Assembly (NCBI GenBank): GCA_947561395.2
Contig: OX387185.1
Location: 17,820,366 to 17,884,365 of the forward strand
Length of the DNA: 64,000 nt
Source: Buxus sempervirens
Lineage: Eukaryota; Streptophyta; Magnoliopsida; Buxales; Buxaceae
Direction of reading: 5' to 3'
The position numbers and the translations under genes are program-made. Shown one piece after another: positions 1-64,000 of the stretch; within the stretch, counting starts at the first letter, position 1; each line of letters opens with the position of its first letter. Under the pieces are notes generated by a model. The model was given only the letters and a program-made list of their open reading frames with translations, did no database searches and was not told the DNA's origin.

Positions 1-1422
1 TCAAACACCTTCTTCAAGTTGATCAGGTGGTCTTCTTCTTCATATGATTTGGCTATCATATCATCCACATAGACCTCCATCTCTTTATGGATCATATCAT
101 GGAATAAGGCTGTCATGGCCCGCTGGTAGGTTGCCCCGGCGTTTTAAGCCCAAATGGCATGACAGTGTAGTTGAAGGTACCCCAAGGTGTAATGAAGGCC
201 GTTTTTTCTTGATCCTCCTTAGCCATCTTAATTTGATTGTACCCAGAAAACCTGCCATGAATGAGAAAAGGCTATGTACAGCAGTGTTGTCCACCAATGT
301 GTCGATGTGTGGAAGTGGAAAATCGTCCTTTGGGCTTGCCTTATTCAAGTCTCTGTAGTCTACACACATTCTGACATTTCCGTCCTTCTTTGGTACTGGC
401 ACTATATTTGCAAGTCATTCAGGGTACGTGGAGACTGCCAAAAATCCCGCTTGGAATTGTTTAACCACTTCATCTTTGACCTTCAATGTCCATTCAGGTT
501 TCAACTTTCTTAACTTCTGCTTAACTGGCTTAACATCTGGTAGAATTAGTAGCCTGTGCACAACCATGTCCGTGTCTAACCCTGGCATATCCCGATACGA
601 CCATGCAAATACATCTTCATAATCAGCCAAGAACTGTATCATTTCATCCCGCTGTACCTCAGATAGGCATACCCCAATCTTTACTATTTTTGGGTCATCT
701 TCGGTCCCTAGGTTTATTGATATGGTCTCTTCAATATTGAGTTGGACCCCCTTTTCATGACGCTCCAATTGATATGTGATTTCTTTTGGAGGGTTGTCTC
801 CTTCGTCCTCGGTCTCTTCCTCAACCCCCATTAGGTCAAAGTCGAGCTCAAGGTCGAAGTCATACTCAACCTGATCCAATTCCGTTTGTTTATATGGTTC
901 ATAAGTGGTTTGGACCTTTTTGAAAAATTTATCTTTTCTATAAAAGATTGAAAAATCTTTTTGTGTTTTTTGAGAGCCTTCTACAAAATCTTTTCCTGAA
1001 GACGAAGGCTCATTAAAACCTTCAGGAAAAGGGCATTCTACTAATGGAGTTTTTTTTTTGGAAGCCATGTCTGTTTGCCAAACAAACGCGGCTTCAAAAA
1101 TAAGGGGAGTTTCCTCCCAATTGTTCAACATAAAACAATCTGGGGCAGGGATACAAGCCTGCTCCTCAAGCTCAGGGCCCGCATCTGAAATCACCAGTAC
1201 TGGGTGAGTTGCATCGCCTGCTTCTTCTGTAGGGCTTGTCCCAGATGGAACTTCTACTGCAGCCCAATCAATGAAAGGTAGCTCCTCTACTCTTTCTTCT
1301 TGGTTGCCTTCAGTCATGGCAAAAAAGGCTCCAATGTCCTCAGAAAAATCATGCTCCTGTTCTGGCTGTGGCCCAGGCCCACCCAATGCTTGTGGAGGTG
1401 GAGGTGGAACATATGGTTGCAA
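1..1422 (-). pseudogene. E1 pol fragment: pre-RT region and reverse transcriptase start
   Basis: Fossil pol of E1. The right part is an acidic linker followed by the conserved pre-RT stretch (FAWSYRDMPGLDTDMVVHRL, then KPVKQKLRKLKPEWTLKVKD). The left part enters the reverse transcriptase fingers (VPKKDG, VDYRDLNKASPKDDFPLPHI). The catalytic YVDD region would lie beyond the left edge of the window. The family role is copying element RNA into DNA in cytoplasmic particles. The matching stretch in E2 is 22164-23448. Confidence 0.85.
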
Positions 1423-2087
1423 GGTTGAGGACTTGGGTTTTTAGAATGGGTTGATGTTATAGTATGGAGGTTTGGACTGATCCTGGGGAGGAGACAGCTA
1501 AATCATATGAGAAAGCTTTGGAAAAGTTTCCATGATGTGAGGGAATTTCATATCTTCCATCTCCTTCTGTATTCTCCAATTCCTTGGCTTGGACCCCAAT
1601 CCTGCTCTGTGGATCATCTTCTTAACCTTTATCGGTTCTATCCTTCCTTACAGGTTAACCCCCAGACCTTTTCCAAGGTGGAAATTGTACTTTTCCAGTA
1701 CTTTCTTGACCATTTTTTCAGCACAGGTCAACTTTCCTTCTTTTTCCTGATACCCCCAGGTATAAAATTCATAGTTTCAAACTGGAAAGAGTGAAATGTC
1801 ATCTTGTCAGCAGTCATTTCCATGTTTATGTAGGGTACATCAGGGGACCACATGGGAGGAACCAAGTTTTCAGCTAGGACAGTAATTTTGCCCTCTAATA
1901 TATTTGACTTTTTGGTGGAGGGTAGATGGTATAGCCCTAGCTGTGTGAATCCACGGCCTTCCTAGGAGTAGGTTGAAGGCTGCAGGTATATCCATCACTT
2001 CAAATGTGATGTTAAAAATACACGGTCCAATAGTGACCGGCAGTTCAACCTCCCCTAGGGAGTGTGTTTTAGAGCTATCAAATGCTC
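1423..2087 (-). pseudogene. E1 G-patch linker and protease remnant
   Basis: Between the protease and pre-RT parts lies a stretch matching the G-patch-like linker seen more clearly in E2 at 23539-23808, followed to the right by protease sequence. In Ogre elements an intron between protease and reverse transcriptase is known. I cannot place such an intron here. The stretch is decayed. Confidence 0.6.
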
Positions 2088-3791
2088 TTATGATTCTTCC
2101 ATTTTGTTTTTTTTTTTTTGCTCCAGACCGAGCTTAACAAATGTTATTAATGGGCAGACATTCGGAGCCGACCCATTATCAATTAAAACCCAGGCTATCA
2201 TGCAACCCTTACTGAGTACAGCTATTTGCAAAGGATCAACATAATAGTACCCTGCTGAGCTGATCTCTGTTTCAGAAAAAGTTATGACATTATGAGATAA
2301 AATCTGACCAACCATCTTGCCTAGTTGGTTTGGTTCAATATTTTTAGGCACATGTGCCCCCTGAAGTATCCTTAACAAGGAGTCCTTATGTTTTTCAGAA
2401 TTTAACAATAAGCCCAGTATTGAGATCTGGGCAGGGACTTTGTTCAACTGCTCGACAACATTGAACTCACTCTTTTTTATGATTTTAATGAGGTCAGCAG
2501 CCTCACTGTCAATTACCTGAGGGGCATCTTCCCCTACCTTGGCCTTTCCTTTATTTTTCTTTTCTTCCTTTTCCTTCTCTGTCTCCTTTTGTTTTTCTTC
2601 CACCCCTACACATTTTCCTGACATCGTCATGAGGTTTACTTCTTTCTTGCTTTCTGCCTCAGCTGAAGGGAATGTAGTGGTGAAGGCTTCGCTGTAGTTC
2701 CATGGTATAGCCGATTCAAAGTAAGAAGGCTTAGGAACATTTATCACTAATGGGGGAAGTTTAGACTTGGATGATGAAGTCTGAATAGGAGGAACATTTA
2801 CAACCAATGGTGGATATTGTTTTGGTTGAGTGGTTACAGAAGTGACAGAAGTATTGAGATGGTCACAGTTTATGACCAATGGTGGTTTTGATTGAATGGG
2901 TGAAGTAAAGGTGGATGGATTGCAATTGATAACCAGAGGTGGTTTTGCAATATTCATTTGGGCCATGAGAAATGAGACCCGGTCCAGAGAAGAGCTAATG
3001 CTTTCAGCAGCACGATCATTCCCTTTTGAAATTACATTTACCTCTTTATTGCAACTTCTTTTGTCAAAATAAACTTTGACCGTTGTCCCTATTGGAGCAA
3101 TTAACTGGGATGGGTCAAAGGTTATTTCATTAGAAGAAATGACCCCTATGACATTAGATGGGCCTACCCCATGATGTTGAGGCAGAGGGTTCTGTCCAAT
3201 ATCTATTCTGGGAGGATTAGGAGCCCCTGTATTGAAAGACAGGGTATTTTGGTCAAGCAAATCCTGAATGGCGTGTTTCAACGGCCAACACTTGTCAGTA
3301 GAATGCCCAGGTGCACCCATGTGGAAATCACAAGTGGTGGAGGGGTCATAATTTCTCCCCTTTGATGCATTCGGATTGAGTTCTCTTAAAGTGATATACC
3401 CTGCTTGTAATAAAGTGGGCAGCAACTGAGAAGGAGTCATTGGAATAGGGGTGAAAACCCTATTTCTCCTTGCTACGAAATAGACATCATTTTCCTCTTT
3501 AATAAAAACCCTTTTTTGGTCTGAGGGTGCTGCTGGAACATTAACCTTCACGGGGGCTTGGGTAGATGGAGCAGATGGCGTAGGAAAATGAGCAGGTATA
3601 TTGATTTGTATGGGCTTGTTAGGGCCCGACGGTGGCGCTACCATGTTTACCTCACCTTCTTTCTTGTTCCCATTCTTTTTCAACCCACTTCCTTTCTTTA
3701 GATTGGGGTCTTGCTGACTGACCATAGCAGAGTGGTCAATTATTTTACTCGACCTGATTCCGTCCTCGATTCGGTCGGCCACTTGTACCAA
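2088..3791 (-). pseudogene. E1 gag C-terminal part and protease
   Basis: Fossil frame of about 567 codons. It holds a zinc-knuckle-like motif (CDFHMGAPGHSTDKCWPLKH, then AIQDLLD) of the gag nucleocapsid, a long Pro/Val-rich linker with repeated PPLVINC/PPLVVNV wording, a Lys/Glu-rich hinge, and the start of the protease with the IDNGSA site near the end. The order gag, then protease, then reverse transcriptase fits Ty3/gypsy elements. The same region occurs in E2 and E3. Confidence 0.85.
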
Positions 3792-3812
3792 AGCCGCAAA
3801 ATTAGTGGTGGT

Positions 3813-4727
3813 CTAACCCACCTGGTGGCTGTAGAATGGTTGACCCAGTGTACTGACGAAAGTGGAAATCATTTCCTGCTCCAGCATGGATGGCCTAACC
3901 TGGGAGGCCGTCTCCCTCCATCTCTTGGCATACTGCCTCACCGATTCGTCCCTTCCCTTACTCATTCTCATTACATCATACCTATCTCTCACGATCTCTG
4001 AATTGAACTGGTACTGAGCTAGGAAGGCATCTGCTAGGTCCTTCCATATTCTGATCTTTCCATGGTCTAAAGTGGCAAACCATCTCAATGCAGTTCCAGT
4101 TAAGCTCCTTTGGAAGAGCTGAATCAAGACACCCTCATCCCACCCGAACTGGCATAGGGCACCACAGTACAACTTCAGATGGCTCATGGGGCAGCCAGTG
4201 CCATCATATTTGTCTAGGTCTGGGCACTTGAACTTAGTTGGCAGGTTAACATTAGGGTACAGGCATAAGTCCTCAAAGTTGGTGCCCCCGAAGTTGTTCA
4301 CCCCTTTCACTTCCCTCAGTTCGTCTTGGATCATTTCCAGTCTGTGCATGAATTTCCTTTCAACGTCTTCCCTCATCCTTTCCTTTTCCTTAGCTTTGTC
4401 TGACTCCACTGTCTCATCCCTGATCAGTATAGGTTCAGGGGTGGGTTCATAAACGGGTTCAGGAAAAGGTTGAACCGGAGGTGGAATATTGATTTGGGGT
4501 GGAGGTGCTGGGTTGGAAGTGGATGCTTGATTTTGGGCTTGCACTTGTTGGGCCTGCACCAATAGTATGTTTTCTAGCATTCAGGCTAGTCCTGCCACTT
4601 GCTCCTGTAGCAGGACAACATCTGGGTGAGGAGCATCAGCCTCAGTCTCAATGGGATTCATAGCGCGAGCTCTTGATTTGGTTACAGGAGCTATGATTGC
4701 AAGTGTATTGGTACTTGGATGGAATAA
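3813..4727 (-). pseudogene. E1 gag N-terminal and capsid part
   Basis: Fossil gag. The N-terminal part has PVTRSRARAINP-like wording, a Gln/Ala-rich stretch (VQAQQVQAQNQAS) and a Pro-rich segment. The retrotransposon gag (capsid) domain follows, with KYDGTGCPMSHLKLYCGALC and SLTGTALRWFATLDHGKI. The capsid packages element RNA. The copy in E3 (42455-43050 and 36433-38745) is very similar. Confidence 0.87.
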
Positions 4728-4898
4728 AGAGAAAATATTAGTGCCAATTTAATCTCATTCACGAGCCTATGAATGCCTATGTGCAAGTTGGGTGAACACG
4801 AGTTTGGATTTGTTTCTTTATTTGCTTCATTTTTTTTTGAATTGAATTGTTGAAATATTGTAGGGCTTCCAACAGGTCCCACAAAAAAAGAAAAGGAT

Positions 4899-5620
4899 CT
4901 GAAATTCAAAGGCTTTCAGGGGCCCAGGGATATTTTTGGAAAATGTCTGAAATTCAAAGGCTTTCAGAGGCCCAGAGATTTTTGATAAAGGTCTGAAATT
5001 CAAAGGCTTTCAAAGGCCCAAAAGGAAAAAGATCTGAAATTCAAAGGCTTTCAGAGGCCCAAAGAACAAGGTCTGAAATTCAAAGGCTTTCAGAGGCCCA
5101 AAGAACAAGGTCTGAAATTCAAAGGCTTTCAGAGGCCCAAGGATTTTTGAGAAAAAGTCTGAAATTCAAAGAATTTCAGAGGCCTAAAGATTTTTGAGAA
5201 AAAGTCTGAAATTCAAAGGCTTTCAGAGGCCCAGGGATATTTTTGCAAAAGGTTTGAAATTCAAAGGCTTTCAGAGGCCCAAAGATTTTTGATAAAGGTC
5301 TGAAATTCAAAGGCTTTCAGAAGCCCGAGGAAAAAGATCTGAAATTCAAAGGCTTTCAGAGGCCCAAGGATAAAGTCTGAAATTCAAAGGCTTTCAGAGG
5401 CCCAAAAGGAAAAAAATCTGAAATTCAAAGGCTTTTAGAGGCCCAAAGAAAAAGGTCTGAAATTCAAAGGCTTTCAGAGGCCCAAAAAGAAAAAGATCTG
5501 AAATTCAAAGGCTTTCAAAGGCCCGAGGAGTTTTGAGAAAAAGTCTGAAATTCAAAGGCTTTCAGAGGCCCGAGGATTTTTGAGAAAAAGTCTGAAATTC
5601 AAAGCCTTTCAGAGGCCCAA
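4899..5620. repeat. T1: leader tandem array of a 21-bp palindromic core, 17 copies
   Basis: Seventeen copies of a core reading CTGAAAT, 7 nt (TCAAAGG), CTTTCAG, each followed by AGGCCCA and an A/G-rich spacer. Start-to-start distances vary from about 38 to 48 bp, with 39 recurring. The arms pair over six of seven positions. The copy near 5160 pairs over nine. The array lies in the 5' leader of E1, between gag and the palindrome array at 5756. It is not coding. Confidence 0.9.
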
Positions 5621-5755
5621 AGGATTTTCTCTCACATTTTATTTATTTATTTTTTTTGAAGCATTTTATTCAAACTCATTTCCCTTTATCATTATTTAAA
5701 GGTTAAAGGAACAAGATTTAGTGGGAAAATTGATTAAAATTAAATTGTCCGGGAA

Positions 5756-5888
5756 AACCGCATATACAGTACTGTCCGGTCTTGCCCGCATTGAAATTAC
5801 AAGCAAGCCGTGACCGTATAGTTAGAACGGGCAAGCCCAGCCCGTATAACAAATACGGACGAGCCCAACTCGTGTTATAATTGCGGTT
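5756..5888. repeat. Palindrome array, E1 leader, 5 units, 28-bp period
   Basis: Units of 21 bp start at 5756, 5784, 5812, 5840 and 5868, exactly 28 bp apart. Each is a 7-bp arm, a 7-nt loop and a 7-bp arm, with a 7-bp spacer between units. The clearest is GCCCGTA, loop, TACGGAC at 5840. Several arm letters have drifted (C to T, G to A), but the spacing is untouched. The arms match the family in the LTR of the same element (8711-8815). Confidence 0.9.
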
Positions 5889-7097
5889 TACGGAACTCTT
5901 TTCTGTTCTTTTCAGTTTTTACATGATTTAATCACTTTAATTGCTCATCCAAACATATGGTTCACCCATTGCAAGGCTTCTAAACTGTCCCAAAGTGGAC
6001 CTTGGCCTATTTGCAAAAACACTTGTTTAGGAGGGCACATGTTCCCTCCAAATCGACACCATATTCAGGGGTATGGTACCCTTTGGTTGCCTCTTGTATG
6101 AACATTGGGTGGGCTTGATCCTGAATAGAGTTAAAACTCTTCTTATGGGCTATACCAATTTTAGGAAACATGCCTATTTGGGACCAATTTTATCCCAAAC
6201 TGATGGATACCATGACACCCCTGTGACATGAAAATAATGCAAAAATTAAGGTTACCTTGTTACCTTGTTTACCTTCAATATGGCATCCGCATTATTCCTT
6301 GGCTTGCAAACCATGCAAGCGGCCTTCCCACAATTACAAACCCATATCCCCACATAATTGTGTATTTTAGCCAAAAACGTGTATCTCCACCTTCAAGCGT
6401 AGGGGCTTTGGGTTTTGGCTTAATGGCAACTTAGCACTCAAGCCTAGTGATGACCAGAATCGAATCACAGATCCACGTTATCATCACATCTTTGGCGCAA
6501 AGTTCTAAGGTTAATGTTTTCACTTTCGCTTTCCGAAGTATCGACCTCGTTGCGCCAAGCTACACACATTCGGGTTCAACTTCCTATAGGTTATGGGTAG
6601 GTTGTGTAAAAAATAAAATGTGCATAGTGCATTGTAAAAATTGGGTGCATTCACAACATCCCAAGCCCTTGCCACTCTTTTCGTAGCCACGCATATACAA
6701 ACCAAGGCATAATAGGAAAGCATATATAAAGTAAACAAATACACAAAGCAGTCCATATAGCACCTAAAACATGCTCATAAAAATCATCCAATCATGCAAA
6801 TATATGATCATGTTATACAACCCAAAAACACATCATGGAGATCATGCTGAAAATTAAAACATGCTATTATAAAAATATAGCAAGAAATAAACATGGTTCA
6901 GCAAAACGAACCTCCCCTATGCATGTTTCTAGAAACAATCCTACAAATCAAAATTAAGCATGTTTCTACCCCCATGAATTCTTAAGCAATAAATCAGATT
7001 TAAAACATACCCAACATGCTTAAGAACACAAAATAGCAAGCAAATCCAAAAATATCAAAAACATTAACTAAAACACCAAAAGGCTCAAATCCTCAAG
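5889..7097. other. E1 leader without genes, with a block conserved in E2 and E3
   Basis: No credible frame. A block at about 6430-6620 (CGAATCACAGATCC, then CTTTCCGAAGTATCGACC, then TTCAACTTCCTATAGG) returns almost unchanged at about 31940-32105 in E2 and 44935-45100 in E3, while sequence around it has diverged. This suggests a kept function in the leader RNA, such as packaging, but that is inference. Confidence 0.6.
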
Positions 7098-7115
7098 TCC
7101 CCAGCGGAGTCGCCA
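7098..7115 (-). other. E1 primer binding site
   Basis: Read on the minus strand the site is TGGCGACTCCGCTGGGGA, two bases inside the LTR edge. It starts with TGG, as expected for pairing with a tRNA 3' CCA end. Ogre elements are known to use tRNA-Arg, and this sequence is of that type, but the tRNA itself was not available to check. Confidence 0.8.
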
Positions 7116-8502
7116 GTTGTGAGACATGGGAAAAAAATCAATTCAATGACTTCTTCAATCATCACACAAGATTCATAAAAACAAAGAGTCGCTACCATTC
7201 TGTTTAGGTGTGAATGGACACCAAAATATCAAATAAGCACAAAAAGGCAAATTTAGGGTAAAAATAACCCTCTTAAAAAAACAACCAGAGATGGGTAAGG
7301 GGATTAGGTTATGAACAAGGGAAGGTGTTAGGCACCCCTATTCATCCACACAAGGTGGTTGCCAGGTATTGTTCATGTTTTTCAAAGGAAAAAATGCTTG
7401 CTATAAAAATCATAAAAAAGACAAAAATGTATGGTTTTTTCATACGAATAGCCTGATTGATCCAGAACATTCAAATATGATCATACCATTCCTAGGGTTT
7501 CATGATTAAAATAAAATTGAGATAAAATCAAATAAAACCAATCTAAAGTGAAATCTTCAAAAATCTGGCTTCAAGTTAAATTCTAGAAATCTAGAAAAAT
7601 ATGATTTTTATAAAATATTTCATAATTGAACTTGAATAGTCCAGGACATAGATATAGCCTAAATTTCACATTAAATCAAAAAATCAAAACCAAAAATATC
7701 CACGTTGATGAAGAACATCAAAAGGGGAGAACTTAGACCGTAGGGTCTTCTCTCAATAATGAAAAATGACTCAAAAACCATATCATGAAACCCTAGAAGT
7801 TACATTCAGGCTTCTGGATCCAGATCTATCATATTGATCATGATAGATCCAAGATCTTAGCCTAATATCACAAAAATCATGAAAACAGTGCTGTAGGTGC
7901 AAAAGTGGTGAAAATCCAAAGTTTAGAAAAAAAAGTGGGGATTTCATGCTATAAACATCATGGATTCATATGATTCATTCAGATTCAACATAAAAACCAT
8001 TAAAACATGATCAAGATATTTAAAGCAGCCATATCTCACATATTAGAGCACATGGGGGTCTACCCTACGAATCCACCTGTTCTCTTTTCCCCTAGCTCTC
8101 TCTTCATGTTTTACGGCTAGAGAGGATTCTTGAGGTACTTGGAGATAGGTTTGGGTATACAAACACAATGAAAGGCTTTATTCTAGAAAAAAGGAGAAAA
8201 ACAGACATGGGGCTCTATTCTAGGGATCCACCTGTTCTCTTTTCCCCTAGCTCTCTCTTCACGTTTTACGGCTAGAGAGATTCTTGAGGTACTTAGAGAC
8301 AAGTTTAGAAATACAAGTACAAAATATGGCCTTATTCTACAGCAATAGAGAAGATCCTATTACTTCTAGAATTGAAGACAGAAAATAAAAGGGAAAAGGG
8401 ACTTACCTGGATTGAGCAAGCAGAGCAGCAGGGATTCCTCTCTTCTCTTGGAGCTTCTTAGACTTCAAATTTTTGTGGCCTTTTGCTTGAGGAAAGGCCC
8501 TC

Positions 8503-8510
8503 TATTTATA
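8503..8510 (-). promoter_or_regulatory. TATA-like box of LTR1
   Basis: Minus strand TATAAATA within GCCTATAAATAGAGGG. The same box is in LTR3 (46987-46994), S2 (29443-29450) and LTR4 (35190-35197). The palindrome array starts 201 bp upstream of it. Confidence 0.65.
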
Positions 8511-8710
8511 GGCAAACACAGGGGTATGGTTGGTCCAAGGTTTGGCAAGATAGAGTTTCAGATTGAGTTAAACACAAGGATAATGCCCATCCATGGCCAA
8601 CAAAGATAATCCGAACGAATAAAAGATATAATTCGCTCATTTAAAGGGATATTGGACTAAAGATAAGGCTCAGAAATTGAGAAAATATAAAACTCGCACA
8701 AATCTAATGT

Positions 8711-8815
8711 GCCCGTAAATGATTTACAGTCCAGTGGTGTCCGTATATGTATTACGGGTGCTGCGTGCCTGTGTACAAAATCCGGGCGTACTTAGCCAGT
8801 AGATACAATACGGTC
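8711..8815. repeat. Palindrome array, LTR1, 4 units, 28-bp period
   Basis: Units start at 8711, 8739, 8767 and 8795, exactly 28 bp apart, each 7-bp arm, 7-nt loop, 7-bp arm. Compared with the intact array in LTR3, several CG positions have become TG or CA (GCCCGTA has become GCCTGTG at 8767), as expected from deamination of methylated cytosine. The array ends 103 bp from the U3 end of the LTR. Confidence 0.92.
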
Positions 8816-9139
8816 AAGGCTCAAGTTATTGAATTTCATGCATTTTTGGCTTGTTTTAAATCCCAATTACATGTTTTCATTATTTTCTCATTTTGTAGTG
8901 CAATTTGGGGTGTATACACCTTCATAAACTTAACCAAGCCTTCATTTCGTCCTATTGATCAAGCCCTCGGTGATCTCGGTGTATTCCTTCAACTCGCGGT
9001 GTTGGATTGGCAATGACGAAGCAAATAAGCCAGCCCTAGTGAAAACCGTAACAGGCACTAGGGGCAATATTGGCCAGAAAAAGGCAAAAGAAGAAAAAAA
9101 AAGGGGTAAAAAACTGCACTATGGGTACAGATTGGTCCA

Positions 9140-9227
9140 AACCGCATTGTTCATACGATTTTAGCAGAAAGGTCAGGCAACCGCATATTAAAGGCGGTTT
9201 TGGCTAAACCGATCTAAATGCACGGTT
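9140..9227. repeat. Palindrome array, E0, 3 units
   Basis: Units at 9140, 9179 and 9207 (steps 39 and 28), with arms AACCGCA/TACGATT, AACCGCA/GGCGGTT and AACCGAT/CACGGTT around 7-nt loops. It lies downstream (minus strand) of antisense block A and close to the E1 insertion point. Both spacings seen elsewhere occur here together. Confidence 0.85.
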
Positions 9228-9644
9228 TTGAGTAGCAGACTTGAGTTGAGCAGATTTTCAGCACAACACTGAACCAGTAAGCACTGGCATGATCCCTGGA
9301 GATGGGAATGGAATTTAGGGATGAGTCTAAAGGTTCAAAGGTTGACGAAATGGATTCTTCCCTATTATTTAAAATACCCTTTTTGCCCAACTTACTTTAA
9401 TTCATCAAACTATATGTGATTAAAGCATCATGGACCAATTTATAACAAAAACACACAAAAAAGAAAATTATATTTTGGCCGATGATGAGAAATCAATGAC
9501 TTTTCATTAAAATGTTAGTTTTTACAAGCATATGAGAGTTCTGAGACCAATAGTATAAAAATCTATTTTGTATTCTTTATCTTTCCGCTAATGGAGTTTC
9601 TCTTTGTACAAAAGTAGAAAAAAGGAAAAAATACAATAAAGGGG

Positions 9645-11296
9645 CTAATCTCTATCCCCTAACCTCTCCTTGAGCTCTCTGATCCGAGCTGCCTGAACCG
9701 CGACTAGCTTCTCAGCCCCCTCTGCATTCGGGTCGCTGAGGAAAGAAATGACATCATCTGAGAGGGTCTGTCTGGTCCTCATATCTCTGAGCCTGGCCAT
9801 GGTCTCATCGTGCCTACGCCATGCGGCTCTAACCTCAAAGCGACGGGCCCATATCTGCTCTGCGAGCCGTCTCTCCAAGTCTTCCTTCTCCAGTCTCATG
9901 ACTCGGGCTTCCTCTATCCATATGTGCTGGAGCTGCCTATGGAAGCCCTCTCAATCTCTAGAAGATCCTCGTAGGTAGGACATGGGATAGCAGAGGGATC
10001 CACTGGTATAGAAGCACAACACTGCGCCTGCTCCCTAATCCAGAAAAGGTAGTCCTTCTCATGCAATTTGGAGAAGACAGGACCACTCAAGAAGCAGGCA
10101 TGAGGCCATTCCTTCACCAAGCGATAGCACAGCCCCATGGTGGCTGGTGTGAGAGGGCCAATGAACTCCTCGTAGCCCTAAGGTACCAGGATCCCCTGAG
10201 CCTCCTCTATGAACTGCCGGATGACTCTCAAAGGCAAATAGAGCAAGGCAGACCTCAAGCCTATAAGCACGACAAAATTCCGATCTGGGAATCTGATCAC
10301 CGTCTCGGCAGAGGGCTGATAAGTACCAGGCCATCTCACCTGGTCATCCTGGAGAGTCCCTAAGAAGACAAACCACCCCCTCTTGCCTCCTGGGATAGAA
10401 GGACACCCCCGGTTGTTCATCAAAGTGAGAACATCCATGTTCCGGGAAAAGTGCCTGTCTATCTCCTCCACCTGAGACAGATGATCCAAAAGCCAGAGTT
10501 GCAAAGAAAAGGGAAGCATTTTCAATTTAGAAAATTTCAATTTTACAATGAAAACTGTAATTCAAGGAAGAGGTTCAGATTTTACCTGAAGGATAGGGGC
10601 GCAGGCGAGGAAACTCTTCTTCTTCCGATGATAGCAGTCAGTCAAGGCCTGGTATATTTCAGCCAGGATCATAGGGGCAAGCCTTTCACGCTCCCTAACT
10701 TGGAAAATGACTGAAATGAGGGATAAATCAACCTCGCTATCATCTCGGGGGAACAAAAGTTGGTTGACCACTATCAAGGTCAAAGCATTGAACCGGGCCG
10801 ACTGGTTCGAGCTATTCAATAGCTTTTCAGTCAAAAATGACTTTGATAGGGTCAATAAGGCGTCAGCTTCCCCTAACTCTTTCTTGCCAATTCCTAAAAA
10901 AGTAGAGGCTTCCTTTTTGAAGCTTGGTTTGAGAGGTGGGTTGACTACCTTTTTGGAGAACCTAATATTGAGGATGGTTTCAACCTCCTCGACTGTAGGG
11001 GTCATCTCCTTCTCCCCAAACCTGAAAAGGTTTAATTGGGGTTCCCAATGCCCAATCAATGCCTCTATGATCTCCCATTTTAGGGAAACCTTTGGGAGTG
11101 AGAGGATATGGCCTAGATTGGTAAAGTCCCAATCTATTTTGTCTTGATGGGTCATTGAGTCAACCCATTTCTCATAGCAGGCATCTACAATGGCATACCT
11201 TGTCAGATTGGGAGCATTGGATCTAATGGTTGGTCTAGGTGCTAATGTTTCAGGTACAGAGGATGAAGAAGGCATAGAAGTTGAATCAGAGGCCAT
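9645..11296 (-). pseudogene. E0 antisense block A: DUF7745-like frames and coiled coil
   Basis: Several separate minus-strand frames. The frame at 10562-11296 starts MASDSTSMPSSSSVPET and holds the family wording IDWDFTNLGHILSLPKVSLK and EALIGHWEPQLNLFRFGEKE. The frame at 10178-10540 looks like the second half of the same kind of domain (WFVFLGTLQDDQVRW). The frames at 9914-10138 and 9645-9899 give a Glu/Arg-rich likely coiled coil. Such proteins are common in plant genomes, often beside Ty3/gypsy elements, and their function is unknown. The gaps look like introns, which extra genes of these elements can have. I do not claim a working gene. The DUF assignment is from memory of the wording. 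Confidence 0.6.
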
Positions 11297-11426
11297 TAAT
11301 GGTCAAAAGTGGATTAAAGGCAGCTAGGAGAGAGAAAATCGCTGAAAAGAGGGTTTTTGACCTAAGCAATACGTCAAAGTGATGTTCTGCCTGCGATTCG
11401 CGACTTTAAAATTACAAAAGGGCAAA

Positions 11427-11544
11427 AACCGCATACTTAGAATGGTTGTGCCTGAACTGAACCCAAAGCACAGTTGCATTTCTGCAAAGTTTAAAAACCG
11501 TGGGACAAGTGCGGTTCTGGCACAACCGCCCTGTATGTACGGTT
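11427..11544. repeat. Palindrome array upstream of antisense block A, 4 units
   Basis: Units start at 11427, 11455, 11496 and 11524 (steps 28, 41, 28). The clearest are AACCGTG, loop, TGCGGTT at 11496 and AACCGCC, loop, TACGGTT at 11524. The near edge lies 131 bp upstream of the ATG of the minus-strand frame that starts at 11296. It therefore sits where a promoter of that gene would be. Confidence 0.85.
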
Positions 11545-11786
11545 TTTGCACAAAAACAGTTTTTCCTCTTTCTTTTAATAAGTAATGTTTCCAAAAATAC
11601 CTGTTACTTGTATAGCAGTTATATCATGATAAGAAGCAAATAAAAAGCAAAAAAATCAAAGAAAAGAAGCAAAAGTGAATAACTATCTCTTTTACATACA
11701 AATGCAAATGGATACATCATTTTTTATATATACAAATTTCAGACGTAGAAAGGGAAAAATCCTAACCTAAATCTATCTCCTACAGG

Positions 11787-14601
11787 TCAATCCCCACCGC
11801 CTCCGCATTGCCATCGCCGTCGAATAAAAAAATGATCTGAGAAACGCAGGCTGGCAGGAGAAGACGGGTCATCGAGAGTAGAGGGACCAACTGGAGGCAC
11901 TGGCTCGACTGGAGGCGCCGACTCAACTGAAGGGGCAGGAACTGGATCGTCTGGACCATCACGGATAAGATCCATATAGCAAGAAACCGAAGTGTCTATC
12001 TCCAAGGGGACCAGATCCAGAATCCGAGAATCCTCAGCAGCAGGAGATGAATCAATGTCTATAGGGTCCGCTGAATCATGAACCTCTACCACCTCAGGCT
12101 CGGGTGCATCATGCACATCCTCCTCCATCGTAGGCTCAGCTGCCTCAGGGATCGCAGAAACCTCAAAGCCACCCTCCTCTGGCTCCGTGGCAATCACAGG
12201 ATCCTCCTCAGGAGTAGTCTCTAGCTCGGGAGCACTCTCAGGCATAGAGGCAACCTCCGGCAGCTCAGCTGGCTCAGGAACGGTAGCAGAAGTAGCCTTG
12301 GCCGCTATCTCTGTATCTCTCTCTGGGATCTCTGCAGCCTCTGCAGAAAGAGACACGGTACGGGAGCTGGATGGTGAAGCTACCACATCCTCCTGAAAAT
12401 GGAAAAAGCTGGATCAGAAGCAGAGAATATAAAAGATAAAAAGCAGAAGTTGAAAAGGATAGAAGCATGACCTGAACTCCTGAAGGCCCCGCCTGGCCTT
12501 GAGCGCTGGCCAGCTGAGCCCGCAAATCAGCAATAAGAGCAGTCTGTCCGGTGATGATGACGTCGTTCTCAGCTATAACAGCATCTCTCTCAGCCAGCTG
12601 ACGCTCTAGATCTGCATATCTAGCTCGGATCTCCCCTAACTGTGCCTCCTGAAATGAGAAGAAACGAGTTTCAATAATTTCAAACAAGGAAGAAGCTAAA
12701 AAGAGTGGAGCAGGAGGAGATTTATACCGTGGTATCATATAGGCGGATCACCACCCCTCTGATCTCGGTAACTCCACCTCGAACGGGCATGGGCTACATA
12801 AGACAACCCACTGAGACCTGCCCGAACCAGGCATCATAGTCACCCTCGGCTAAAAGGGTATCTCCAGCCACCCAATCGCCAAAATGAGCCGGGTCAAATG
12901 GACCAGGAGGGGTGAAAGGTGCTGTATCTGGAGGAGCCACGGGGATCCGGAACTCGCCAGTGTGCTGGAAGAAGAAGCGCTCGCCGAGGTACCATATGCT
13001 ACCCAGCTGCCCGATAAAGAACGAGTACGTCTGACGTTGCTGATCTAGAGCCAACGCCTCGTCCACAAATGGCTGAAAAGCCAACTCATCATGAAGGCCA
13101 TCTAGACAGGGAACAGATAGCTGAAAATAAACAAAGATGAATGTCAGATTCTCGAAAAAGGGGGAAAGAGAATATAAGAATAAAAGGAAAGTGCTTACCT
13201 CCCTCCTAAAGGTCCTGTCCAGGTGAGCCCTGGTTGACCTAGGGCGGCTCTTCTCTGAGTCGCGCCTAATCTGACTCCATCTACGGGCCACAGGGAATGT
13301 CCCCTCAGGCAATGTGGAGGTTGGGCGAAAGTGGGCCACATAGACCCGAGCAAAGAACTGAAAGAAAAAAAAGAGAAAGAAAAAAAGATAAGCAAAAAGA
13401 AAAAGAAAAAAAAAAGAAAGAAAGAAGAAAAGAAAAGAAAAAAAAAGAGAGAAAGAAGAAAGAAAAATGAATTCATACCTACAGAAAAGGCCAGAAAAAC
13501 CTTCAACCAACCCCAGCTCTTCTGGGAGAGGACAGGCCAGAGACCACTCACCGCAGACCCGCCAATAGGGTACCGTAGACAAGCTGGCCCCAAGCATAGT
13601 CCCTCACTCGAGGCAAATCCCTGAGAAGACTCAAGAAATGAGGGCTGACTGAGGTGGTATCCTCCAAGCAGAAGCACGACCCCATCATCAAGAGGAAAAG
13701 GAAGCGGAAGGCCACCGGGAAGCTAGGATGCTCCGCTGCCACGGTACTATATCTCCTCTCCAGGAAGGTCTTCCTCAACCAGGTCCGGGAAATGCGTATG
13801 ATCCTGCTCCTGTCCCATGCCTCCACTGGCATCTCCTCATATCCCAAAAGCTCGGCAATCTCCGAATCGGCCGGCCTATCCAACACAGTGATGACATCTC
13901 CAGTCATCCTGATCCCGGTAATGAGAGCGAAGTCAGAGGGACGAATCCCAATCTCTACATCAGGCAAGTGGAAGCTCAAGGTCTCTGGAAAAAACCACTC
14001 CATTATTGCCACTATCAGAGGACGGTCCTGACGAACGCCGGTGATGGTGATGAAGGGGCCAAACCCAAAACTGCCCATCTCTCGACGCAAGGGAGTCGAA
14101 CATGCAGCCAATGTCTCGACAAAAAGAGCCCAGCTCCCGCGATAATGAGAAGACGGGTAGACGAGGGGAATGTCAGCCCTAACGCCCACTGAAGGGTGCA
14201 TCCTCAGATCATGGAGAAGAGGAGTATCTCGGATCTGATCCGCTATCCCAGCAGGAATGGAAACTCGAGTCGCCTGGGCCTCTGCCCTACCTCTACGGTG
14301 AGCTCCCTGCAACCTCGAACCTCGGCAGCAGGCTAGAAATGCAAACAGGATGGGGTCAAGTTAAATGTTGTAAGGTAAAGGCCTGGATTTTGAAAAGAAA
14401 AGAGAATACCTCAGGGGTCGGCTCTCGCGAACCCCCGGATGCTCCAGAATCTGAATCTGAGACCTCCAGACTGCTGGAAGAGGAAAGATCAGGATCTGGC
14501 TCAGCCCTAGAAGAAGATGCCACATCGACCGGGTCCCTCCGAACCCTCGAAGATGAAGGCTCATCTGCGGGACCTTGAGAAGTGCGGCGAGTGCGGGCCA
14601 T
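11787..14601 (-). pseudogene. E0 antisense block B: plant-mobile-domain-like gene blocks
   Basis: A row of minus-strand coding-like blocks. At 14411-14601 there is a Ser-rich N-terminus (MARTRRTSQGPADEP). At 13548-14312 there is a plant-mobile-domain-like core (MGSFGFGPFITITGV, IGIRPSDFALITGIRMTG). About 13200-13330 and 12800-13110 give further domain pieces. About 12480-12650 is a coiled coil (RARYADLERQLAERDAVIAE). At 11787-12390 there is an acidic tail rich in Pro/Glu. The blocks are separated by pyrimidine-rich (minus strand) stretches with GT and AG edges, so splicing is likely. Plant mobile domains occur in host genes such as MAIN and in transposons and Ty3/gypsy elements. Whether this copy was ever expressed is unknown. 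Confidence 0.62.
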
Positions 14602-16038
14602 CTACAGGGTCAAATTACAGGGAGAAATTCATTATAAAGTCATAACTTTTAGGCGTTGTTTACATTCAAAGTTATCTCTCATGTTTTCTTTAAAATGGAT
14701 TTTCTTTAGACTAATTAATTCTATTTGGTTTAATGGAAAAAGGAAATCGGAAGAAACACTTCAGAAAGTGCCCGACCGAACCAGGATTTGATTTCTTTTA
14801 GTCTTTATTAATTTCTTTATTATTTCTGTTGTACATAAGAATTATATATAAGAAACAAAATTTCCTATATATCCTTCTTATAAACAAACAAAAAAAAAGG
14901 GAGAGAAGAAAGAAAAAAAAGAAAAAGAAAAAAAGGGGGGGTTTTTGAAGGGAGCTATTCAGAATTCTCAATTCATTTTCAATTTTAGAGTTCTGATGGG
15001 TTTACCAATTGCATAAAGCCCTAAACTTTTAAATGTATTTTACTTTTCAGGTTTACAGAGTGAAGGTAGTAAAAAGGACAGTCAAAGTTGAATTCAAGTT
15101 AAGAGGAAGTGGCAAACAAGGTGTTCAACTCAAGCCAAAATTTTCAAATTAGATGGAATACTTCAAGTACAGATTCAAGTAGGCAAAAATCAAAATTCTA
15201 ATCTGTATAAGCAGTTCAAAGACATGCACAGATTATTAACAGAATAATCAAGAGCTCCCAATGTCCAGAAAAAGAAAAGGTCAGGAGTCATGCTATCAAA
15301 TTGGCAAGGCATACAAATATACTAAGACAAATGCATTCAGCATACTCAAATGCCAGAACAAGATTTTAGACTGCCAAATCCAAAGCTTGTTTCGATTAGC
15401 CATCAAATACAAGCATCCAATTCAATGAGATAAATCAAGGTACGACAACAAATGAAATCTAGTTCATATTTTTGCCCAAGTTTAGGTTCACAGTTAAAGA
15501 GGTGAAGGGAAATAAGCAGATCATGAGCAAGCAACGAAATTGGGGACTCTTTTCAATCAAGAATGAGGAACCAAATTCATGCCTCAAACTAGCCCATTCA
15601 ATCAGGGAATCCATGCACAAATTTTCGGATTGAGCATTTGCAAGGAAGATAAAGTTTCGGCTACCTACTTGTTTCGGTCGAAAACATGGTTTTGCAAGAA
15701 AGATGGGAGCTTTGTCTCACTAAGAATTCAATCGAGGTCACTTGATCACTGTCTAAGCTCCCCTATCGTGTGAGCACAGAGTTTAGACAATGGTCGAGGG
15801 ATGGCAGAGGTGGGAGGATAAAGCCGTCGCCGAGCGTTGCAGAACTTCGGGCAAGAACGATCTGGCCGGAAAAACAAGGTTTCCAGAAGAAGGTTCGCCG
15901 TCGCCGGGGAAGAAGAGGAATGAAAACCGGAGGGGAGAAGCGGTCGCTAGAGAAGAGAGCGAGAGCTGGTTTCTCAAGGGATTGCGCAAGAGAAGTGGAA
16001 GAGTCGCGGTCATGGCCACGATTATATGCAACCTAGAG
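14602..16038. other. E0 spacer upstream of block B, no gene seen
   Basis: AT-rich sequence with a purine run near 14890-14940, then a GC-richer stretch at 15780-16020 that opens short overlapping frames on both strands without recognisable domains. On the minus strand it would be the upstream region of block B, and the GC-rich part could be its leader. A symmetric TATATATA stretch is near 14845. Confidence 0.5.
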
Positions 16039-16098
16039 AACAGCACAAACAGAGCGGTTGGTATTGAAATTGTCAAAAACCGCATTTCAGGTACGGTT
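16039..16098. repeat. Palindrome array, E0, 2 units, 39-bp step
   Basis: Units start at 16039 (decayed, arms AACAGCA/AGCGGTT) and 16078 (AACCGCA, loop TTTCAGG, TACGGTT), 39 bp apart. It lies upstream of block B on the minus strand and about 350 bp before the E0 3' LTR. Confidence 0.75.
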
Positions 16099-16430
16099 AG
16101 CACCAAAAAAATCGATTTTCAAAACTCTTTCCATTCTCTTTCAAGAGATTTGTGTCCAAGATAGTTGTGAATTGCAAGAAACACCACCCTATCAACTTTT
16201 GTTTTAAAATTTTGCTCAAATCTCACTTCAGAGCCACAAGTGCTCCGTGAGACGCGAGAAGAGGATCTGCCCCTTAAAGTTAGGGACTTTTCATTAGATC
16301 TTCTAAACAAATTCTTTTTCCAAAATCATATTTTGGAGTTCTTGTAAGTTATGATTGAATGGACATGATCTTAGGAAGCACAATTTGCGGGTCTTTTTGC
16401 TCTCCGCTGTTAATTGATTCCAATTCCAGC

Positions 16431-16440
16431 GAAGAGGGGG
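16431..16440 (+). other. E0 polypurine tract
   Basis: GAAGAGGGGG lies four bases before the LTR start at 16445. A purine run here primes plus-strand DNA synthesis in LTR elements. Its presence shows that the LTR to the right is the 3' LTR of a plus-strand element. Confidence 0.7.
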
Positions 16441-16556
16441 CAGTTGTAGAACCCCAAATTGCACTTCAATATAAGAGAACAGTCTAAAAGAACTTTAAAT
16501 GTTTTATCTGAGCTTTGACATGTGTCAAACACTCAAAAATACTCAAGAATGGTGCT

Positions 16557-16796
16557 AACCGCACTAAATATACGGTTTTTGAGAATTTATATGGTGTTAA
16601 CCGCACGGTTGATGTTCATGCTTCTTGCGTGAGCTGCCACGTGGCTTCTAGAAGTTTTGGCCGTTGAGCCACGTCGACAGTAATCATGACGAGCGTAACT
16701 GAATTGGAACCGCCCTGTATGTGCAGTTGAGGTGAATTTGCATGGAAACCGCATATAGAGTGACGGTTCTGTGGAAACCGCACTGTGTATGCGGTT
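16557..16796. repeat. Palindrome array, E0 3' LTR, 5 units
   Basis: Units start at 16557, 16599 (cut short), 16708, 16747 and 16776. Steps include 39 (16708 to 16747) and 29 (28 plus one inserted base). The best is AACCGCA, loop CTGTGTA, TGCGGTT at 16776. The array begins 112 bp inside the LTR and ends 203 bp before the TATA-like box, the same place as in the minus-strand LTRs. A G-box core CACGTG is at about 16637 inside the gap. Confidence 0.82.
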
Positions 16797-16998
16797 TTGC
16801 TTGTTTTGGGGATTTGCGAAAAGGCTCGATCTTCTAGCCTTATTTACGCATATTACCTCTCTCTCAGGGACTTGAACTCCCTATTTTACCCTCCAAAACC
16901 TCTAGATTTACATCAATTCAAGGCTTTAACTTGAAATTGGAACAATCTAGAGAGATTTTTGGGCATACCCTTGCGACTTTATTGCCCTTGGCTATGCC

Positions 16999-17006
16999 TG
17001 TAAATA
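16999..17006 (+). promoter_or_regulatory. Decayed TATA-like box of E0 LTR
   Basis: TGTAAATA within GCCTGTAAATAGAGGGG, matching GCCTATAAATAGAGGG of the other LTRs with one change. It fixes the promoter position in this LTR. Confidence 0.5.
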
Positions 17007-17619
17007 GAGGGGTCCTCCTCTTGCAAATGGCTGGCAATTTGAAGCATTGGAGCTCTGCAAGAAGAAGGGAAACTCTGCTGGATTGTCTACTCAAAGTTCA
17101 AGCTACCTAAGGTAAAGCTCTTTTAGATTCTGGTTTCCTTTTACATTCCAGCAATCTCCCAACTTCTACCTTTTTGTAGTGTAAAGCTTGTGGTTGATTG
17201 TTTTGTAGCCCCAAACCTCTTCTAAAGTACCTGGGAATTCTCTCTAGCCGTTGTGCGCACCCGATTTCGGTCGCACGACGAGGCGCACGCAAAACGATGC
17301 ATGCCTCGGGATTTGTTTGGAGTCGCCACTGCCTAATGGGGTGCAGGCAGACACCTGGGTGCCTAAGTTCTTCTACTAAGGCTTGGTCTGCGGCTTGAGA
17401 TTCTAAGTAGGTTCTCGGTTGCGGTCTGGGGAAGTCCGTAGACACCCCAGTCCACCCCGTCAAGTGACGGGTCCCATAAGTTTCCTTGGTTTGAGTCAAT
17501 TCTGGTCTCTCACTCACCCTATTCCTATTCCAGCATGCACACTTGTTTAAGTCTGGCGGGACCGCCAAAGTGGTGCGGGTCCCTTTACTTGATTTTATCT
17601 TTTTAATTAAAGTGATGTG

Positions 17620-18480
17620 GGTCTGATTGGGCGGGCCCCATTGGAAGGCCCGCGGATTCCTTGGTGGGCTTGGTTGAGCCCACGTGTCCCTTGTGGGCCT
17701 CAGTCTAGCCTGAGAGGCCCTTTGGGCTTTGGTTCAAATGAATTGATTTTACTTTAAGGTTTAAGTTGGATTATTTAAATGGATTTCATGCCAAAAGTGG
17801 GCCGGGACTGTTTGTGGGCCCTTGAGTGGGCCACACAGTCGGTTGCCAAGTGATTTTGATTTATCTTTCTTATCTGTGCCAAAATGGGCCAAGCATTGGG
17901 CTTGGGGCCCTTTACCTGGGCTTGGACTTGAAAGCCCAAGTCTTTGTGAGTTAGGGTTTGGAAACCCTAAAATTGGTTCGATTTAATGGGCTTTAGCGGG
18001 CCCGATCGGCCCTACCCATGGTCTCGGCCAAACCACGCAATTCATGCATTAAACCACAGAACAAGGTTTGGGTGGGCCGCATTGGGTTTGGCCCATCTGA
18101 CTCAATCGGTTCATTTTACTTAACTCATTCATTTGCATGCTTTTGGGTTTATCGGGCTTGGTGGGCCCCATTGGAAGGCCCACAAATGTACCGAATTGGA
18201 CCGGTGGTCCAGGTCCCATGTTGGGTTTCCGGGTGACCCGGAAACCCTATTGGTTCACTTGGCTTGGTTCAAATCGTCACAAAATTCGGCAAGGAACACA
18301 AAAGGCATAAAAATTGTATTTCTGTGTGTATCCGGCCTTAGTTGCCGAATACACACAGGCCATCGGTGATCTGGCCTGAGTTGCCAGATCACCCCAAAAA
18401 TGGCCTTTTTCGGGCTTGGCCATTGGGGTGGGTTCCAGGGGTCCCTAGGGGCTGCCTAGGGATTGTGTGGGCTCCTGTGT
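17620..18480. repeat. TGGGCY-rich segment in S1
   Basis: At least fifteen TGGGCC/TGGGCT or reverse-complement motifs in about 860 bp, for example in GAGCCCACGTGTCCC and GTGGGCCTCAG. TGGGCY is the known plant site II motif bound by TCP factors. Whether these are bound here is inference. The segment is also the GC-richest part of S1. Confidence 0.6.
18330..18389. repeat. Palindrome array, S1, 2 units, 39-bp step
   Basis: Units start at 18330 (ATCCGGC, loop CTTAGTT, GCCGAAT) and 18369 (ATCTGGC, loop CTGAGTT, GCCAGAT), 39 bp apart. Pairing extends outward: GGTGATCTGGC faces GCCAGATCACC (11 bp, perfect), and TGTGTATCCGGC faces GCCGAATACACA with one mismatch. The family is different from the other arrays, but the geometry is the same. 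Confidence 0.85.
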
Positions 18481-19132
18481 GAGCCCACATGGGCTCTGGA
18501 GATGAGGAATCACCCTCATTTGGTTACTTTTGGGGACTTTGGGTTCATGCAAGACAAAGGAGAAGGATAAGGATTTATCCCCCTTTCCTCCTGCGATTTT
18601 TATAGCAGTAAGGTGGGGGCTTGAGTGCCCCTACCTTGGTTCTTCATCCATCACAAAACAGCAAATAGATGGTCAAGGTGAACCATGAATCAAGCCTCTA
18701 ATGCATGCTTTTGGAACCATGAGGCACATGCATGCATTTCTACCTATTGTGTGCATGGACAGTGGAGTGCATGTGAGTGAGCATGCTTGATGTGTGAACA
18801 AGTGCTACAAGTAAGAGCATGCATTGTTATTTACAAGTAGCTGGATAGTACAAAAATGGGAACATGGTGGAATATGTATTTCGAAAGATGTGCATGGATG
18901 AACTAATCTAAACAATCTATCCTAAACAAGCAAACCCCATTATTAACTTCATGCTCAAAACAAAACACCAAATCATCTAAGCAAGACCATTAGGAGAAGG
19001 GAAAGAGGGGATGGTTATGAGGGGGTACAATAGATGATCAATCAAAGGGGAACAAGCCTCCCCCATTCGAATGGAACATAGCTATGGCAACACATGATAT
19101 AACAAGTGCCTTTGAAACCACATGGGAATGGG

Positions 19133-19134
<2 letters not shown>

Positions 19135-19169
<35 letters not shown>
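19135..19169. repeat. 35-base C run in S1
   Basis: Uninterrupted C from 19135 to 19169. The complementary G run could form a quadruplex. Run length in assemblies is often unreliable. Confidence 0.95.
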
Positions 19170-19176
<7 letters not shown>

Positions 19177-22163
19177 GAGGCCATACACACTCCCCTTACC
19201 ATGGGAGGCATCTTATGTGAAGGAAATAAAGGGGGAGACACATAAACATCATTTTAAAATATACCTTTCAAGCAAGAAACACAAGACCCTTAAAACCTTC
19301 TTGAAATCCCCTTATTTCCATATATGTGCAACAAATAGTAGCAAGAAGCAATACCTTTGGGTTAAAACCCTGAAATGAGGTGGAGTGAACCCCCTTTGAA
19401 GCTTGGACGGCTGCTGGAGCAGCTCCCTCCTTCCACCAACAGCAAGCTTCTCTTATCCTCCAAGTGCTTAAGTGATGGAGATGAAAGGATGGAAGATGGA
19501 GGGTTAAGATGGGCTTTAGGCTAGGGTTCTTGGGGAGATGGAGAAGAAGGGTCTTGGGAGAGAGCAAGAGAGCTTGGGGGAGATGGGGGATCAAAACCAA
19601 AATCCACCCAACAATGAGCCGACCTCCACAATTGCTAGGGTTTTTTCTTTTTATAAGCAATGACCAAAATGCAAATATTTCCCTACTTATCACCAAAAGC
19701 ATACCCCTTTCTCATTCATACCCTTTTTTTTAAAAATAAGCAATGATTATGCATCATTGCTTCAAGACTTAGCCTCCAAGTAAACTTGAAGGCTAAGTCT
19801 TGCTTGGGGAAGGCTTGGACGAATTCTCCACATGGAGAATTCATCCAACCACATGTTTTTTTATTTTCTTTTTTATTTTCTTTTTTTTTCTTTATGTACT
19901 TTTATTATTATTATATTAGGATTTTTTGTGTTAAGTTTTGGATGCACATGCATCTTTTAATTCTTTCTTTTTCTTTTATTTCAAATGCTTTAATTAGATT
20001 ATTTTTTAATGCAAGACTTTTCATTTTGCTGCTCTTTCTTCACTATTTGCCACGTGTGCAGATTTTCAGAAACTTCAACTGCCCACAACTCACTCATCTG
20101 ATATCCGATTTTAGTAAACTTAGTGGCGTTGGAATCAGTGCGAGATTCTCAATCCACTGAATTTCAGTTTAGCAGCAAATTCGAGTTTTTTAGCAGAAGT
20201 GCCGGGCCGCGTCCGGGAGCCGGTTTTGCTCATATTTCCTTATCCGGGACTCCGATTCCAGCAAACTCAGTTGCGTTGGGATCGTGTCGAGAGGCTCTTT
20301 CTGCGGATATCAAATGAGGCAGCTGATCTGGGGTTTAGCAGAAAGTCAATTTCTGCTTTTCTCAGATTTGATCAGCCCATAACTTCTTCATCTGGACTCC
20401 GATTTGAGCAAACTCTGTTCCATTAGAATCGTATCGGAATCCTCTTTCCAATGGTAGAAAGCATGGCAACTGATTTGCACCAGAGAAAAAGTCAACTTTT
20501 TGACTTTCTCAAGTTTGACTTTTCAATTAAAATATCATTTTTTGCATTTTGGGAGGTGCAAAAATGAGGTGCTTACAGCCGTAAAACGTGAAGAGAGAGC
20601 CTTGGGAAAAAGAAGCTGGAATGGATCCTCTAGGCTTAGAACCTACATATGATGAAGAGCATGCTATTTGGTTATTTTGAGCCTATGGTTGCTTTCTCTG
20701 ATATATTTTGTATTTGTCTCTAGAGAAGATGTACGAATCCATGCTCTCAATAGCAATGGATTCCAACCTTCTCCTAAAAATTTGATTTCCATCACCACCA
20801 AACACACTTTTCACTGTTTATACAAGGATAAGCTAGATCATGGATTTTCCATGTTTAATATGGGAAATCTGGGATCATTGGCTTTAGAATGAATTTTAGA
20901 ACTTCATGAGGTTATTTTTCATGGTTTCCAAGTGTTTTGGTCGAATGCACTTGCACACATGCACTGGTTTTGGTCTTTTCTTCAAAAATCTTCAAAACAG
21001 GGCAGCATCTGTGGCCTGTCTTGGAATGCTTATAACTTCATCCTCCAGATGAATTTTTGAGTGATTCTAAAGACATGTGATAGATGGGATAGCCTACTTT
21101 GTATCTGGAAATTTTCATTCATTTTTATAGAGCCAATTTTTGACACCATCTGTTTTAAGTCGGCAAGTCAATTCAGTCTAGATTGCTGAACTTGCCGCTT
21201 TGATTGTGCACCACTTGCTCAATTTTAATCCGTTTTAAGTAATTTCAGTCTCTGTGTTTTCGTTGAGGAGTCTATTTTCCATTTCCAACTAGTTTCAATA
21301 GATTTTGATTTGATTTGTGGTTTTTGTGCTTGATTGACTCAGAGTGGCTCTGTAACAGAATTCTGGGTTAATCTGTGATCCCCTAGGCATGTTAAAGAGG
21401 ACACACAAGTCACAAATGGATGGAGTTTGGTGTAAGGCTTATTTCGTTTGAAAGATGGCACCATATACTTCATCCATGCAAGTTTTTATGAATTTATATG
21501 GAGCCAAACTCCACAAATAGAACTTAAAAAATGCCTACTCGCCGCTTTTTCTGATTTATGGCAGCAGATTTCAATAGTGCATTTATCTTTTGTTTTAAAT
21601 CGGATCGAGCTGATTTTTTTACTGAATCTTCTATCTCATACCATCTTTCTAATGGCTTTCGTTTCATTTGATTTGGATTTGGATCGAAGGATTCATGGAG
21701 GTTTAAAGTCTTTAAGCTCTTATGGCTTGATTTTTCCAGATTTGCCTTAGTTTGATTTCTCTTCAAATTTTTACTTTGATTTTCATTCGCTCATGAAGTT
21801 CTAGAAGTGATATGTCCATAAAGAGAGTCCAAATCTATTGGATTATTCATATGGAGGAATCACACACATGGTGCTTAATTTCAAGCACTCCTTTCTTGAT
21901 TTTAGCTAGCAAACAATCTTTTGGCATGAACAAGTATGTGGCAACCGTCTTAGACGGATGAGTGGGGGTGCCTAACACCTTCCCCTACTCATAACTAATT
22001 CCCCTTACCTGATCTCTGGATTTTTCCTTCATTTAGAGCTACTTTGGCTCTATTTGCTATTTATGATCCCTTTGGTGTCCATTCACACCTTAACTTGAAT
22101 GGTGGCTTGAACCCCGCGTGAGAATATCGGAAGTCATATTAGGTGACATTTCCATGTCTCACA

Positions 22164-23448
22164 GTCATGGAATAGCGCTGTCATGGCCCGCTGGTAGGTT
22201 ACCCCAGCGTTCTTAAGCCCAAACGGCATGATCATGTAGTGAAAAGTACCCCAAGGTGTGATGAATTCTGTTTTTTCCTGATCGTCCTTAGCCATCTTGA
22301 TCTGATTGTATCCCGAGAAACCATCCATGAACGAGAATAGGCTATGTACCACAGTATTATCGACCAGAATGTCGATATGTGGAAGTGAAAAATCATCCTT
22401 TGGGCTTACCTTGTTCAAATCTCTGTAGTCCATGCACATCCTAACTTTTCCATCCTTCTTTGGTACTGGCACTATGTTTACGAGCCACTCGGGGTACGTG
22501 GAGACCGCCAAAAATCCAGCTTGAAACTGCTTGACCACTTCATCTTTGACCTTCAGGGTCCATTCAGGTTTCAATTTTCTCAGCTTCTGCTTAATTGGCT
22601 TGACCCCTGGCAAAATTGGTAACTTGTGCACCACCATGTCAGTGCCCAACCCCGGTATGTCCCGATATAACCATGCAAATACATCTTTTTAGTCTGCCAG
22701 AAACCGTGACATTTCATTACGTTGCACCTCAGATAGGCATGCCCCAATCTTCACTATTTTTGGGTCATCTTCGGTCCCAAGATTTATTGAGATGGCCTCC
22801 TCAATATTAGGTTGCACACCCCTTTCATGACGCTCCAACTGATATTCAATTTCCTTTGGAAGGTCTTCTTCTTCGACCTCAGTCTCTTCTTCGATCCCCA
22901 TTAGGTCAAAGTCGAGTTTAAGGTAGAAGTCATATTCAACCTGATCTAACTCTGTTTGCTTGTATGGTTCATAAATGGTTTGGACCTTTTTGAAAAAAAT
23001 TAAATTTTCTAGAAAAAATAGGAAAATCTTTTTGGGTTTTTTGTGAGCCTTCTAAAAAAACTTTCCCTGAAGACGAAGGCTCATTAGGACCTTCAGGGAA
23101 ATGGCATTCCACTAATGGAGTTTTTTTGAAAGCCGCGTCAGTTTGCTAGACAAACGCTGCTTCAAAGGTAAGGGGAGTTTCCTCCCATTTATTCAAAATA
23201 AAATTTTCAGGAGCAGGGGAAATGGTGCAAGCTTGCTCCTTAAGCTCTGAATCCGATGCCATCATCACCAAATGAGTTGTACTGCCCTTTTCTGCCACAG
23301 GGCCCAATCCAAATATGGCCTCATCTGGAATTTTTACTGCTACCCAATCAATGAAAGGCAGCTCCTTATCTGCTTTTGTTCTTTCGCCTTCAGCCATGGC
23401 GAAGAAAGCCTCAACATCTTCGGAGAAGTCCGTCTGCTGCTCTGGCAA
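22164..23448 (-). pseudogene. E2 pol fragment: acidic linker, pre-RT and reverse transcriptase
   Basis: Fossil pol. From right to left: an acidic region with FSEDVEAFFAMAEGE, a pre-RT stretch (KPIKQKLRKLKPEWTLKVKD), then reverse transcriptase with [40 protein letters not shown] and [20 protein letters not shown]. The active-site YVDD segment is not present because E0 interrupts it. Confidence 0.86.
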
Positions 23449-23538
23449 TGTCCCAAGCCCGCCTACTGTTTCACGTGTAGAAGGTGGGCTATAGGGTTGT
23501 AGGGTCGGAACAAATGGCCTTTGGAAGGGGTTGACATT

Positions 23539-23808
23539 TCAGTACGGAGGCTTGGACAGATCCATGGGAGGAGACAGTTGGATCGTATATAAGGGTTTAG
23601 GAAAATTTTCCCTTAAATGAGGGAATTTTCCTCTACTTCTTTTCTCTTCTTTTTCCTGCTTCATCCTTCTCCATCCTCTAGGTTTAAATCCCAACCCTAC
23701 TTTAGGGACCAGCTTCTTTGCCTTTATTGGCTCCACCATCGCTTGCAAATTTATCCCCAGACCTTTCCCTTGGTGGAAGTGATATTTTTCCATCACTTTC
23801 TTTACCAT
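23539..23808 (-). pseudogene. E2 G-patch-like linker
   Basis: A frame of about 89 codons with GKGLGINLQAMVEPI and VGLGFKPRGWRR, the glycine pattern of a G-patch-like segment found in Ogre-type polyproteins between protease and reverse transcriptase. G-patches usually bind RNA or helicases. Its role in these elements is not established. Confidence 0.6.
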
Positions 23809-23877
23809 CTTCTCAGCAGTAGTCCCTTTCTTTTCTTTTTTCTCATACCCCCTAGGTATGAAATTGACTGTTTCAAA

Positions 23878-24560
23878 CTAAAACGAATGGAATGCAATTT
23901 TGTCAACAGTTAGATCCACATTGATAAAGGGTACATCAGGTGACACAATGGGAGGTATCAAGTTCTCTGCTAGGACTGTTATCACCCTTTGTCCTCTTAT
24001 GTACTTCACTCTTTGGTGAAGGGTGGATGGTATTGCCCTAGCTGAATGTATCCACGGCCTCCCTAGGAGTAGATTGAAGGCTGCTGGGATATCCATTAAT
24101 TCAAATGAGATGTTGAAGATATTCGGTCCAATGGTGACCGGCAGTTCAATCTCCCCTAGGGAGTGTATCTTAGAGCTATCAAAAGCCCTCACAATCCTCC
24201 CATTCTGCTTGATCTTAGATTGATCCAGACCAAGTTTGGCAAAAGTGATTAATGGGCAGACATTTAAAGCCGACCCATTGTCAATTAAAACCCGTGCTAC
24301 CATACTGCCCTTACAAAGCACAGTGATGTGCAAAGGGTCAACATGGTAACACCCACCGGGGCTTATTTCACTTTCCGAGAAACTTATCACATTGTGTAAT
24401 AATATTTGATCAATCATTTTGCTTAGTTGGTCCGGATCAATAGCCTGAGACACATGTGCACTCTGGAGCACCCTTAATAATGCGTCCCTATGCTTTTCTG
24501 AATTCAGCAAAAGTCCTAGTATTGAAATCTGGGCCGGGGCTTTATTCAATTGTTCGAAAA
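23878..24560 (-). pseudogene. E2 protease
   Basis: Fossil protease with the site VLIDNGSALNVCPL and the downstream motif FNLLLGRPWIHSARAIPSTL. The family is a retroviral-type aspartic protease that cuts gag-pol inside the particle. The same wording is in E3 near 36500-36650 and E1 near 1950-2250. Confidence 0.83.
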
Positions 24561-25743
24561 TATTAAATTCACTCTACTTTATTATTTTGATGAGGTCTGC
24601 TGCTTCATTTCCTGTCTCCTGGGGGGGGTGTCCTCCCCTATTTTTGTTTTTCCTTTCATTTTTTTCTTTTCTTCTGTTTCTTATATTCCCTCTCCACCTT
24701 TGGTTCCTTTTCTTTTTCTTCTCCTTCTAAACATCTCCTTGACCTCTTCATGAGGTTCACCTCCTCCTGGTTCTGGTTCTGGATCACTGGAACCGTAGTC
24801 GTGACCCTCTCGCTGTAATTCCACGGTACAACAGACTCAGAATAAGAAAGTTTGGGGATATGGACCACAAGCGGTCGGAGTTTGGACCGGGATATAGGAG
24901 TTGGTTTAGGAGTATTAAAAATAAATGGAATATTTACCACCAAGGGTAGAAGCTGTTTGGGAGTTGTTGGAACAGACAAAGTAATGGATGCAGTAGTGGG
25001 GTCACATTGGATGACCAAGGGAGTTTTTGATGGCTGGGATGGAGAAAAAGTGGGTGAATTGCAATTAAAGACGAAAGGAGGCCTTGCAATGTTTATCTGG
25101 GCCATAAGGGAGGAGACCTGGTTCAGAGAGGAGCTAATGTCCTCAGCAGCACAGTATTAAATTCACTCTTCTTTATTATTTTGATGAGGTCTGCTGCTTC
25201 ATTTCCTGTCTCCTGGGGGGTGTCCTCCCCTATTTTTGTTTTTCCTTTCATTTTTTTCTTTTCTTCTGTTTCTTATATTCCCTCTCCACCTTTGGTTCCT
25301 TTCCTTTTTCTTCTCCTTCTAAACATCTCCCTGACCTCTTCATGAGGTTCACCTTCTCTTGGTTCTGGTTCTGGATCACTGGAACCGTAGTCGTGACCCT
25401 CTAGCTGTAATTCCACGGTACAGCAGACTTAGAATAAGAAAGTTTGGGGATATGGACCACAAGCGGTCGGAGTTTGGACCGGGATATAGGAGTTGGTTTA
25501 GGAGTATTAAAAATAAATGGAATATTTACCACCAAGGGTAGAAGCTGTTTGGGAGTTGTTGGAACAGACGAAGTAATGGATGCAGTAGTGGGGTCACATT
25601 GGATGACCAAGGGAGTTGATGGCTGGGATGGAGAAAAAGTGGGTGAATTGCAATTAAAGACCAAAGGAGGCCTTGCAATGTTTATCTGGGCCATAAGGGA
25701 GGAGACCTGGTTCAGAGAGGAGCTAATGTCCTCAGCAGCGCAG
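24561..25743. repeat. Tandem duplication of about 590 bp inside E2 gag
   Basis: The stretch 24561-25154 is repeated directly as 25155-25743, both starting TATTAAATTCACTC and ending CTCAGCAGC followed by ACAG or GCAG. The copies differ at only a small number of sites, so the duplication is younger than most of the decay in E2. It doubles the Pro/Val-rich linker. Confidence 0.9.
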
Positions 25744-27460
25744 TCATTCTTCTTGGAGATGATATTGACTTCATCCTCCTCTTTTTCTTGGAAAAATTGA
25801 ACCTTAACCGAGGTCCCCACGGGAGCTATCAATTGAGATGGGTCAAAGGCCCTTCTCATGGAGGAGATGGCTATGATTGAGTTAGATGGGCCTGCCCCAT
25901 TGTGATAAGGCAGGGAGTTTTGTCCAATATCATTACCCGACGGGGCAGGTGCAGCAGTATTGAAGAACAGTTCTTTCTAGTCAAACAGATTCTGAACCGC
26001 GTGCTTCAGAATCCAACAACTGTCCGTAGAGTGCCTTGGTGCACCCATGTGGAAGTCACAAGTGACTGCTGGATCAAAATTCCTCCCCTTCGAGGCATTT
26101 GGGTTGGGCTCCTTCAAGACATACTCCCCTTTTAGCAGGGTTGGTAACAGTTGGGAAAAAGACACGGGAAGGGGGTAAGAACTTTGCTCCTCCTTGCTGC
26201 CATCCAGACATCCTTTTTTTCCTTAGTAAAAGCTTTCCTCTGGTTTGTAGGCATGGAGTGGGAGAAATTGACGTTGAGCGGGGTCTGATATGACTGCTGG
26301 GCCTGTTGGGCCTACTGGGTGCAGAAATATTGACATGGAGTGATTTCTTGGGAGGAGGGGCCTGTACCAGGTTTACTTCTCCTTCTTTCCTTACTCCATT
26401 CTTCTTGAACCCATTCCCTTTCTTCTGTGCCAGGGAAGTGGAGGAATCCGATTGTCCGGCCAAAGTAGAGTAATCAATGAGTTTTCCTGACCTGACCATT
26501 TCTTCGATCCGGTCAGCCACCTGTACCAAGGCTGCAAAATTGGTGGTAATCTGACCCACCAGATAATTATAGAAGGGCTGCCCCAGTGTGCTTATGAACG
26601 TTGAAATCATCTCAGGCTCCAACATAGGCGGCCTAACTTGGGAGGCAGCCTCTCTCCACCTCTTAGCATATTGCCGTACAGTTTCCTCTTTTCCCTTACT
26701 CATCCTCATCATGTCGTACCGATCTGGCACGATCTCCAAGTTAAACTTATACTGGTCTAGAAAAGCATCAGCCAAGTCCTTCCACCTTCTGATCGATCCT
26801 TCCATGGTCTACCGTGGCAAACCATCTCAGAGCCGCTCCTGTCAAACTCCTCTGGAAGAATTGGATCAGTATGCCGTCATCCCGGCCAAACTGGCACAAA
26901 GCCCCGCAGTATAACTTCAGATGGCTCATTGGGTAGCCCGTGCCATCATATTTGTCAAAGTCCAGGCATTTGAATTTTGCCAGTAGGCATACATCTGGGT
27001 ATATGAATAGATCATCGAAGGTGGTACCTCCATAACTGTTTCCCTCCTTCACCTCCTTGAGTTCTTCTTGGATCCTCTCTATCTTGTGTAGCAGTTTCCT
27101 TTTCATCTCCTCCCTGGCTCTTTCCTTTTCCATCTCTTTCTCATATTCCACAGTATTTTCTTTAATCAGGATAGGTTCAGGAACAGGTTCAGAAATGGGC
27201 TCAGGTATGGGTTGAGCTGGAGGTGGAACGTAGGTTTGAGGTGGCGGTGCTTGATGGGAAGTAGAGGCCTGGTTTTGGGCTTGGGCCTGTTGGGCCTGAG
27301 CAGCCAGTAAGTCTCCTAGCATTTTGGCCAGTCCGGCCACTTGCTCTTGCAGTTGAGCAAAATCCTAAGTAGGGACGGTGGCTTGATTCTCTTCCGGATT
27401 CATGGTGCGGGCTTTTGATCTGGTTACGGGAGCAATGGTTGCAAGTATGTGTACCTGGAG
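24561..27460 (-). pseudogene. E2 gag
   Basis: Fossil gag. From right to left: N-terminus (APVTRSKARTMNP-like), Gln/Ala-rich stretch (AAQAQQAQAQNQAS), capsid domain (KYDGTGYPMSHLKLYCGALC, LTGAALRWFATVDHG), zinc-knuckle-like motif (CDFHMGAPRHSTDSCWILKH) near 26000-26080, and a Pro/Val-rich linker. The linker is doubled by a tandem duplication at 24561-25743. It is broken in several places. Confidence 0.85.
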
Positions 27461-29442
27461 AAGGAAAAACAAAGAAACATGTCAGCTCCAATTTAATCCG
27501 AGTCACACACCTATAAATGTAGATAAGTGAGTTAGGTGAACACAAGTCCAGATTTATTTGTTTTTTTTTTATATATTCTTCTAACTTTTTTTTTAGGATT
27601 GTTGGAATATTTTAAGGCTTCAAAAGGTCCCACTAGATTTTAGATTGATTGGTTCGAAAAAGACCAACCAAAGGTTTTTTTGAATATTCTAGGGCTTCCA
27701 AGTGTCCCACAAAGATTCAATTGATTGGTACGAAAAAGACCAACCAAAGGTTTTTTTGGAATATTCTAGGGCTTCCACGTGTCCCACAGAAATTCAATTG
27801 ATTGGTACGAAAAAGACCAACCAAAGGTTTTTTTGGAATATTCTAGGGCTTCCAAAGGTCCCACAAAGTTTTGAGTTGATTGGTACTAAAAAGACCAACC
27901 AAAGGTTTTATGGAATATTCTAGGGCTTCCAAGTGTCCCACAAAGTTTTGAGTTGATTGGTACGAAAAGGACCAACCAAAGGTTTTTTTGGAATATTTTA
28001 GGGCTTCCAAGTGTCTCATAGAAATTCAATTGATTGGTTCGAAAAAGACCAATCTGTGAGATATGGAAAAATCAATCTAATGACTTCCTCCCTTCATCAC
28101 GCGGGATCAAATAAAACAAAGAGTCGCCACCATTCAATTTAGGTGTGAATGGACACCAAAATATTAAATAAGCACAAAAGGCAATTTTAGGGTAAAAATA
28201 ACCCTCCTAAAAAAACAACCAGAGATGGGTAAAGGGATTAAGTTATGAACAGGGGAAGGTGTTAGGCACCCCTATTCATCCACACAAGGTGGTTGCCAGG
28301 TATTGTTCATGTAATAATAAAGGAAAAAGCTTGCTATAAAAATCACAAAAATCACAAAAAAGGCAAAAATATATGGTTTTTTCATATGAATATTCTGATT
28401 GATCCAGAACTATCAAATATGATCATACCATTCTTAGAGTTTCATGATCAAAACAAAATTGAGATAAAATCAAATAAAATCAATTTAAAGTGAAAAATCC
28501 AAAAATCTGGCTTCAAGTCAAAATTCTAGAAATCTGGAAAAATATGATTTTTATAAAATATTTCAAAATTGAACTTGAATGGTCCAGGACATAGGTAGAG
28601 TCCATGTTTCACATTAAATCCAGAAATAAAAACCAAAAATACCCACGTTGATGAAGAACACCAAAAGGGGAGAATTTAGACCGTAGGGTCTTCTCTCAAA
28701 AGTGAAAAACGATTTAAAAACCACATCATGAAACCCTAGAATTTACTTTCAGGCTTCTAGATCCAGATCTATCATATTGATCATGATAAATCCAGGATCT
28801 TAGCCTAAAATCACGAAAATCACTAAAACAGTGCTGTAGGTGCAAAAGTGGAAAAATTCCAAATTTTAGCAAAAAGTGGGGATCTCATGCTATAAACATC
28901 ATAGATTCATGTAATTCATTCATATATATCATAAAAGGCATTAAAACATGATCAGGATATTCAAAGCAGTCACATCTCACAAATCAGAGCACATGGGGGT
29001 CTACCCTACGGATCCACCTGTTCTCTTTTCCCCTAGTTCTCTCTTCACGTTTTACGGCTAGAGAGACTCTTGAGGTACTTGGAGACAGGTTTGGGTACAC
29101 AAACACCATCACAGGCTTTATTCTAGAAAAAGAGAAAAACAGATATGGGGTTCTATTCTAGGGATCCACCTGTTCCCCTTTCCCCTAGTTCTCTCTTCAC
29201 GTTTTACGGCTAGAGAGACTCTTGAGGTACTTAGAGACAAGTTTAGGAAGACAAATATAACAGATGGCCTTATTCTACAGCAATAGAGATGATCCTATTA
29301 CATCTAGAATTGAAGACAGAAAATAAAAAGGGAAAAGGGACTTACCTGGATTGAGCAAGCAGAGCAGCAGGGATTCCTTTCCTTCTCTTAGAGCTCTTGA
29401 TTCTTCAAAATTTCGTGGCCTTTAGCTTGAGAATCTCACCTC

Positions 29443-29450
29443 TATTTATA
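29443..29450 (-). promoter_or_regulatory. TATA-like box of S2
   Basis: Minus strand TATAAATA in GCCTATAAATAGAGG. It lies 202 bp downstream of the palindrome array. Confidence 0.6.
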
Positions 29451-29651
29451 GGCAAGCACAGGGGCAAGGCTGGTCCAGAAGGATATATCCTGATCCTCAG
29501 GATAGAGTGAAAATTGGGGATAATGCTCATCCATAGCCAACCAAGGTGGCTTCAGCGAATAAAATACGTAATTCACTCATTTAAAGATATATTGGACTAA
29601 AGATAAAGCTCGGAAATCGAGAGAAGGACAAAACTCACACGTGTCTTTAGT

Positions 29652-29755
29652 GACCGTAAATGCACTACGGTCCAATGGTGACCGTATAGTTACTACGGGC
29701 GCGCCTGACCGTAGAGAATTTTCGGGCGCGACGGGCCCGTGAAGGAAATACGGGC
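29652..29755. repeat. Palindrome array, S2, 4 units
   Basis: Units start at 29652, 29680, 29707 and 29735 (steps 28, 27, 28). They are GACCGTA/TACGGTC, GACCGTA/TACGGGC, GACCGTA/TTCGGGC and GCCCGTG/TACGGGC, each with a 7-nt loop. Unit one shows a paired change from LTR3 (GCCC...GGGC to GACC...GGTC) with both sides altered, keeping the palindrome. The array ends 102 bp from the U3 end. Confidence 0.92.
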
Positions 29756-31241
29756 AAAGTCTGCTTAGTCAATTTTTATGCATTTTGACCTGTTTTAAGC
29801 TTTAATTACATGTTTTTATTATTTTCTCATTTTGTAGTGCAATTTGGGGTGTCTACACAATCAAAGGTTTTTTTTGGAATATTCTAGGGCTTCCAAAGGT
29901 CCCACAAAGTTTTGAGTTGATTGGTACTAAAAAGAGCAACCAAAGGTTTTTTGGAATATTCTAGGGCTTCCAAGTGTCCCACAAAGTTTTGAGTTGATTG
30001 GTACGAAAAGGACCAACCAAAGGTTTTTTTGGAATATTATAGGGCTTTCAAGTGTCTCATAGATATTAAATTGATTGGTACGAAAAAGACCAACCAAAGG
30101 TTTTTTTGGAATATTCTAGGGCTTCCAAAGGTCCCACAAAGTTTTGAGTTGATTGGTACTAAAAAGACTAACCAAAGGTTTTATGGAATATTCTAGGCCT
30201 TCCAGGTGTCCCACAAAGTTTTGAATTGATTGGTACGAAAAGGACCAACCAAAGGTTTTTTTGGAATATTCTAGGGCTTCCAAAGGTCCCACAAAGTTTT
30301 GAGTTGAATTGTACTAAAAAGACCAACCAAAGGTTTTTTGGAATATTCTAGGGCTTCCAAGTGTCCCATAGAAATTCAATTGATTGGAACGAAAAAGACC
30401 AACCCAAGGTTTTTTTTTTTGGAATATTCTAGGGCTTCCAAAGGTCCCACAAAGTTTTGATTTGATTGGTACTAAAAAGACCAACCAAAGGTTTTATGCA
30501 ATATTCTAGGGCTTCCAGGTGTCCCACAAAGTTTGGATTTGATTGGTACTAAAAAGACTAACCAAAGGTTTTATGGAATATGCTAGGGCTTCCAAGTGTC
30601 CCACAAAAGTTCAATTGATTGGTACGAAAAAGACCAACCAAAAGTTTTTTGGAATATTCTAGGGCTTCCAAGTGTCCCACAAAAATTCAATTGATTGGTA
30701 CGAAAAATACCAACCAAAGGTTTTTTGGAATATTCTCGAGCTTCCAAGTGTCCTACAGAAATTCAATTGCTTGGTACGAAAAAGACCAACCAAAGGTTTT
30801 TTTGGAATATTCTAGGGCTTCCAAGTGTCCCACAAATTTTTGATTTGATTGGAGAAAAGGACCAACCAAAGTTTTTATGGAATATTCTAGGGCTTCCAAG
30901 TGTCCCACAAAGTTTGATTTGATTGGTACAAAAAAGACCAACAAAAGGTTTTTTTTTTTTTATTTGCTGAATTTCCTCAGTTTTCAAGTTCAAAAGTTTG
31001 ATTGAAACATGTTTAAGGTGAATTGGTATCAAGAAATAGGACACCTTGGTTCCTTAGGTTTGAGGGAAAAATGGTAGATTTGTGTGTCAAAATTAGGTTA
31101 AATCCTTAGTGAGATTTTTTTTTGAACACTTGAATTATCTTTTCATATTCTCTTTGGGGTGCCCACAGATTATTCACAATGTTTTAGGCATTTTATTTTC
31201 AAAAATAGGATGAAAAATCAATTTGCCAATTTCCGGGCTGT

Positions 31242-31379
31242 ATCCGACATGTCAGATCGGATAAAGCTATGCTTTATTGTATCCGATGTAACTAATCGGA
31301 TACATACATAAACTTTTGTTACCGATGATATCTGTCGGATAAGAAGGTTATATAGTTTAACCGACCTGAGTTGTCGGTT
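31242..31379. repeat. Palindrome array, E2 leader, 4 units, 39-bp period
   Basis: Units start at 31242, 31281, 31320 and 31359, exactly 39 bp apart, with 18-bp spacers. Arms: ATCCGAC/ATCGGAT, ATCCGAT/ATCGGAT, TACCGAT/GTCGGAT, AACCGAC/GTCGGTT. In the last unit both outer pairs are changed together (AT...AT to AA...TT). The arm family is the same as in the LTR of this element (35366-35503). Confidence 0.93.
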
Positions 31380-33121
31380 AATGCCGAATTAGCCCTTTTT
31401 GACTCATTTTTTTCACTAGATCATGTTATCTTCATTCCCACTTAATGTTCACCTTGACTTGGCCTCTAAACATGGTCTTCAATTGAATTTTGACACCATA
31501 CTTGCAAAAAATACATTTATATTCATGAGGGTACATGCCCCTTCCACAGTTAGACACCAATTCATGGATCTTGTACTCTTGGTTGCCTCCTACATGGACT
31601 TTGGGTAGGATGACTTCTAAATTAAGTTGAAAACTCTTCCTATAGGTTACACCAACCTTAGGCTACAAACACTTTTGGGAAAAATTTCATCCCAAACATA
31701 TGGACACCATGGCTTTTAATTTACATGAAGATAATAAAACATGGTTTTACCTTGCCACCTTGTGTTACCTTCAATATGGTATTCATATTATACCTTGGCC
31801 TGTGAAACATGCAAACGGCCTTCCCTCAATTACACCCAATTCCCCAAACGTAATTGTTTACTTTAGCTGAAAACGTGTTTCTCCACCTTCAAGCATATGG
31901 TTTTTGGGGTTTTAGCTTAATTGGCAACTTAGAACTCAAGTCTAGTGATGCCTGGAATCGAATCACAGATCCCATTGTCATCACATCATTGACTCAAATT
32001 CTAAGGTAAATATTTTCACTTTCGCTTTCCGAAGTATTGATCTCATTGCGTCAAGCTACACACATTCGGGTTCAACTTCCTATAGGTAATGGGTAGGTTG
32101 TGCAAAAAGTTTAAAGTGCTCAAGTGCATTTGAAATTTAAGGTAAATTCACAACGTCCCAGCCCCTTGACACTCTTTTTTCGCAGCCATGCATACAATTT
32201 CATGCCAAGGTAATATGACATTATATTGACAATAAAAACACAAGCAAGCAAGATAATAAAAACACCCAAACATACTCATGACTATATCATATCCAAAAAG
32301 TATCACACAAACATGTTATCATATTGTACAAACAACAATTAAACCATGACAAACATGGTTGAAACCCAAAAGCATCCTCTAAATTTCCAGATTTCATGCT
32401 TCTCGTTTTGATGCCCAAATTGCATTATTCATACCCAAATCAAAGTCTAAAAATACGACAACTATTGATATGGTACAAGAAGCATTTAGCTAGGGAAAAC
32501 ATGCTTGAAAACCCCCAAAATACCTACTGAATTCCTAGTTTTCATGCTCTTAATTTTTATGTTCAAAATGCATCATTCATGCCCCCAAATCGAAGCCTAA
32601 AATCCAGCCACTAAACATATTGTGCAAGAATTGTTTCTATTAGAGAAAACATACTTGAAAAACCTCAAAAAATTCCCACCAAGCACTTCAGAATTTCTGC
32701 TCATTGTTTTCACACTCAAGTCATACCTCCCATACCCCAAATCAAAGGCATGCCATAAAAAAAAACATTAAGCACAAGAAAGAATTGTTCATGGGAAAGA
32801 TGTTTGAAAACCCCCAAAAACTACAGTAAATTTCCAGATTTCATGCTCTTAATTTTTTTTATGTTCAACTCATGGTATTGAAACCCAAAATAACACATGC
32901 TATCAAAAATATAGCAAAGTCATATTACAAGATAGGATTTCCCCTAAACACATTTCTAAACACAATCAAGCAACACATCCATGCTTTTAACCATGTGAAT
33001 TTTCTAATCATATAAGTCAAATTTGAGACAATATGCACAAGTAAAGTAGGCAAAATAGCAAGCATCCAAAAACAAAGAAAAAACATGAACAAATACACCA
33101 ATCATGACTTAAATCCACAAG
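31380..33121. other. E2 leader without genes
   Basis: AT-rich leader with the conserved block at about 31940-32105 (shared with E1 and E3). It then has repeated near-copies of a stretch with TTTCATGCTCTTAATTTT and GAAAACCCCCAAAA between 32380 and 32860. No frame of note. Confidence 0.6.
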
Positions 33122-33139
33122 TCCCCAACAAAGTCGCCA
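33122..33139 (-). other. E2 primer binding site
   Basis: Minus strand TGGCGACTTTGTTGGGGA, two bases inside the LTR edge. It differs from the E1 site at a few positions but keeps the TGGCGACT start. Confidence 0.72.
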
Positions 33140-35189
33140 GTTGTGAGACATGGGAAAAATCAATCCTCTAACTTTCCGGTCATCACACGGGATTCATAAA
33201 ATGGGAGAGTCACCACCATTATTTTTTAGGTGTGAATGGACACCAAAATCATTAAAATAAGCAAAAAGGCAAATCTAGAGTAAAAATTACCCTACTTGAA
33301 AATAAAATCCAGAGATGGGTAAGGGGATTAGATTATGAATGGGGGAAGGCGTTAGGCACCCCCATTCACCCACACAAGGTGGTTGCCAAGTGTTGTTCAT
33401 GCTCAAAAAAAAGAAAGCTTGCTAATTAAAATAATAAAAAAAACTTGAAAAATGATTAAACACATGTATGATCCCTCTACAAGAGAAGTCCAATGAATCT
33501 TAGACTTTCTTTTATGAAGTATCACTTCTGGGACATCACCATTTAAATGGAAATCAAAGCAAAACTTGAACACAAACAAGTTCAGACAAATCCAGAAAAT
33601 TCGGTAAAAGATGGAGCCATTTGACCATAAACCATTCAAATCAAATTCAAATTGAATCAAACCAAATCCATTTGAAAGATTATGATAAATAGAAGACTCA
33701 TGAAAATTTTTAGTTAAATCCGGTTAAAACCCTAAGAGTTATGCTCATTTGAAATCTGCTGTTGTAAATCGATAAAAGTAACAAGTGGGCAACTTTGGAA
33801 ATCCATTTGGGGAGATTGGTTCTATATAAATCCGTGAAAATTTGCATGAATGAATTATGTAGTACCATATTTCAAATGAAATAGGCTTCACACCCAAATC
33901 CATTCGGATGTGACTTGTGTGACCTCACAAACATGCCCAGAGGATCACAGATCAGCACAGAATTGTGCTATAGGGCAGTTCTGAGTAAATCAGTCACACA
34001 AGACAAAAAGGAAATCAAAAAATTGTGAAACCAACTGGATTTGAAAGTAGACTCACAAAGGAACACAGAAACAAAAATCACTCAAATCGGACTTAAATTG
34101 AGCAGATGGTGCTCATTCGAAGTGACAGGTTTAGCAATCTGGCATAAACTGACCTGTCGACTTTGATCGAATGGTGTCAAAAATCCACTTCATAAAAATT
34201 GATGAAATTTTACAGACAAGAACTAGACAGTCTCACCTTTCACATGTCTTTAAAATCACTTCAAAATTCATCCGGATGATGAAATTATGAGTGTCTGAAG
34301 TTAGGGTACAGATGCTGTCCAGTTTTGACATTTTAAAGTAAAATCAACCCAAAACAGTGATCAAGTGTGCGTAATCCGTGTAATCCAAATCAAAATCATT
34401 TGAAAAAGTATTGAAAAACCTCTAGGAGGAAATAGGGCACGAGTTTGGCTCACCATTCTCTTCGATTGGAAATAATATACCAAAAACCCTAAAATGGAGC
34501 AAAAATGCCCAAAACCGAGAGGTTAGACCATGAGGTCTTCAATAATCAAAGATAAACTTGCTTGAATCATTTTGAAAATCATTAAGAAATGTCCGAGAAC
34601 TGCTTGGGGCCATTTATTTCAAATCTATCATAATGAATACGATAGATCCAAAATACTAGCCGATTCCGACAAAACGAGTGCTATGTGTGCATGTGTAAAA
34701 ATCATCTCTTTAAACACATACATCACAACATATAGCATTCAAAGTACATTAATCAAATGGGGTTCTATGTCTAGGGTTCAATTCCCATTCTCGTTTCCCT
34801 TAGTTCTCTCTTCGCCTTTTTCGGCTAGAAATAATCTTGGGGTACTTTGAGTAGGGAATGGGGTTTCACACAATCATAGGCCATTCAAGAGGGTTCTATG
34901 ACTAAGAGTCAACTCCCATTCTCGTTTCCCCTAGATCTCTTTTCACGTTTTACGGCTAGAGAGAGTCTCGAGGTACTTTGAGTAGGGAGAGGGGTTTCAA
35001 GCACAAACAGTAGGCCATTATTCTACAGAAAGGTAGAAGAAGAGAACTATTTCTAGAATTTAAGAACATAAAAGAAAAGGGGTTTTAGGCTTACCTGGGG
35101 TACTGAAAGCAAAGGGGCAGAGGTTTCCCTTCTTCACTTGGAACTCTTCAATCTCAAACTCTTGGCCATTTGCTTGAGAAGAAGCCTCC

Positions 35190-35197
35190 TATTTATA
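35190..35197 (-). promoter_or_regulatory. TATA-like box of LTR4
   Basis: Minus strand TATAAATA in GCCTATAAATAGGAGG. The palindrome array starts 169 bp upstream. Confidence 0.6.
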
Positions 35198-35365
35198 GGC
35201 AAAGGCTAGGGTTAGGGGGAACCCTAATGGTAGACACAAGGAAGTGTCTAGCATTCTCTCACTTAACCCTAAGGTTATTTCCAAGATTTCCACTTCTTAA
35301 ACAAAGGATAAGACAGTAAAAAGTGAAAACTTTCAGAAAACCCTAATTTTGAGCAAAATCCTTGT

Positions 35366-35503
35366 ATCCGACAACTCAGGTCGGATACAAGTGAACATAT
35401 TTATATCCGACACATGTCATCGGATACAATAACACTTGCTTGTATCCGATGACTTCTGTCGAATACAATAAGACTTGCTTGTGTCCGATGTCTTCTATCG
35501 GAT
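35366..35503. repeat. Palindrome array, LTR4, 4 units, 39-bp period
   Basis: Units start at 35366, 35405, 35444 and 35483, exactly 39 bp apart. The first pairs perfectly over 11 bp (TTGTATCCGAC and GTCGGATACAA) around loop AACTCAG. Others: ATCCGAC/ATCGGAT, ATCCGAT/GTCGAAT, GTCCGAT/ATCGGAT. The array ends 104 bp from the U3 end of the LTR, as in the 28-bp arrays of LTR1, S2 and LTR3. Confidence 0.94.
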
Positions 35504-36432
35504 ACAAAGAAGAATATATCAATCTGAATTTTTGTGTTGGTTACAAAAGAAAGAATGATTTTGGCCAATTATTCATCATTTTCACTGCGTAATTGGGGGT
35601 GTCTACATAAGCACATTTTATTCACAAACCAAGGCAAATATGGCATCATATTGGAAATAAATAAACACAAGCAAACAAGATACCAAAACACCCAAATATG
35701 CTTATGACTATTATATACCCAAAAATATTACACAAGCATGTTATCATATTGTACAAAAACAATTAATCATGCAAAATATGCTTGAAAACCCCAAAAATAT
35801 CCATTCAATTCCCAGATTTCATGCTCATAATTTTCATGCTCAAAACATATCATCACTACCCCTAAATTAAAGCATGATATCATAAAATACAGCAAAATCA
35901 TGGTTTAGCAAAACAAGCCCCCCTACACATGTTTCTAGAAACAATTCTAAAAAATCAGATTTAAACATGTTTCTACCCCCATGAGCTTTTGACCAATAAA
36001 TCAGATTTTAAAGCACATCAAGCATTCCCAATAAAACAAAATAGCAAGCATTCAAAAGTAAAACCAAAACATGAACAAATTCAAAACATGGCATAAATCA
36101 ACTAGAGTTCCCCAGTGGAGTCGTCAGTTGTGAGACATTGGGAAAAAAATCAATTCAATGACTTTCCTTTATCATCACACGGGCTCAATAAAATATCAAG
36201 GAGTCGCCACCATTCCTTTTTAAGGTGTAAATGGACACCCAAAATAATCAAAAGAAAAGAAATAATAAAAGAAAACAAATTAGAGTAAAAATAACTCTAA
36301 AAAATAAACCATAGATGGGTAAGGAGATTAGGTTATGAACAGGGGAAGGTGTTAGGCACCCCCATTCATCCACACAAGGTGGTTGCTAAGTATTACTCAT
36401 GTTTTTAACAAGGTGGAAATAAGTATTACTCA

Positions 36433-38745
36433 TTTCCATATTCATGTAGGGTACATCAGGAGACCACATGGGAGGAACCAAATTTTCAGCTAGGACAGTA
36501 ATCACCTTTTGTCCTCTAATATATTTGACTCTTTGGTGGAGGGTAGATGGTATAGCCCTAGCTGTATGAATCCACGGTCTTCCTAGGAGTAAGTTGAAGG
36601 CCGCTGGTATATCTATCACCTCAAATGTGATGTTAAAAATATACGGTCCAATAGTGACCGGCAGTTCAACCTCCCCTAGGGAGTGTTTTAGAGCTATCAA
36701 ATGCTCTTATGATTCTTCCATTTTATTTGATTTTGTTTTGCTCCAAACCGAGCTTAACAAATGTTATTAACGGGCAGACATTCAAAGCTATTATCAATTA
36801 AAACCCGGGCTATCATGCAACCCTTACTGAGCACAGCTATGTGCAAAGGATCCACATGATGCTACCCTGATGGGCTGATCTCTGTTTCAGAAAAAGTTAT
36901 GACATTATGGGATAAAATCTACCCCACCATCCATCCTAGTTGGTCTGGTTCAATGTTTTTAGGCACATGTGCCCCCTGAAGTATCCTTAACAAGGAGTCC
37001 CTATGTTTTTCAGAATTTAACAATAAGCCCAGTATTGAGATCTAGGCAGGAACTTTGTTCAACTGCTCGACAATGTTGAACTCACTCTTTTTAATCAACT
37101 TAATGAGGTCAGCAGCCTCACTGTTAGTTACTTGAGGGGCATCTTCCCCTACCTTGGCCTGTCCTTTATTTTTCTCTTCTTCCTTTTCCTTCTCTGTCTC
37201 CTTTTGTTTTTCTTCCACCCCTACACATTTTCCTGACCTCATCATGAGGTTCACTTCTTCCTTGCTTTCTGCCTCAGCTGCATGGAATGTAGTGGTGTAG
37301 CCTTCATTGTAGTTCCATGGTACAGCCGATTCAGAGTAGGAAGGCTTAGGGACATTTATCACCAAGGGAGGAAGTTTTTACTTGGATGATGAAATTTGAG
37401 TAAGAGGAATATCAACAACCAATGGTGGACACTGTTTTGGTTGAGGGGTTCCAGAAGTGACTGATGCATTGAGATGGTCACAGTTTATGACCAGCGGTGG
37501 TTTTAATTGAATGGGTGAAGTAAAGGTGGATGGACTGCAATTGATAACCAAAGGCGGTTTGGCTATATTCAATTGGGCCATGAGAGATGAGACTCGGTCC
37601 AAAGAGGAGCTAATGCTCTCAGTAGCACTCTCATTCCCTTTTGAAATTACATTTATTTCCTCATTGCTATTTCTTTTGTCAAAATAAACTTTGACCGTTG
37701 TCCCTATTGGAACAATTAACTGGGATGGGTCAAAGGTTATTTCATCAGAAGAAATGACCCCTATGACATTAGATGGGCCTGCCCCATGATGCTGAGGCAG
37801 AGGGTTCTGTCCAATATCTATTCTGGGAGGATTAGGAGCCCCCGTATTAAAAAATAGGGTATTCTAGTCAAGCATATCCTGAATGGCATGTTTCAACGAC
37901 CAACACTTGTCAGTAGAGTGCCTAAGTGCACCCATGTGGAAATCACAAGTGGTGGAGGGGTCATAATTTCTCCCCTTGGATGCATTCGGATTGGGTTCTC
38001 TTAAAGTGATATACCCTGCTTGTAATAAAGTGGGCAGCAACTGAGAAGGAGTCATTGGAATAGGGGTGAAAACCCTATTTCTCCTTGCTGCGAAATAGGC
38101 ATCATTTTCCTCTTTAGTAAAAACCCTCTTTTGGTTTGAGGGTGCTGCTGGAACATTAACCCTCATGGGGGCCTGGGTAGATGGAGCAGATGGAGTAGGA
38201 AAATGAGCAGGTATATTGATTTGTATGGGCTTGTTGGGGCCCGACGGTGGCTGTACCATGTTCACCTCACCCTCTTTCTTGTTCTCATTCTTCTTTATCC
38301 CGCTTCCTTTCTTCAAATTTGGGTCCTGTTGACTGACCATAGTAGAGTGGTCAATTATTTTTCCCGACCTGATTCTGTCCTAGATTCGGTCGGCCACTTG
38401 TACCAAAGCCGCAAAATTAGTGGTGGTCTAACCCACCAAGTGGCTGTAAAATGGTTGACCCAGTGTACTGATGAAAGTGGAAATCATTTCCTGCTCTAGC
38501 ATGGGTGGCCTAACTTGAGAGGCAGTCTCCCTCCACCTCTTGGCATACTGCCTTACAGATTTGTCTCTAGCCTTACTCATTCTCATTACGTCGTACCTAT
38601 CTGGTACGATCTCTGAATTAAACCGGTACTGAGATAGGAAGGCATCTGCTAGGTCCTTCCATCTTCTGATCTTTCCATGGTCTAAAGTGGCGAACCATCT
38701 CAATGCAATTCCAGTTAAGCTCCTTTGGAAGAGCTGAATCAAGAC
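36433..38745 (-). pseudogene. E3 protease start and gag C-terminal part
   Basis: Fossil frames matching E1 2000-4110: protease motif FNLLLGRPWIHTARAIPSTL, Lys/Glu hinge, PPLVINC linker, zinc-knuckle-like CDFHMGALRHSTDKCWSLKH, and the second half of the capsid domain (SLTGIALRWFATLDHGKIRR). Several breaks. Confidence 0.83.
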
Positions 38746-41700
38746 TGTACGCCCCGAATCCAAGTTACATAGATAAAACCGTAACTTATCTCCGAAGGTT
38801 ATTATATAACTCAGGATAGCAAATCAGAGTGAAAGAAAAACATGAATTAAACAATAACTTTAAAATCAGAGTGCACTATAACCCAAGCTCTAATAAAAAT
38901 ACCATAACAGAGGCTAACTCACATGAACCAAGCATACACCCGCTGGTACCGTCCTTACCAGAAACTGAAAACAAAACAAAACAAAATGTAATGAGATACG
39001 AATATCCCAGTAAGCAGCACATGCATGCTAAAATACAGTTTATCAGTTCTAAAAAAATGATACAATTGTAAATCATGCAATAGTAATGATAATACACCAG
39101 TTCCGAATAATCTGAATAATCCAACCATAAATCATCGATCAGTAAGAGAGAACAAGAATAATCCAGTATAACGAACATATCTGTATCAATCAAAACAACA
39201 GTCGTTGAGTCACTGCAGGACTCATGAAAATAATATTGCCTTTAACTAGTGTAAGACCATGCTCACTATGCCACCTTCTGGCTTATGAGGGAAGCCGAGC
39301 TACACGGTCATCGACTTATTGCGGGAGAACCCATTCAGATACAGTAATGGGTTGGCATGTACTATCCCAAACATAGCCGCAGCCAACCAGATACAGAGAA
39401 GGCCTCATCGAGATACACGATGGAACGCGTACGTGAACAAAGTGTTACGACTAGCAAAGAAACAATCTTTTCCACTATCTAGCTCCTAACATGGATCCAT
39501 ATCGAGCTATGCCCACTAGTCTCTAAAACCAAACCAACACAGAAATCCAGTAAGCACAACTCATCTCAATCTCAATCATATCATCCCGAGCTACACGGGG
39601 CATCTCCGAGATACACGGAAATAAGAACATCCCGAGATACACGGGGCATCTCCGAGATACACAGAGGAAAATAACTATCATCTCATCAAATGTAATAAAA
39701 TCCAAAGCATTGTTCAAGTATAGGGAGAAAACAAATAATCACATTTAACCAAAATAATTTGATTCCAAGCTCTTTTTCAAAGTATTGCATGAAATTTCCT
39801 TTTTATAGTCAAAGTTTGGTGAAATTGCTCAATTTCAGCTAAACCGGCAAATTCGAATGTTCAAACCAGAATTTAACTTCATGTTCAAAATCAAACTTGT
39901 ATTACTTGTTCAAATCCCAAACAGTAACTTACATGCAGAATATTACCCTTAGTTTACACCCTTTATCATCACTCTTAATGCTTTCTATTAATACTTTTAA
40001 CTCACGTATGAAGTCCTACAAATTTCCTACTCTGGGTTACCTTAAATTCAGTAATTAACTACCAAATATGTTTCCCCTTTTGTAACTTCTGTTTACTCCA
40101 CTCCCTTTCAATCATTTCTATTTAATTCTATAGGCAAATCCAACACCTAAGGTTTACCATTTTACAAAGTGCAAGAGCTGGACAGAGTTCAGAATTTATA
40201 ATGACTCACAACCTATTAACTAATGAATGTTCCTGCATATAACTCTTACTCCTTAATAAACCCCAGCTCCAGCACCTTAAATTTTCTTTTTACCCAAAAT
40301 ACTTCAATTACCCCTATTTAAGTTCTCTAATAAAAGGATTCCTCAATTTCAATTCCACTATAAGGTCGATAGATGTCCATGTTAATACTCACCAGGTTTC
40401 ATCAATCTAACACACAGTTTCCAGGTCTTTCCAGCTCGTAAATTTAACCAAACAACTACTATTAAGGACCTTTATACAATTGAGATCACAGTTGCTAGAC
40501 AGCAGCAACAGGTTGCAAGAATGGAGCTGTCGCTGACTTGAAATGAGGTTGGCTCCAAGTGAAAATATACTCAGCGCCAAGTTACAATTCTCAAGTTCAA
40601 AATGTAATAATAATAAATCTTAAGTTTTTCAAAAGTTAGACATACTAATCAGTAGCCAAAAATAACCCAATACTTATAGTTTTGAATACTTCTTAAGCTA
40701 TTACTAAGATTCCTCTACAGCAATACTCATGAAACACCATTACCCAATTGGTCTGATATTACCCAAGGTTAAATCTGAGTTTGATCCTCATAGAGTTTCC
40801 AGATTTCCAATTAATTTCCCTAACAGAAATTCCTAGATGTGTTTGATCAACAAACCACCCATAAAAACTTAGGTATGCTAGCACATTTCAACACTCTAAT
40901 TACCCTCAAATCTTACTTACTATAACTACCCAAAACCAAACCCCTAATTAATCTCCAACCTTAGACTTAACAGCCCTTAATGGTAATTGAAAGTGGAGGG
41001 GACACAACCTCAGCAGCACTCAACACACCACAGCAGCACAGCTCATGAAACACAATTCAGCACCCCTTGTTCCTTCTAAGAACTTCAATTCTACCCTTTA
41101 TTTAAGCTCCCTAAATCACTTCCCTTGCTAGCCTCAAAGCATAATGAAATATAAGCTTTGAGTGAGACAAATATGATCTGATATAGAGCTGGTACTGACT
41201 TCTAAGGAGATTGGCAGCACCTAACACCCACTCCAGTTCCCTATGGGCACATCATATCCACTTAACAATAACTATGGATTTAAAACTAAAACAACTACCA
41301 ACTTTGAATGTAGAACAATTGCTGTTAGATTACACACCAGTCGCACCTAATTCTAAGAATGAGGCTGGTGCTAACCCCTAGGGAGTTGGCACCAGATATC
41401 TAATTCATTATACTCCCTCCACCATCGCTCAGATCTTAACTTCTAACTATCACATTTATTTCCTATTAATCATGCTATTTAAACATTCAAATAGATCACC
41501 CATACAAAAGCTCATATATAAGTAACAGCAACCTGGCGTTGATATTGGAATAGGTTGGCACCAGGTGAACAGTGCTCAGCTCTAGCTAAATTCCCCAATT
41601 TCACGTACTGCTAAGTGGTAAAAGATCATGCCTGAACTGATGTGCCTCTCTCGAATTGTTTCCAGAAAAATTTTAACACTTAAGACATGTGTTTAATCCT

Positions 41701-42454
41701 CATTTAAAACTAATTGATTAGAGATTATGTTATCCAAGAATTGACGTCCATGCCTTTCCAAAACAGAGGATTAAGTTCAATTCGTTCTTAGGTCTCATGC
41801 TTCAATCAAAAATCATCCGAAAACAAAGAGGAAAATGCCACTTACATGAATGAAGACAGAACACATCTCAGAATCCTCTCACTTTCTCCAGCTCCATCTC
41901 AGCACTCCAGAACAGCTTAGCCGCCTACACTTCTTCTGGAAATCGGCTGGAAACACAACTTCTGGACTGATTGGAGTGCTGTCGTAGGTGCCCTCATTTC
42001 TACTTCAAACAGAGACATGCTGATAAACTTAAATCCTCTTTGATTCATTGAAATCTCCAGATCTGCCTCCACCAAAACCCTAGCATCTCTTCTTCTTCTT
42101 GCTAAATTCCAGATTTCTTGAGCAAATACGAATAACCTCACAACTAAAAAATTCTCTCCCTATTTATACTTACCGCCAGATTTGAGTTTTAAGCCCAATT
42201 GTATGCTTGCCACTCCAGCCTATATTCCCTGCATAACACCACTTAAATAACCCAATCTCATGCTTGACACACCACCGAACAACCACAAATCATCCAATTA
42301 AAAATCCCAACAATTTTTCCTTTTCCGGTTTTTTTTTAAAAAAAAGTCCTTGGTTAACTTCTTGGTCTCCTTTTTCTGAAAAATTACAGATTAACCTTAA
42401 TTTAATTACTAACTAATAAATTTTTTTATTTTATTAAAAATTAGGGATTTTACA
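38746..42454 (-). mobile_element. S3: solo LTR of 3709 bp inside E3 gag
   Basis: Ends TGTACGCCCCGAATCC and GGATTTTACA, flanked by AAGAC (38741-38745 and 42455-42459). Gag continues cleanly on both sides. There is no gag or pol inside, so it is a solo LTR. A minus-strand TATAAATAGG near 42165 and the AT-rich right end suggest minus orientation. Its left end resembles those of S4 and S5 (ACGCC, GAATC), so they form one superfamily distinct from the Tat LTRs. A chromovirus such as Tekay is possible but unproven. Confidence 0.88.
39295..39665. repeat. Small palindromes with a fixed loop AGATACA in S3
   Basis: The loop AGATACA or AGCTACA recurs inside short arms that differ but still pair: CCG/CGG (39295), CATCG/CGATG (39406), CCCG/CGGG (39585), TCCG/CGGA (39605) and CCCG/CGGG (39631). 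A last copy at 39651 is decayed. A longer one pairs AACCCATT with AATGGGTT around the same loop (39328-39353). The last four are spaced 20, 26 and 20 bp. Confidence 0.75.
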
Positions 42455-43050
42455 AAGACACCCTCATCCCGTCCGAACTGGCATAGGGCACCGCAGTACA
42501 ACTTCAGATGGCTCATGGGGCAGCCAGTGCCATCATATTTGTCTAGGTCCGGGCACTTAAACTTAGTTGGCAGGTTAACATTAGGGTACAGGCATAAGTC
42601 CTCAAAGTTGGTGCCCCTGAAGTTGTTCACCCCTTTTACTTCCCTCAGTTTGTCTTGGATCATTTCCAGTCTGTGCATGAACTTCATTTCAACTTCTTCC
42701 CTCATCTTTTCCTTTTCCCTAGCTTTGTCTGACTCAACTGTCTCATCCCTGATCAGTATAGGTTCAGGGGTGGGTTCATAAACGGGTTCAGGAATAGGTT
42801 GAACTGGATGTGGAATATTGATTTGCTGTGGAGGAGCTGGGTTGGAAGTAGATGCTTGATTTTGGGCTTGCACTTGTTGGGCCTGCACTGACAGTATGTT
42901 TTCTAGCATTCGGGCTAGTTCTACCACTTGCTCTTGTAGCAAGACAATATCTGGGTGAGGAGCATCAGCTTCAGTTTCAATGGGATTTATGGCGCGAGCT
43001 CTTGATCTGGTTACAGGAGCTATGATTGCAAGTGTATTAGTACCTGGCAA
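42455..43050 (-). pseudogene. E3 gag N-terminal part
   Basis: Fossil frame starting MPGTNTLAIIAPVTRSRARA with the Gln-rich stretch and the first half of the capsid domain, up to the S3 insertion. It closely matches E1 4110-4727. Confidence 0.87.
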
Positions 43051-43227
43051 AAAGATAAAGGAAAAATATTAGTGTCCATTTAATCTCATTCACATGCCTA
43101 GGAATGCCTATGTGCAAGCTGGGTGAACACGAATTTGGATTTTGTTTCTTTATTTACTTCTTTTTATTTTTAGAATTGTTGGAATATTCTAGGGCTTCCA
43201 ACAGGTCCCACAAAGAGAGAAAAGGAT

Positions 43228-44130
43228 CTGAAATTCAAAGGCTTTCAGAGGCCCAGGGGTATTTTTGGAAAAGGTCTGAAATTCAAAGGCTTTCAGAGGC
43301 CCAGGGATATTTTTGGAAAATGTCTGAAATTCAAAGGCTTTCAGAGGCCTAGGGATATTTTTGCAAAAGGTCTGAAATTCAAAGGCTTTCAGAGGCCCGA
43401 GGAGTTTTGGGAAAAAGATCTGAAATTCAAAGGCTTTCAGAGGCCCAAGGGAAAAAGATCTGAAATTCAAAGGCTTTCAGAGGCCCAAAAGAAAAAGATC
43501 TGAAATTCAAAGGCTTTCAGAGGCCCAAAAGAAAAAGATCTGAAATTCAAAGGCTTTCAGAGGCCCAAAAGATCTGAAATTCAAAGGCTTTTAGAGGCCC
43601 AAAGGAAAAAGATCTGAAATTCAAAGGCTTTTAGAGGCCCGAGGAAAAAGATCTGAAATTCAAAGGCTTTCAGAGGCCCGAGGATAAAGTTTGAAACTCA
43701 AAGGCTTTCAGAGGCCCAAAAGGAAAAAGATCTTAAATTCAAAGGCTTTCAGAAGCCCGAGGAAAAAGATCTAAAATTCAAAGGCTTTCAGAGGCCCGAG
43801 GATAAAGTCTGAAACTCAAAGGCTTTCAGAGGCCCAAAAGGAAAAAGATCTGAAATTCAAAGGCTTTCAGAGGCCCAAAGAAGAAGGTCTGAAATTCAAA
43901 GGCTTTCAGAGGCCCAAAAAAAAAAAAGATCTGAAATTCAAAGGCTTTTAGAGGCCCAAAGGATAAAGTCTGAAATTCAAAGGCTTTCAGAGGCCCAAAA
44001 GGAAAAAAATCTGAAATTCAAAGGCTTTCAGAAGCCCAAAGAGTTTTGAGAAAAAGTCTGAAATTCAAAGGCTTTCAGAGGCCCAAGGAGTTTTGAGAAA
44101 AAGTCTGAAATTCAAAGGCTTTCATAGGCC
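43228..44130. repeat. T2: leader tandem array of E3, about 22 copies
   Basis: Same unit as T1 (CTGAAAT, TCAAAGG, CTTTCAG plus AGGCCCA and an A/G spacer). Start-to-start distances run from about 34 to 48 bp, most often 39-40. It is longer than T1, so copy number has changed since the elements separated. Confidence 0.9.
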
Positions 44131-44246
44131 CAAAGGATTTTTTTTTTGAAGCATTTCATTCAAACTCATTTCCCTTTATCGTTATTTAAAGGTTAAAGGA
44201 ACAAGATTTAGTGGGAAAAACTGATTAAAATTGAATTTTCCGCTAA

Positions 44247-44379
44247 GACCGCAAACACAGTACGGTCCAGCCCTGCCCGTATTCAAATTACGAGCAAGCC
44301 GTGACCGTATGGAAAACACGGGCGAGCCCAGCCCGTATAACCAATACGGGCGAGCCCAGCCCGTGTACTAAATGCGGTT
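44247..44379. repeat. Palindrome array, E3 leader, 5 units, 28-bp period
   Basis: Units start at 44247, 44275, 44303, 44331 and 44359, exactly 28 bp apart. Arms: GACCGCA/TACGGTC, GCCCGTA/TACGAGC, GACCGTA/CACGGGC, GCCCGTA/TACGGGC (perfect, loop TAACCAA) and GCCCGTG/TGCGGTT. Spacers GAGCCCA recur between the last units. It is in the same place and register as 5756-5888 in E1. Confidence 0.94.
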
Positions 44380-45584
44380 TTACAGAGCTCTTTTATGTTT
44401 TCCCAGCTTTTACATGATTTGATCACTTTGATTGCTCATCCAAACATACGGTTCACCCATTGCAAGGCTTCTAAACTGTCCCAAAGTGGACCTTAGCCTA
44501 TTTGCAAAAACACATGTTTAGGAGGGCACATGTACCCTCCAAATTGACACCATATTCAAGGGTATGGTACCCTTTGGTTGCCTCTTGTATGAACATTGGG
44601 TAGGATTGATTCTAAACAAAGGTAGAAACTCTTCCTATGGGCTACACCAATTTTAGGAGACATGCATATTTGGGACCAATTTTATCCCAAATTGATGAAC
44701 ACCATGACACCCCTATGACATGAAAATAATGCAAAAGTTAAGGTTACCTTGTTACCTTGTTTACCTTCAATATGGCATCCGCATTATGCCCTGGTTTGTA
44801 AGCCATGCAAACGGCCTTCCCACAATTACAAACCCATATCCCCACGTAATTGTGTACTTTAGCTAAAAAACGTGTAACTCCACCTTCAAGCGTAGGGGTT
44901 TTGGGTTTTGGCTTAATGGCAACTTAGCACTCAAGCCTAGTGATGACCAGAATCGAATCACAGATCCACGTTATCATCACATCATTGGCCCAAAGTTCTA
45001 AGGTGAATGTTTTCACTTTCGCTTTCCGAAGTATCGACCTCGTTGTGCCAAGCTACACACATTTGGGTTCAACTTCCTATAGGTTATGGGTAGGCTGTGT
45101 AAAAAATAAAATGTGCACAGTGTATTGTAAAAATTGGGTGCATTCATAACATCCCAAACCCTTGCCACTCTTTTCATAGCCATGCATATACAAACCAAGG
45201 CATAATAGGAAAGCATATATAAAGTAAACAAATACACAAAGCAGTCCCTATAGCACCTAAAACATGCTCATAAAAATCATCCAATCATGCAAACATCTGA
45301 TCATGTTATACACCAAAAAATCATCATGGAGATCATGCTGAAAATTAAAACATGCTATTATAAAAATATAGCAAGAAATAAACATGGTTCAGCAAAACGA
45401 ACCTCCCTTACGCATGTTTCTAGAAACAATCCTATAAATCAAAATTAAGCATGTTTTTACCCCCATGAATTCTTAAGCAATAATTCAGATTTAAAACATA
45501 CCCACCATACTTAAGAACAAAATAGCAAGCAAATCCAAAAATATCAAAAACATGAACAAACACCAAAAGGCTGAAATCCTCAAG

Positions 45585-45602
45585 TCCCCAGCGGAGTCTC
45601 CA
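45585..45602 (-). other. E3 primer binding site
   Basis: Minus strand TGGAGACTCCGCTGGGGA, two bases inside the LTR edge. One base differs from the E1 site. Confidence 0.75.
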
Positions 45603-46986
45603 GTTGTGAGACATGGGAAAAAAAATCAAATTCAATGACTTCCTCAATCATCACACGGGATTGGTTAAAAACACAGAGTCGCCACCATTCTGTTTAGGTG
45701 TGAATGGACACCAAAATATTAAATAAGCTCAAAAAGGCAAATTTAGGGTAAAAATAACTCTCCTAAAAAAACAACCAGAGATGGGTAAAGGGATTAGGTT
45801 ATGAACAGGGGAAGGTGTTAGGCACCCCTATTCATCCACACAAGGTGGTTGCTAGGTATTGTTCATGTTTTTCAAAGAAAAAAGGCTTGCTATAAAAATC
45901 ACAAAAAGACAAAAATGTATGGTTTTTTCATACGAATAGCCTGATTGATCCAGAACTTTCAAATATGATCATACCATTCCTAGGGTTTCATGATTAAAAT
46001 AAAATTGAGATAAAATCAAATAAAACCAATTTAAAGTGAAAAATCCAAAAATCTGGCTTCAAGTTAAATTCTAAAAATCTAGAAAAATATGATTTTTATA
46101 AAATATTTCAAAATTGAACTTGAATAGTCTAGGATATAGGTATGGCCCAAATTTCACATTAAATTTGAAAATCAAAACCAAAAATACCCACGTTGATGAA
46201 AAACATCAAAAGGGGAGAACTTAGACGGTAGGGTCTTCTCTCAAAAACGAAAAACGACTCAAAAACCATATCATGAAACCCTAGAAGTTACTTTCAAGCT
46301 TCTGGATCTAGATCTATTATATTGATCATGATAAATCCAGGATCTTAGCCTAATATCACAAAAATCACGAAAACAGTGCTGTAGGTGCAAAAGTGTGAAA
46401 ATCCAAATTTTATAAAAAAGTGGGGATTTCATGCTATAATCATCATAGATTCATATGATTGATTCAGATTCAACATAAAAACCATTAAAACATCAGCAGG
46501 ATATCCAAATCAGCCACATCTCACAGATTAGAGCACATGGGGGTCTACGCTATGGATCCACCTGTTCTCTTTTCCCCTAGCTCTCTCTTCACGTTTTACG
46601 GCTAGAGAGGATTCTTGAGGTACTTGGAGATAGGTTTGGTGATACAAACACAATCAAAGGCCTTATTCTATAAAAAAGGAGAAAAACAGATATGGGGTTC
46701 TATTCTATGGATCTACCTATTCTCTTTTCCCCTTGCTCTCTCTTCACGTTTTACGGCCAGAGAGACTCTTGAGGTACTTAGAGACAAGTTTAGGAATACA
46801 AGATAAAATATGGCCTTATTCTACAGCAATAGAGAAGATCCTATTATCTCTAGAATTGAAGACAGAAAATAAAAGGGAAAAGGGACTTACCTGGATTGAG
46901 CAAGCAGAGCAGCAGGGATTCCTCTCTTCTCTTGGAGCTCCTTGGACTTCAAATTTTCGTGGCCCTTTGCTTGAGGAAAGGCCCTC

Positions 46987-46994
46987 TATTTATA
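46987..46994 (-). promoter_or_regulatory. TATA-like box of LTR3
   Basis: Minus strand TATAAATA in GCCTATAAATAGAGGG, 200 bp downstream of the palindrome array. Confidence 0.62.
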
Positions 46995-47193
46995 GGCAAA
47001 CACAGGGTTATGGTTGGTCCAAGGTTTGGCAAGATAGAGTTTTAGATAGAGTTAAACACAAGGATAATGCCCATCCATGGCCAACAAGATAATCCAAACG
47101 AATAAAAGATATAATTCGCTCATTTAAAAGGATATTGGACTAAAGATAAGGCTCAGAAATCGAAAAAGAATAAAACTCGCACGAATCTAATGT

Positions 47194-47298
47194 GCCCGTA
47201 AATGATTTACGGGCCAATGGTGTCCGTATATGTATTACGGGCGCTACGTGCCCGTATATAAAATTCGGGCGCGCTTAGCCCGTAGGTACAATACGGGC
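47194..47298. repeat. Palindrome array, LTR3, 4 units, 28-bp period
   Basis: Units start at 47194, 47222, 47250 and 47278, exactly 28 bp apart. Arms: GCCCGTA/TACGGGC (pairing extends to 9 bp), GTCCGTA/TACGGGC, GCCCGTA/TTCGGGC, GCCCGTA/TACGGGC. Loops differ between units and spacers are 7 bp. It ends 103 bp from the U3 end. Confidence 0.95.
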
Positions 47299-47402
47299 AA
47301 CGCTCAAATTATTGATTTTCATGCATTTTTGGCCTGTTTTAAATCCCAATTACATGTTTTCATTATTTTCTCATTTTGTAGTGCAATTTGGGGTGTCTAC
47401 AT

Positions 47403-47479
47403 GTCCGCATACCATATGCGGACATGCCTTGTCCGCAGATCAAATGCGGACATGCCTTGTCCGCAAATCAAATGCGGAC
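47403..47479. repeat. Palindrome array, E4, 3 units, 28-bp period
   Basis: Units start at 47403, 47431 and 47459, exactly 28 bp apart. All three have perfect arms GTCCGCA/TGCGGAC, the first with ATGCGGAC. Loops differ slightly and both spacers read ATGCCTT. It abuts the right end of E3, so E3 inserted at or in this array. Confidence 0.95.
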
Positions 47480-47532
47480 AACATAGGTTTGTTCAATTTT
47501 TCACCTTTTTTTACCCTCACCTGCACAGGCAA

Positions 47533-50500
47533 TGTAACACCCTGGAACCAGGTCCACACGTGTCGGGTTTATACTGGCTCCCGAGCGCTACTTTAGGGCC
47601 CAAAGTGATGATAAAACTAACTTCAGAACTAACATGACACAAAATAACCTCCTAAAATTTTTTTCGAAAAACGACTATATAACGCCTGTATATATATGAG
47701 TATGGGCTAAGCCCTCAAACCACAAAACCATTACCTGATAAACACAGTTTATATCTTCATTCAAAAAACTAAACCATCAATATCTACAGATGAAAGTAAG
47801 GTCCACTAAGTTCCCACTCTCTCTCTCTCTCTTCATTTACAATATGTACAGTTTCCAAAAAAACATATACAACTATCAAAAAATTTTGCCTTTTCTATCA
47901 CTAGCCCGGATAGAAGTAGTCCTCCGGCCTATACTCGGGATAATCGTCTACTTCAGCCCCGCTACGCTTCTCACCCGCTGGATCTTAAAACAAAACCGGT
48001 AAAAACGAAAACTCGCGTGAGACTAATGTCTCAGTAAGTAGCACAATGCATGGGATAAACAATTTATGCAGTTTCAATTAATAAATTAACATGCTACATA
48101 GTATACAATTAATTCCAACAAATCATGCGAAGAGCAATTCACATATATCAAAGAGCAATTCACATAACAATACAATTTCAGAGAATAAAGTGTGTGCAAG
48201 ATTCATGAATTACCGTGCCTATAAATCGGGTTAACCACCCTTAGCCGGTTTGCCACCTCACTACTCGCCTTCGAAGCCGCGCACGGTCATCGTACGAGTG
48301 GAGCACCCATGCATGGGCTGGCACACTGCAGCTCATCGATCCCACACGGTGGTACGCAAGTGGCCCGGGGTATTAACACGACAAGCCAACACTAATGCAA
48401 GATCTAGACGGACTGTGGATCCATAACTCTCTATGCGGCCTAGATTCGGATAAGAATTAACCATGCAATTTATTTAATAAACAAGACCTATAAGAAATCA
48501 ATTGCCCAAAGTATAACTCAAACCAAATAAACCTTGTTGTTCACTTACCGTAAATCCCTAGGCCATTCTGCCTTTCGGGATGCCATAGGCTTATTTGCCT
48601 TTCTCATCTAACAAGAAGCCTCAGCTTCGATTGCCAATTACAAATCGCAAATCACTTTATCAACCCAACTCATTAACGACTAAAGGTATAAAATAATTTT
48701 ATAAACCAATTTTATAAACCAATTTAATAAAATATCCACGGTTGGTTTGAAATTGTCGTTTACTCTGCAGGTTGAATTCTAACTAGTGACTTATATGCTA
48801 AACCTGATTTAAGCTATAAGGAATTGGTATGCGTGCTATACATCGTTGGAAAACTCTATGAATCTAGTTTCCAACGCAACAAACGGTGCTAAAATCGAAG
48901 TTTCCTACAAGAAATTATGGTTGTTTTACTACAGGTGGTTATAACCTGCCGTGAAATCAAGTGGACGGAAACCATCAAGCTCTCCTGATTTTTCTTGCAA
49001 TACCTCGAGTTCCGATTGGTCCCAAACCAATTCCATTCAACTACGAATACCCTAAACTAAATTTTAGAATACTATTATGAATTTTTACGCGAAGATTCCT
49101 AGCCTTCGCAAACTGCCGAAATCTTACACAGGTTTAAGACAGCCTAACAAAGAGCTGCTATGTTTTTAACTTCAAATTGTTGCTATGCAACCAACTCAGA
49201 TTTTTCCTCAACAAAACCAACAAATTATCCAATAGGTTGTGCAACTAGAAATTTTAAAGGTGATCTCTTAAATGGAGTAATCCCACAACTCATAAAGAAT
49301 CTAATAATACTAAATTCCACCCAAATTATATTTCCAGCTATAAGAGACCAGAATCTGAAAATAAAATTATGAACCTAAATGCCAATCTGAACTTAAATTA
49401 CCACTTTTATCATAACTGATAAACTATAGTAAATCTGAACTTCAATTACAGCTTTGAAACTAAAAATCTGAACCTAAATTCCAATCCCTAATATGAAAAT
49501 AACCATCAAAAATACAATTTGAACCTTAATCCAAAAACCATATGTTTACCCACATAAAAATAACATGTATAGTTAAAATTCCTGAAAATTCAACAATTTC
49601 CTAGCAAAGCAAGAAACCAGATTTTTTTCTTTGACATCCACCTCTAGCAATTGATCAATAGGTTGCTTTCTTATAAATAAACTTCAACTACTAAAGAAAA
49701 ACTAGCTACTGATACCTAGCCATACAGAAATGGTGTAAACAGCAAGCAAAACCAATTTAGTTTCTCAGACCCAACGGCCTTCAGCAAACAAGAGGAATCA
49801 AACGACGTTCAGTAAACGACCCAAACCCCCAATAAAAATTGGTTCATTGCGTTTATTTGTATTTTTGGTGAAATCAAATGAACCCATCCAGGAAGTGTTC
49901 GACTGTTCTGGTTCGGATGTTTATTTGCATCAGTAATCGATCATACTCAAGAATATAAACGAGACCATAAGATAACAAACAGAAATCAGAACGGTAATTA
50001 ACAGGAATCGATCAAACAAAACTCCATCGAAAAACCAACAGTGATCGTTCGAACATACAGAAATAAAAAAAATAACAAAACAGAAATCGATTCGAACGAA
50101 AATTATATGCTACTTACCTATGAACGAATCCAAACTCCAATCACCCAAAACCCCCTTCTCTTCTCCCTTTTCTTCTTTCTTCTTCCCCACGTTTTTCGCT
50201 TGTGCTGTTAACCCTCAACGAACGACCACCTCTCCTCTCTTCCTCTCTTTTCTCTTTTCTCCTTTTCCCTTCTTCCTCCTCCTCTCCACGGCTTCTTTCT
50301 TCTGCGATTTCTGCTTTGCCGCAAACCCCTGATGACCCAACACCCCAAAAACTCCAATCGCCCTTTTCTTCTGCAGTTTTTTTTCTTCCGCTCAATCCCT
50401 CAACTCAAGTACACGCCCCCTCTATTCTTCCTCTTTCATCCTTCCTCTTCTCCACGACCCCCACTTCTCCTTCGCCCCTCTTCTTCTTCTACGTTTTTTT

Positions 50501-50764
50501 TTTCTTCTTTGCCTCTCTTATAACCTAACGACCAAAACCCCCAATTGCACAAATGCCCTTTTTTTTTTTTAAAACCAATGAACCACTTGAACCCGGTTCA
50601 CTTAAACTTGAACCAACTCCAAATAAACCACTAAACTAACCAATAGCCCATTAAACCAATAACCAAAGGAATTAGTTAAACCAAATGAATTTGTTTTCCT
50701 CTATTGTTCTTTAATAATTTTAATTAATCTTAATTAAAGTTTCTCAAAATTCCAGAGTGTTACA
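47533..50764 (-). mobile_element. S4: solo LTR of 3232 bp
   Basis: Ends TGTAACACCCTGG and CCAGAGTGTTACA, themselves near-inverted, flanked by GGCAA (47528-47532 and 50765-50769). It has no coding sequence. Short frames near 50120-50530 are a pyrimidine-rich stretch, not a gene. It shares with S3 and S5 a stem of GAGAC/GTCTC type followed by AGTAAGTAGCA (48019-48045). Confidence 0.88.
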
Positions 50765-50770
50765 GGCAAT

Positions 50771-50855
50771 ACTTATTTATATGTAATATATATCATTTAA
50801 GTAAATGTCCTCGTATTTTTTAATCTCCATTTACTTAAAATATTACATGTAAATA
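50771..50855. repeat. Imperfect inverted repeat
   Basis: CTTATTTATATGTAATAT on the left faces ATATTACATGTAAATAAG on the right, with an inner pair TTAAGTAAATG and CATTTACTTAA. The arms are about 30 bp. It lies just outside S4, in the presumed E4 LTR, before a 16-base C run at 50864-50879. Confidence 0.75.
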
Positions 50856-51609
50856 AGCAAACACCCCCCCCCCCCCCCCATTTGAATCCATTAAAAATAG
50901 TTCCAGACCAAAATTCCAAGTGAATAAAAAGTCAACTTTCTAGTTCAAGGCTAAATTCCGGTTTTTCAGGTCTGGTAAAAAGGTTCAACATGTTAATACC
51001 AAAGTATTTGTCAAGATTTAAAGGCTCAAAAAATTCATTTATGCAATAACATTACTAAAGACCTGATTACCGGGAAAAATTATCTTGAAATCATGCCTTA
51101 AAAAATATTTCATTTTTTCGGGTCAAAAGTCAACAAAATTCAACTGGAAAAAGTTAGACTTTGCGCAAAAGATTTAATTTGGGCATTTTCCTTTGGGGTT
51201 TTGGATTCAAATGGGTTAAGGACTTCAAACCCAATGCTAAGAATTGAAAATTTCAATAAGATATTTCTCTCCTTCAAGATTTATCAAAAATCATGCAATT
51301 TTGGGGTGTCTTCAGTTACAACAGATAAGGAATTTCATTTCCAACAGATAAGATAATATCTTAACTGTTTTTCCAGATTCGAAATTTTGCTATTTGGAAA
51401 GAAAGTCTTTTAATTGGATAGTACATATCAAATCTAAGAGATGCATATCAAATTTGAATTTAAATTAAATCTCTGTTAAGCTTAGAGATAAGAATTAAAT
51501 CAAATCTCAATTCAAATCATGTTAACCAAAATCTGATTAGAAAAACAATCTACAAGTTCTTAAAAATTCCACATCTTATCAACAAAATAAATGCCACATC
51601 ATCAAATGC

Positions 51610-52300
51610 CAACATACTTAACAAGCTCTTTCCAACTTTTAATGTGAGCATGGTCTAACCCTGAAAACCACTTCAATCCTGCCCCTATCAATGAGTGTTG
51701 GAAAAATTTAACCAGTAGCTATTCATTCTTCCCATATTGGAACATGGTTCCACAGTATAACTTCAGATGAGACAAAGGGCAACCAAACCCATCATATTTT
51801 TCAAAGTCTGGACATTTGAATTTCGGTGGAAATTTAACATCTGGGTAAAAGCATGAATCTTCAAAATTTACCCCTCCATACGAATTAGTTCCTCAAACTT
51901 GGCAAAGTTCAATCTGAATAGCCTCAAATTTGCTAGCAAATTTCCTTTCTAAATATTCTTTATCCTTGGAATTTTGGTACTCTTCTTCTTCCTCATGCTC
52001 CAATTCATTTCCTGAAGGTATCTGAATCACTAGAGTTACATTGGCTGGTGTAGGCTAATGAGGTGGATTGGTACCCGGTGGAGGTCTCATATGACGATGA
52101 TGCCTGAGTAGCCTAGTTTTGAGTATTCTGGTTAATTATGGAGTAATGTCTCCAATATTTTAGCAAGACTGGCCACTTGCTCTTGCAATTGTTGGAAACT
52201 TTGTGGAGAGTCCGATTGTTCTGGTGGATTCATCCTCCTTGACCTCAACAAGTGTGGACTACAAATGTATTCTTTCGGCGCTATTGTTACCACCGCCTGT
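51610..52300 (-). pseudogene. E5: gag fragment of an older Tat-type element
   Basis: Minus-strand sequence that translates, in broken frames, to gag wording (KYDGFGCPL-like, then a Gln-rich N-terminus and QVASLAKILE-like). It corresponds to E1 4090-4727 but is much more diverged. Left of it (51315-51609) is AT-rich sequence I cannot place. Confidence 0.65.
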
Positions 52301-54075
52301 TGGTGATATCAAAATTAGTAAATAAAATTTTAACAAATGAGTGAATGCAAATGATGGTAGAAAAAAGAAAAAAAATTCTTAGTCTCTCCTCATGGGACAC
52401 AATCTACATCTCATAACCACTGAAGGTAGTGCTAACAAGATCTAAGATTGGTGATAGGAGAGGAGACCTAGCCTATTTATAATACAATATTTCTCCCATT
52501 AGTCTTTCCTCTCCTTTCTCCTCTTTATCAGAACCAGATGTCAGATAGGAACAGTTTCAGAATTCTTTATGTTCTATGTGTTAGGATAGGAGAGGAGACA
52601 TAGCCTATCTATAATAGAATATTCCTCCCATTGAGGACTTCAATTCAGATTAGGATGCTATGGAGACTCCTTATTCAACATGGTCTCCTGGCCTGCATAC
52701 AACTATTATCACATTATAATTATACAGAAAATGTCCCTATATAATTAAGGTGCACCAAACCCAAATAACCCAATATTATGGACTATATTCAACCTATTTT
52801 TATAAAACTAAAATACGATTAATGTGAGCTCGCATAAAAGGAAAATTCTAACAAGATATTCATAAAGAATCTGTTTTTATATAAATCTGATTGTTGGCGA
52901 GGCAATTATTCTTTTTTTTCAAATGCCACCGTTACCATCTCTTTCCCTCCAAGTCTTTTTGCGTTAATGGAAATCAACTTTTTGTATGTCAATAAACCAT
53001 TGTTCACTTCTTGTGCCATTGTTCTTTGCTATGAAAATACTATGTTAGGAAACCCTTGAACAAGGTTGGTTTGCAAACTTTGACACGGAATCCAATCTCT
53101 AAGCATTAAATTGGATACTGGTTTCTTTTTTTCCTAATCATTTTGGGAAAAAAAATTTAAGCAGCTATAAGATTTTATAAATTTCAGTTTCCAAAAAGAA
53201 TATAGGAAACAGAAAACAAAATAAAGTCAATTGGTTCAGTCTTTACTAACTTAAACAATGGAAGACAGCCTCATGCATCGTCATAATATAATATAGAGAG
53301 ACAGAGGGAGCGATCGAAGAGAGAGAGAAGGTATTATTTTAGCAACAATAATGCTATTTTTTAAAGAAGTGGGTATTATTTAAACCAAAAAAAATGCTTT
53401 TATTTATGTATTGATAATGGTTCAATTATTGCTAAGTCATATCTACCCTTGTACTTAGTCCCATCTCTAATTCCTTTTTTGTCCCTTTCCCACGCCATAG
53501 TCCATTGGGTGTCTCTTTCTTCTCCTTTTTCTTTACTTTCTATTCCATAATATTTGGATTTTCTTGTTGATTTTAATGCCCACGTACATATATTTTATGT
53601 ATTTCTTTCAACACCTTATGCAGCAAAGTTCCATTTAAATTCCCCATATCTTAAGCTCCCCACCACTCCCTCATATACTTCTTTGTTTCCTTACTTATGT
53701 AAGCAAACAATTGCGTGCATTATTATATAATTAATGCAGCACAGCACCTTATCAAGTGTGATTAGTGCTAGAAATATAATATTAAATAAAATTTATAATT
53801 CAGATTTTCTTTATTTTTCATTATTTCTATATCAATCCCTTAGATTTTTTTTAGTTTATAAATTTATCCTTGCTTTTTGGATGTTGACACTCACCTCCCT
53901 GAATTTTTCTATATTTTATATGGACGTGCCTTCAAACATTTGTAGAACCTTCATATCACCATCATTTTAAATGTTTGAAAGACAAAAAATTATCACCTAG
54001 CTCGACTAGTTCTAAATTATCCCCAAAATTAATTAGAAAATTTCACAAAATGTTGTAGCATAAATATTGATATCT
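52301..54075. other. Non-coding, with a 48-bp direct repeat
   Basis: No gene seen. GATAGGAGAGGAGACCTAGC at 52452 recurs at 52574 as part of a roughly 48-bp direct repeat 122 bp apart. The rest is AT-rich intergenic sequence. Confidence 0.55.
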
Positions 54076-54083
54076 ACAGCAAG

Positions 54084-54449
54084 TAAGGATGGCAATGGTT
54101 TAACTAAACCAAACGAACCAAATATATTAGCTAGGGTCAATTTTGGATTATCCTTAATTCGTTTTACTTTGATTTCTGTTAATTAAGCTATATAAAACCG
54201 ATTGAGTTTTGGTCCGGTTTCGGTTTTAGGCTTAACCGAAACAATTCCACATATACATTAGTTTAAGACAGATCACCAGCTACTGATTGTTAACCTATTA
54301 AGTTTTGTTTTGGGTTTACATTAAATGTTTTCGGTTTGGCTTTGGTTCTATACTAAGAAAACCCCGTTGGTTTGTTACGGTTTCGGTTTGAAGTAATTTT
54401 AATAAGTTCGGTTTCAGTTTTTTGCGAAACCAATCCGTTTCCATCCCTA
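54084..54449. mobile_element. hAT-type MITE, 366 bp
   Basis: The inverted ends TAAGGATGGCAATGG and CCGTTTCCATCCCTA are flanked by 8-bp repeats ACAGCAAG (54076-54083) and TCAGCAAG (54450-54457). The inside is rich in GGTTTCGGTTT-like stretches. It has no coding capacity. Confidence 0.78.
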
Positions 54450-54457
54450 TCAGCAAG

Positions 54458-55975
54458 GAGTTAACTCCTTATTGCTGTGTAATCCTTTCAAATTAATTTG
54501 CTTAATGCATTTATTACAAACACTATAAATCTCGATTAGTTAAACTCAAATAAGCTTTAACACTTAATTATATATTTGGAAATGGCATTTAGTTGATTAC
54601 AACGTGACTTGTACCAAGAACAGAAAGAAGTTGCAGCCAATGAAGTTAAAAAATGAGATTGAGGGAATCTCAACTTTTTAACTAACCCTTCCCACTCATT
54701 GAGAGAAAAAGGTGGTATTATTTGTTAATACTATTTTTCTATGTAGTAGAAACAAAAGAATGACAGCTTTTTCTTGGTCTTACATCACCCCCACTTGTAT
54801 AAAATACTTGTAATTTTACTAATTAATATTAGTGTTTGATGATGCATACAAAAATAAAACACAGGCGCGCCACACCCTTCAACATCTTCATGGCCAGTGT
54901 CTTCCACAATTATGCCATGACTATCTTCTTCTATAAAGTAAATAGGAGATTATAATGAAGAGTATTAAAGCCCAACTAGAAAAAGATCATTATTTTGTCA
55001 AGTTTATTAAATTTTCTAGTGAGGCATGGGTTTTTTATTTTTTTAGTTTTTGTTGGCACATGGGAAACTAAATGGCCCATTCAAACTGTTGATGGAGAAA
55101 GGAAAAAAAATTCTTTTTTTTTCTTGAGTTGATATGGTGAGATGTTGATGATGATTCTCCCTAATTAGTGCACCTTAATTGATGCCATATTTATCTTATT
55201 GGAGCTTAATTTGCTTTCCTAATTAGGGATTATTGTAGTTGTTTATTTTGTGCTACTTTATCTCCATTTTGAGTTCATAATGAGTAATTAAGAATCCCTC
55301 CTTTATACAGTGGACGTAAGCTATATGCTGAACAATATAAATCATCTTGTGTTTAATTTGCGTTTTTGGATTCTTTACAAACAGTCTATCTTGACAAGAA
55401 ATTTACTAGATGAGCTGCACCCTTAGTAGTTATTACTTCAATTAACATAATCCATTTGGCATGGATGGATTAATTTAATTTGAAGAGATCAGTCTGAAGG
55501 TTAAACACAGTAGGGAAAGAGCCAAAACGAAGTGTTGTGTGGCTCCCCTTTATGTCCCCTTGTATTGTCAAGTGTATGTCTACGACTAGATTTGCTCTCT
55601 ATTTAGCATAATAATGTTTCATGTTTTCCAATTGTAGAGAATGACTTAAAATGAGTTACAACAACCAACTACATGCGTTGCCACACTAAGATAGTGGTAA
55701 AGTCTTGTAATGTTTATTTCTAAGGCATGGGGTATATACGTGTGTGTATATATACAGCAACTAAAGACATTTTTTTAAACAATAAAATCAGAAAAAATTT
55801 TAAAAATTCATCACAAGTTTCGTTACTTGAAAATGCTGAAATTAAGGAAAATCTTGGAGACGACATTTAACCACCGTGAACACATTTGTTAAGACCCTTA
55901 ACTTGAACTCTTAAATGTGGGGGGATTTAAAGCATTTACAGAGAATTAGTAGGCTCTAATGTCAAACAAACATAA
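54458..55975. other. Intergenic, nothing recognised
   Basis: AT-rich sequence without frames or repeats that I could recognise. A GGGGCGTTTGGTGGG stretch at about 55977 looks like the left end of a further MITE whose right end I did not find. Confidence 0.5.
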
Positions 55976-56150
55976 GGGGCGTTTGGTGGGTATTTTGGAT
56001 TCTAGATGCTAGTCAAAACCGGAATTTTAGAATCCAGATGGAGCGTTTGGTTCAAATTAATATAGGGATTAAAGAATCTGATTATATAATCTACCTTATA
56101 ATCAGAATCTACTTAGGAGATGGATTATGTGATTCTTCTCTAGATTCTAA

Positions 56151-57398
56151 GGGCCCGATTGGTTCACAGAATCAGGGATTGGAATTGGGGTAAGAATTGG
56201 AATTGGGGTTCCCAATTCCAATTCTTTTGATTGGTTAAATATTTGGAATTTGGAATTGGAATTAAGGCCCAATTCCATAGAATTAGCTTATAGGCTATTT
56301 TTGAAGTTACCTAATTCCCTACTAAATCGAGAAGAATTGGGGATATGAGGTAGAGAATTAGAAGCACGATATATGCCTGACAAATAGAGCTAACAAAATG
56401 CGACTCGACCCGACACGAGTTAAACGGGTTTGGGTTGACTTGTTTATTAATTGGGTTGGGGTTTCCCCAACCTGCAAGTAATCAGGTCAACCCGATTATG
56501 ACCCGGCAACCCAACGAGTAACCCAATTTAAAAAAAAAAAATCGACAAAAGTGTCATGTCCCAACCCGACCCAAACACAGTACAACCCGATCCAATTAAC
56601 CCCCAACCCTATTTTAATCATATTTTTTTAAAAATAAAAATAATAAACGGGTTGGCGGGTTGAACCCATTTATTGGCGGTTGGGTTTGGGTTGGGGGGTT
56701 TTCCAACCCGCCTTAATTTAGTTTAACCTGAACCCGACCTAATTAACCCCAACCCGATTATGACCCGACCCAAACCGACCCTTTGTCAGCTCTACCGATA
56801 AAGAAACTACCAAATCTCATTCTCCTCTTCCTCGCTGATGTTGCGAAGCGACCAAATCTCATTCTCGCTGGTGTTGCAAGGACTAGTACGTATCTTCTCC
56901 CTTCTTCTATCCTCTCTCTCTCTCGCCTCTCTATCTCTTTTGTTTCCTCTCTCTCCTTCTTCTATATTTCTCTCTCTTCTGTTTCTACTTGCTTTGACCT
57001 ATCGAGTTGATCATAATCGTCTGGTCTTACATGGAGGACTTGATTAAGACAAAAATATTATTAAAACCTAGTAGTGTTGTTTTGGTTTTGGTTGCAGAGA
57101 ATGGATTATTGGAATTCATATGTCATGATAATCAGTCATTTGTGTTATTATTAACATGGGAATGATACAAATCAATTCTTCATAAGTTCATCCAATCAGT
57201 GGAATTGGATTTTAAATCAATTATTCATGGAATTGTAATTCCAAATTTCAATTCTCTTGCCATCCAATCACAATAATTTCAATTCTCTTGCCATCCAATC
57301 ACAATAATTTCAATTCTACCCAATTCAAATTCTTGATGAATTAGAATTGGAATTATAATTCTTAATTCCAATTCCAATTCATTGAACCAATCGGAGCC
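56151..57398. mobile_element. PIF/Harbinger-type non-autonomous element, 1248 bp
   Basis: Inverted ends GGGCCCGATTGGTTCA and TGAACCAATCGGAGCC are flanked by the 3-bp repeat TAA (56148-56150 and 57399-57401). Inner ends repeat AATTGGAATT motifs. A hAT-type MITE is inserted at 56385-56794. No transposase frame. Confidence 0.8.
56385..56794. mobile_element. hAT-type MITE, 410 bp, nested
   Basis: Ends TAGAGCTAACAAAATG and CCCTTTGTCAGCTCTA, flanked by CTGACAAA (56377-56384) and CCGATAAA (56795-56802), six of eight bases alike. The inside is full of GGGTT/AACCC and CCCGACC words, as in other plant elements of this kind. Confidence 0.7.
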
Positions 57399-57449
57399 TA
57401 AGTGCCTTGCATATAATCTTTAAAAATTGAGTTTCTAGGATTTTAGCTA

Positions 57450-57630
57450 ATATATTAATATATATCATATGATATAAAGCTTAATATATTGTGATATAAT
57501 ATTATGTAGTATATTATATTATATATTAGTTATATTGTGTATATAACATTATATCACACAAAATATATACTATGTATATAATATATTTTATTTCTTATGA
57601 TATATCTATATATATATACTAGCAATGGTG
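57450..57630. repeat. AT-rich low-complexity stretch
   Basis: Almost only A and T with many TATATA and self-complementary words. No gene. Confidence 0.8.
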
Positions 57631-57734
57631 AAAGTATGCTTCGCACATTGCAAATGGAAAATATGTATAGAGTATAGCAGGATTTTATGAACTTTTTCTT
57701 TTAGAAAAGGTACATTAAAAAGTCGATCTGAAAT

Positions 57735-58208
57735 GGGAAAATTAATTTTTAGTGGTATTTTATCAAAACATTTAAGATTTAGTCAACAAAGTTTTGAGTT
57801 TTAACTTTTATTGTACCTTTATCAAAATAATTAATTTTTAGTGCCATTTCACTATTACGAGTCAATTCTTCCAAAAATTCCCTTATACAACTTACTTCCA
57901 GGACTTGTACAAGCAATAAATTAACTTGTACAAGCCATTTTAGACTTGTACAAGCAATAAAATGACTTGTACAAGTCAATAAATTAGCTTGTACAAGTCA
58001 ATAAAATGACTTGTACCTTGAATGAGTGACTTGTACAAGCCATTTGGATGAGTGATGTAAGGGCATTCTTGGAATAGTTGATTTGTAATATTGAAATGGC
58101 AGTAAAAATTAATTATTTTGATAAAGGTGCAGTAAAAATTAAAACTCAAAACTTTGCTGACTAATTCTTAAATATTTTGATAAAGCACTACTAAAAATTA
58201 ATTTTCCC
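57735..58208. mobile_element. Mutator-type MITE, 474 bp
   Basis: Inverted ends of about 115 bp (left GGGAAAATTAATTTTTAGTG, right mirrored) with few differences, flanked by 9-bp repeats ATCTGAAAT (57726-57734) and ATTTGAAAT (58209-58217). The middle has six or so copies of the palindrome CTTGTACAAG with AATAAAT/CATTTT linkers. Length of ends and repeat size fit the Mutator superfamily. Confidence 0.85.
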
Positions 58209-58217
58209 ATTTGAAAT

Positions 58218-59928
58218 TAGAATTCCTATTTCTTACAATTTTATTAGTAAAAATTTCAAAGCTAAAACCTTTTGTAAATAGAAATCTTATTTTCTTAGAA
58301 TTTTATCACTAAAAAAATCCACTACATTATTTATTAATAATTTAAATGATTTCTTACTAATTAGATTTTTTGGTTATTAGTTAATAGCTTAAATAATATC
58401 TTATTGATAAGAAATATAGATTTGAAAAAGAAAAATTAACATATTTACCCACCACGATTTCTCTTTCAACCTTTTGCTTTGACTGGTGAGGAAAAATGGT
58501 TACTCATCCATTTATTTCGCTGGGAAATCCACCGGGAACGCACCACGCGATTACAGAGAGGTCACAATCCTCCGGTCCCGGTCCTTATAATCCCTATCCT
58601 CTGGTCTCCACTCTGCCATCACAAGCAAGGATGTGAACCAACTTGTCTCTGGTCTCCCTTTCTTCTGTTTTTTCTTAACCCATTCATGCCTTTGCCAGGA
58701 TGGTCATAATTGTACCATTCCTAATTTGCCAGTGAACATTGGGCGTGTCCATGTGGTGCCCCTTACAGTGATATATACAATGATTTTGTATGTCAAAGGC
58801 TGTATGACCGTGATAAGTGGTTGCACATCACATCTCACTCATCATCATCATTGTCACGCGTTTCAAGAAATACCATGGTTGCATATATGGTCTCGTTATT
58901 CTTCATACATGCATATGCATGGTCATTCATCAACATGTGGATACATGTTGAAAAAATGGAAAATTATGAAAAAGGACTCCGTTTCACATGTATTTATAAA
59001 AGCAGTACATAAAAAAAATTCTATTTTGTAGAAAAGGGACACTTTTCATAAATATCAAACGAGTTTTATGATAACTGTTTTTATAAATATCAAAAATGGC
59101 TCTTTTTCCTAATTTTTCCTTGGAAAAATTACCTATTTGAAGGCTGCTTGGCTTAGTGGTCGATCCATCGTCCTTTTTATTGAAAGGTCTCTCTCGTGGA
59201 TAGTACGGTACGATCTTAAAAATACTAAATGAGAGTCAGTGTATGACTTCTGATGTTACTCTAATTGAAATTAAAATAGTGGAATTTTTGCCGTACACAA
59301 CGGACTTAGTCATACTGTCAAACCACACAATTGTGTATGAATTTTCTCTCCTCTTTCTATGTTTCTACGTTTCACAACACTAATGCTGCATTATTATATG
59401 GTGACAGCATTATATAACTACAATATTTATGTAGCATGAAAACATGTACCATGAAGGTAGCCATATTCAAACATATGGTGAGAAACATGCACATACCATA
59501 TATGCGTCTTTTTTTAATGATGTTTTAACTTGTATTATGTGAGCGTTATGCATACAAGTCCATTAGGGAAGTTATATAGCATTCTGAGGTGGAAAGGTTT
59601 GTCCTTTGATTTGATTTAAGAGGAAAAAATGAGCTTACTTTCAACAAAACTCCTTGCCTTGACCTAAAGGTTTATAAAGTTTGAATAGGAAGTATCACTA
59701 AAGTGGTGTTCTGTAGAATAATCATTATAAAACATGCCCTTCACCTTTTGAAGCTTCCATATTCAAGAAATCCAAAATCAAGGAAGCAGACAAGAATGGT
59801 GGCACATATTAACAGTCCTTTGGAAGGTAGACGTGGGGAAAAAGGAATATAAGGCCGGAGAAGAAAAACACATTAAACCCAAGCATGATAAAAAAAAACC
59901 CTACCCTTTCAATCTGTCATGGACAACA
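58218..59928. other. Intergenic region upstream of the protease gene
   Basis: No gene with support. Short frames at 58479-59031 have no recognisable domain. TGGCTTAGTGG at about 59148 resembles a polymerase III A box as in tRNA-derived SINEs, but no B box was found at the right distance. Confidence 0.5.
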
Positions 59929-59929
59929 T

Positions 59930-59938
59930 CTATAAACA
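59930..59938 (+). promoter_or_regulatory. Possible TATA box of the protease gene
   Basis: CTATAAACA lies about 140 bp before the start codon, giving a leader of about 110 bases if transcription starts 30 bp downstream. The leader end is purine-rich (AAGAGAGAGAGAAG). Weak, because other TATAA words lie nearby. Confidence 0.35.
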
Positions 59939-60073
59939 AATGCAAACCACCATCCAATAATTCTCCACATCCTCTCTTCCCCACAACCCCATTTCAATAA
60001 ATCCAGCATAAATAAACCCCCCTCAGCCTTATAACTTGAGTGGTAGTAATACCTCAAGAGAGAGAGAAGAAAA

Positions 60074-61492
60074 ATGGTAGCCTTAGGAGCTCTGCTTATG
60101 ATGGTGGTGCTACACCTTCTAGGCGATTTTTTCTGCACCACTTCTCCTACCATGGATTTTGTAAACTTTAATGTTCGAGAAACCATTGCAGGCATCAAAA
60201 TCCAGCCTTCTAAAGTGCTGGGATATGAGGAGCTCTCTAATGATGGCAAAGGTGAAGGGAAGTCGAAACTGAAGCTGGTTCACAGAGATGCAATCTCTTC
60301 ATCCAATATTTCCGATCATATAAGTCATTTCCACGAGCGAATGAAGAGAGATGCCAAAAGGGTTGCTAGCCTGACTCGCCGTCTGACTGGCGGTGGTAGT
60401 GGAGTTAGTTATGAGGTGGAAGATTTTGGGTCGGAGGTGGTTTCAGGTATGGATCAAGGGAGTGGAGAATACTTTGTAAGGATTGGTGTGGGAAGTCCCC
60501 CAAGCAATCAATACATGGTGGTTGACACTGGGAGCGATATTGTATGGGTACAATGTAAGCCTTGTAGCCAGTGTTACCCACAATCCGACCCGGTTTTCGA
60601 CCCGGCGTTTTCGGCATCGTTTGCTGGGGTGGCTTGTAGCTCCACCATCTGCGGCCGATTCGGGAATGCCGGCTGTGGGGGGGATCGGTGCCGGTATGAG
60701 GTCTCTTATGGTGATGGCTCATACACTAAGGGGACACTGGCCTTAGAGACACTGACCTTCGGCTACACCGTCGTACAGAACGTCGCCATCGGGTGTGGCC
60801 ACCGGAACCGTGGGATGTTTATCGGAGCAGCAGGCTTACTAGGCCTTGGAGGTGGATCGATGTCGTTCGTGGGCCAGCTTGGAGGCCAGACTGGTGGTGT
60901 ATTCAGCTACTGTCTAGTGAGCTGTGGGTCGGGCTCATCCGGGTTCTTGGTCTTCGGACGTGGTTCCATGCCTGTTGGGGCCACATGGGTCCCTTTACTG
61001 AGTAACCCACGGGCTTCAAGCTTCTACTATGTCGGGCTTTCGGGCCTTGGTGTGGGAGGAGTCCGTTTGCCAATACCTGAGGAGACGTTCAGGTTATCAG
61101 AAGAGGGTGATGGTGGTGTTGTCATGGACTCTGGGACTGCAGTAACAAGGCTTCCAAGAGCAGCTTACAAGATATTTTCTGACACATTCATCTCCGCCAC
61201 TGCAGCGCTTCCTCAGGCCTCCGGAGTGTCAATCTTCGATACCTGTTACAACCTGTCTGGGTTCGAATCTGTGAGTTTGCCAACCGTGTCATTTTACTTC
61301 TCCGGTGGGCCGGTGCTGACTCTTCCGGCGAGGAACTTCATGATGCCTGTGGATGGGGTGGGAACATTCTGCTTTGCCTTTGCACCCTCTCCATCAGGTG
61401 TTTCCATTATCGGAAACATTCAACAAGAGGGGATTCAAATATCCTTTGATGGAGCCAATGGATTTATGGGTTTTGGCCCCAACACCTGCTAA
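60074..61492 (+). CDS. ASPG2: Nepenthesin-type aspartic protease, ASPG2-like
   Basis: Intact intronless gene of 472 residues. A hydrophobic N-terminus (about 1-21) looks like a signal peptide and is followed by a variable propeptide. The mature enzyme starts near EVVSGMDQGSGEYFVRIGVG (121-140). Catalytic aspartates are D151 in VDTGSDIVWVQC and D352 in MDSGTAVTRLP; the flap Tyr is Y212 in SYGDGSYTKG. The plant-specific cysteine-rich insert has C161, C164, C167, C188, C193, C201 and C206. The C-terminus SIIGNIQQEGIQISFDGANG is that of the family. The wording matches Arabidopsis At3g20015 (ASPARTIC PROTEASE IN GUARD CELL 2) almost throughout. The relative ASPG1 acts in drought response in guard cells; a like role here is inference. 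The start is the first in-frame ATG (AAAAATGGTA). The reaction is cleavage of peptide bonds, probably in the secretory pathway or cell wall. Confidence 0.93.
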   Translation: MVALGALLMMVVLHLLGDFFCTTSPTMDFVNFNVRETIAGIKIQPSKVLGYEELSNDGKGEGKSKLKLVHRDAISSSNISDHISHFHERMKRDAKRVASLTRRLTGGGSGVSYEVEDFGSEVVSGMDQGSGEYFVRIGVGSPPSNQYMVVDTGSDIVWVQCKPCSQCYPQSDPVFDPAFSASFAGVACSSTICGRFGNAGCGGDRCRYEVSYGDGSYTKGTLALETLTFGYTVVQNVAIGCGHRNRGMFIGAAGLLGLGGGSMSFVGQLGGQTGGVFSYCLVSCGSGSSGFLVFGRGSMPVGATWVPLLSNPRASSFYYVGLSGLGVGGVRLPIPEETFRLSEEGDGGVVMDSGTAVTRLPRAAYKIFSDTFISATAALPQASGVSIFDTCYNLSGFESVSLPTVSFYFSGGPVLTLPARNFMMPVDGVGTFCFAFAPSPSGVSIIGNIQQEGIQISFDGANGFMGFGPNTC

Positions 61493-62001
61493 TTTAGTAA
61501 ATTTAAAGATGGGCTTTGCTTTTGTTTGCTATAATTATTACAGTGGTAGCAGTTTGTAGTAATAGTAGTGGCAGTGTTGTATTGTATGTAATGAAGCAGT
61601 TATAGGCATAGTAATAGAGGTAAAGAACTATGGTAAGTGAGATCTTAATGTGGTCACAGACCTAATTTTTTATCATGTCAAAGTTGTGCTTTTCTCGTAA
61701 GTAATGAAGAGTTGGGAAAGGAAAAAAAAAGAGACAAGTGTGCCAGTCAATGATCATGCTTGAGCACAGAGACACAATTTGAGGGAGAAAAAGAAAGAAT
61801 CCGAGAGTCAGTATGAGCATGTAGCAAGGTCAAGGTCAGGAAAAGGTGAATCACTTGAGCATTATCAAAGTGAAGTAATTGACCATCCTGGGTTCAAGTA
61901 TTAAACATCCCTTCTCCCTATTTCTCTTTTAATCCCTCCCTCCCCACACCACCACCCTCACCACCTCCTAACCCACCACCCCACCACACCCCCCACCCCC
62001 C

Positions 62002-62042
<41 letters not shown>

Positions 62043-63031
62043 TTCTCTCTCTATCTCTGCATAGAAATGGAATGTTGGAGTTATGAGGAAAGGAATCAAA
62101 ACCTTATTAAGCATCCATCATGATGGATTTCTGTTTACCTTTGCCGTGAACAGACTTCCAAAGTTGGAATTTAATCAAAGAATGACTTTTGCAAGAAGGG
62201 CAGGGTAAGTCTAACTGGTAGCTGAGCTTTATAAATTGAGAAGGACCTGTAAGGTGATCATTAAGTCAACGCCCAAAAAAAGTTGTTTGATGAAATTCTG
62301 GGAAAAGGGTAATCATCAAAAGCAAGTAGCTTTGCCTTTAGAATGAGAATCATTTGGGACATGCATTCATTTCCTTCTGGGTTGTTAGCATCAATTAGAC
62401 ACCAAAAGCAGAAGCAGTACCTGCCAAAGGCACTTGACAAGTCATTATGAGCTTAGTGAGTGACTGTTTGAGAGAATTTAAAGTTGGTCAAGAATTTGAG
62501 CTGACCAAAATGGTCCATTATTTTTTCAAGCAGTGATCATAAAGACAGCTTGAGGGCTTTTTGTGCATAGCCGCAGAAATCTTTCAAATCATATTGGAAG
62601 CAAAGATCAGCAGCCCCAGAGCACTAAGCATGGACAGTAGTGAAGTCCGTGTCTCCTGATCTTTCAGGGGTACCAATGTTGAATTATTGAACAGTGACGA
62701 ATCCCAATGGATTGGGTTGAGCCTCGGCATCTATGTGTTTACTCCTGACTTAAGCCCGTCTTATTTAATATTTTAAGTCCAAATCCGAACATCTAGCTCA
62801 TTTAGTAATCCCTTTTTGTGTTTTACAAAAGTTATTTAAAATGATAATTACAGATTGTGACGTTTGAAGAGAGAATTCAGAAAATTATGGAAGACGATAA
62901 ATAAATAAACTGAAATGATAGAAGAAAAATGGGGAAGAAGGGTGGCTTTCTATTAAAGGGAAACTGCGCCAAACCTCAACACAGTTCAACGTATTAATTT
63001 TCTTGTCCTACCTTTCTCTCATCAACTTATT
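61493..63031. other. 3' flank of the protease gene and intergenic region
   Basis: The first roughly 150 bases are T/G-rich (TTGTATGTAATGAAG) and probably hold the 3' end of the transcript, though no clear AATAAA was found. A 40-base C run follows at 62003-62042, preceded by CCACC repeats. No other gene seen. Confidence 0.55.
62003..62042. repeat. 40-base C run
   Basis: Uninterrupted C after a CCACC-rich stretch (61940-62002). The opposite strand is a G run. The true length may differ from the assembled one. Confidence 0.95.
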
Positions 63032-63556
63032 TAAGCAAAATTTACACTTATATCTCTTGACATTTGGGAAAGGTGCACATACACCACTCACATTTGAAAA
63101 AGGATATTAACACCCTTAACGTTTGAAGAAATAAGCAGGTAGCTTCTGTTAGCGCTGTATCCCTTTTTTATCTTAATATATTTATTTTCTTTCAAATAAA
63201 AAAAAAATCCTTGATGTTAACTGGAACCTCCACACCGTCAAATTTTGGTCTAAAATGACCAAAATAACCTCATTAGGCCTCAAAGTTGTCTAAATGTAGT
63301 ACTGCTATGACATGGAATGCGTTTCATCCTCCGAAAAAAGTGGAAGAAGGAATGTTATGATACTGAATGTGTCTAATTGAGATTATTTTGGTCATTTTAG
63401 ACCAAATTTTAATGCTTTTGAGGTTATCGTCAACATAATGGTGCTAGTTGCATATTTCTTCAAATTTAAGGGGGTTTGAGTGTCCTTTTGCAAATGTTAG
63501 GGGGTGGAAGTGCATCTTTCCGAAATGTCAAAGGATGTAAGTTTAAATTCCCCTTA
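63032..63556. mobile_element. Long-hairpin MITE, about 525 bp
   Basis: Imperfect inverted ends of about 110 bp: CTTGACATTTGGGAAAGGTG on the left faces CATCTTTCCGAAATGTCAAA on the right. A second inner pair is GGTCTAAAATGACCAAAAT (63250) against ATTTTGGTCATTTTAGACC (63386). Almost the whole element could fold back. No clear target-site repeat, so its superfamily is open and the ends may be off by a few bases. Confidence 0.7.
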
Positions 63557-63572
63557 TCATATATATATATAT

Positions 63573-64000
63573 TGGACGCCTTGAATCAGGGTATTTTTTT
63601 TTCTCGGATCAAGGCATTACCTAGTGATACATAACAAATCAGCTCAAAGGAATAAGAATAAAAGAACTTAGAAAATATCAGAGTACACTAAGATAATATC
63701 TTAATCATTAAAATCTGTGTTTACATTACATCAATACTCAAGTAAAAAGGGTAACTAGAACTTTACTAAATAAAAGAGTCACAATTTAATATCATTAATT
63801 CAATCCTAATAACCCTAGTTCTTCAAACCCTATATTAGTCTAGCCCATAGTGTCATTTCCAAGAATACTAGAAAACAAAACATTTGAAAACAAGGAATGA
63901 GATATAAAATCTCAGCAAGCAGCAACATACATGAAAGAAAACAGTTCACATATAATCATTTCAAAACATTTCATAAGCTGCAAAATAATATTTCAAATAT
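63573..64000 (-). mobile_element. S5: edge of a third S3/S4-type LTR
   Basis: Starts TGGACGCCTTGAATCAGGG, aligning with the ends of S3 and S4, and contains GAGATATAAAATCTCAGC followed by AAGCAGCA (63899-63924), the stem seen in both. It runs off the right edge, so it is unknown whether it is solo or part of a whole element. Confidence 0.65.

Follow-up and report, generated by a model that had tools for sequence, protein, structure and literature searches.

Palindrome arrays in LTRs, leaders, and an antisense ORF region

The window, a single 64,000-nt stretch of Buxus sempervirens DNA (OX387185.1) to which all results refer, contains LTR retrotransposon sequences with arrays of short palindromes, or dyads, here grouped into families A to D (Table 1). 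In U3 of LTR3, a family A LTR taken as a 5' LTR, four units of a 7-bp arm, a 7-nt loop, a second 7-bp arm, and a 7-bp spacer begin exactly 28 bp apart, confirming the arrangement that the sequence-only reading had described. The array is assigned to U3 because the LTR terminus at 47401 (TGTCTACA), a PBS complement inferred at 45586-45602, and the minus-strand TATA CCTATAAATAG (46986-46996) are placed around it; it lies 103 to 207 bp inside the LTR edge and ~208 bp upstream of the TATA. The PBS is similar to the 3' end of tRNA-Arg.

The same layout had been proposed for LTR1, for the solo LTR S2, and for the array E4. All three do have it, with one S2 step of 27 rather than 28 bp and with decay of the LTR1 array; E4 lies outside the LTR3 U3, adjoining LTR3 externally. 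S2 occupies 28055-29857 with a 5-bp TSD, CAATC, and it is inserted into a minisatellite of 77-bp type (27602-28052 and 29870-30954), apparently part of the leader of the family B element. At 47533, 54 bp past the E4 array, we find TGTAACACCC, which is similar to how another plant gypsy LTR begins. A further minisatellite, with units of ~40, 48, and 80 bp, lies between gag and the leader dyads in both family A elements (43219-44142 and 4890-5628).

Table 1. Dyad arrays and associated features in the window (steps in bp)
Feature	Position	Strand	Details
Family A, LTR3, taken as 5' LTR	45605-47401	-	U3 array inside
Family A, U3 array of LTR3	47194-47298	-	4 dyads GCCCGTA-N7-TACGGGC, step 28; starts 47194, 47222, 47250, 47278; arm variants GTCCGTA and TTCGGGC
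Family A, leader array of LTR3 element	44247-44379	-	5 dyads, step 28; PBS-gag interval
Family A, U3 array of LTR1	8711-8815	-	decayed; starts 8711, 8739, 8767, 8795
Family A, leader array of LTR1 element	5756-5888	-	decayed homologue of 44247-44379
U3 array of solo LTR S2	29652-29755	-	4 dyads, steps 28/27/28; starts 29652, 29680, 29707, 29735
E4	47403-47479	.	3 dyads GTCCGCA-N7-TGCGGAC, step 28, perfect arms; starts 47403, 47431, 47459
Family B, U3 array	35366-35503	-	4 dyads ATCCGAY-N7-RTCGGAT, step 39, arms to ~11 bp
Family B, leader array	31242-31379	-	4 dyads, step 39, half-site as in family B U3
Family C, U3 dyads	16557-16796	+	starts 16557, 16708 (one mismatch), 16776; half-site AACCGYA
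Family C, dyads	11427-11544	.	11427 (one mismatch), 11455 (two mismatches), 11496, 11524
Family C, dyads	9140-9227	.	9140 (one mismatch), 9179, 9207; steps 39 and 28
Family C, dyads	16039-16098	.	16039 (one mismatch), 16078; step 39
Family C, antisense ORF with DUF7745/PMD domain	10562-11296	-	E 4e-22 and 2e-11

Families A and B are related, being ~80% alike in parts of the leader and LTR; the family B LTR edge is at 35607 and its TATA at 35189. In family C, the U3 dyads lie 112 to 351 bp inside a plus-strand LTR that starts at 16445, behind a purine-rich tract, and has a TATA-like sequence at 16999. Upstream of this LTR, minus-strand antisense ORFs occupy 9645-14360, and two of them have PMD/DUF7745 domains and coiled-coil-like tails. 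Only the 11427-11544 dyad group is found just upstream of a PMD ORF, 131 to 248 bp from its ATG, while the second PMD ORF is ~1.7 kb downstream of the 16039-16098 dyads, and the 9140-9227 dyads lie beyond the point at which the antisense ORFs end. With up to one mismatch, the window has 13 copies of AACCG-N11-CGGTT, all but one within 8920-16900; 20 shuffles gave 0.55 on average and never more than 2. All four family C steps of up to 60 bp are 28 or 39 bp, both being in use; longer ones (68, 69, 114, and 151 bp and beyond) follow no clear rule. Family D comprises palindromes at 18330 and 18369 (span, 18330-18392) of the ATCYGGC-N7 type, with a 39-bp step, in a long plus-strand LTR. They have the layout of the others with a core that is not exactly CCG-N11-CGG, and they were left out of the core count and included in the compensation tests described below. 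Their loop, CTGAGTT, recurs in family B units.

Among the ORFs scanned, we find Retrotrans_gag (PF03732) and RVT_1. RNase H and integrase gave no match among 19 ORF stretches, and no pol domain order of copia versus gypsy type is seen among the ORFs scanned; PMC6317226 gives an archaeal-type RNase H in pol as a marker of Tat/Ogre Ty3/gypsy elements, and the Tat/Ogre label, which comes from the sequence-only reading, is a putative one for the elements here. PMD has no match in the family A and B ORFs scanned, the pol-3' LTR parts of these families not being among the regions identified in the window. TRP28 has no match in family C ORFs, and a comparison of DUF1985 with the second PMD ORF falls below the cut-off (E 0.32). 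A single-sequence structure prediction for the antisense PMD product reached a mean pLDDT of 36, too low for use. The product of the 10562-11296 ORF is a candidate for an element-encoded regulator. An Rfam search at gathering thresholds and a tRNA scan each returned 0 matches. Viral contigs gave 0 matches to the array pattern and 0 to the LTR end, and the RT and gag patterns found 4 and 9 stretches there, with no confirmed relative.

Elsewhere in the window, a stretch of ~480 bp (57731-58212) matches its own reverse complement at 83%; within it, at 57902-58016, are tandem repeats of the GACTTGTACAAG type. Poly-C is present as a pure 35-base run (19135-19169) and a nearly pure stretch (61971-62042), and a 472-amino-acid ORF with TAXi_N/TAXi_C aspartyl protease domains (60074-61492) is probably a host gene.

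A common core in a fixed register

The arm families GNCCGTA (A), ATCCGAY (B), and AACCGYA (C) have the core CCG-N11-CGG in common, a feature which, together with the second arrays outside U3, had escaped the sequence-only reading. When all inverted triplets are ranked at 59 gaps, this combination comes out on top, with a score of 18.0 and the next at 11.0. It occurs at 39 sites in the window, compared with a median of 3 for CCG at other gaps and a maximum of 5 in 200 dinucleotide shuffles. Arrays hold 32 of these sites, 25 of them in arrays other than the homologous A1 and S2 copies, and 7 are outside arrays.

The spacing between dyads is similarly constrained. Every pair of exact sites within 80 bp (27/27) is 27, 28, 39, 55, 56, or 78 bp apart, and the three pairs that are off register by 1 derive from the one-base S2 indel. 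Inverted repeats with 7-bp arms, a 7-nt loop, and at most one mismatch form 11 links of 28 bp in the window, and no step from 22 to 60 bp gives more than 3 in 60 dinucleotide shuffles. The two steps differ by 39 - 28 = 11 bp, or roughly one turn of the helix, as would be fitting for a protein bound to DNA. A GAL4-like reading, CGG-N11-CCG (19 sites), was considered and rejected: in family A and E4 the half-sites alternate at 14-bp intervals, an arrangement that the 39-bp families lack.

The position of the arrays within the LTR is nearly constant, as the U3 array starts 102 to 104 bp from the LTR edge in all four LTRs of families A (S2 included) and B (104 bp in LTR1 and 102 bp in S2) and at 112 bp in family C. 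The distance from array to TATA in families A and B is 177 to 211 bp. Within one family, the U3 and leader arrays have half-site and step in common, while their loops differ; such likeness would also be expected if recombination had copied an array between the two places. A scan of 43000-44247, on the downstream side of the LTR3 element's leader array, gave no TTTATA-type TATA, so this array is not an obvious promoter element, and a role as a TATA promoter was set aside.

Conservation of the arms and rival explanations

The claim that arms are conserved and loops are not holds for LTR3, in which mean identity between units is 0.93 for left and right arms, 0.43 for loops, and 0.19 for spacers. 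It does not extend to the leader array of the LTR3 element, with a spacer identity of 0.71, or to E4, where spacers are identical (1.00) and loop identity is 0.67. LTR3 and S2, which are ~90% alike downstream of the TATA (1242/1383), match at 51/56 arm, 13/28 loop, and 14/20 spacer positions and at 220/298 positions in the rest of U3 (arms versus loops, P 1.4e-5; arms versus the rest of U3, P 0.005; loops versus the rest of U3, P 0.004). The contrast is weaker between LTR1 and S2 (arms, 45/56; loops, 14/28; rest of U3, 216/299), and between LTR3 and the decayed LTR1 the arms (48/56) fall below the rest of U3 (284/299; P 0.017), a faster loss in LTR1 that is probably due to CpG decay. We read these alignments as apparent constraint among subfamilies while they were active; in individual copies that had died, the CpG-rich sites would then have decayed.

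The earlier proposal had offered two explanations, half-sites paired for a protein or short RNA hairpins, and the first is the better supported. As hairpins, the dyads would fold in genomic RNA and serve in packaging, export, or Gag binding or as a Dicer/RdDM substrate. The arrays of U3 (at the 3' end) and of the leader are both in transcribed genomic RNA, the predicted folds of five arrays beat shuffles (z -5.7, -8.6, -10.3, -7.6, and -3.3), and Sirevirus LTR palindrome clusters have been linked to small RNAs, as reported in PMC10760457. However, any inverted repeat gives good z-scores, the folds often join arms of different units, and a stem has no need of a CCG in a fixed place. For 12 arrays (with family D), there are 239 matches between arms and their own partners, with 238.7 expected from the other units of the array (P 0.50), and 10 less redundant arrays give 198 matches versus 196.2 expected (P 0.33), despite a simulated power on these 10 arrays of 0.70 if 25% and 0.97 if 50% of units were compensated (40 simulations each). 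Since an arm matches its own partner no better than its neighbors, left and right arms behave as copies of one half-site of a symmetric protein. Likewise, by our own count, mismatches in 30 units of A, B, and S2 (210 pairs) comprise 13 G-U pairs on the sense strand, 15 found on the other strand only, and 16 others, so that wobble is no more frequent on the sense strand. The lack of unit-specific compensation thus favors protein half-sites, and we consider RNA hairpin arrays quite unlikely.

Two other explanations dispense with a function for the element. If the arrays were mainly targets of host silencing, CpG- and CHG-dense palindromes would draw methylation and play no positive role for the element. 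Family A arrays are indeed among the CpG peaks of the window, with 14 to 15 CpG per 140 bp at 47161, 29601, and 44241, and the CpG observed/expected ratio is 1.79 in LTR3 and 1.09 to 1.79 across the A, S2, and B arrays, with 0.45 for the window; the fast arm decay in LTR1 also fits. But stretches such as those at 15821 and 60581 are equally CpG-rich without arrays, and the account, which we consider improbable, leaves unexplained the fixed 11-bp gap, the 28/39-bp register, and the retention of arms in LTR3 and S2 alike. Still less probable is an ordinary minisatellite, or slippage on a palindromic seed, without function. TRF does report 28-bp tandem repeats at 44261, 47192, and 47402, and the spacers of E4 and of the leader are about as conserved as the arms, as in a young minisatellite. 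Such an origin does not account for loops that diverge beyond the surrounding U3 between LTR3 and S2 while arms are kept, for one core and one set of steps in three arm families, or for the near-constant position in the LTR.

A dimeric-protein reading and its relation to known systems

Drawing on the anatomy, the core, the spacing, the conservation between subfamilies, and the lack of unit-specific compensation, we favor the reading that the arrays are cis-regulatory sites for a sequence-specific dimeric protein on inverted CCG half-sites, to which we give a probability of about two-thirds; the protein, its dimeric binding, and activation are what we infer from these observations. A protein dimer, or a chain of dimers, would occupy two inverted CCG half-sites whose triplets are 14 bp apart from start to start, and several dyads in register, at 28 bp or at 39 bp (28 bp plus about one helical turn), would allow cooperative binding. 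The U3 array may then act as an enhancer or anti-silencing element for the LTR promoter downstream of it in families A and B, with the second array letting the same factor act at an internal site, which would be the leader in A and B and, in C, the sites upstream of the antisense ORF and elsewhere. The bases flanking CCG would confer family specificity and change together across the arrays of one family. A LOB-domain binder, considered as a candidate, found no support in a literature search.

The arrays resemble yet differ from the CGG-CCG boxes of Sirevirus elements, which are the closest known system, and the earlier statement that no description was known is too strong. According to Bousios et al. 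2010 (PMC2829016), the LTRs of these Ty1/copia elements contain palindromes (RM) with a CGG/CCG core and family-specific flanks, in many copies upstream of the TATA; they form CpG islands, and a second cluster lies internally, ahead of ENV. The same paper describes the function of the palindromes as untested and reports the motif to be missing from the classic copia elements in its comparison. Its Table 3 lists 13 consensi, all but one of which are CGG-N4..6-CCG, the gap being by our own count. The present arrays are also clustered in the LTR upstream of the TATA, and those of A, S2, and B are CpG-rich too, whereas the 11.4-kb family C group has an observed/expected ratio of only 0.70. In contrast to RM, the triplet order here is opposite, the gap is a constant 11 bp, and the steps are fixed at 28 or 39 bp; the short-gap boxes CGG-N4-CCG, CGG-N5-CCG, and CGG-N6-CCG occur only 3, 4, and 7 times in the window. 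Instead of a cluster before ENV, the second arrays here are in the 5' leader (A and B) or the antisense PMD region (C). In 2016, Bousios reportedly described palindromes in maize Sirevirus LTRs. A maize survey (PMC10760457) reports peaks of hairpins for copia LTRs but none that is obvious for Ty3 elements, and we found no description of such arrays for gypsy/Tat elements in the open-access literature.

Other systems offer partial likenesses. The U3 of the Ty1/copia elements Tnt1 and Tto1 has tandem enhancer boxes, for which host stress factors have been shown experimentally, and the arrays here would similarly be repeated, if putative, transcription factor sites in a plant LTR U3; we know of no CCG-N11-CGG dyads in Tnt1 or Tto1. 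PMC2829016 mentions that box I of Tnt1 has a symmetry. In VANDAL elements, as summarized in PMC5735166, arrays of family-specific motifs serve the transposon-encoded anti-silencing protein VANC, and as here, dense, short, family-specific motifs in the noncoding DNA of a transposon diverge together. The VANDAL motifs are of YAGTATTAY type in one orientation, in a DNA transposon, and the self-encoded protein is proven, whereas here it is a candidate only. The gypsy element Retand, in the accessible portion of PMC11963269, has antisense TRP28 ORFs, suggested to be regulators, and tandem repeats between pol and the 3' LTR. Family C likewise has antisense ORFs, but these match PMD/DUF7745 rather than TRP28, and that portion does not call the Retand repeats palindromic. 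More generally, PMC11963269 and PMC7264820 suspect a regulatory role for the antisense ORFs found in gypsy elements, and one survey (PMC9289625) ranks PMD first in frequency among the atypical domains of plant gypsy elements.

An extension of the dimeric-protein reading that we regard as unlikely is that the arrays are address tags for an activator or anti-silencing protein encoded by the retrotransposon itself, the antisense PMD/DUF7745 product in family C, each family reading its own CCG flanks. If this is true, the arrays of U3, leader, and antisense promoter would switch specificity together, and LTR retrotransposons would have a VANC-like self-recognition in which the dimer geometry is fixed at CCG-N11-CGG.

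In 2010, palindromic CGG/CCG boxes were reported as Sirevirus-specific among the copia elements compared; the arrays here are a counterpart to them, in other elements and with another geometry. For locating the regulatory region in plant elements of this kind, the arrays provide a simple, searchable rule: CCG-N11-CGG dyads in steps of 28 or 39 bp, set ~100 bp inside the LTR edge and recurring in the leader. They also make the identity of the factor, whether host or element encoded, directly testable.
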